IMG/VR virus record: IMGVR_UViG_3300025109_000035
Location: 1 to 34,884 of that record
Source: a virus
Reading direction: 5' to 3' (one strand)
DNA length: 34,884 nt
Shown here: piece after piece, positions 1-34,884 of the stretch
Layout of the letters: each line of letters opens with the position of its first letter
How positions within the stretch are numbered: the first letter of the stretch is position 1
Notes under the pieces: model-generated
The model's database searches: none
Told to the model about the DNA's origin: nothing
The model's input: only the letters and a program-made list of their open reading frames with translations
Program-made: the position numbers and the translations under genes

Positions 1-1
1 C

Positions 2-106
2 AGCGGCAAGGGCATCGGCAAAGGCAGCGGCAAGGGCAGCGGCAAGGGCATCGGCAAAGGCAGCGGCAAGGGCATCGGCAAAGGCAGCGGCAAGGGCATC
101 GGCAAA
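2..106 (+). repeat. 24-bp tandem repeat, GC-rich
   Basis: The unit AGCGGCAAGGGCATCGGCAA plus AGGC (24 bp) occurs at 2-25, 38-61 and 62-85, with a last copy at 86-106 lacking its final three bases. A 12-bp half unit lies at 26-37. The array probably extends beyond the left edge. Units are almost identical at the DNA level, which suggests recent expansion or slippage. Its base composition is clearly higher in GC than the rest of the window. Confidence 0.9.
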
Positions 107-157
107 CGCCCCCGGCGAGGCGGCGGAAAGAGCGGCGGCGGATACGGAGGACTCTAA
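2..157 (+). CDS. C-terminal end of a Gly/Lys-rich repeat protein (5' truncated)
   Basis: The window opens inside a GC-rich repeat that is open in all three forward frames. The frame ending with TAA at 155-157 reads as tandem SGKGIGKG units followed by a basic RPRR patch and a GGGKSGGGYGGL tail. It stops three bases before the next ATG, which suits a tight operon, and a GGAGG at 146-150 then serves that next gene. The repeat frame reading AARASAKA (stop at 168-170) also stays open and would overlap the next gene by 10 bases, so the frame is not certain. Glycine-rich C-termini occur in phage adhesins and fibre tips, but nothing here proves that role. Function unknown. Confidence 0.5.
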   Translation, partial: SGKGIGKGSGKGSGKGIGKGSGKGIGKGSGKGIGKRPRRGGGKSGGGYGGL

Positions 158-160
158 ACT

Positions 161-3004
161 ATGGCAGTAAAAAAATGTGATGAAGTAGCGGCAACTACAA
201 CAACCGAAGAACAGGTATCGGTACCGACACCGGTGTGGGAAATCCACCATCCCCCGCCGCAACCAGTCCCAGATCCAACTCAACTCTTCAAAAACTTGAA
301 AGCAGTCGAAGCTGCAAATCATTCCCAGCGGGACTTCTGGAGCATACTGCCTAACGTTAGCTGGAGCCCCTATATAAAAGCAACTCGTCCTGGCACTATC
401 GCGGATCCGTTCCGCGCAGAATCTAGAAAGTTTTGGGTTGCGACTTCGACGCCCACGGCCGCAGCGATGGTTTATTTGAACGATTCCCCGTTGTCGGAAA
501 TGGCTTTGGATGTCAGTCGAACGCCGTCACCGTGGGAATTGACTTACGGACCTTCCGTGTTCAATGCGACCGTAGTAGACAACAGCGCCGTCATCCAGCC
601 TGCACAAAGCGCATTAGCTTTGGATAAGATAACCGAGACTTGTCACATCACCGGAGACGAGAGTTCTTTCTTGACCTTCATGGGCGGCTTTGACAATGCT
701 CTGATTTCCACCGCCGAGAGCGTCTGGTGGGCATATACAGATTTTGTCGCCTGGGCCCAGTACCACGCCTTTGGCGGCTTTGGAGGGCTTGACCTGACCC
801 AAGGAGATATATCTGACTTTTCCAGACCATCCCCTCTTATCGATACAACACAGACATTTACAGATCATTATTGTAAATTCGCTATTCCCTTTATCAAAGA
901 AGAAATAACAAGATATCTTAATATCACATCTTTATCAGCTTTTGCTAACTTTGAATCAGATTATGATTTTTATCAGCAACAATATGAAAAATTTATAAAA
1001 ACAAGCGGGATAAAGGAATCATTTTTGCCGAATATGTATTCGCACGTAATAGAAGAGACGAACTGGCAGGCTTCACCCATACCCAATTTTCAGCCCACAG
1101 ATATATATACGAACGATTATTGGACAGATTGGACAACAGCAATGATACAACGGCACCAAGGCGGCGGATTTGCATACTGGTCTATCCCTGGCGACGATCC
1201 CTATGCCAATGTCGCAATTCCCAGCAGCAATATGGCTATATTACAAGCCTCGTCAACAGATGTAACACAAGCTGCCCACGGCGGACAACATCTTTTCGAT
1301 GATTTCAGTGGCACTGGTACCGCGCAGATTGAGGGTGCGTATGCCAATGTGCGCTACAATGATTTTGAAGAACTATTCCCCATGGGTGTAAACATAGATA
1401 TGACCACCAATGATGCAGGTAATATGTTAATCGCTTGTGAAAACATAGGTCTAGTGGATGAGTTGACATCTATGATCATAAGTGAAACCTCTTTTGAAGG
1501 CGACACTTCAGTTCAGCATTTCTCTGAAGATGTTGATTTTGCTATGTCGCGGGAGATTATGGCGGAGATCGATGATGGCGGAGATATTTATTCTTATGAA
1601 TTCATAAACGAACATAGCATAAAAGCCATTCAGCTTATTGATTTTGAAACATGGCTATCGGCAAATTTTGATAGATCACTCCCAAGTCAGGGCACAGAAA
1701 TACACTTATCGGAGTGGGGATTAGAACATGAAACCACTTTTCTTGGTATGCCATCAAACTATATTACTGGAGATGATTGTACCCCCTTTAATAGCACTTT
1801 ACAAACACTCATACTTATTGGAAAGGTAAACCAGCTTATCACCGATCATTTTCGTACTTGGGAAATGGTATTAGACGGAGACGAAGCATATCACGAAACT
1901 CTTGTTTATGAGATTGTAAAAAAATCAGATGTTGACGGAACTGGCGTATTACAAAGATTCTGGATTCCAAATCTTGAAGCTCTGGCACAATTTCACTATG
2001 TTGATACACAAGTAAAATATGATAAAGGATATGTATATGAAGTTTTCGCCCACCAGTTAATTATAGGCACGTCATACGAATATAGTAATTATGAATTTCA
2101 ACCGACATGGGCACCCGAAACGGACCAGTATGGCAATCGAGTACCTAATCTTGCTGCCCAGTTTGATGTCTCTTACACTCCATCTCTGAAAATCGCTAGA
2201 ATTCCTATTTTAACACACGATGCGCGGGTGCTTGACGATGCCCCGGTCTGGCCAGATACAGATCTCGTTCCATACAAGGGAGTATCCGATCAATTCTTAA
2301 TTATGCTTGAAACCAATGTTGGCACCTATACAGAGCCTGCAATTATAATTAACGACCGAGATGCTGAGTTTTTTACAAAGTATAGGCAAGCACGCAAACT
2401 ATTGCCGCACGAACCAATAACTTTTCACGCAGATGATCCCACAGGACGTTTTGAAATATACAGGATCGATACTGCGCCAAACTCCTATAGCGACTTCGCA
2501 GGAAACTTAATAGCAATAATCGGGGACAATACAGCCTCGGCTGCTTCCTATGTTGATAATGTTTCGTCAAATACCAAATATTATTATGTTTTTAGAGCCA
2601 TTGATGTACACGGTAACCGCTCTAATCCCACCGATGTTTATGAAATAGAATTAGTAGAACACGAAGGAATGGTGTTTTTTAATACAAAGGTATATACCTT
2701 CGAAGATCTCAGAATAGCAGCGGAAAAACGCAGCGGCATTAGCCCGACTAAAGACGCAACAAGATATTTAAGAATAAGCCCAAATTTCATTCAGTCACTA
2801 ATTAACTATGACGACTCTTTTCCCGGTCCAAACGGTCCCGCAGGTTATGCCTCGGCAGGCGATCTCTGCCCCCCTCCCCGGCTGGGACATACGGACGAAC
2901 CAGTCTGGAATAAGAGATTTAAGGTTAGGGTTACATCAAAAAATACTGGTAAGAAATTTGATATTAATTTAAGGTGTAAAATTAATTGGAGAAATACACA
3001 ATAA
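161..3004 (+). CDS. large virion-like protein with FnIII-like domain
   Basis: This 947-residue protein starts at ATG 161 with GGAGG ten bases upstream. There is no signal peptide or membrane segment. The N-terminus is Pro/Thr-rich, with a PPPQPVPDP stretch around residue 31. Most of the chain is aromatic and acidic with no motif I recognise. Residues about 752-835 look like a fibronectin type III fold: a short linker, then NTKYYYVFRAIDVHGNRSNP, the usual Y-x-V-x-A-x-D-x-x-G-N-x-S strand pattern. The last 30 residues are basic and end in alternating beta-strand residues. Its place before a run of structural genes suggests a tail or surface virion component, which is inference. It could equally be a host-recognition or baseplate-periphery protein. 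Confidence 0.85.
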   Translation: MAVKKCDEVAATTTTEEQVSVPTPVWEIHHPPPQPVPDPTQLFKNLKAVEAANHSQRDFWSILPNVSWSPYIKATRPGTIADPFRAESRKFWVATSTPTAAAMVYLNDSPLSEMALDVSRTPSPWELTYGPSVFNATVVDNSAVIQPAQSALALDKITETCHITGDESSFLTFMGGFDNALISTAESVWWAYTDFVAWAQYHAFGGFGGLDLTQGDISDFSRPSPLIDTTQTFTDHYCKFAIPFIKEEITRYLNITSLSAFANFESDYDFYQQQYEKFIKTSGIKESFLPNMYSHVIEETNWQASPIPNFQPTDIYTNDYWTDWTTAMIQRHQGGGFAYWSIPGDDPYANVAIPSSNMAILQASSTDVTQAAHGGQHLFDDFSGTGTAQIEGAYANVRYNDFEELFPMGVNIDMTTNDAGNMLIACENIGLVDELTSMIISETSFEGDTSVQHFSEDVDFAMSREIMAEIDDGGDIYSYEFINEHSIKAIQLIDFETWLSANFDRSLPSQGTEIHLSEWGLEHETTFLGMPSNYITGDDCTPFNSTLQTLILIGKVNQLITDHFRTWEMVLDGDEAYHETLVYEIVKKSDVDGTGVLQRFWIPNLEALAQFHYVDTQVKYDKGYVYEVFAHQLIIGTSYEYSNYEFQPTWAPETDQYGNRVPNLAAQFDVSYTPSLKIARIPILTHDARVLDDAPVWPDTDLVPYKGVSDQFLIMLETNVGTYTEPAIIINDRDAEFFTKYRQARKLLPHEPITFHADDPTGRFEIYRIDTAPNSYSDFAGNLIAIIGDNTASAASYVDNVSSNTKYYYVFRAIDVHGNRSNPTDVYEIELVEHEGMVFFNTKVYTFEDLRIAAEKRSGISPTKDATRYLRISPNFIQSLINYDDSFPGPNGPAGYASAGDLCPPPRLGHTDEPVWNKRFKVRVTSKNTGKKFDINLRCKINWRNTQ

Positions 3005-3013
3005 GAAAATAGC

Positions 3014-3063
3014 TTAAGCATATTTAATGCTTAAAATTTTGGTATTTTAAATTTATAAAATAC
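3014..3063 (+). terminator. two consecutive AT-rich hairpins between genes
   Basis: The 87-bp gap after the 947-aa gene holds two perfect 8-bp stems. The first is TTAAGCAT (3014-3021) with ATGCTTAA (3027-3034). The second is GTATTTTA (3042-3049) with TAAAATAC (3056-3063). The first is followed by AATTTT. They may end or process the upstream transcript, but the stems are AT-rich and weak, so terminator activity is uncertain. Confidence 0.4.
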
Positions 3064-3069
3064 TAATTA
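3062..3069 (+). promoter_or_regulatory. ACTAATTA element (variant of recurrent motif)
   Basis: ACTAATTA lies 22 bases before ATG 3092, directly after the hairpins. It is a one-base variant of the ACTATTTA element found in other gaps of this window. The TAAGGA ribosome binding site follows at 3078. Confidence 0.25.
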
Positions 3070-3091
3070 CAACGACATAAGGAATATATAA

Positions 3092-3991
3092 ATGGCATTT
3101 TTAGACAACTCGGGCGATATCATACTTGATGCAGTCTTAACAGACACGGGCAGAATGAGGCTGGCAAGAGGTGATGGTTCTTTTAAGATTACCAAATTTG
3201 CGCTGGGTGACGATGAAATTAATTACGCGCTCTATAATAAGAATCATGCGAGCGGAAGCGCCTATTATGATCTAGAAATCCTCCAGACGCCTGTTTTAGA
3301 AGCATTTACAAACAATACTTCCATGATGAAGTCCAAACTTATTTCAATTGCTCGCACCAATCTTTTATATTTACCGGTAATTTTGCGTAACCAAGTTAAG
3401 GGAATTCCTAACAATGCCACAACCAAGGTTATAAATATTTTTGTTGATCAGGCAACAGTGGAAGACGCCAATGGACCGAAAAGCGCGACCGAATTTATAA
3501 ATGGATATCGGTTAACAGACACCTCAAGGCCAATCGTGATGGACCAAGGAATTGAGTCGAACGCAATAGGTGATGGCACAACCACCCAGCTTGATGCAGA
3601 CTTAGTTGAAACTCAATTTATTCTTGAAATAGATAACAGACTTGGAAAAATTGCCGATAAAGATGGTGTACTCGCCACCCCCTCTTTTGTTGATGATGAC
3701 AATATTGCCTCTTATTATCTTACAACCAACTCCAATGGAAATTATTTTGTCGCCAAGTACACCCAGATGAGCGGTGACGTTATCAGTGGTCCCAGAGGAT
3801 ATCGCCTCGCATTTTTAATCGCACCCTCAAGTGATCTTGCTTCGAGCACCTATTTATTTAAAACAATAGGTGGAACAAGCACATTGGGAAGCGCCGCTGT
3901 TAGACACATTGATACCTCCGTCAGAATCACCGGGGGCACAACTGGATATAGGGTGGAAGTTCCAATAAGATTTATCAAGTACCCACAATAA
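3092..3991 (+). CDS. putative virion structural protein
   Basis: This 299-residue protein starts at ATG 3092 with TAAGGA at 3078. The N-terminus reads MAFLDNSGDIILDAVLTDTG and continues with a basic LARGDGSFKITKFALGDDEI stretch. I associate this N-terminus with a conserved structural protein of marine T4-like phages, but I know no assigned function. No membrane segment, signal peptide or catalytic motif is visible. The C-terminus ends in beta-strand-like residues (YRVEVPIRFIKYP), comparable in style to the ends of its neighbours. It lies between the 947-aa virion-like gene and two tandem paralogues, so baseplate or tail-surface placement is reasonable but inferred. Confidence 0.85.
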   Translation: MAFLDNSGDIILDAVLTDTGRMRLARGDGSFKITKFALGDDEINYALYNKNHASGSAYYDLEILQTPVLEAFTNNTSMMKSKLISIARTNLLYLPVILRNQVKGIPNNATTKVINIFVDQATVEDANGPKSATEFINGYRLTDTSRPIVMDQGIESNAIGDGTTTQLDADLVETQFILEIDNRLGKIADKDGVLATPSFVDDDNIASYYLTTNSNGNYFVAKYTQMSGDVISGPRGYRLAFLIAPSSDLASSTYLFKTIGGTSTLGSAAVRHIDTSVRITGGTTGYRVEVPIRFIKYPQ

Positions 3992-4010
3992 GGAATAATA
4001 GAAATTAAAT

Positions 4011-5135
4011 ATGGCAACAACCTTTAAATCACTAACGGCTAATGATATAATAAATACAAGAACCCTTCTTCATGAAGCCATCCCGTTAACGGGCACAATT
4101 CCTTCTGGTACATATTCGGATCAAAATATTAAAACATATTCGCATGGTATGTTCGAATCTGTTTTTGATTATCCATATTTGAGTTCTTCCGCAAATCACG
4201 TCTTTGACATAACCTGCGGCTATTCAAGTGCCTCAGCTATGTCAGGGGCACAGACTGCCGCAAATCCTCATATTCAACAACCTAAAAAGCTCAACATTTA
4301 TAATCAAATGGCACAAGTCCTTGTAGGATATGATGCAGATAGCAAGATTCAAAGATTTGATCAAGATGGAGATCTAGCCGCAGGTGGACAAAAGCTTGAT
4401 GAAGTATTTTTTATCAACTTTGCAAGGCTTCTCGCCAAAGACGAGATTAAGAAGCAATCCTTTACGCTTCAATTTACCACGGGTGGTATCGCAGCCAAAT
4501 TGCCCGCCACCACAGCAGGCGGCGACTTCGCACTTACTGTTTCAGACTATGGTGCATCTACCAACTATTTTGTCAACTCCCCAGCAGGCGAGTATGGCAT
4601 TCTATATACATCTTCCGTTGCCTCCGGTCCCGGCGTTGGATTACTTTATTATCAAGCAGGCATAGCAGTTATCACTGGTGCAATTTTCCAAGCCCCATGG
4701 GAATCGGGCAGCGGAGGCGCAGGGTGGGATCGTCCGAATATACCCGGCTCAAAGCTGGGACGAACCGAAATGGGACCAGGATACGGTTCAGGTTCTTTTG
4801 ATTCGCTACTGACAGGCTCAACCATAACAGTGTTGGCGGATTCTATAAGAAATCGTCTTGTTAACATCTCTTTCAACAACACAGTAGAGCTAAACTCAAC
4901 AGTATATTTCTGTCGCGTTAACCACAATGAGTTCAATTATAGTTCCAGCCCAACATACCTTAGCGCTTCACAAATTGTTGTTAAGAACGCCACAACCGAC
5001 AATCCAGTGTCTTATATAACTACAGTAGGACTCTACGCAGCAGATAATGAATTGTTGGCAGTAGCCAAGCTTAGTGAGCCACTAAAGAAAACGCCAGATA
5101 CAGAACTAACTCTTCGTGTTAGATTAGATTATTAG
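4011..5135 (+). CDS. putative virion structural protein, paralogue 1
   Basis: This 374-residue protein starts at ATG 4011, with TAAGGA about 15 bases upstream. The middle is rich in Gly, Ser and Thr. The C-terminal third matches the next gene in order and spacing: an IKK-x-S-x-T-L-x-F strand, an I-x-V-I-T-G segment, an NxxNxSSxPTY box, then an ITTVGLYAADNELLAVAKLS segment and a closing LRVRLDY. This looks like a repeated virion protein family in marine T4-like phages, where it is usually left as a structural protein of unknown position. No enzymatic motif is seen. Fibre, collar or baseplate roles are all possible. Confidence 0.85.
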   Translation: MATTFKSLTANDIINTRTLLHEAIPLTGTIPSGTYSDQNIKTYSHGMFESVFDYPYLSSSANHVFDITCGYSSASAMSGAQTAANPHIQQPKKLNIYNQMAQVLVGYDADSKIQRFDQDGDLAAGGQKLDEVFFINFARLLAKDEIKKQSFTLQFTTGGIAAKLPATTAGGDFALTVSDYGASTNYFVNSPAGEYGILYTSSVASGPGVGLLYYQAGIAVITGAIFQAPWESGSGGAGWDRPNIPGSKLGRTEMGPGYGSGSFDSLLTGSTITVLADSIRNRLVNISFNNTVELNSTVYFCRVNHNEFNYSSSPTYLSASQIVVKNATTDNPVSYITTVGLYAADNELLAVAKLSEPLKKTPDTELTLRVRLDY

Positions 5136-5156
5136 TCTAATAGCTATTTATTAATA

Positions 5157-6593
5157 ATGGCTTATAAAAAATTTAAAAAGAATGATATATTCTATAATAC
5201 GCTGAAAGCTCATCCAGAGTTTAGTTTTGCTATTTACAATAGCAGAATATATCTAAACAACAAGGATCAGATTACAGGTGCATATGCTGCAAATGTGGGG
5301 CATGTTGACACTGGGTTTGTTAGCTTATATGAATTAAATGTTGACAGATCTTCATCTATAGCAATGTCGGCATCGTACAGGACACAACTCACGGGCACCA
5401 ATCAATCAGAATTTCCCTATAGTTACCCCAACTCGAACCCTGCTACAAAAGCTGACCCATGGGATGAACGCGATATCCCTCTTAATACCACATTTATTCA
5501 CCCTTTTATGGTTAAGAGCGGCTTTAACCAATCTTTTAAATCAATTACAAAAGCAGAATATAATTCACTTCTTTATGGCGAACTAATGACCGGCTCTATG
5601 GTCGGACCAGCCGTCCCCGGTTCATTACAATACCCAATGTCTGCCAGCATTGTTCGAGAACATTTTACAGCAAGCGTCCGTGGCGGACCTCGCGCCAATT
5701 CCGACGCGAGCCCCACTAATGCTGGGGGTGATGTTTTGCATCAAGATGGTCGCAACCATTTAACCGCACTTGAAACTACTTTAAATTATTATATACCGAT
5801 GAATCCACACTATGCTTATTCGGGGTCATTGGGGGATAAACACACTGATAGGGTTACTCTCATAAGCATCCCTTCTATAATGTTTGGCTCTCAAATTAAA
5901 AAAGGATCTGTTACTCTCGACTTTTATATAAGCGGCACATTGGTAGGACGACTTCAGGATGAGAATCAAGATGGCGCTTTAATCGAGACTGCTCCGTCTG
6001 CTAATAATGAAAATTCTGGAAGCACCGCAGGGGTGGTATTATATAATGAAGGATTTTTAGTCCTTACGGGCAGTTGGATCCTCTCGGGAGCAGCACTAGG
6101 TGCTTCCAACAACGATGGATATGATAATCGCGCTGGCACCGGACAACCAGCATCGCTTCCCGGAAAGCTTGCACCTAAATGGATTTATTTTGGTGCGGGT
6201 GCGAATGATCACGTTGCTGTGGGCAATGTTATATCATCTAGTTTTGGATTATCGTTTAAGGGCACAACAAATGTCCAAACCATTACTATGTTGGCTCATG
6301 CAGACAAAGGAAAATTAAATCATTCCAATAACCCAACTTATAAAACAGCTAACCAAACAACCCTACCGGAAACTGGATCTACGGCATACGTTGAAAAATC
6401 GAATTTAACAATTAAAAATATTGTTTCCTCCTCCTATGCTGATCCGACAGGCAGCTTTCAAAAAATAACATACATCTCCTCAGTCGGAATTTATGATGAG
6501 GATAAAAACTTACTTGGCATTGCTAAGATGGCAACTCCAGTTAAAAAATCAGAAAATAGAGAATTTACATTCAAACTTAAATTAGATATATAA
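5157..6593 (+). CDS. putative virion structural protein, paralogue 2
   Basis: This 478-residue protein starts at ATG 5157, 21 bases after the previous stop, with no obvious Shine-Dalgarno sequence; the gap holds GCTATTTA instead. The C-terminal 200 residues follow the same pattern as the preceding protein: IKKGSVTLDF, then VVLYNEGFLVLTG, an LNHSNNPTY box, ISSVGIYDEDKNLLGIAKM and a final FKLKLDI. The two genes therefore look like an ancient tandem duplication, with a longer N-terminal half in this copy. Its TAA shares one base with the ATG of the resolvase gene. A virion role is inferred from context and composition. Confidence 0.85.
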   Translation: MAYKKFKKNDIFYNTLKAHPEFSFAIYNSRIYLNNKDQITGAYAANVGHVDTGFVSLYELNVDRSSSIAMSASYRTQLTGTNQSEFPYSYPNSNPATKADPWDERDIPLNTTFIHPFMVKSGFNQSFKSITKAEYNSLLYGELMTGSMVGPAVPGSLQYPMSASIVREHFTASVRGGPRANSDASPTNAGGDVLHQDGRNHLTALETTLNYYIPMNPHYAYSGSLGDKHTDRVTLISIPSIMFGSQIKKGSVTLDFYISGTLVGRLQDENQDGALIETAPSANNENSGSTAGVVLYNEGFLVLTGSWILSGAALGASNNDGYDNRAGTGQPASLPGKLAPKWIYFGAGANDHVAVGNVISSSFGLSFKGTTNVQTITMLAHADKGKLNHSNNPTYKTANQTTLPETGSTAYVEKSNLTIKNIVSSSYADPTGSFQKITYISSVGIYDEDKNLLGIAKMATPVKKSENREFTFKLKLDI

Positions 6594-7120
6594 TGAAAAT
6601 ATTGGGACTTGATATAAGTTCCTCCAAAATCGGCATTGCGCTACTTGACGATGAACAAATAATAATAAGCGACGTGCTAAAGTTTAAATCAAGCCAGTCT
6701 TTGGAGGAGCGTGCAGCACTGTTTGAAAGACGTATGCGTGCCATTGATACACATCATGTTGTTTATGATGTATATGTTGAGCAGCCTGCGATAATGTTTC
6801 GTGGCGGCAAAACGACAGCGTTTACAATGGCGACACTTCAGCGATTTAATGGAATGTGTTGTTATGCTTTAAGTCAAATATTTGAAATGGAAGCATCCTT
6901 GATTAATCCCAATTCCGCTCGTTCTGTCCTCGGCATAAAAGTCCCAAGAAAAGTTCCAAGCAAAGAAAAGAAAAAAGCAATCATTGAGAACATATCAGAT
7001 AGATTTGGAGATCAGTTCCAATACAATCTAACAAAACATGGGAATCCGCAGCCCGGAACAGACGATAGAGCAGACGCCCTTGTTGTTGCTCTCGCTGGTC
7101 CTTTATTACTTGACGGATAG
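6593..7120 (+). CDS. RuvC-like Holliday junction resolvase
   Basis: This 175-residue protein belongs to the RNase H-fold, RuvC-type resolvase family, which cuts four-way DNA junctions using metal ions held by acidic residues. Visible candidates are D7 in ILGLDISSSKIG, E63 in VYVEQPA, and D157, D158 and D161 in PGTDDRADALVVA. The order and spacing fit RuvC-like enzymes (about 170 residues). The start ATG overlaps the previous TAA by one base. T4 itself uses the unrelated endonuclease VII (gp49) to resolve junctions before packaging, so this would be a different solution to the same need. The next genes, primase and Mre11-Rad50 fusion, fit a recombination/replication module. Confidence 0.85.
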   Translation: MKILGLDISSSKIGIALLDDEQIIISDVLKFKSSQSLEERAALFERRMRAIDTHHVVYDVYVEQPAIMFRGGKTTAFTMATLQRFNGMCCYALSQIFEMEASLINPNSARSVLGIKVPRKVPSKEKKKAIIENISDRFGDQFQYNLTKHGNPQPGTDDRADALVVALAGPLLLDG

Positions 7121-7138
7121 TCTTGAATCGGTTATAAT
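7110..7138 (+). promoter_or_regulatory. near-consensus sigma70-type promoter before primase
   Basis: TTGACG (7110-7115) and TATAAT (7133-7138) are separated by exactly 17 bases. This is one mismatch from the bacterial housekeeping consensus. The -35 box lies in the last codons of the resolvase gene. The expected transcript start, about 7 bases after TATAAT, falls on the GTG start codon of the primase. That would make the message leaderless or nearly so. It suggests early or middle expression of the primase and nuclease genes by the host polymerase. Confidence 0.6.
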
Positions 7139-7144
7139 ATATAT

Positions 7145-8080
7145 GTGCAGAGAAAATTTAAGATAATATCCACTATTCTTGGTGATAGTTACCGTTCAAA
7201 CGATGAGTACTTGTTTGCATGCCCGTATTGTAAGCATCACAAGAAAAAACTATCAATTAATATAGAAAAAAACTTGTACAAGTGTTGGATTTGCGAATCG
7301 ACTGGTCGTGATATTCGCCGTCTTGTGCGACGATTTGGCGATTTTAACCAACTTCAAGCGTGGGACAAACTAACAAACCGTATAAATATTAACGAATTTG
7401 ATGACTTATTTGCAGAAAACGCCGCTAAACGCATAGATTCACAACTGATTGTATTGCCAAGTGGGTTTATTTCATTAAATAACGAAGCCTCATTATCTGC
7501 AACTCCCGCCTTGAATTATCTTAAAAAGCGTGGTATATTAGATAAAGACACGTTATACTGGAAGATGGGCTATTGTATGGATGGCAGATATGCCAATCGT
7601 ATTATTGTTCCGTCATTTGACGATAACGGAGATTTAAACTATTTTGTGGCAAGAAATTTTTCTTCTGACCCCCGCAAATATCTCAACCCACCTGTCTCAA
7701 AGGATATAATATTTAACGAGCTTTATCTCGAATGGGATACCGATTTGGTTGTAACAGAAGGCATATTCGATGCCATTGTTGCAGGACCAAATGCCGTACC
7801 TTTACTCGGCTCTACGTTGCGTCCAAACTCTAAGTTATTTATGAAAATTGTACAAAATGACACACCAGTTTTTCTCGCATTGGATCCAGACGCTGACAAG
7901 AAAGAAAAAAGAATTATAAAACTTTTCTTGACTTATGGGCTCGAAGTGTATAAAATAGATATAAGCGGATATCAAGATGTATCCGACATGGGAAGAGAAG
8001 AATTTCTAAAAAGAAAACAAAATGCAGTGCTCGTTCAAGAAACAGATTATCTGTTAGAAAGCGCTATAGCTAGCATTTAA
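7145..8080 (+). CDS. DnaG-type primase (CHC2 zinc finger plus Toprim)
   Basis: This 311-residue protein probably makes RNA primers for lagging-strand synthesis, the job of gp61 in T4. An N-terminal zinc finger is seen as CPYC (C26, C29) and CWIC (C47, C50). RIIVPSFDDNG at 152-162 resembles the DnaG core. A Toprim domain follows, with E205 in VVTEGIFDA and D247, D249 and D251 in LALDPDAD. The start is GTG at 7145: an in-frame TGA lies at 7124, the nearby ATG at 7143 is out of frame, and later starts would lose the zinc finger. No Shine-Dalgarno sequence is seen. The protein is shorter than bacterial DnaG and lacks an obvious helicase-binding extension. No replicative helicase gene is present in the window. 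Confidence 0.85.
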   Translation: MQRKFKIISTILGDSYRSNDEYLFACPYCKHHKKKLSINIEKNLYKCWICESTGRDIRRLVRRFGDFNQLQAWDKLTNRININEFDDLFAENAAKRIDSQLIVLPSGFISLNNEASLSATPALNYLKKRGILDKDTLYWKMGYCMDGRYANRIIVPSFDDNGDLNYFVARNFSSDPRKYLNPPVSKDIIFNELYLEWDTDLVVTEGIFDAIVAGPNAVPLLGSTLRPNSKLFMKIVQNDTPVFLALDPDADKKEKRIIKLFLTYGLEVYKIDISGYQDVSDMGREEFLKRKQNAVLVQETDYLLESAIASI

Positions 8081-8089
8081 TAGGACTAT

Positions 8090-11000
8090 ATGATTAAAAT
8101 TGCTCACATTGCGGATACGCATATTAAAAATCTGAAGTATCATTACGAATACAGAATTATATTCGAAGAATTATACAATGTTCTTCGAGACGAGAAGCCG
8201 GATTATATCGTTCACTGCGGAGATTTAGCTCACACAAAGACACAATTATCACCAGAATATTTTGAACTTGCCACAAGTTTCATAAAGAACTTGGCAGATA
8301 TTGCGCCACTGATCATGGTTCCGGGTAATCACGATGGCAACCTAAAAAACAGCAACCGTCAGGATGCGATCACGCCAATTATTCAAGCACTAGAACATCC
8401 AGATATTCATTTTTTCAAGAACTCTGGCGAGTTTCACGTCAACGACGATCTGTGTTTTAACATTCTTTCTGTATTCGATGAAGACAATTGGATCGAGCCG
8501 ACCAATCCAGACAAGATTAACATAGCCCTTTATCATGGCGCTATTAGCAATTGCAAGACTGATATCGGATGGGTCATGGAACACGGAGAGCATGAGCTAA
8601 ATATCTTTAAGAAGTTCAATTTTGCAATGCTTGGAGACATTCATAAGTGCCAAGCGCTTGATTTTGAAGGACGAGTGCGCTATTGTGGTTCCACGGTTCA
8701 GCAAAATCATGGTGAAACCAATGATAAAGGATTTTTGCTTTGGGAAATAGAAAATAAAAATTCTTTTACTGTACGCCATGTTGAGTTACAAAACCCCAAG
8801 CCGTTTACCACAATTGAGTTAACCACAAAAGGCAGAATGCCAAAGGGCGTTGATGTTCCCCAAGGCGCACGCATTCGCTTAGTGTCCAACAACAATCTCT
8901 CGCTTGATAAAATGAAACGAGCAGTGGACATCGCAAAGCATCGATTTAAACCAGAAAGTATTACATTTTTAAATCGCGCATTGGGCAACAGATCTAATGC
9001 TGGGCTCACAAATGATGATTTTATAAAAGAAAATCTCCGCGATCTAACAGTTCAAAAAAGACTGATTAAAGAATTTTTAAAAGAATATCAAATTGAAGAT
9101 GATGTGTTAGATAGGGTTTTATCGCTCAATGCAAAATATAATAGAGCAGTAGAAGAAACCGAAGAAGTGGCTCGTAATATTAATTGGAAATTTGACTCTT
9201 TCGAGTGGGATAATTTGTTTAACTATGGTAGTGGTAACTCCATAGATTTTGCCAACTTATCTGGGATTGTAGGAATCTTCGGAAAAAACTACTCAGGCAA
9301 GTCGAGCATAGTGGATGCTGCCCTTTATACGCTGTTTAACTCCACTTCGAAAAATGAGCGGAAGAACCTTAACGTTATTAACCAGAACAAGGAGGGAGGC
9401 GTTGGTAGAGTGGGAATTTCTATTGGCGACAAACAATTTGTAATTGAGCGTGAAAGTGAAAAGTATATTAAGAAACTAAAAGGCGAAGAGACATTAGAAG
9501 CAAAGACAACTGTTGAGTTTAACGAAGTCGATTCTGTTACGACCCAGGTTGTGAGCCACAATGGATTGACTCGTAATGACACGGATAAAAACATTCGTAA
9601 GATGCTTGGAACGCTTGATGATTTCCTGCTTACTTCTATGGCATCTCAATTAGATAGCCTAACATTTATCAAAGAAGGCTCAACCCGCCGCAAAGAAATT
9701 CTCGCTAAATTTCTTGATCTGGAAATATTTGATAAGAAATTTAAGCTAGCAAAAGAAGATGCGTCGGACTTAAGAGGAGCGCTCAAGCGACTTGAGGGCA
9801 GAGAGTATGAGGAAGATATCGAAGAAGCGAAAGAACAAATACGCCAGAGCGAAGTTAGCATTGAGGAACACAGCCAAAAATGTGAAGAATATCAACAGCA
9901 AATATTAGATACCAGATCTTCATTGAGCGAAATAGAAAATAAAATCACATCGATCCCACTGGAGATTATTGCTATTGAACAAACGATAAGTGCGCTAAAA
10001 GCAAAGAAGAATGATGTTCGGATCCTTTTACAGCAGAACAAACAGCTTACAGAGAACAATAATAACAACAACGAGTTGGCTGAAAAATTAAATGATTTTC
10101 TACAAGAATACGATGTTGAAAATTTACGAAACAAGAAAAAGAGCGTCGAAATTAAGAATGAAGAATATGATAATCTTTTACATTTTTTAAAGAATAAAAA
10201 TAAGGATATCAATGCATACCGAAAGAAAGTGAGCCTTCTTCAAGAAGTGCCTTGCGGCGAGTCGTTCCCGACTTGTAAGTTTATTTGCGATGCCCATAAA
10301 GCAAAAGATGCATTGCCAAATATGATAACAGAAATTAGCGATATTCGTAAGCAAAGTGTACAACTTTTGGAGGATATCCACAACCTTGACATTGATAAGC
10401 TAAATGATTATTTGAATAAATATGACTTATTAGTGGGAAAACAAAAGGAAGTACAACATGAGGTATCTGTTTCCGAATTAGAAATACAAAACAATTTATC
10501 AAAGCTAGAGGTTTTCGGGCACGAAATTGAAAACATTGAGAAACAAATTACCACATATGAAGAAAACAAAGAAGCGATTGAAAATCTAGAACAACTTCTT
10601 ATAAAGAAAAAGAAATATAATACATCTCTTGAGCATATAGAAGAAAGCTGTGATGAGTGCCAACAAGAACTAAATGACTTATATATTTCCCACGGATCCT
10701 GCGAGCAAAAATTACAGAGTTTAATTGAACAAAAGAGCGAGTTATCCGAGTTGCGCGAAGACTACTCCGCTTATGATTTATTTATGAGATGCATGCACAC
10801 CAGCGGCATCTCCTATGATATTATTAAGAAGAAGTTGCCACCGATTAATGAAGAAATTGCGAAGGTGTTGGCAAATATTGTAAATTTTGAAGTCTTTTTT
10901 GAGAATGATGATAGACGTTTAAATGTTTATATTAAACACCCAAAGCACGAACCGCGCCCTATTGAGATGGGCTCAGGAGCAGAAAAAACAATTGCATCGA

Positions 11001-11242
11001 TGGCGATCAGGCTTGCATTGTTGCACGTTAGTAACTTGCCCAAATCAAATATATTCATCCTTGACGAGCCAGGAACGGCTCTCGATGCAGAAAATCTAGA
11101 AGGATTTGTTAGAATATTAGATATGGTCAAATCGTATTTTAAGACAGTGATTCTAATATCTCATTTAGATTCGCTAAAAGACTGTGTTGACTATATCGTA
11201 AACATTGAAAAGAAAAATGGTTATGCACACGTAAGTCAATAA
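8090..11242 (+). CDS. gp47-gp46: Mre11-Rad50 (gp47-gp46 / SbcD-SbcC) single-chain fusion
   Basis: This 1050-residue protein joins two enzymes normally made separately. Residues 1-345 are a calcineurin-type Mre11/SbcD nuclease: D9 and H11 in IADTHI, D45 in CGDL, N80 and H81 in PGNHD, H149 in LYHG, and H185 in LGDIHK. Residues 365-1050 are a Rad50/SbcC ATPase: Walker A GKNYSGKSS (398-406), a long heptad-rich coiled coil (about 560-900) with a likely zinc hook (C722, C729), an ABC signature MGSGAEKT (960-967), Walker B FILDEPGTALD (989-999) and ISHLD (1023-1027). In T4, gp46 and gp47 process DNA ends for recombination-dependent replication and degrade host DNA. The domain order matches T4 transcription order (47 then 46). 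The frame is continuous across the junction, with no stop or start-site overlap. Confidence 0.93.
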   Translation: MIKIAHIADTHIKNLKYHYEYRIIFEELYNVLRDEKPDYIVHCGDLAHTKTQLSPEYFELATSFIKNLADIAPLIMVPGNHDGNLKNSNRQDAITPIIQALEHPDIHFFKNSGEFHVNDDLCFNILSVFDEDNWIEPTNPDKINIALYHGAISNCKTDIGWVMEHGEHELNIFKKFNFAMLGDIHKCQALDFEGRVRYCGSTVQQNHGETNDKGFLLWEIENKNSFTVRHVELQNPKPFTTIELTTKGRMPKGVDVPQGARIRLVSNNNLSLDKMKRAVDIAKHRFKPESITFLNRALGNRSNAGLTNDDFIKENLRDLTVQKRLIKEFLKEYQIEDDVLDRVLSLNAKYNRAVEETEEVARNINWKFDSFEWDNLFNYGSGNSIDFANLSGIVGIFGKNYSGKSSIVDAALYTLFNSTSKNERKNLNVINQNKEGGVGRVGISIGDKQFVIERESEKYIKKLKGEETLEAKTTVEFNEVDSVTTQVVSHNGLTRNDTDKNIRKMLGTLDDFLLTSMASQLDSLTFIKEGSTRRKEILAKFLDLEIFDKKFKLAKEDASDLRGALKRLEGREYEEDIEEAKEQIRQSEVSIEEHSQKCEEYQQQILDTRSSLSEIENKITSIPLEIIAIEQTISALKAKKNDVRILLQQNKQLTENNNNNNELAEKLNDFLQEYDVENLRNKKKSVEIKNEEYDNLLHFLKNKNKDINAYRKKVSLLQEVPCGESFPTCKFICDAHKAKDALPNMITEISDIRKQSVQLLEDIHNLDIDKLNDYLNKYDLLVGKQKEVQHEVSVSELEIQNNLSKLEVFGHEIENIEKQITTYEENKEAIENLEQLLIKKKKYNTSLEHIEESCDECQQELNDLYISHGSCEQKLQSLIEQKSELSELREDYSAYDLFMRCMHTSGISYDIIKKKLPPINEEIAKVLANIVNFEVFFENDDRRLNVYIKHPKHEPRPIEMGSGAEKTIASMAIRLALLHVSNLPKSNIFILDEPGTALDAENLEGFVRILDMVKSYFKTVILISHLDSLKDCVDYIVNIEKKNGYAHVSQ

Positions 11243-11251
11243 TTTTTGTTG

Positions 11252-11259
11252 ACTATTTA
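11252..11259 (+). promoter_or_regulatory. ACTATTTA element before membrane-protein genes
   Basis: GACTATTTATATAACAGGAG precedes ATG 11281. The octamer is 21 bases before the start and six bases before the AGGAG ribosome binding site. It is the first clean copy of a motif that recurs in later intergenic gaps. Confidence 0.4.
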
Positions 11260-11280
11260 TATAACAGGAGATACAAGAAA

Positions 11281-11469
11281 ATGCAAAATGGTTTAGTAGA
11301 TAAAGTATTACAAAAGCTAATTTCCCGCAAGTTACTTACATTTTTAACAGCAACAGGGCTGATGCTTTGGTCCGATTTGGCTTCGGAAACATGGGGTATG
11401 ATCGCTATGGTTTATATTGGCACGCAAGGAGCAGTTGATGTTATGAAAGCATATAAATATGGAGAATAA
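11281..11469 (+). CDS. small membrane protein, holin-like
   Basis: This 62-residue protein has two hydrophobic stretches, about residues 17-31 and 38-51, separated by a short SDLASE turn. The N-terminus is amphipathic and basic, and the C-terminus is charged (MKAYKYGE). AGGAG sits at 11266-11270. Size, two possible membrane passes and a neighbour with one membrane anchor plus coiled coil all resemble a small phage holin. No family was identified with certainty, and it could instead be a small inner-membrane accessory protein. Its stop is immediately followed by the next ATG. Confidence 0.75.
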   Translation: MQNGLVDKVLQKLISRKLLTFLTATGLMLWSDLASETWGMIAMVYIGTQGAVDVMKAYKYGE

Positions 11470-11874
11470 ATGACTTGGTTAGCTATGAAATTATATATGA
11501 AAAAGGCGTGGCTTTGGTGCAAGCACCATTGGAAGATTGCTGCGGTTGCTGCATGGACTCTTATTATTTGGGTTGTTGCGAGAAAGAACGTTGGTGCATA
11601 TGCCAAAGTGCTCGATACAACTATCGAGAGCTATAAAAAGGAAGTTGAAGTGCTGGACAACACCCACAATGCCGAAATAGAAAAAAGAAACGAAGCAATT
11701 CGCAAACGCACCGAGGCACTAACAAAATTGGAACAGCACTATGACAGATCTTTAGATTATTTAACTGTCGAAAAAAGAGCAAGATATTTAGAACTAATAA
11801 CGATGTTTGATCAAGATCCAGAATTTGTTAATGAAGCAATTACAGAGGAGTTTGGATTTAAATATGTGGAATAA
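11470..11874 (+). CDS. membrane-anchored coiled-coil protein, possible Rz-like i-spanin
   Basis: This 134-residue protein has a basic/aromatic N-terminus, one transmembrane segment (about 22-38, IAAVAAWTLIIWVVA), then a charged helical region (about 45-105) rich in Glu, Lys and Arg that looks like a coiled coil. This N-in/C-out layout is that of inner-membrane spanins such as Rz, which help disrupt the outer membrane in Gram-negative lysis. There is no endolysin next to it, so the assignment is by architecture only. The start is directly after the upstream TAA with GGAGA at 11461-11465. Its last 11 bases overlap the next gene, a common feature of spanin pairs. Confidence 0.75.
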   Translation: MTWLAMKLYMKKAWLWCKHHWKIAAVAAWTLIIWVVARKNVGAYAKVLDTTIESYKKEVEVLDNTHNAEIEKRNEAIRKRTEALTKLEQHYDRSLDYLTVEKRARYLELITMFDQDPEFVNEAITEEFGFKYVE

Positions 11875-12319
11875 GATTGCACAAATGTTAAGCTTTGCTT
11901 TATTTTTATGCACTCCTGCCTACGCGCAAGACACAGAAGAAGAGCCGATGTTTACACACCTGGAACAAGGTGAGACAGCGCCCTTCGCTGGCACCCTGTT
12001 CAACCCATCAGCGACAGCAACGTTAATTACGGCGCACCAATATTCATTAACCGAATGTGATTTGTTGGTAGAATATGAAGTGGCGAAAGCGCGTACTGAA
12101 ATGCAATTGCAATTATCGGTGCTTCAAATAAGCTATGACTCTTTGAACGAAAAACATACGCTTTTGATGGATATCAAGAATGATGAAATTAGTACCTATA
12201 GAGAAATGTCGCTTAAGCAACCAAATAAAAATAATCATTGGTGGCTCGCGGGAGGAACTATCGCGGGTATCGGACTTTCTCTTGGCGTGTTTTACGCCGC
12301 AACAAATATCGTGCAATGA
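11864..12319 (+). CDS. secreted/membrane protein with signal peptide and C-terminal TM
   Basis: I place the start at ATG 11864 (151 residues) because it begins a clean signal peptide: MWNKIA, a hydrophobic LSFALFLC core, and an AYA cleavage site at residues 19-21. GAGGAG lies at 11845-11850. An upstream in-frame ATG at 11807 would bury the signal and overlap the previous gene more. After cleavage come an acidic region, a possible helix (about 65-115) and a second hydrophobic segment near the C-terminus (about 126-148, rich in Gly and Ala). The cysteine at 16 is not in a proper lipobox. With its two neighbours it may form a lysis or envelope module; a spanin-like role is speculative. Confidence 0.7.
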   Translation: MWNKIAQMLSFALFLCTPAYAQDTEEEPMFTHLEQGETAPFAGTLFNPSATATLITAHQYSLTECDLLVEYEVAKARTEMQLQLSVLQISYDSLNEKHTLLMDIKNDEISTYREMSLKQPNKNNHWWLAGGTIAGIGLSLGVFYAATNIVQ

Positions 12320-12714
12320 CAAATCCCAAGCAAGATCCAGACTACGCCATAAAAGTTGAAAAGGCAATAGCAGAGAAATATGGCATAGAAACTGTGCAGC
12401 ACCCAGAAAAAGACTGGACCCCAGAAAAAGAGCAAGAATATATAGAGCAGCGCAGGCTACTAAACGAAAAAATTAGAAACTTATCTGAAAAGACTGAAAA
12501 AGTAGAAGTTCAGGGAGTTTTGATATCAAAAAAACTACTTAATAAAGATAGCAATAGAGTTTGTTCCACTTGTGATACTTATTCTTTCGATACGAAGGAT
12601 AATATTTACATGAATAGATATGATTGCTGTCGTCAGTGTTACATAACATGGATTGAGGGAAGAAAAGAACGTTGGGAAGCCGGATGGCGTCCCACACAAG
12701 GAGAAAATAAATAA
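12316..12714 (+). CDS. zinc-ribbon protein of unknown function
   Basis: The start is ATG 12316, overlapping the previous TGA in an ATGA arrangement (132 residues). A longer in-frame start at 12238 lies inside the previous gene and encodes an arginine-rich shadow. The first 70 residues are charged and helical. C83 and C86 (CSTC) with C104/C105 and C108 (CCRQC) form a probable single zinc-binding knuckle, followed by a tryptophan-rich WIEGRKERWEAGW stretch. The stop is immediately followed by the next ATG, so the gene is probably co-translated with the packaging genes. No enzymatic motif is visible; nucleic acid or protein binding is possible. Confidence 0.75.
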   Translation: MTNPKQDPDYAIKVEKAIAEKYGIETVQHPEKDWTPEKEQEYIEQRRLLNEKIRNLSEKTEKVEVQGVLISKKLLNKDSNRVCSTCDTYSFDTKDNIYMNRYDCCRQCYITWIEGRKERWEAGWRPTQGENK

Positions 12715-13230
12715 ATGGCAACAACAGTGTTAGACATCGTAAGAGGAATTTCACAAGCAGCCGCAAATGGCTATGATGGCTCACAAGATGAAAAATATTC
12801 TTATGACGGCGAATCAAGAAAGATTGGGCTAAAAAGAGAAGAAGGCGATCCTATTGTTGATTCTCGTGTTGTTGATGGGTTTGGTGTTGTCTTTCATGGC
12901 AATCTCTTATGCATCAGCTATCAGAGCGATATTAAACTCAAGGAAGTATATGCGGGCGATATTGAAGCCGACGTAGAAGACATGATTCAGAACGTTGCCA
13001 ATTTCCTAAAAAAAGAGTATAAAAAGATTACTGGTGATGCTCTTTCCCTCACGCCCGAGGGCGAAGTGAGTGTTGGAGTCCAGAACACTTCAAACGTTCG
13101 CGCTTTTGTTACAGGTAAACGACATTATAAAGTTGGAAACCTCGATGGAGTAACACCAGTTGCGGATCCATCCAAGGACAGATTAGACAAGTCTATTCGC
13201 GATTTTCTTGCGCTTGGCAAAAACAAATAA
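12715..13230 (+). CDS. conserved phage protein in the small-terminase position
   Basis: This 171-residue protein lies directly before the large terminase, where T4-like phages normally keep gene 16 (small terminase, DNA recognition). The sequence does not show a clear helix-turn-helix. It starts MATTVLDIVRGISQAAANGY, carries an LKREEGDPIVDSRVVDGFGV stretch, and has a central helix rich in Glu and Lys (EDMIQNVANFLKKEYKK). I regard it as a conserved family of T4-like phages without an assigned function. A divergent gp16 is possible but not shown. The start directly abuts the upstream stop. Confidence 0.8.
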   Translation: MATTVLDIVRGISQAAANGYDGSQDEKYSYDGESRKIGLKREEGDPIVDSRVVDGFGVVFHGNLLCISYQSDIKLKEVYAGDIEADVEDMIQNVANFLKKEYKKITGDALSLTPEGEVSVGVQNTSNVRAFVTGKRHYKVGNLDGVTPVADPSKDRLDKSIRDFLALGKNK

Positions 13231-13241
13231 AAAATGATTAG

Positions 13242-14831
13242 ATGTCGTTTGAACTTACAAAAAATGAAATTTTAAAAGAGATCTTACAAAGCGGAAAGGA
13301 TCCAGTTTATTTTATTGATAACTATGCAAGGATCGCCCACCCTTTGGAGGGTTTAATTCCTTTTAAACTGTACGACTTTCAGAAAGAATTACTAACAGAT
13401 TTTAATGATCATCGCTTCAATGTTATATTAAAAGCAAGACAGTTGGGTATTTCCACCACAACTGCTGCTTATATTGCGTGGATGATGCTGTTCCACAGAA
13501 ATAAAAATATTCTTGTAATTGCGACCAAGTTTCAGACCGCAGGCAATCTTGTAAAAAAAGTAAAACATATAATTAAAAATCTGCCACCTTGGATGCAAAT
13601 AGCAAATATTACAATTGATAATAGAGCATCGTTTGTTCTCTCCAACGGTTCTGAAATCAAAGCATCATCAACTTCTTCCGATGCCGGTCGTTCGGAGGCG
13701 CTATCATTGTTAGTAATCGATGAAGCGGCACACGTTGACGGGCTTGAAGAATTGTGGCCAGGTCTTTATCCCACTCTATCAACAGGTGGTCGTTGTATTG
13801 CCTTGTCAACTCCTAATGGTGTTGGGAACTGGTTCCACCAGATATACGTAGATTCAGAACAGGGACAAAACGATTTCTTTCCTACTAAACTAATATGGGA
13901 TGTTCATCCCGAAAGAGATCTGGAATGGTTTGAAAAGGAAACCAAGAACATGTCCCAGAGACAAGTTGCACAAGAACTAGAGTGCAATTTTAATATGTCA
14001 GGCGAGACTGTTATTCACCCTGAAGATCTAGAATGGATGACAACACTGATCAAAGAGCCGCAATACCGAACAGGGTTTGATAGAAATTTTTGGATTTGGG
14101 AAAAGTCCATAGATGGATACAACTACCTTCTTACCGTTGATGTCGCACGGGGCGACGGCAAGGACAATTCAACACTTCATGTTATAAAACTAGAAACTAT
14201 GGAAGTTGTCGCAGAATATCAAGGAAAGCCAACTCTTGATGTTTATGCCGATATGATTAATAGTATTGGACGAGAGTATAACAACGGGATGGTTGTTGTT
14301 GAAAATAACTCTGTTGGGTTTGGAGTGTTAACAAAATTGCAAGAGCTAGGCTATAATAATATTTATTTTTCTATTAAGTCAACTCATGAATATGTTGAGC
14401 AGTTGCAAGGAGAACACATGTCTAATGCTGTTGCTGGTTTTTCTACTACATCAAAGACTCGCCCTCTGATTGTTGCAAAAATGGAAGAATTCATTAGAAA
14501 TAAACTAATTACTGTATACTCTTCTAGAATGGTTAACGAGTTAAAAACTTTTATCTGGCACCATGGTCGTCCCGAGGCTATGAGAAGTTATAATGATGAC
14601 TTAACCATGGCTTTGGCGATTGGCTGCTGGGTTCGAGATACGGCTTTTGAGGCAGGAAAATTGGATCAAGAATATAGGAACGCATTTGTAAACTCTATGT
14701 TTGTTGCCTCAACAAAGCTCAATAATCAAATTAAAGGGCAAGAGGGATATAGAAAGAATATGGATCTCCAGGGTGAGCAGCAACAAGCCAAAGAGTCAAT
14801 GCACGAATTTGGCTGGCTATATAAAGGATAA
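13242..14831 (+). CDS. gp17: terminase large subunit (T4 gp17-like)
   Basis: This 529-residue packaging motor combines an ATPase with a DNA-cutting nuclease, close to the usual gp17 length minus some termini. The ATPase has KARQLGIST (64-72) as adenine/Walker A region, Walker B LLVIDEAAH (156-164; D160, E161) and a coupling motif around LSTPNG (188-193). The C-terminal RNase H-like nuclease shows D300 in LTVDVARGDGKDNS, E354 in VVVENNSVG and D452/D453 in SYNDDLTMAL. It docks on the portal, and the portal gene follows after five bases. In T4, genes 18 and 19 stand between 17 and 20, so the adjacency here is a rearrangement. Confidence 0.97.
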   Translation: MSFELTKNEILKEILQSGKDPVYFIDNYARIAHPLEGLIPFKLYDFQKELLTDFNDHRFNVILKARQLGISTTTAAYIAWMMLFHRNKNILVIATKFQTAGNLVKKVKHIIKNLPPWMQIANITIDNRASFVLSNGSEIKASSTSSDAGRSEALSLLVIDEAAHVDGLEELWPGLYPTLSTGGRCIALSTPNGVGNWFHQIYVDSEQGQNDFFPTKLIWDVHPERDLEWFEKETKNMSQRQVAQELECNFNMSGETVIHPEDLEWMTTLIKEPQYRTGFDRNFWIWEKSIDGYNYLLTVDVARGDGKDNSTLHVIKLETMEVVAEYQGKPTLDVYADMINSIGREYNNGMVVVENNSVGFGVLTKLQELGYNNIYFSIKSTHEYVEQLQGEHMSNAVAGFSTTSKTRPLIVAKMEEFIRNKLITVYSSRMVNELKTFIWHHGRPEAMRSYNDDLTMALAIGCWVRDTAFEAGKLDQEYRNAFVNSMFVASTKLNNQIKGQEGYRKNMDLQGEQQQAKESMHEFGWLYKG

Positions 14832-14836
14832 AATAA

Positions 14837-16753
14837 ATGGCAAATAGCAATAGAAATCCCAAAAATAATCAATCCAGCCTTTTTAAGCAATTAACTCGTT
14901 TGCTCTCTGGTCCGCTTGTAAACTATCGTACACAAACGAGTAGAAAGCTTTCTCGTGTCCAGCTTGATAAATTTAAATTTCAGTCTGCCGCAGGATTAAA
15001 TTTCAAAAAATCTGCATATAATCCTTTTGAGCAGTTAAGCACGGCCATTATGGCCAATCAGCTACGAGCCGAAAGATATCAAGATTTTGAGCAAATGGAG
15101 TATACCCCCGAGATTGCTTCCGGGCTTGATATTTACGCCGATGAAATGACCACTTCCAGCGATTTGCAGCCTCTTCTTAATGTCAAGTGCCACAATGAAG
15201 AAATTAAAGCAGTTTTGCAGGAACTATATCATACAGTTCTTAATATTGATTTCAATCTTTTTGGTTGGTGCCGCACAATGTGTAAATATGGGGACTTCTT
15301 TTTATATTTAGATATAGATGAACAATTAGGTATACAATCCATTGTCGGACTCCCTACCCACGAAATTGAGCGCTTAGAAGGAGAAGATAAAAGCAATCCA
15401 AAATACGTACAATTTCAGTGGAACTCGGGTGGGCTTACATTTGAAAATTGGCAAATCGCACATTTTAGGATCTTAGGCAATGATAAGTATGCGCCATACG
15501 GCTCCTCAGTTTTAGAGCCTGCACGAAGAATTTTTCGTCAACTAATTCTATTAGAAGATGCTATGATGGCATATCGCATTGTGCGATCACCCGAACGCCG
15601 TGTTTTTTATATTGATGTTGGAAATGTTGCGCCACAAGATGTTGAACAATATATGCAAAAAGTTATGACACAGATGAAGCGCAATCAGGTTGTTGACGCT
15701 AGCACTGGTCGTGTAGATTTGCGTTACAATCCGATGAGCACTGAAGAAGATTACTTTATCCCCGTCCGTGGCGGTGTTTCTTCCAAGGTTGAAACCTTGG
15801 CAGGTGGTTCTTATACTGGCGATATTGATGATGTTAAATATTTAAGAGATAAATTGTTTTCTGCATTAAAGATTCCGCAATCTTATCTTTCAAGAGGCGA
15901 AGGTGCCGAAGAAGACAAGACAACACTTGCACAAAAAGATATTCGTTTTGCGAGAACAATCCAGAGATTGCAAAGGTCTATCATTACAGAACTAGAAAAA
16001 ATAGGAATTATTCATTTATATACGCTTGGGTATAAGGGCGCAGACTTAATTGGATTCAAGCTTTCTCTTAATAACCCATCTAAGATCGCGGAACTTCAAG
16101 AACTTGAACATTGGAAGACCAAGTTCGACGTGGCTTCGGGCGCAACCGAAGGATTCTTTAGTCGTCGTTGGGTCGCAGAACATTTGTTTAATTTATCTGA
16201 GGAAGAGTTTATTAGAAATCAACGAGAAATGTTTTTCGATAGACGATATGATGCTCAGCTTGAAGCAGAAGCCACGGCTATTACTGCCGCTGCTGAAGGG
16301 GCAGGCGAAGGTATGGGTGGTGAACTTGGTGGCGATCTCGATGTCGATCTCGGTGACGATCTCGGCGGCGAACTTGGTGGCGAACCTGGAGGCGAAGAAC
16401 CTGGAGAAGAAGGGGGCGAAGACACACTTTTAGCAGCCCCTGGCAAACGTGATGACCAGAGACGCAAAGGTAAAAGCGGACCAAGAAGGCGGCATACTCG
16501 CAGCAAATCCCGAGGAATTGAGGTAAATACAGCCAGAACTAATAATCCAGGCGGCGTAGGATATGAAACACTACATCACCTTTCTTCTATTGGTGACGAG
16601 TTTAGGAAAGCAGGTATCTATTATGAGTCCAATGGGCATAAAGATAATTTAGAAGAAAGCAGATTATTTGAGGTAAAACAAGAAATAAAGAAACTAATTA
16701 CGGAACTAGAAGATAGTAAATTGGGTGATAAAAATGAAAAAGAACAAACATAA
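14837..16753 (+). CDS. gp20: portal vertex protein (T4 gp20-like)
   Basis: This 638-residue protein forms the dodecameric DNA channel at one capsid vertex and docks the terminase. Family hallmarks are the N-terminal YTPEIASGLDIYADE stretch, RIVRSPERRVFYIDVGN (about 247-263), the VRGGVSSKVETLAGG loop and FSALKIPQSYL. T4 gp20 is about 524 residues; the extra length is C-terminal. Residues about 490-530 are a Gly/Asp/Glu repeat (GGELGGDLDVDLGDDLGG style), followed at about 534-559 by a very basic stretch with RRKGKSGPRRRHTRSKSR. This acid-then-base tail is probably flexible. The 3' end overlaps the next gene by 20 bases. Confidence 0.96.
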   Translation: MANSNRNPKNNQSSLFKQLTRLLSGPLVNYRTQTSRKLSRVQLDKFKFQSAAGLNFKKSAYNPFEQLSTAIMANQLRAERYQDFEQMEYTPEIASGLDIYADEMTTSSDLQPLLNVKCHNEEIKAVLQELYHTVLNIDFNLFGWCRTMCKYGDFFLYLDIDEQLGIQSIVGLPTHEIERLEGEDKSNPKYVQFQWNSGGLTFENWQIAHFRILGNDKYAPYGSSVLEPARRIFRQLILLEDAMMAYRIVRSPERRVFYIDVGNVAPQDVEQYMQKVMTQMKRNQVVDASTGRVDLRYNPMSTEEDYFIPVRGGVSSKVETLAGGSYTGDIDDVKYLRDKLFSALKIPQSYLSRGEGAEEDKTTLAQKDIRFARTIQRLQRSIITELEKIGIIHLYTLGYKGADLIGFKLSLNNPSKIAELQELEHWKTKFDVASGATEGFFSRRWVAEHLFNLSEEEFIRNQREMFFDRRYDAQLEAEATAITAAAEGAGEGMGGELGGDLDVDLGDDLGGELGGEPGGEEPGEEGGEDTLLAAPGKRDDQRRKGKSGPRRRHTRSKSRGIEVNTARTNNPGGVGYETLHHLSSIGDEFRKAGIYYESNGHKDNLEESRLFEVKQEIKKLITELEDSKLGDKNEKEQT

Positions 16754-17573
16754 CAAGAAAAGAAATACCGCTTTTTTATATGAAGTGCTTATAAAAGAAA
16801 TGACTAAGGCAATAGTATCCAAAGATCAAAAGCACAAATTACGTGTAGTTTCTATTCTCAAAGAATTTTTTAATCCAAATGCTATCTTAAGAAAAGAACT
16901 ATCTCTTTACAATACTCTTTTAGAAACAAGCGGTCTTGATGCCTATACTGCTGAAAAATTGGTTTATAACGTGCGAGAGGCACATGCCAAACTTGAACAG
17001 CAACACGTTCATAGTGCTCAGGGAAGCTTGGTTAAGAGAGTCAACAAAGAATTATCAAAAAGCGTATTTGTTAATTTCGTTCCAAATTATAAAAGCATGG
17101 CGACCCTATCCCAACTTTTTGATGCAGATCTGGGACCAGCCAATATTAAAAGAAATGTTTTGCTAGAACGTCAGATTGTTAAAAATCTTATGTTAGTAGA
17201 AACAACAGAACCACAAAATAAAATGAAGCCAATTGATAATTTGGTTTTTAAAACTTTTGCTAGCAAGTTTAACGAAACACACTCTGGTGGACTCCTCAGA
17301 GAGCAGAGGGAACTATTAAATAAATATGTTTTTTCTTTTGTAGATAATGGAATTGATATTAAAATTTATCTTAATGAAGAACTTTCAAGACTTTATAAAG
17401 TCATTGAGGGATCCGCTAAATACGAAGAGATTAAAAACGACAATAACATGGCAAACTCAACCAAAGAAGTTCTTGTCCTAATTGAAAGCTTTAAAGACAG
17501 GCCAATTGATAAAAATATGGTAAGCAGCGTATTAAAAATTCAAAATTTAGTATATGAGATTACAAGCAAATGA
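16734..17573 (+). CDS. unnamed protein between portal and prohead protease
   Basis: I take ATG 16734 as start (279 residues); a GTG nine bases earlier is possible. The gene overlaps the portal 3' end. The N-terminus is strongly basic (MKKNKHNKKRN), and the rest is mostly helical and charged with no recognised motif, cysteine pair or membrane segment. In T4 this interval holds the small prohead core genes 67 and 68. A core or internal head role is therefore a reasonable guess, but this protein is longer and no similarity could be confirmed. It ends in an ATGA overlap with the next gene. Confidence 0.8.
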   Translation: MKKNKHNKKRNTAFLYEVLIKEMTKAIVSKDQKHKLRVVSILKEFFNPNAILRKELSLYNTLLETSGLDAYTAEKLVYNVREAHAKLEQQHVHSAQGSLVKRVNKELSKSVFVNFVPNYKSMATLSQLFDADLGPANIKRNVLLERQIVKNLMLVETTEPQNKMKPIDNLVFKTFASKFNETHSGGLLREQRELLNKYVFSFVDNGIDIKIYLNEELSRLYKVIEGSAKYEEIKNDNNMANSTKEVLVLIESFKDRPIDKNMVSSVLKIQNLVYEITSK

Positions 17574-18109
17574 GCATTACAGTAACAATTCCACACGTAA
17601 AGAAAAAAATTGGAATTCAAAAAGATATTGTTCTTGATGTTCGCAAGACTTTGGGCGAACAATTTGTTGTATTTGATCATCCCGATGTAGATATTGTTAT
17701 TATTCCTGAAAGCAATAAAGTTTTGGTCTTAGCAAAGCACACTCCTAATGACGAGGTTTACGATACGCAAGATAGACTTTTTTTACTTTTAAGAAAAGAA
17801 GGCATTGTTGATCCCGAGAGTATAAAAGCTGGATTTGTTTATGGCTCTATGGAAGGACAGATGTTTCTTAACGAAGATATCGACATGGTTCAAGTAGCTC
17901 TTTATGGAATAGACAAATTTATTACAGAAGAAAAACCTTATTTTGAATATGTTGAACAGTTTGAAAAAGCCGTAGATGATTATATAGCGGAGCCAACCGA
18001 CGATGATAGTACCGCTCTTGGAGAAGTGCCACAAGAACCTACCAAGGGATCAATTAGACCCGGTTGGATACGGGGTCCATATGGCATGAGCATAATGACC
18101 AGGATTTAA
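17570..18109 (+). CDS. unnamed protein in the capsid assembly cluster
   Basis: This 179-residue protein starts at ATG 17570, overlapping the upstream TGA. It is acidic and mixed alpha/beta in appearance, with a run of hydrophobic strands near residues 40-55 (DHPDVDIVIIPESNKVLVLA) and a helical region around 105-135. The C-terminal 30 residues carry Gly/Pro/Arg (SIRPGWIRGPYG) and look like an extended binding tail. I do not recognise the family. Its position between portal and protease, with translational coupling to the preceding gene, suggests a prohead-related role, but a separate host-directed function cannot be excluded. Confidence 0.78.
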   Translation: MSITVTIPHVKKKIGIQKDIVLDVRKTLGEQFVVFDHPDVDIVIIPESNKVLVLAKHTPNDEVYDTQDRLFLLLRKEGIVDPESIKAGFVYGSMEGQMFLNEDIDMVQVALYGIDKFITEEKPYFEYVEQFEKAVDDYIAEPTDDDSTALGEVPQEPTKGSIRPGWIRGPYGMSIMTRI

Positions 18110-18110
18110 A

Positions 18111-18452
18111 ATGGATCTTTTATATTTTGTGTTGGCTGCTTATGGCTTAACGCAAATTTTAGTATACGGAACTATATTTAATTCTGTTAGACCAACAAGG
18201 GGTAAACTAGGAGAACTATTCCGTTGTCCAATGTGTCTCGGCTTTTGGGTCGGGGCATTTTTATTTGGAATTAATAGGTATACAGAACTATTTACATTCG
18301 AGTATTGTCTCGCTAATCTTTTTCTTTTAAGTTGTTTGTCTTCTGGCACATCTTATGTTTTGAATATGATTATCGGAGATGAGGGAATAAAACATGAACA
18401 CAAATATTTGGACGCGCAAGTGGATGCTACAACCAGTAAGAAATTGCTGTAA
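18111..18452 (+). CDS. DUF1360-like small membrane protein
   Basis: This 113-residue protein has a hydrophobic N-terminal helix (about 3-22), a second around the FRCPMCLGFWVGAFLFG motif (37-53) and a third around 64-88. The CPMCLGFWVG signature, with C39 and C42, matches the DUF1360 family of small integral membrane proteins, known from bacteria and some phages and without a firm function. The C-terminal 25 residues are charged and probably cytoplasmic. It begins one base after the upstream stop, so it is in the same transcription unit as the portal cluster. A membrane protein here is unexpected for head assembly. Confidence 0.75.
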   Translation: MDLLYFVLAAYGLTQILVYGTIFNSVRPTRGKLGELFRCPMCLGFWVGAFLFGINRYTELFTFEYCLANLFLLSCLSSGTSYVLNMIIGDEGIKHEHKYLDAQVDATTSKKLL

Positions 18453-18467
18453 AGGATCCTAACTCAC

Positions 18468-18482
18468 GCAGGTGGTGCCTGC
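18468..18482 (+). promoter_or_regulatory. hairpin covering a possible ribosome binding site before gp21
   Basis: GCAGG (18468-18472) can pair with CCTGC (18478-18482) around a TGGTG loop. The paired part includes AGGTGG, the best Shine-Dalgarno-like sequence in front of the protease gene. Folding could limit translation of the protease or favour one of two starts (TTG 18485 or ATG 18497). The stem is only five pairs. Confidence 0.3.
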
Positions 18483-18496
18483 ATTTGAGAAATACT

Positions 18497-19099
18497 ATGA
18501 ATAAACTATTATTAACAGAATATTATGAATTATGTCCCGATGGGAAATGTGATGATCTGTTGACCGAAGAAGAGAAGAGAATGGTTCGCGAAGAAGGCGC
18601 TATGTTTTTAACTGGTGTTATGCAACGAGCAAATCATCTTAATGGAAATGGCCGAATTTATAATCGCCCAATCTTAGAACGCGAAGTTAAAAATTACGAT
18701 AAGCTTGTCCGTGAAAGAAGGGCTCTGGGGGAACTAGATCACCCCGATTCTGCTGTTATTAATTTATCGGCTGCATGTCATCTTGTAACAGAAGTGTGGT
18801 GGGATGGCGATGCTGTCATGGGTAAGGTACAGGTTTTGAACACCCCATCTGGCAAGATCTTAAAAGAACTTGTTAATTCTGGTGTAAAACTTGGCATATC
18901 TTCAAGAGGGATGGGATCCGTTCATGAATCAAATGGGCAAACAATTGTAGAAGACGATTTTCAATTAATTTGTTTTGATTTTGTTTCTGAGCCTTCAACA
19001 ACTGGTGCTTTTATGATGCAAGAAAATAAACAGCCAAACATTATTACAAAAGCAGATAGAATCAATAGAGCGCTCAACGAAATATTGAGGGGTCAATGA
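18497..19099 (+). CDS. gp21: prohead core protease (T4 gp21-like)
   Basis: This 200-residue serine protease cleaves scaffold and capsid proteins during prohead maturation. The family signature is visible: GELDHPDS with catalytic H82, and LGISSRGMGS with S135 or S136 as likely nucleophile, separated by a WWDGDAVMGKVQVLNTPSG core. Length is close to T4 gp21 (212 residues). I choose ATG 18497; TTG 18485 is in frame and better spaced from AGGTGG, giving four more residues. The protein ends in an ATGA overlap with the following gene. Its target consensus, (L/I)-x-E, is present in the N-terminus of the capsid protein encoded downstream. Confidence 0.94.
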   Translation: MNKLLLTEYYELCPDGKCDDLLTEEEKRMVREEGAMFLTGVMQRANHLNGNGRIYNRPILEREVKNYDKLVRERRALGELDHPDSAVINLSAACHLVTEVWWDGDAVMGKVQVLNTPSGKILKELVNSGVKLGISSRGMGSVHESNGQTIVEDDFQLICFDFVSEPSTTGAFMMQENKQPNIITKADRINRALNEILRGQ

Positions 19100-19512
19100 A
19101 AAAATCAGAATTGAAACAGATTCTCAAACCTCTTATAAAAGAATGCATTAAAGAGGTGATGTTTGAAGAGGGTGTTTTGTCCAATATTGTTTCCGAAGTT
19201 GCACAAGGTCTTGGGAACAAAACAATTGTTGCCTCAAAACAACATGTTGCCCAACCCGCACAACAAAACATCAACGAACAACAAGAAGCAAAAGTAGAAC
19301 GTCAAAAGATACAAGAGACGAGAAAAAGAATGTTAGATGCCATCGGCACCGAATCTTATAATGGAGTAGATCTCTTTGAGGGAACAACCCTAGCTCCTCA
19401 GAAGTCTGATCAAACATCAGCCCTCTCTGGTATAGATCCCGATGATCAAGGTGTCGATATCAATACAATTTTTGGAGGAGCCAGTAAAAACTGGTCACAC
19501 ATGTTCAAATGA
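19096..19512 (+). CDS. small unnamed protein between protease and bS21
   Basis: This 138-residue protein is translationally coupled to the protease by ATGA. The N-terminus, MKKSELKQILKPLIKECIKE, is an amphipathic helix, followed by a hydrophobic GVLSNIVSEV turn, a Gln/Glu-rich helical middle (about 45-80) and a Gly/Asp-rich tail ending ASKNWSHMFK. It is soluble, with no signal peptide. I see it as a conserved family of marine T4-like phages of unknown function. A small prohead core or scaffold-associated role is possible from position. The stop overlaps the bS21 start, so the two proteins are probably made in linked amounts. Confidence 0.78.
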   Translation: MKKSELKQILKPLIKECIKEVMFEEGVLSNIVSEVAQGLGNKTIVASKQHVAQPAQQNINEQQEAKVERQKIQETRKRMLDAIGTESYNGVDLFEGTTLAPQKSDQTSALSGIDPDDQGVDINTIFGGASKNWSHMFK

Positions 19513-19718
19513 GCAGAGCAGTCAATATTTCCGTCAAGCCACTAAAAAGAGATACCTCCGAAAAGCTAATTCGAAGGTTTAGGCGCAAAGTGAAGAAATC
19601 AGGAATTCTTGACGAGGTTAGAAAAAGACAGTATTATAAAAAACCTTCGGAATTGAGAAGAGAAAAAATTATTCGTAGAAAACGCGAAACCGCAAAATTA
19701 GAAAGAAAAAAGAAGTAA
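19509..19718 (+). CDS. rpsU: ribosomal protein bS21, phage-encoded
   Basis: This 69-residue protein is very basic and matches bacterial small-subunit protein S21 (71 residues in E. coli) along its whole length. It has a PLKRDTSEKLIRRFRRKVKK helix, then SGILDEVRKRQYYKKPSELRR, the classic gap of S21, then a long Arg/Lys helix. In bacteria bS21 sits by the mRNA exit region near the anti-Shine-Dalgarno sequence and aids initiation. Phage copies are known in aquatic phages and are thought to enter host ribosomes. Here it overlaps the upstream gene (ATGA) inside the capsid assembly cluster, so it would be made late with virion proteins. Confidence 0.93.
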   Translation: MSRAVNISVKPLKRDTSEKLIRRFRRKVKKSGILDEVRKRQYYKKPSELRREKIIRRKRETAKLERKKK

Positions 19719-19724
19719 TTAGAT

Positions 19725-19732
19725 ACTAATTA
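19725..19732 (+). promoter_or_regulatory. ACTAATTA element after bS21
   Basis: TACTAATTAT lies just after the bS21 stop and 27 bases before ATG 19760. It shares the variant seen at 3062. It may mark the start of a separate transcription unit for the following virion proteins. Confidence 0.25.
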
Positions 19733-19759
19733 TAAGGGAAAAACAGGAGTTTAACAACA

Positions 19760-20245
19760 ATGGCATTAACGGGGCAATCAGGTTCTGGACCTAGCACATA
19801 TTCAGTAGGCTTACATAACGTTGGATCATATCAAGTCTCGGCGGTGCCTTGGATTTCAGGATCGGGACTAAACCATGGTAAGGGCGCAGAGGCTGCTTTA
19901 CCTAAAGGGCAGGAATTTAAATTTGAATTTCCGATGGTTGCAAAATCAATTACCGTAATTAATCAAAGTGCCCAAGATATTCGGGTGCATTTTAACTCTA
20001 CGTCGTCCACACTCAGCCGCCCAGACCTCCAGCCCATAGGTGGCATAAATGTTATTAGCGGATCGCACTATCTTTTACTGAATTCTGCTGAAGATTCTTA
20101 CACTTTTGGCGTAAAGGCAGCAGAAATTTATGTTTCAGCACCAGAGACAAATAGTGGAGATGCATCGTTTACAATAATTGCCGAACTAACGCAAATTAAT
20201 TTAGCTAGAATGTTTGAACACACCGGCTCTGGATTAACAGAATAG
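19760..20245 (+). CDS. putative capsid-surface or virion protein
   Basis: This 161-residue protein starts at ATG 19760 after an AGGAG at 19746. It begins MALTGQSGSGPSTYSVGLHN, is Gly/Ser-rich, and has repeated beta strands (FEFPMVAKSITVINQSAQDIRVHF) with no helix of note. Such all-beta proteins of this size are common as capsid decoration or fibre-base proteins. I recall the N-terminal pattern from structural proteins of marine T4-like phages, but function is unassigned. It lies directly before the repeat-containing fibre-like gene with a 12-base gap, suggesting that the two act together. A head-fibre pair is one reading. Confidence 0.8.
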   Translation: MALTGQSGSGPSTYSVGLHNVGSYQVSAVPWISGSGLNHGKGAEAALPKGQEFKFEFPMVAKSITVINQSAQDIRVHFNSTSSTLSRPDLQPIGGINVISGSHYLLLNSAEDSYTFGVKAAEIYVSAPETNSGDASFTIIAELTQINLARMFEHTGSGLTE

Positions 20246-20257
20246 TGGAGATTTTTA

Positions 20258-22519
20258 ATGGGCTTTAAACCAGGAAGTGGCGAACTATCCGATTTAGACG
20301 TAGATTCTGGAACTTTATCAGTTGACGAGACGAATAACAGGGTCGGACTGGGCACAACGAGCCCAAAGACTGCTCTTACGGTTGAGGGGACGATTACCCT
20401 CAAAGAGCAAGCCGATGCTGATAGCGACACCCCCGCCTACGGGCAGATTTGGGTGAACACGGCTACTCCATGTGAACTCTATTTCACGACAGATGCCGGG
20501 GATGATATCCAGCTTACGTCTGGTGCGGCAACTTCTCTTGCTGCTGACGATATTACTGCCGGTGATGCCGCAGTTTCAATTTCAACTACCAGTGGTAATA
20601 TTACTGTTGATTCAAATGCCGGCGCAGTCAGTATCGATGGCCACACTGGTGTAACTGTAGCCTCCTCAAATTCCGGTGATATTACACTTAACTCTGCGGC
20701 TAACCTTGCTGTCACCGCCGATACTGCTACTTTCGCCTCTGCGAATGCTAATGATCCTCTTGTTGTGATCAAAAACACTACAGACGATGCTAACGGCCCA
20801 CGCCTACGATTTGTGAAGGACAAAGGCGCCGCCGGCGCGGCAAACGATGTTGCCGGCCTCATTGAGTTTTATGCCGATGATGCGTCTCAAGATCAGGTTC
20901 TATTCTCTGAAATTAAGTCTCAAGTTAAGGTTCACACAAATGGCCAAGAGGGCGGCAAATTCACAGTTTCTGTTGCAGAGAATGATGGAACATCCACCGC
21001 CGGCTTAGTAATTGAGGATGGCGATGCAGACGGCGAACTTGATGTAACTATTGGTGCCGGCGCAGCCTCTCTCACAACAATTGCTGGAGATCTAGACATT
21101 CCCAATGGCGGTTTTGCCCTGGGTTCAGATGCATCTGGTGATATGTATTATCGCGATTCTAGTGGTGTTTTCACACGAATCGCTGTTGGTAGTGATAATC
21201 ACATACTTACTTTAGATGGCGCTGTTCCTGGCTGGGAAGCTGCCGGTGCAGCATCTTCTCTCGCTGCTGACGATATTACTGCCGGTGATGCCGCAGTTTC
21301 AATTTCAACTACCAGTGGTAATATTACTGTTGATTCAAATGCTGGCGCAGTCAGTATTGATGGCCATACTGGCGTAACAATCGCATCTTCCAACTCTGGC
21401 AATATTACGTTAGATTCTGTCGCGGACATTGTGCTTTCCGGTTCATCCGAAGTTAGGGTAGAGAATGACTTGAGGCTAGACAGCGACAGTTCTGTCATCT
21501 CAATGGGTGCTCAAGATGACGCAACATTCACTCATGACGGCACAACTGGTCTGACCATCGCAGCGACCCCAATCTCCATTAATTCAACTGGCAATTTAAC
21601 TCTAGATTCAACTACTGATATTGTGCTTTCCGGCTCATCTGAAGTTAGAGTTGAAAACGATCTGCGCCTAGACAGCGACAGTTCTGTCATCTCAATGGGC
21701 GCCCAGAATGATGCTACCTTTACTCATGACGGAACAACTGGACTAACAATCGCAGCCAACCCTCTGATCATTGATGGGACAGCGACCATTACGCTTTCAG
21801 GCTCAACTGATGTCAGAGTTGAAAACGATTTACGCCTAGACAGCGACAGTTCTGTCATCTCAATGGGCGCCCAGAATGATGCTACCTTTACTCATGACGG
21901 CACAACTGGTCTGACCATCGCAGCGACCCCAATCTCAATTGATTCAACCGGCGTTTTAGATCTTAACTCAACGACCGGTGATATTAACTTTCAAGATGGA
22001 GGCACCAATCAGCTTTCACTTGACATGGACGGCACCGCCGGCGCAATTATTATGCAACTTAAAGTTGATGGTGATGATTTAGTTTTCCAAAAGTACGATG
22101 GAACCGAAGTTCTTAAACTTGACGATGTTGGGAATACCATTGTCGGCGGTAGCTTGATTGAACAGCAAGTAGCACCAAACGATCTTGTCAACGACGATGA
22201 AACTGCCATATCAGTAGCCAGCATGCTAAAGAGAATTGCTACTGTTACTATTGCATCGAGCGATAAGGAGAAGGATACAGACACAGCAGCTAATATTGTA
22301 GACGCCCTCGAAAATCCAGTCGCAAATCAATCATTTGACTTTATTATTATAAATCTAGGTGAAGGGTTTGAGAATTCAACCTTAACAGTGGAAGCTGGTA
22401 CTGGAGTTACCCTTGTGGGAAGCATGGCGGTCATGAGCGAGGCCTCCGCTACCTTTAGAGTAAGATTGACCAATGTTAGCGGCGGATCTGAAGCAGTTAC
22501 TATATACAGGATAGGATGA
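20258..22519 (+). CDS. fibre-like virion protein with internal repeats
   Basis: This 753-residue protein has GGAG at 20247-20250. The N-terminal region carries NNRVGLGTTSPKTALTVEG, the VG-x-GT-x-SP motif common in phage fibre and spike proteins. Two copies of a unit (about residues 92-143 and 333-384) and three copies of another (about 391-442, 455-505 and 511-561, with LRLDSDSSVISMGAQ) are typical of beta-helical or beta-solenoid shafts. Residues about 627-753 form a separate beta-rich C-terminal domain (FDFIIINLGEGFENSTLTV, then a final TIYRIG). No S74-type chaperone motif was seen. Its place between protease and scaffold genes suggests a head-associated fibre, but a tail fibre cannot be excluded. 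Confidence 0.85.
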   Translation: MGFKPGSGELSDLDVDSGTLSVDETNNRVGLGTTSPKTALTVEGTITLKEQADADSDTPAYGQIWVNTATPCELYFTTDAGDDIQLTSGAATSLAADDITAGDAAVSISTTSGNITVDSNAGAVSIDGHTGVTVASSNSGDITLNSAANLAVTADTATFASANANDPLVVIKNTTDDANGPRLRFVKDKGAAGAANDVAGLIEFYADDASQDQVLFSEIKSQVKVHTNGQEGGKFTVSVAENDGTSTAGLVIEDGDADGELDVTIGAGAASLTTIAGDLDIPNGGFALGSDASGDMYYRDSSGVFTRIAVGSDNHILTLDGAVPGWEAAGAASSLAADDITAGDAAVSISTTSGNITVDSNAGAVSIDGHTGVTIASSNSGNITLDSVADIVLSGSSEVRVENDLRLDSDSSVISMGAQDDATFTHDGTTGLTIAATPISINSTGNLTLDSTTDIVLSGSSEVRVENDLRLDSDSSVISMGAQNDATFTHDGTTGLTIAANPLIIDGTATITLSGSTDVRVENDLRLDSDSSVISMGAQNDATFTHDGTTGLTIAATPISIDSTGVLDLNSTTGDINFQDGGTNQLSLDMDGTAGAIIMQLKVDGDDLVFQKYDGTEVLKLDDVGNTIVGGSLIEQQVAPNDLVNDDETAISVASMLKRIATVTIASSDKEKDTDTAANIVDALENPVANQSFDFIIINLGEGFENSTLTVEAGTGVTLVGSMAVMSEASATFRVRLTNVSGGSEAVTIYRIG
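20532..21410 (+). repeat. direct repeat pair of about 155 bp inside the fibre-like gene
   Basis: Copy 1 runs over 20532-20686 and copy 2 over 21254-21410. For about 75 bases after CTGCTGACGATATTACTGCC the two copies are identical, and later differences are mostly third-position changes. This indicates duplication or gene conversion within the gene. Confidence 0.85.
21430..21940 (+). repeat. three-copy direct repeat inside the fibre-like gene
   Basis: Units begin near 21430, 21622 and 21790. The shared core CAGCGACAGTTCTGTCATCT occurs at 21481, 21673 and 21841, giving offsets of 192 and 168 bases, both multiples of three. Copies 2 and 3 are nearly identical over the following 50 bases, and copies 1 and 3 share the end of the unit, as expected after recombination between repeats. 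Confidence 0.88.
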
Positions 22520-22563
22520 TTAAAGCAAAACCACAATTATTAAGGATTTTAGAACTTTAAAGC

Positions 22564-22571
22564 ACTATTTA
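22564..22571 (+). promoter_or_regulatory. ACTATTTA element before the scaffold gene
   Basis: CACTATTTATTTTG lies in the 84-bp gap between the fibre-like gene and the scaffold gene, 32 bases before ATG 22604 and 20 bases before its AGGAG. It probably marks the start of the scaffold/capsid transcription unit. Confidence 0.4.
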
Positions 22572-22603
22572 TTTTGAATTAGTGTAATTTTAGGAGTATG
22601 TTA

Positions 22604-23782
22604 ATGTCAAGTTTGCTAAGAGATGCCATTATTGATGCAAAAGCGCTTCGCGAGGCCGCGCTTAAGAATGCAGAGACAACAGTAATCGACAAATATTCAG
22701 AAGAAGTCCGTCAGACATTAAACCAACTTTTAGAACAAGATGAATTGGCCGCCCCCGAACTCGATCTCGGCGCTCCAGAAGGTGCACCCGAATTAGATCT
22801 CGGCGCCGACCCCGCAGTCGCCCCTGAAATGGGCCTCGAAGACGAAGCAGGCCCCGTAGAAGAAATTGCTGAAGATATTCCTCTCGCAGCAACTGATGAT
22901 CTTTCTGAGAATGAAGGCGAAAATCTAGATCACCTTGCCACTTCTGGCAAAGAGGTTAATGTTGAAATTAATTTGGATGCTCTTCAAGAAACCATACAAC
23001 ATATGCAGAATGAAACAGAATTAGATATCAACGAGCAAACCTTAAGAGAGCTTCTTGCTGATAATGAAGAAGTTATTGAAGAAGACGATGATGATGCTGG
23101 CAGCGAATCTGATGAATCTAAGGGTTATGCTGGCGAAGCCGCTGGCGCCGAAGAAGAAGGCGAGGCCGAAGAATTTTCAGCCAAAATGAGCCCTAATCTC
23201 GAAGAAGAATTAGACATTTCCGATGACATGATAAATGCTATTGTAGAAAAGCTTACTGTCGATATGGGTGCCTCCCTTTCTGGTTGGGCAGGACGATCTT
23301 CATATGATATGAAGTGGGAGATTGAACAAGAATTAGCCCATCGACGCAGCACTGATGTCGAAGAAGAATTAAAGACTTTAAAGAAGGCTCAAGAAGAGTT
23401 GGTTTTCGAAAATAACCAACTCACAGAGTCACTTGAACAACATAAGCAAGTAGTACAAGAGTTACAAGGGGCTACCCGAGAGGTAAACCTTTCTAATGCT
23501 CGCTTGCTTTACACGAACCGTGTTTTAAGAAATACCTCCCTAAATGAGCGGCAAAGATCAAAAATTGCCGACGCTATTTCGAAAGCTGGTTCAGTAACAG
23601 AAGCAAAGACAATATATCACACGCTAGAAAGTACAGTGGGGAGTTCTCCAAGGAGAGAACCACAATCACTGAACGAAGCACTTGGTCGTCAGCGTACTTC
23701 TGTTCTTCGTGCTTCTCGTCAAGAGAGCACATCATCCGATCCGTTAGCGGAGAGGATGAAAAGACTAGCAGGTATTAAGTAA
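22604..23782 (+). CDS. gp22: prohead scaffold/core protein (T4 gp22-like)
   Basis: This 392-residue protein would form the prohead core on which the capsid assembles and then be degraded by gp21. The assignment rests on position directly before gp23 and on composition: very acidic and Glu-rich in the first half, with a repeated PELDLGAPEGAPELDLGAD segment (about 50-70), a DEEDDDDAG-like run, and a helical C-terminal region (about 235-350) that includes VLRNTSLNERQRSKIADAIS. I choose ATG 22604 because AGGAG at 22592 is seven bases away; the in-frame ATG at 22598 is too close. T4 gp22 is shorter (269 residues), the excess being the acidic N-terminal part. Confidence 0.88.
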   Translation: MSSLLRDAIIDAKALREAALKNAETTVIDKYSEEVRQTLNQLLEQDELAAPELDLGAPEGAPELDLGADPAVAPEMGLEDEAGPVEEIAEDIPLAATDDLSENEGENLDHLATSGKEVNVEINLDALQETIQHMQNETELDINEQTLRELLADNEEVIEEDDDDAGSESDESKGYAGEAAGAEEEGEAEEFSAKMSPNLEEELDISDDMINAIVEKLTVDMGASLSGWAGRSSYDMKWEIEQELAHRRSTDVEEELKTLKKAQEELVFENNQLTESLEQHKQVVQELQGATREVNLSNARLLYTNRVLRNTSLNERQRSKIADAISKAGSVTEAKTIYHTLESTVGSSPRREPQSLNEALGRQRTSVLRASRQESTSSDPLAERMKRLAGIK

Positions 23783-23819
23783 AATTAATACAAATACATT
23801 AACATAGGAGGTATTTAAA

Positions 23820-25637
23820 ATGGCTGGTATAGTTGAAAGATTGACAGAAGGTATTGTCAATCGTGATATGCAGGCTGAAGGGCATGCATTATTAGAAAAG
23901 TGGGAGCGCACAGGTCTTCTTGAAGGCATGGAGAGTAGCCGCACTCGCCAATCTATGGCTCGCTTGCTTGAAAATCAAGCAAAAGAGCTTCTCCGTGAAA
24001 GTTCTACCATGGCCGGTGGAGATGTCGAAGGTTTCGCAGCCGTCGCATTCCCCATTGTCCGTCGTGTTTTCGCGGGATTGATCGCAAACGATCTCGTTAG
24101 CGTTCAACCGATGAGTCTCCCCTCGGGTCTCATCTTCTTCCTGGATTTCACCGTCTCCAGTAATGGCCCCGGGCTACCCCGCTTGGGCTATGGTGGCGAT
24201 GGCGAAGAGTCGCTTTATGGTGGCGGCCGAGTAGGTAAGGAAATCACCGGTGGTGTGAATCTCACAGGTAGTGGCGTTGAAGCTGGTCCTTATGGACTTA
24301 ACAACGGTTACTCCTCACCAACTGGTTCTGTGACTGCCATCTCATTGGCAGGCGCCGTTATGGTGGCTTCTGGTACTGCTGGGGCAACCCCTGGCGCCGG
24401 CGCAAACCCATTAAATGCTGCGAATCAAGGAAAGCTCGACAAGCTTACAAAGTATGACGTCGACCTTTCTGGCTCCAGTGTTTGTGTGGTTGAGCTTTCT
24501 GGTGGAACTGGCGGTAATTTAGAGCAGCTAGATGTTGATAATTTAGTTGCAATTCAAATGTTGGCAAGTAGCCACAATATCTTCGATGAGAATGTCACAC
24601 TTATACGTCGTCTATCGCAGGTTGCTAGTGGTAGTACTAACCAAGATCCGAGCAAGAGCGGATACAGGTTTAACCTTGTGTTCGCAAATGTTAGTGGTGC
24701 TGTTCCATTAAACAATGGTAGCTCTAATAGTGTCATGGCCATTACGCGTTCTGCACATGCTCTCGACCTTACCATTCCGTTGGATGATAATCTTACGGCT
24801 GGTGGTGCACTGGGTTCCGTCATTGGTACGTCTGTGTGGGGCTTGGAAGCCGAGCCGAGTATCCCCGAAATCGACATCAAGGTTGATTCCGTGGCGATTA
24901 CTGCTATGACCAAGAAGCTCAAGGCTAAGTGGACTCCTGAGTTGGGACAAGATCTTAACGCATACCACAACCTTGATGCTGAAGTTGAGTTGACAAGCAT
25001 TCTCTCTGAGCAAATTGCTCTTGAGATTGACCGTGAGATCCTTACCGATCTTATTAATGGTGCAACTGCTAGTACACTCTACTGGTCACGCTCTCCCGGT
25101 CTCTTTGTGAACCGTACAACCGGCCTGGAAATTGGCGCTAGCTCTGCTGCTCCCGATTTCACCGGTACTGTGAGTGAGTGGTATGAGACGCTTGTTGAAA
25201 CTATCAACGATGTCTCTGCACAGATCCATCGTAAGACTCTACGAGGTGGAGCTAACTTCCTGGTTTGCGGACCTGAAGTCGCTAATCTCCTTGAGTTCAC
25301 TGCGGGATTCCGTGCTTCTGTTACTCACGATGATGAGAAGGGTAGCGTTGGTGCCGTTAAGGTTGGATCACTTTCTAAGAAGTTTGATGTCATTGTTGAC
25401 CCCTACTTCCTGCGAAACGTGATTCTCGTTGGTCGTCGCGGTTCCTCTTTCCTTGAAAGCGGATACGTGTACGCACCTTACGTGCCACTGCAGACTACAC
25501 CCACTATCTTTGGCCCTGAAGACTTCGTGCCCCGTAAGGGCGTGATGACTCGGTATGCCAAGAAGATGGTACGTCCCGATATGTACGGCCTAGTTGTCGT
25601 TCGCGGACTTATTGGTGAAGCCGGCGCTACTAGCTAA
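23820..25637 (+). CDS. gp23: major capsid protein (T4 gp23-like)
   Basis: This 605-residue HK97-fold capsid subunit has a strong AGGAGG at 23806-23811. The N-terminal 60 residues are a helical prohead peptide. A gp21 site, LRE followed by Ser, falls at 58-60, giving a mature chain of about 545 residues. Family features include VRRVFAGLIANDLVSVQPMS (about 80-100) and a C-terminal SGYVYAPYVPLQTTP, then FVPRKGVMTRYAKK. T4 gp23 is 521 residues, so the middle carries extra Gly/Ser-rich sequence (about 125-210), where T4 relatives place their insertion domain. The gene has higher GC than the left half of the window and is followed at once by a perfect terminator. No gp24-like vertex gene is seen here. 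Confidence 0.97.
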   Translation: MAGIVERLTEGIVNRDMQAEGHALLEKWERTGLLEGMESSRTRQSMARLLENQAKELLRESSTMAGGDVEGFAAVAFPIVRRVFAGLIANDLVSVQPMSLPSGLIFFLDFTVSSNGPGLPRLGYGGDGEESLYGGGRVGKEITGGVNLTGSGVEAGPYGLNNGYSSPTGSVTAISLAGAVMVASGTAGATPGAGANPLNAANQGKLDKLTKYDVDLSGSSVCVVELSGGTGGNLEQLDVDNLVAIQMLASSHNIFDENVTLIRRLSQVASGSTNQDPSKSGYRFNLVFANVSGAVPLNNGSSNSVMAITRSAHALDLTIPLDDNLTAGGALGSVIGTSVWGLEAEPSIPEIDIKVDSVAITAMTKKLKAKWTPELGQDLNAYHNLDAEVELTSILSEQIALEIDREILTDLINGATASTLYWSRSPGLFVNRTTGLEIGASSAAPDFTGTVSEWYETLVETINDVSAQIHRKTLRGGANFLVCGPEVANLLEFTAGFRASVTHDDEKGSVGAVKVGSLSKKFDVIVDPYFLRNVILVGRRGSSFLESGYVYAPYVPLQTTPTIFGPEDFVPRKGVMTRYAKKMVRPDMYGLVVVRGLIGEAGATS

Positions 25638-25662
25638 TTCTAGCTAACTAGCAAATATATGT

Positions 25663-25694
25663 AAAGCCCCCATCATATGATGGGGGCTTTCATT
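25663..25694 (+). terminator. rho-independent terminator after the capsid gene
   Basis: AAAGCCCCCATCAT and ATGATGGGGGCTTT form a perfect 28-bp palindrome (25663-25690), with a stem holding GCCCCC/GGGGGC and ending in TTTCATTT. It lies 26 bases after the capsid stop and is the strongest terminator in the window. It would let the abundant capsid message end before the downstream genes. Confidence 0.92.
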
Positions 25695-25702
25695 TATGTA
25701 GA

Positions 25703-25710
25703 ACTACTTA
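25703..25710 (+). promoter_or_regulatory. ACTACTTA element after the capsid terminator
   Basis: AGAACTACTTACAGG follows the terminator and closely resembles AGAACTATTTACAGC at 27234, the only difference inside the octamer being C for T. It probably belongs to the same recurrent element set. Confidence 0.3.
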
Positions 25711-25802
25711 CAGGTGAACGAGAGTTCACAACCTAGTTATCGGGTAGACTTTGAGCTATCCCCTAGTATTGTCGAAACAGATCAATACAGGGACATGATT
25801 AT

Positions 25803-25812
25803 AAAAGGAGGG
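25803..25812 (+). promoter_or_regulatory. strong Shine-Dalgarno that decides the start at 25822
   Basis: AAAAGGAGGG is a full anti-Shine-Dalgarno match with a nine-base spacer to ATG 25822. An upstream in-frame GTG (25714) and ATG (25795) have no comparable site, so 25822 is preferred and 25638-25821 is mostly untranslated leader. Confidence 0.75.
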
Positions 25813-25821
25813 TTTTTAACT

Positions 25822-26718
25822 ATGGGAACAAAAAGAATAGGCCTCGCGAGAATTGAGGCGTTAATGGAGAATTTAAAGAGGGATATTAACTGGCAGAACG
25901 CCACATCTCAGAATTTGGTGCTTCGAAAAGTCGCCGGCGGCGTTGGCGCTCAAGGCCCTACTGCAGTTGTTGTAGGGAAGAATGGTGGAGCAGGCATACT
26001 CGCCGGCGGTGCCGGTGCAGCAGATCCTTTTACGGAGTCTGCAACACAGCATTTTGACTTTGGCACATTGCTTCATTATGGAGATAGAATTTTTCGCTAT
26101 GCAGGTATCGGTGGAATCGCTGTTACTGCTGGCAAGTGTTTACAAGCTGCACCGCTTGTTAACGCTAACCACCGCGACATGGCTGTGCAAGCTGGTGTAG
26201 CCGCTGGGTTAACGTCGGTGCCTGTAACATTTGGCGGCGACACTGATGCTGCTGAGAATCTGTATGCAGAAGGCTATCTTCACATTAATGATGGTGCCGG
26301 CCAAGGCCAGCTTATGAGAATCAAATCACATGCTGCCGTCGATGCCGGCGTAGACACCACCTGCACGCTTAAGCTGTATGACAAGGTAGTAACTGCAGTA
26401 ACTACATCCAGCAAAGCTGACTTAATAACTGCGCCATACAATGACCTTGTTGTGGCTCCAGCCGCCGAAACCGGCCCTGTTGTTGGTGTTACCGTTATAG
26501 ATATGACAGCGGATTATTACGGCTGGGTTCAAGTGAGCGGACCCTGTTCTGTTCTTACTGTTGGAACTGTAGTTCTGGGCAATCACGCTGTCCGGTCCGG
26601 TGGCACCGCCGGTGGTGTCGCTCCCGCAACGGATGATCTTCTCCAAAATCTCGGAGCAGTCATGGTTGTTAATGGCAACACTGATAATAGTGTTATTTGG
26701 TTAAACCTTGAGGGTTAA
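25822..26718 (+). CDS. capsid-associated structural protein
   Basis: With start ATG 25822 this is a 298-residue protein beginning MGTKRIGLARIEALMENLKR, a basic amphipathic helix, then a Gly/Ala-rich linker. The remainder is all-beta, with YLHINDGAGQGQLMRIKS, a YYGWVQVSGPCSVLTVG strand pair and a closing AVMVVNGNTDNSVIWLNL. This G-W-V-Q strand pattern is common in capsid-associated proteins of tailed phages, and the gene follows the major capsid gene. A decoration or minor head role is likely but not proven. The upstream frame stays open to GTG 25714, so a longer N-terminus of 36 residues is possible. Confidence 0.82.
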   Translation: MGTKRIGLARIEALMENLKRDINWQNATSQNLVLRKVAGGVGAQGPTAVVVGKNGGAGILAGGAGAADPFTESATQHFDFGTLLHYGDRIFRYAGIGGIAVTAGKCLQAAPLVNANHRDMAVQAGVAAGLTSVPVTFGGDTDAAENLYAEGYLHINDGAGQGQLMRIKSHAAVDAGVDTTCTLKLYDKVVTAVTTSSKADLITAPYNDLVVAPAAETGPVVGVTVIDMTADYYGWVQVSGPCSVLTVGTVVLGNHAVRSGGTAGGVAPATDDLLQNLGAVMVVNGNTDNSVIWLNLEG

Positions 26719-26770
26719 ACCTTGAGTAATCGTACAGCTATCAAGCTATAAAATAAACCTTTAAAGTTTT

Positions 26771-26803
26771 ACCCCCTTCCAATAGGTTGGGGGTTTTCTT
26801 TTT
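26771..26803 (+). terminator. rho-independent terminator
   Basis: ACCCCC (26771-26776) pairs with GGGGGT (26789-26794), with an inner CC/GG pair around AATA and a TT/TT mismatch. It is followed by TTTTCTTTTT. It lies 52 bases after the capsid-associated gene. Confidence 0.82.
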
Positions 26804-26832
26804 GAGAATTAGGTATAAAAACACCGATCTGC

Positions 26833-26858
26833 CGAAAAATACCGCCGGCGATTTTTCG
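26833..26858. repeat. inverted repeat with GC-rich loop in a 195-bp gap
   Basis: CGAAAAAT (26833-26840) and ATTTTTCG (26851-26858) flank ACCGCCGGCG, whose CGCCGGCG is itself a palindrome. A second arm, ATTTTCGG (26861-26868), can pair with CCGAAAAT-like bases, so two alternative hairpins are possible. No T-run of useful length follows, so it is not a plain terminator. The rest of 26719-26913 holds the terminator before it and the ACTATTTA element after it. Confidence 0.55.
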
Positions 26859-26883
26859 AGATTTTCGGTTTTGTCAAATAGAC

Positions 26884-26891
26884 ACTATTTA
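26884..26891 (+). promoter_or_regulatory. ACTATTTA element before the basic protein gene
   Basis: CACTATTTATTATATAACC lies 22 bases before ATG 26914 and ten bases before AAGGAG. A TTGTCA (26871) to TATAAC (26895) pair with an 18-base spacer overlaps it, but its predicted transcript start would fall within the ribosome binding site. Confidence 0.4.
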
Positions 26892-26913
26892 TTATATAAC
26901 CAAGGAGTTCCTC

Positions 26914-27177
26914 ATGGGAAAGAAAAGAAGATTAAACTCAGCTAAAGCAAAGTTTGCCGCAAAACGCCGCGCACACCCCCGAGTCAAACTTTTAGCACAA
27001 CAGGCGGCTGTCGAAACCGAAACAATTGAAGAAGTGTCGCCCGAAGTGGTTGAAGTCGTAACTAATACACCACCCAAGACAACAAAGGCGAAGAAAACGG
27101 CCGTACCAAAAAAGAAGAAGCCCTCCACATCCAGAAAAAGGTCGACAAAAAAGACAATAACCGAAGCTTCTGCATAA
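26914..27177 (+). CDS. small basic protein with nucleic-acid-binding character
   Basis: This 87-residue protein has a basic N-terminus (MGKKRRLNSAKAKFAAKRRA), a short acidic middle (TIEEVSPEVVEVV) and a Lys/Pro/Ser/Thr-rich C-terminus (AVPKKKKPSTSRKRSTKK) that resembles eukaryotic histone H1 tails or bacterial Lys-rich chromatin proteins in composition. AAGGAG at 26902 gives good spacing. It has its own transcription signals: terminators on both sides and an ACTATTTA element upstream. It may bind DNA or RNA, possibly inside the head, or act as an assembly factor. No family fold can be assigned from sequence alone. Confidence 0.8.
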   Translation: MGKKRRLNSAKAKFAAKRRAHPRVKLLAQQAAVETETIEEVSPEVVEVVTNTPPKTTKAKKTAVPKKKKPSTSRKRSTKKTITEASA

Positions 27178-27194
27178 AATAACTTAATCTTTCT

Positions 27195-27230
27195 AAAACA
27201 GCCCTTAGCTTGTCTGGGGGTTTTGTTTTA
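27195..27230 (+). terminator. probable rho-independent terminator with a bulged stem
   Basis: AAAAC (27195-27199) can pair with GTTTT (27220-27224) and CCC (27202-27204) with GGG (27216-27218), leaving a small bulge, and TTTTGTTTTA follows. It lies just after the small basic protein gene. Confidence 0.6.
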
Positions 27231-27235
27231 TCAGA

Positions 27236-27243
27236 ACTATTTA
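27236..27243 (+). promoter_or_regulatory. ACTATTTA element before gp13
   Basis: AGAACTATTTACAGCAGGAG lies 19 bases before ATG 27263 and only a few bases before CAGGAGAG, directly after the terminator. The tight spacing to the ribosome binding site is unusual for a promoter -10 box. Confidence 0.4.
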
Positions 27244-27262
27244 CAGCAGGAGAGCCATATAG

Positions 27263-28534
27263 ATGCCAACAAACCTTAGTCCTTCGTCAGAAACAAGCGC
27301 AATTGTTTTAACTTCAACCGGCAGCGCCGGATTAGTGGCTGCCGCAGTACCCTTTGGTATCTACACAGGCTCCCTTGATTTTCTAAGCGGCGCCGCACTT
27401 CAGGTAGCATATATTTATAAGAAGCTTGGTGGTGATGTTGTAGACATTGAATTAACACCAAATAATGTATATGCAGCATATGAAGAGGCGGTTCTGGAAT
27501 ATTCATATATTATTAATCTTCATCAGGGCAAGAATGTTCTTTCTGACGTTTTAGGGAACGCTACCGGTACATTTGATCATAAAGGCGACAAAAAAACGGG
27601 CCCAGATAGTGTTAATTTAAAATATCCAAGATTTCAAATGGCATATTCTAAGAAAGTTGGTCAAGGGCTATCATCGGTTGCCGGCGTGGGCGGCACTGTT
27701 CGTGAATATTCGGCATCCTTTTCCCCGCAGCAAGATATACAAGATTATGACCTACAGAAAATTATTATGGATGCATCCGACTCTGGTGAAGATGACGGCG
27801 GCAATGCAGTCGGTTTTAGCGGGAAAGTTAATGATAAAAGGGTGACAGTCACACAAGTTTTTTACAAGTCTCCTAGAGCAATGTGGCGCTTCTATGGCTA
27901 CTATGGAGGAGTAGGCGTTGTTGGCAATTATTCTACTTATGGCCAGTTTGCAGATGATTCTACTTTTGAGATTATTCCAACGTGGCAAAACAAGTTACAG
28001 GCCATTATGTATGAAGACTCGATTTACACACGAACCTCGCATTATTCTTATGAATTAATAGACAATCAATTGCGACTTTTTCCGACTCCTAGTTATTGGG
28101 GATTTGACGAGCAAGATAGAATTTGGGTTAAGTTTTATATTGATGGAAATGCTTGGGATGCAACACAGGATTATACAGGAAGTATCGACGGGGTTAATAA
28201 TATCAACACAATTCCTTTTGACAATCTTCCCTATAATAATATTAATGCAATAGGAAAACAGTGGATTAGAAAATATTGTTTAGCCCTTTGTAAGGAAATG
28301 TTAGGACAAATTCGTGGTAAATTTACTACAATGCCGATACCCGGAGAAACTGTTACATTAAATCATGCTGAACTTCTTGCGCAGGCTAAAGAAGAGCAAA
28401 CAGCACTAAAAGACAAACTAGCTGAAATGTTGAAAGAAATGGAATATACAGCATTAATTAAGCAAGATCAAGAAAAGGCTACGGCCGCAGCAGAAACATT
28501 TAAATATTCCCCGTTACCAATTTTTGTAGGATAA
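27263..28534 (+). CDS. gp13: neck protein (T4 gp13-like)
   Basis: This 423-residue protein would sit at the head-tail junction, where gp13 and gp14 close the filled head and accept the tail. Recognisable features are NNVYAAYEEAVLEYSYIINL near the N-terminus (about 67-90), and the C-terminal block KQWIRKYCLALCKEMLGQIR (about 333-352) followed by MPIPGETVTLN and a helical KEEQTALKDKLAEML, ending in a short PLPIFVG. T4 gp13 is 309 residues; the extra length is mostly a Gly/Asp-rich middle. It is followed by the gp14-like gene after eight bases, as in T4 order. Confidence 0.87.
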   Translation: MPTNLSPSSETSAIVLTSTGSAGLVAAAVPFGIYTGSLDFLSGAALQVAYIYKKLGGDVVDIELTPNNVYAAYEEAVLEYSYIINLHQGKNVLSDVLGNATGTFDHKGDKKTGPDSVNLKYPRFQMAYSKKVGQGLSSVAGVGGTVREYSASFSPQQDIQDYDLQKIIMDASDSGEDDGGNAVGFSGKVNDKRVTVTQVFYKSPRAMWRFYGYYGGVGVVGNYSTYGQFADDSTFEIIPTWQNKLQAIMYEDSIYTRTSHYSYELIDNQLRLFPTPSYWGFDEQDRIWVKFYIDGNAWDATQDYTGSIDGVNNINTIPFDNLPYNNINAIGKQWIRKYCLALCKEMLGQIRGKFTTMPIPGETVTLNHAELLAQAKEEQTALKDKLAEMLKEMEYTALIKQDQEKATAAAETFKYSPLPIFVG

Positions 28535-28542
28535 AGTAGAGA

Positions 28543-29031
28543 ATGGCCGATGAATGGAAAAGACCACCCGCACCACCACCTCCCCTCTTTTTAGGAAAAA
28601 AAGAGCGAGATCTTGTAAAACAGGTCAATGATGAATTAATAGAAAAAATTATTGGCCAGCAAGTTCTTTATTATCCTGTTGATTTAGAAACTACTAATTT
28701 TCATGAACTATATGGAGAAGCAATAGAAAAAACATATTTGCCCCCAGTGAGAGTATATGCATTAGTTGAATTTACAGACTATGTTACTGAATATATGGAA
28801 GGCGCCGGCCTTGATAAAAGTTGGGAAATTTCTATTCATTTTCACAGAAGAAGATTAACAGAAGATCAAAATCTTTATGTTCGTGAGGGCGATTTTGTCT
28901 TATATGGCGACTTCTTTTACGAAATAGTAAAACTATCTGAACCAAAAAAGCTATTTGGTCAAGTTGATCATAGTTTTGAGATTTCTGCAATTTGTAAGAG
29001 AGCCAGAAAGGGGTTATTCGATGCTACCTGA
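28543..29031 (+). CDS. gp14: neck protein (T4 gp14-like)
   Basis: This 162-residue protein is shorter than T4 gp14 (256 residues). The assignment rests on position between gp13-like and gp15-like genes and on the conserved order VLYYPVDLETTNFHELYGEA, then RVYALVEF, WEISIHFHRRRLTEDQ, REGDFVLYGDFFYEIVKLSEP and a final ICKRARKG. The REGDF-x-x-Y-x-x-x-x-YEI segment parallels the EGDLIYF-x-x-x-x-FEI segment of gp14. The N-terminus is proline-rich (PPAPPPP). It ends inside the next gene, with an 11-base overlap. Confidence 0.78.
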   Translation: MADEWKRPPAPPPPLFLGKKERDLVKQVNDELIEKIIGQQVLYYPVDLETTNFHELYGEAIEKTYLPPVRVYALVEFTDYVTEYMEGAGLDKSWEISIHFHRRRLTEDQNLYVREGDFVLYGDFFYEIVKLSEPKKLFGQVDHSFEISAICKRARKGLFDAT

Positions 29032-29935
29032 TAATTTTGATTTTGCGATGATTCCCACAGGAAGCAGTGGCGAGAGCATCCTCACTCTCCAAGCGGTGGG
29101 AATGTTAGGATCGGCTATAGAAACAATTGATTATGCTATGGTTTCATGGCTAAAAGAGGATTTAAATTTAAGTACAAAGACCAACGAGGGATATAGCCAA
29201 GTACCTGTTTTGTGGCAAGCGCCCGAAAGAGCATTTCAGATTAAGAACAAAAAAGAAATAAGAGATAATGCTGGCGCACTAAAATTGCCTCTAATAAGCA
29301 TCGAAAGAACAGGAATTACAAAAGATCCCGCGAGAAAAGGGGGATTTCAAGCACATATTTATTCAAAGAACAAGGATGGAAGATCGGGACGCATGGTAAT
29401 AGCAAAAAGAATAGTTAAAGATAAAACAAGAAATTTTGCAGTTGCATCGGGTACCCGCACGAATACAGATGCCGCGCGCCAGCGCAATTTTCCGAGAATT
29501 AACAAAAAAATAGTAGTTCAATCGTTATCTATTCCGATCCCAGTATACATTAATGTTGATTATAAAATCATCATTAAGTCAGAATACCAACAACAGATGA
29601 ACACTCTTATTACTCCTTTTATTGGCAGAACGGGCCAGATTAATTCATTTATTTTAAAACGAAATGGCCATCTTTATGAAGCTTTCATCGATCAGAATTT
29701 CACCCATTCAAATAACGTTAATAATTTAGGCGAAGAAATGAGAATGTTTACAACCGAGATTAGTATTAAAGTTCTTGGATATTTAATTGGAGAAAACGAA
29801 AACGATGATCGTCCGATTGTTAGAATTGACGAAAACACGGTAGAAGTAACATTCCCGCAAGAAAATGACGCTCCCACAGGGGTTCCTAACATCTTTGGCC
29901 AGTTTACTCATGAGCTTGGCGACATCCTGAAGTAA
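29021..29935 (+). CDS. gp15: tail completion/sheath stabiliser protein (T4 gp15-like)
   Basis: With start ATG 29021, preceded by AGAAAGGGG, this is 304 residues; an in-frame ATG at 28955 lies deep in the previous gene. gp15 forms the hexameric cap on the tail that binds gp13/gp14. Evidence is the gene order 13-14-15-18-19 and the pattern YSQVPVLWQAPERAF, LKLPLISIERTGITKDPARK, and IPIPVYINVDYKIIIKSEYQQQMN, which follows the gp15 layout of beta strands with an (x)-Q-Q-M-N-x-L-I helix. T4 gp15 is 272 residues. The acidic C-terminal 40 residues are probably flexible. Confidence 0.8.
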   Translation: MLPDNFDFAMIPTGSSGESILTLQAVGMLGSAIETIDYAMVSWLKEDLNLSTKTNEGYSQVPVLWQAPERAFQIKNKKEIRDNAGALKLPLISIERTGITKDPARKGGFQAHIYSKNKDGRSGRMVIAKRIVKDKTRNFAVASGTRTNTDAARQRNFPRINKKIVVQSLSIPIPVYINVDYKIIIKSEYQQQMNTLITPFIGRTGQINSFILKRNGHLYEAFIDQNFTHSNNVNNLGEEMRMFTTEISIKVLGYLIGENENDDRPIVRIDENTVEVTFPQENDAPTGVPNIFGQFTHELGDILK

Positions 29936-29981
29936 ACATTCTTTTTTCTTTACAGTTCAGGAGCTTTTTGGAATTAAAAAT

Positions 29982-29989
29982 ACTATTTA
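29982..29989 (+). promoter_or_regulatory. ACTATTTA element before the sheath gene
   Basis: TACTATTTAACTAATG lies in the 107-bp gap before the sheath gene, 53 bases before ATG 30043. The gap also holds a TTTTTATAAAGAGG stretch leading to the ribosome binding site. Otherwise nothing is recognised in it. Confidence 0.38.
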
Positions 29990-30042
29990 ACTAATGATTG
30001 TAACATCATATTATCTTGTTTTTATAAAGAGGGACCCACAAT

Positions 30043-32961
30043 ATGTCAGTAAAGAATTTTAAATTTGTATCTCCTGGAGTATTCATTAACGAGATTGATA
30101 ACTCCTTTATCCCCAAATCCGCAGAGTTGATCGGTCCCGTTGTAATTGGGCGCGCCAAACGTGGCTTAGCGATGCAGCCAATAAAGGTTGAATCATATTC
30201 AAAATTTGTTGAAGTATTTGGCGAGACTGTTCCTGGCGGTGGTGGTGGTGATGTCTATCGAGACGGCAACTATCAGTCTCCAATGTATGGAACTTATGCC
30301 GCAAAAGCTTTCTTAAATGCAAATGTTGCTCCTCTTACTTATGTACGCTTGCTCGGACAGCAGAGCGTGGACCAAACCGGCGCCACAGCCGCCAAAGCCG
30401 GCTGGGCAACAAGCAACAACAACACAAGCTCCCCAGTTACTACAGGTGGTGCATACGGACTATGGCTCTTTACTAGCGGCGCCGCTCGCGACCTTGGAAC
30501 TGGACAATTGGCTGCTATATTCTATTGCGATGATGGATCTGTTCGTTTAAGTGGTTCGTTGCGCGGCGGCGGCGTCAATCAAGGGGTTGGGAATACAACT
30601 CATGTAGTTGGCACAGCCTCTGTCGGCGCCGTAATTGGTAACGATAGCAGCAATCTTTTTACAGTACTTATTAGCGGTTCGACCGGCACAGATACTATTA
30701 AATTTGGTTTTGACGACAACAGCGAAACTTTTATTCGCAAGGCCTGTAATACAAACCCGCAATTGGTATCTGCTGCAAATACATTTTATCCCAGTTCTTC
30801 TGCCAAGGATTATTGGTTAGGTGAGTCCTTCGAACAGGAACTTCGTGATAATTCTCTTACTGGTGACGCACAAGGCGTTATTTTGGCAATCTGCAGTGGA
30901 TCTTCTGGTGGAAGTGGTCCCCAAGCTATGAGAGGCGCAGCTTCCCGCGAAGCGCGAACCGGCTGGTTTGTCGCTCAGTCCACAACTGCTCCTGCAGCTT
31001 ATGTACCTTTTGATGATGCCCAGGCACACAAGCTTTTTCGCTTAATTGGCCGCGGCCATGGTGAGTGGTTGCATAAGAACTGTAAAGTCTCAATTGAACA
31101 GATTAGGCAATCAAATAGCAGCGCAACAGATTACGGTACTTTTTCTGTGGTTATTAGAGCTTTGGGCGATGATGATAGTGCAGTGCAGGTCATGGAAAGA
31201 TTTGATAAACTTACCCTCGATCCAGGCGCGCCAAACTTTATTGCGCGCAAGATTGGAGATCAATATACGAAATGGGACTCGCAGGCCAAGAGACTTAGAA
31301 CGTATGGCATGTACCCTAACCAATCAAAATTCGTTTATGTTGAGATGGACAGCGCTGTCGAAGACGCCGGTACAGATGCAATATTGTTGCCCTTCGGTTA
31401 TTTTGGGCCACCCAAATTTAAGACAGTATCGGGTGCTTTCGGAACTGCCTCATATGGCCAAAAATCTTCTTATGTAAAGAATCCTGATCATTTCTTTATT
31501 ACGGGCGCAATTGGATCTGATGCAGCAAACTTTCTCTCTGGAGGCGGCAACAACGTCGCCATCGGTAACAACATGGGTGCCAACACTACGGTAATGACTG
31601 GCTCGCTAGCCTTCCCGTCTGTGCGACTTCGCGTATCTGCTTCTGATGGTGGTCTCTCCAACCCAACAAACGCATATTTTGGTATGGACAGTTCGCGAAC
31701 AGCCGCATCTACAAGGTCAGATCGCAGTGTTGCAGATTTCCATCGTCGTCTATATGGCGACTACGGGGCTGGCGGAACTGCGGCTACCACCGCAGGTGTT
31801 GATGATTTCGCATATGTATTCTCACTTGATGATGTAGTGGCACTTAGCTCTACAAAATATTATTATCAATCTGGCTCAAGAGTACTCGGGACCTCGGCAA
31901 CTAGTGGCAGCTATGTAAACTTACTAAATGCTGGTTATGATAGATTTACTGCCCCGTTCTTTGGAGGTTTTGACGGATTTGATATTACAAAACCAGATCC
32001 GGTCTATAATGGAGCAATGGGAGCTAGCTCTACTGAGGCCAATAGCTATGTTTATCATACATGGAAGCGTGCAATCGATACGGTGTCAGATCCGGAACAG
32101 GTTGACATGAATCTTTTAGCGGCCCCAGGTCTTACCTTGGCCGGCCTTACGACACACATGGTTAATACATGTGAAGATAGAGCAGACGCGTTAGCAGTTA
32201 TTGATCTTCCAGATGTATATACGCCTGCTCATGAGGGATATAAGAGTTCAAAGGATGCTAGAATCACCACGACGCCAACATTGGCGGCAAATGCTTTGCG
32301 CGATAGAAGAATTGATTCGAGTTATGGATGTACATTCTATCCATGGGTGCAGACTTCTGATGCTTCTGGACGATTGCTGTGGATTCCACCTTCTGTTGCA
32401 ATGCTTGGCGTTTTGGCAAGCTCCGAAAGAGCATCTGATATTTGGTTTGCTCCAGCAGGATTTAACCGAGGCGGCCTTAGTGAAGGGGCCGCGGGCATTC
32501 CAGTTACCGCAGTAACAGAACGGCTAATTTCTAAAGATCGCGATGTTCTTTATGAAGCTCGAATTAATCCAATTGCCTCTTTCCCCTCTAGTGGTATCGT
32601 GGTATTTGGACAAAAAACCCTCCAAGAGCGCCCGTCTGCGCTTGATAGAATTAATGTAAGGAGACTTGTTATCTATCTTAAGAAGCAGATTTCTATTCTT
32701 TCTACTCAAATACTGTTTGAACAAAATGTTCAAGCAACATGGACAAGGTTTAAAGGTCTTGTAGAGCCATTCTTAGCAAATGTCTTAACAGGGTTTGGTA
32801 TTACAGACTATAGGTTAATCTTAGACGAGAGCACAACAACTCCCGACTTAATTGATCAAAATGTTATGTATGCAAAAATTATGATTAAACCAGCGAGAGC
32901 AATTGAATACATCGCGATTGACTTTGTAATCGCATCCACAGGAGCATCGTTTGATGATTAA
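30043..32961 (+). CDS. gp18: contractile tail sheath protein (T4 gp18-like)
   Basis: This 972-residue protein forms the contractile sheath. The N-terminal part is typical: FVSPGVFINEIDNSFIP (8-24), then GPVVIGRAKRGLA. The C-terminal third is the conserved inner sheath domain, with SDIWFAPAGFNRGGL (about 798-812), ERLISKDRDVLYEARINPIA, GQKTLQERPSALDRINVRRL and a final helix-strand pair. T4 gp18 is 659 residues, so about 300 extra residues lie in the outer, surface-exposed middle, rich in Gly, Ser and Ala (roughly 110-640). The insertion probably decorates the tail exterior. A GAGG before the ATG suits strong translation. Confidence 0.96.
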   Translation: MSVKNFKFVSPGVFINEIDNSFIPKSAELIGPVVIGRAKRGLAMQPIKVESYSKFVEVFGETVPGGGGGDVYRDGNYQSPMYGTYAAKAFLNANVAPLTYVRLLGQQSVDQTGATAAKAGWATSNNNTSSPVTTGGAYGLWLFTSGAARDLGTGQLAAIFYCDDGSVRLSGSLRGGGVNQGVGNTTHVVGTASVGAVIGNDSSNLFTVLISGSTGTDTIKFGFDDNSETFIRKACNTNPQLVSAANTFYPSSSAKDYWLGESFEQELRDNSLTGDAQGVILAICSGSSGGSGPQAMRGAASREARTGWFVAQSTTAPAAYVPFDDAQAHKLFRLIGRGHGEWLHKNCKVSIEQIRQSNSSATDYGTFSVVIRALGDDDSAVQVMERFDKLTLDPGAPNFIARKIGDQYTKWDSQAKRLRTYGMYPNQSKFVYVEMDSAVEDAGTDAILLPFGYFGPPKFKTVSGAFGTASYGQKSSYVKNPDHFFITGAIGSDAANFLSGGGNNVAIGNNMGANTTVMTGSLAFPSVRLRVSASDGGLSNPTNAYFGMDSSRTAASTRSDRSVADFHRRLYGDYGAGGTAATTAGVDDFAYVFSLDDVVALSSTKYYYQSGSRVLGTSATSGSYVNLLNAGYDRFTAPFFGGFDGFDITKPDPVYNGAMGASSTEANSYVYHTWKRAIDTVSDPEQVDMNLLAAPGLTLAGLTTHMVNTCEDRADALAVIDLPDVYTPAHEGYKSSKDARITTTPTLAANALRDRRIDSSYGCTFYPWVQTSDASGRLLWIPPSVAMLGVLASSERASDIWFAPAGFNRGGLSEGAAGIPVTAVTERLISKDRDVLYEARINPIASFPSSGIVVFGQKTLQERPSALDRINVRRLVIYLKKQISILSTQILFEQNVQATWTRFKGLVEPFLANVLTGFGITDYRLILDESTTTPDLIDQNVMYAKIMIKPARAIEYIAIDFVIASTGASFDD

Positions 32962-32985
32962 AAGGAGGAGATTTTTCCTCGATAC

Positions 32986-32993
32986 ACTAATTA
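32986..32993 (+). promoter_or_regulatory. ACTAATTA element before the tube gene
   Basis: CACTAATTAAG lies 23 bases before ATG 33017, in the 55-bp gap after the sheath gene. An AAAGGAGGAGATTTTTCCTC stretch just upstream can form a GAGGA/TCCTC hairpin (32967-32980) followed by no T-run. Confidence 0.28.
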
Positions 32994-33016
32994 AGTTTAG
33001 ATAGGAGCTACACATT

Positions 33017-33613
33017 ATGGCGTTTTGGGCAAAAAACTTTGGTGAAGATACAACTTTAAAAGATCCAAAGAGAAATTTTAGATTTATAGTTGAATTTTCA
33101 AATTTGAGGTCGAGTGACGGCCCATTGCTTTGGTTTGCCAAAACAGCAGCCAAACCATCATTTGCAATTGCAGCAGCAGAACACAAATATTTAAACCACA
33201 CTTTTTATTATCCTGGTTCCGTAACCTGGAACACGATTTCCATAAGCTTGGTAGATCCAGTGGTCCCAGATGTAGCAGCCACAGTAGCTGACTTTATAGT
33301 TCAAGGCGGTTATACACCTCCTTCGACTCCCAATTCGCTTACCACAATGTCTAAGGCCAAGGCCGCGGGCTCTATGGGTATCGTAACGGTTAAGCAACTA
33401 GACGCAGACGGCATGATACTTGAAGAATGGACCCTTTGGAATTCCTGGATCACAGATGTTAAGTTTGGTGACACTCTTGAATATGGTAACGATGAATTAT
33501 CGACAGTTGATATAGAGCTTAAGTATGATTGGGCGCGCCTAGAGACCAAGACTGCCGGCTCTGTGGGTCCAAACATGGGCGCTTCGACATTCTTCGATAC
33601 GCGCGCATCATAA
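33017..33613 (+). CDS. gp19: tail tube protein (T4 gp19-like)
   Basis: This 198-residue protein builds the inner tail tube. The family pattern is visible: PKRNFRFIVEFSN near the N-terminus, a KPSFAIAAAEHKYLNHTFYYPG loop (the P-x-F-x-x-x-x-x-x-x-Y-L-N-x-T-F-x-x-P-G signature), an ISISLVDPV strand, and a C-terminal SWITDVKFGDTLEYGNDEL followed by VDIELKYDWA. Length is slightly above T4 gp19 (163 residues). AGGAG precedes ATG 33017. It follows the sheath gene as in T4. Confidence 0.96.
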   Translation: MAFWAKNFGEDTTLKDPKRNFRFIVEFSNLRSSDGPLLWFAKTAAKPSFAIAAAEHKYLNHTFYYPGSVTWNTISISLVDPVVPDVAATVADFIVQGGYTPPSTPNSLTTMSKAKAAGSMGIVTVKQLDADGMILEEWTLWNSWITDVKFGDTLEYGNDELSTVDIELKYDWARLETKTAGSVGPNMGASTFFDTRAS

Positions 33614-33631
33614 TAGACAAAATACGATAAA

Positions 33632-33637
33632 GAGGTG
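33632..33637 (+). promoter_or_regulatory. ribosome binding site supporting a TTG start
   Basis: GAGGTG lies four to six bases before TTG 33642. No ATG occurs in frame until well into the conserved domain, so this site supports the rare start codon. Confidence 0.65.
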
Positions 33638-33641
33638 AAAT

Positions 33642-34505
33642 TTGTCAAGAAATAGAGATCGCGTGGGAGGCACGCAGCACCAAGATGCTTCGCCCCCACC
33701 GCAACAAGTGGCACAAAGCCAACACGAAAATATAGAGCAATTTGCGTTTGTAGTACCTACTGAATTTGTGGAACTACCATCACAAGGAAGGTTTTATCCA
33801 GAAGGACACCCTCTTTGTGGCGTTGATACCATTGAAATTCGTCACATGACAGCAAAAGAAGAAGATATGCTGACTTCTAGAACACTCCTTAAAAAAGGTA
33901 TTGCATTAGACCGTGTAATTCGAAGTTTAATTATAGATAAATCAATTAATCCTGATACTCTATTAGTTGGCGATAGAAATGCAATAATTATCGCTACAAG
34001 ATCAGCCGGATATGGCAATGATTATGATACAAAAGTAACTTGTCCTGCTTGCGGAACAGTTCAGCAATATAGTTTCGATCTCAATGCCGCAGAAATATAT
34101 AATGGCGGCCCTGCAGCTAATATGGAAGTTACAGACAATGAAAATGGAACATTTGATGTAGTATTGCCAAAAACAGAAATTACAGTAACATTTAGATTAC
34201 TTACTGGCGCCGATGAAAAACGCTTTCTTGATGGTTTGGAAATAGACCGTAAACAAAAACAAGATCGCAATGTAACAAGACAATTAAGAAACATTATTGT
34301 AGCTGTCAACAACAACGATTCTTCAGAGGCAATATCATATTTAGTTAATAATATTCCATCGATAGATTCTAGATATTTAAGATCGGCTTATCGGCTATCA
34401 ACCCCCGACATTGATTTAACGCAAAATTTTATTTGTGAAGAGTGCAACCACGAAGTCGACTTGGAGGTTCCGCTTTCCGCGGACTTTTTTTGGCCTGACC
34501 GATGA
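33642..34505 (+). CDS. gp26: baseplate hub/assembly protein (T4 gp26-like) with split zinc ribbon
   Basis: This 287-residue protein starts at TTG 33642 behind GAGGTG; GTG 33663 is the other option. The N-terminal 30 residues are Gln/Pro-rich. The gp26-like core shows PTEFVELPSQGRFYPEGHPL (39-58), IEIRHMTAKEEDMLTSRTLL and an ALDRVIRSLI helix. Two CxxC pairs, C134/C137 and C265/C268, are 127 residues apart and probably join into one zinc ribbon. T4 gp26 helps assemble the baseplate hub. Because the gene lies between tube and later tail genes, a tail-assembly chaperone role is also conceivable. A run of seven T's at 34485-34491 lies near its end. Confidence 0.83.
   Translation: MSRNRDRVGGTQHQDASPPPQQVAQSQHENIEQFAFVVPTEFVELPSQGRFYPEGHPLCGVDTIEIRHMTAKEEDMLTSRTLLKKGIALDRVIRSLIIDKSINPDTLLVGDRNAIIIATRSAGYGNDYDTKVTCPACGTVQQYSFDLNAAEIYNGGPAANMEVTDNENGTFDVVLPKTEITVTFRLLTGADEKRFLDGLEIDRKQKQDRNVTRQLRNIIVAVNNNDSSEAISYLVNNIPSIDSRYLRSAYRLSTPDIDLTQNFICEECNHEVDLEVPLSADFFWPDR
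34485..34491 (+). promoter_or_regulatory. T7 run, candidate frameshift or slippage site
   Basis: The gp26-like frame reads GAC TTT TTT TGG across seven T's, six codons before its stop. A +1 (or -2) shift here enters the next ORF as GGC CTG ACC GAT GAA TAC ATG. Ribosomal or polymerase slippage could make a fused longer product. No downstream stem-loop is obvious. Confidence 0.35.
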
Positions 34506-34509
34506 ATAC

Positions 34510-34755
34510 ATGCAAAATGTATATGAGCAGTTTTTTTATTTAAAATACTCAGGCGGCTGGTCATTTTCAGAAGCTTATAATTTACCCATTGGATTGCGCG
34601 AATGGTTTGTTGAAAGATTATCTAAGCAGCTCCAAATGGAGAATGACGCGACGAAAGAGAGCCGTAATTCCTCCTCATCCGGTCAATCACAAACCTTGAC
34701 GCCGCTTAATCAGCCCACACCTCCCCCAGGTTTCGAATCGCCCGATAAAGGATAG
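34510..34755 (+). CDS. small tail-assembly ORF, possibly expressed by frameshift
   Basis: From ATG 34510 this gives 81 residues: MQNVYEQFFYLKYSGGWSF, then EAYNLPIGLREWFVERLSKQ and a Ser/Pro/Gln-rich tail ending SPDKG. The compact helical core with GGWSF-x-E-x-x-x-LPIGLR resembles the small protein that follows the gp26-like gene in other T4-like phages, and it resembles tail assembly chaperones in style. No ribosome binding site is visible before ATG 34510, and the frame is open upstream through the T7 run in the gp26-like gene, so it may be made as an extension of that protein. The stop lies inside the terminator stem. Confidence 0.75.
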   Translation: MQNVYEQFFYLKYSGGWSFSEAYNLPIGLREWFVERLSKQLQMENDATKESRNSSSSGQSQTLTPLNQPTPPPGFESPDKG

Positions 34756-34778
34756 CTATAGCTATCCTTTTTTTTTAT
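34747..34778 (+). terminator. rho-independent terminator
   Basis: AAAGGATAGCTA and TAGCTATCCTTT form a perfect 24-bp palindrome (34747-34770) followed by TTTTTTATAA. The stop TAG of the preceding ORF (34753-34755) lies within the left arm. Confidence 0.9.
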
Positions 34779-34781
34779 AAA

Positions 34782-34789
34782 ACTATTTA
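34782..34789 (+). promoter_or_regulatory. ACTATTTA element before the last gene
   Basis: AACTATTTAACTATAG follows the terminator directly and lies 28 bases before ATG 34818, with TAAGGA between. Confidence 0.4.
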
Positions 34790-34817
34790 ACTATAGAAGC
34801 TTAATAAGGATTGTACA

Positions 34818-34884
34818 ATGGCTGATACTATTACCCCTGAACTTCTTGATAGACTTAAGGCTTTGGGCGCTGCTGGAAGAGAAA
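34818..34884 (+). CDS. start of an unidentified gene (3' truncated)
   Basis: ATG 34818 follows TAAGGA at 34804-34809 and stays open to the window edge, giving 22 residues beginning MADTITPELLDRLKALGAAG. This is too short to assign. In this position (after the gp26-like gene) T4-like phages often carry a further baseplate or tape-measure-type gene, but nothing in these residues shows it. Confidence 0.65.
   Translation, partial: MADTITPELLDRLKALGAAGRE

Follow-up and report, generated by a model that had tools for sequence, protein, structure and literature searches.

The gene at positions 19509..19718 of a marine T4-like myovirus fragment is best explained as a paralogue of ribosomal protein bS21 that has long been resident in phages and belongs regularly to the head-assembly block in a large group of T4-like myoviruses from aquatic habitats. 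We propose that the gene would be co-transcribed late in infection and translated by re-initiation after an unnamed upstream gene (X), and that its product would exchange into the 30S subunit and adjust initiation. As a whole, we give this account a probability of about 0.6. The fragment is an IMG/VR virus record, and the whole stretch of 34,884 nucleotides that was analysed is referred to as the window.

Identity of the bS21 Protein

The 69-aa, rpsU-like product exceeded the curated cut-offs of Pfam (PF01165, E 2.1e-11, 43.8 bits, cut-off 27, residues 16-59) and NCBIfam (TIGR00030 S21p equivalog, 38.2 bits, cut-off 28.95), and it matched PHROG 21469, 'ribosomal protein S21'. A profile of the phage family matched the bS21 chains of many ribosome structures, the best at 3.6e-13. 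The first-pass annotation had described an end-to-end match to S21; the family assignment stands, but the match is confined to the core (profile positions 9-52 of 55). The conserved core motif of bS21 is RRYYKKPS. The window bS21 is very basic, and Tyr43 is its last aromatic residue; of 120 distinct bS21 C-termini from phages with X, 95 likewise have no aromatic residue up to 20 residues from the motif. In the window's clade, dN/dS was ~0.095 for bS21, which indicates purifying selection, and ~0.126 for X, both values being rough because dS is near 1. Phylogeny of bS21 had been proposed as a pointer to the host, but the tree of 55 columns, in which Bacteroidota were not sampled as a set, identified none.

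The Head-Assembly Block

The window contains a T4-like gene set identified with Pfam and PHROGs, namely terminase, gp20-like portal, S77 prohead protease, gp23-like head protein, sheath, tube and hub. The head-assembly genes lie on the + strand. The terminase large subunit (13242..14831; PF03237, PHROG 2) is followed by the gp20-like portal protein (14837..16753; PF07230, 1.2e-76) and by three small conserved block genes of 282, 179 and 113 aa (16725..18452), recognised by synteny, the third being a DUF1360 protein (PF07098). Next is the S77/gp21-like prohead, or head maturation, protease (18497..19099; PF03420, 1e-30), the start of which was listed as TTG at 18485 and is probably ATG at 18497, judging from alignment with relatives. 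X (138 aa, 19096..19512) and bS21 come after it, and 3' of bS21 lies a conserved 161-aa gene, p161 (19760..20245), with homologs in ~60 loci selected for bS21. A 394-aa gene directly 5' of the major head protein (22598..23782) is probably the scaffold, to judge by its position and synteny, and the gp23-like major head protein itself (23820..25637; PHROG 138, 1.4e-67) is followed by a 12-pair bidirectional terminator-like hairpin found by pattern scan (25663..25690). bS21 adjoins X, two genes from the protease and four from the major head protein, all on the same strand. No tRNAs or Rfam families were found within the window.

A hypervariable stretch separates the bS21 and p161 genes from the scaffold (window 20258-22519; 9274-16421 in locus L003 and 10252-16630 in L004); it encodes a repetitive protein of 753 aa in the window, and the large ORFs that close relatives have there are quite unlike it. 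At 8090-11242, one 1050-aa ORF joins a calcineurin-like phosphoesterase domain to an SbcC/Rad50-like ATPase and looks like a fusion of two nuclease subunits that are normally separate (T4 gp47 and gp46); similar long ORFs occur in the related genomes G002 and G003. The tail sheath (30043-32961) is unusually long at 972 aa, with its Pfam sheath domains confined to the C-terminal third. Four sizeable genes at 161-6593 (947, 299, 374 and 478 aa) have no PHROG match and no Pfam match above cut-off, and their order is kept in G001-G004.

Conservation of the Arrangement

Well over 100 distinct related loci share the bS21 frame and its position, which rules out chance. In contigs selected for bS21, the conserved order is terminase, portal, three small genes, protease, X, bS21, p161 in some cases, scaffold and major head protein. 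As these contigs were picked for bS21, X was used as an independent query. bS21 was present in 76 of the 77 loci that X retrieved; ten of these loci, by contig name, lay on contigs already in the earlier set. On the 67 independent contigs, bS21 lay close downstream in 66, and the sole exception has only 1 kb of downstream sequence. The X loci held 126 distinct bS21 sequences, nine of them displaced and 117 directly after X (39 joined by ATGA, 19 starting at the stop or no more than a few bases from it and 59 after 3-25 bases).

A third query, the protease, started from the sequence of the cultured Microcystis phage Mel-JY01 and reached a more distant group of 80 loci, in which no X was detected. 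bS21 was present in 37 of these loci and in every case shared the strand of the block, lying 3' of the protease and, wherever the scaffold gene was included, 5' of that gene. As distant relatives place bS21 alike without X, the place is old and X is a feature of one branch; the idea that X strictly partners bS21 was rejected on the same ground. Among the 45 protease-selected loci with >2.5 kb downstream, 15 had no detectable bS21, so the gene is not essential to the block. Also against our account, the bS21 gene of Pelagibacter phage HTVC008M sits elsewhere in its genome.

X belongs to a family with no match above cut-off in Pfam, PHROGs or NCBIfam. It has an N-terminal helix and a conserved C-terminal GVDIS...W motif. 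A structure model was of low confidence (pLDDT 65), and a fold search with it returned no match. In the host search, X was found in none of 392 bacterial genomes of one phylum and none of 385 of one class, which gave no lead to the host.

Translational Coupling of bS21

The coupling of bS21 to X and of X to the prohead protease was borne out, as both overlaps are exact ATGA sequences: the protease stop and X start share 19096..19099, and the X stop and bS21 start share 19509..19512 (both + strand), the latter likewise in seven other distinct clade members. Four-base overlaps are themselves ordinary, and T4 genes 20-67-68-21 are likewise joined end to end by short overlaps.

Shine-Dalgarno (SD)-like sites of -4.5 kcal/mol or better precede half of the window genes versus 18% of other ATGs, so the phage follows a host that relies on SD sequences. 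The start of bS21 in the window has an SD energy of -2.7 kcal/mol (gene median -5.4, background -1.7), and the SD is equally weak in all seven other distinct clade members tested, whereas in neighbouring clades an SD precedes most of the bS21 genes that are coupled by ATGA. With no usable SD at this start in the window's clade, the likeliest route of synthesis is re-initiation after X, in which ribosomes would finish X and begin again at the overlapping ATGA. We also considered a hairpin before the bS21 start that would draw an upstream GGAGG closer; folding was no better than in shuffled sequences (z -0.6, 0.5 and 0.8), and this candidate was rejected.

Late Expression and Function

The first-pass annotation had also tied the gene to the late, virion-building phase. 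Its place in a co-directional head-assembly block is confirmed, and conserved synteny with head genes lends support to a probably late expression of bS21; that bS21 lies beside phage head genes and is expressed late is, however, already published (PMC9723584). Chen et al. 2022 surveyed 900 bS21 phages, described bS21 in the region from terminase and portal to protease and major head protein, and proposed late-stage ribosome hijacking; the commonest annotated neighbour was the prohead protease (310 of 900 phages), and bS21 was transcribed late with structural genes (PMC9723584). The window gene falls within the distance used in that survey, at most 10 genes from core structural genes. Against a reading as one late operon, the bS21 region described there is not a single operon (PMC9723584). 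In favour of our account, pattern scanning of the window found no strong terminator-like site on the + strand from bS21 up to the hairpin that follows the major head protein; against it, clear late promoters of the T4 type were not found (TATAAATA, 5 found versus 2.9 expected). Transcription of bS21 is probably late and shared with the genes from protease to capsid. Its product would most likely exchange into host 30S subunits near the 3' end of 16S rRNA, where it may adjust initiation during the synthesis of virion proteins.

The SD strength of late genes had been proposed as a check on such an effect. Under one gene-calling rule, we compared late-block genes of at least 200 aa with other genes (median energies, one-sided p); the late blocks are small and of unequal size, G001-G004 are related, starts are uncurated and the several tests are uncorrected. 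Late SDs were stronger in three of four relatives (G001, -8.3 vs -5.9, p 0.001; G002, -8.5 vs -6.4, p 0.009; G003, -7.5 vs -5.8, p 0.029), but the difference was not significant in G004 (-6.3 vs -5.2, p 0.168), and of the controls without bS21 (T4, p 0.19; KVP40, 0.10; Aeh1, 0.15; S-RSM4, 0.49; P-SSM2, 0.25) some lean the same way, KVP40 and Aeh1 reaching p 0.03 when the cut-off was lowered to at least 90 aa. The values for Mel-JY01 were -5.0 vs -3.6 (p 0.17). The gap is not due to base composition, as internal ATGs show no such gap. These stronger late SDs are a weak sign for the idea of the first-pass annotation that bS21 could favour late phage messages carrying particular leaders, a lead rather than a result. 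A stronger proposal, that X and bS21 form a translationally coupled cassette which specialises ribosomes while virions are assembled, to match the unusually strong SDs of late genes, is unlikely in our view.

The alternative that holds up best is that phage bS21 replenishes a ribosomal protein that is limiting and easily lost, and keeps late translation efficient with no preference for phage messages, which we regard as possible but improbable. Consistent with it, bS21 is an exchangeable ribosomal protein (PMC6375957), its core is conserved under purifying selection and a late gene block of any kind would suit it as a location; the SD gap in three of four relatives hints weakly at specialised initiation instead.

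We consider it unlikely that the bS21-like protein has turned into a head component, either packaged into the prohead or DNA-bound. Its fixed place between protease and scaffold, its coupling to X and its basic character would fit such a role, and X is possibly a prohead-core protein: members of its family often carry an LFEGT motif, and this LFEG-like site is similar to the T4 protease consensus. Some clades have LFAGT, however, so there is no strict cleavage site, and the core of bS21 still scores at the level of a curated equivalog, with its motif residues conserved. Virion packaging was also raised by Chen et al. (PMC9723584), whereas another phage bS21 does enter ribosomes (PMC6375957). 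Finally, a shut-off factor that poisons host ribosomes or host initiation is very improbable. The cut of E. coli in vitro translation to ~5% by HTVC008M bS21 (PMC6375957) speaks for it, but this was measured in a foreign host, and late timing would harm the phage's own synthesis peak.

Comparison with Known Phages and Significance

The freshwater Bacteroidetes phages of Chen et al. resemble the window in being myoviruses with bS21 inside the terminase-portal-protease-major head protein region, a small conserved neighbour gene and proposed late expression (PMC9723584). They differ in that their bS21 lies on the opposite strand and outside a single operon, whereas the window gene is co-directional and ATGA-coupled; in that they keep a C-terminal aromatic, Tyr54, which is held to help block the anti-SD (PMC9723584) and which the window bS21 lacks; and in that the window phage uses SD sequences. 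HTVC008M is likewise a marine T4-like phage with bS21, and its protein is the only one of these shown to enter E. coli ribosomes, having been incorporated into 70S particles by Mizuno et al. 2019 (PMC6375957). It is 36% identical to the window's, and its gene lies next to a CobS-like gene and near replication genes, not beside the protease.

Mel-JY01 shares the one-strand order of terminase, prohead protease, small gene, RpsU and capsid, but its small gene is not detectably X, its bS21 is 38% identical and a 14-base gap takes the place of the overlap. Flavobacterium phage immuto has the closest terminase among cultured phages (44%) and the same block order, but no bS21 in its genome and no detectable X.

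What is new here is modest: translational coupling on the same strand, the family of X and a C-terminus that differs from the one in the Bacteroidetes phages. X is a previously undescribed phage family, named here, that almost always travels with bS21, and Mel-JY01 is a cultured phage of related layout that is usable for experiments. The theme of a late, capsid-linked bS21, described for freshwater Bacteroidetes phages, is thereby extended to a large group of aquatic T4-like phages with SD-using messages, in which the effect of bS21 on SD-dependent initiation can be asked directly.
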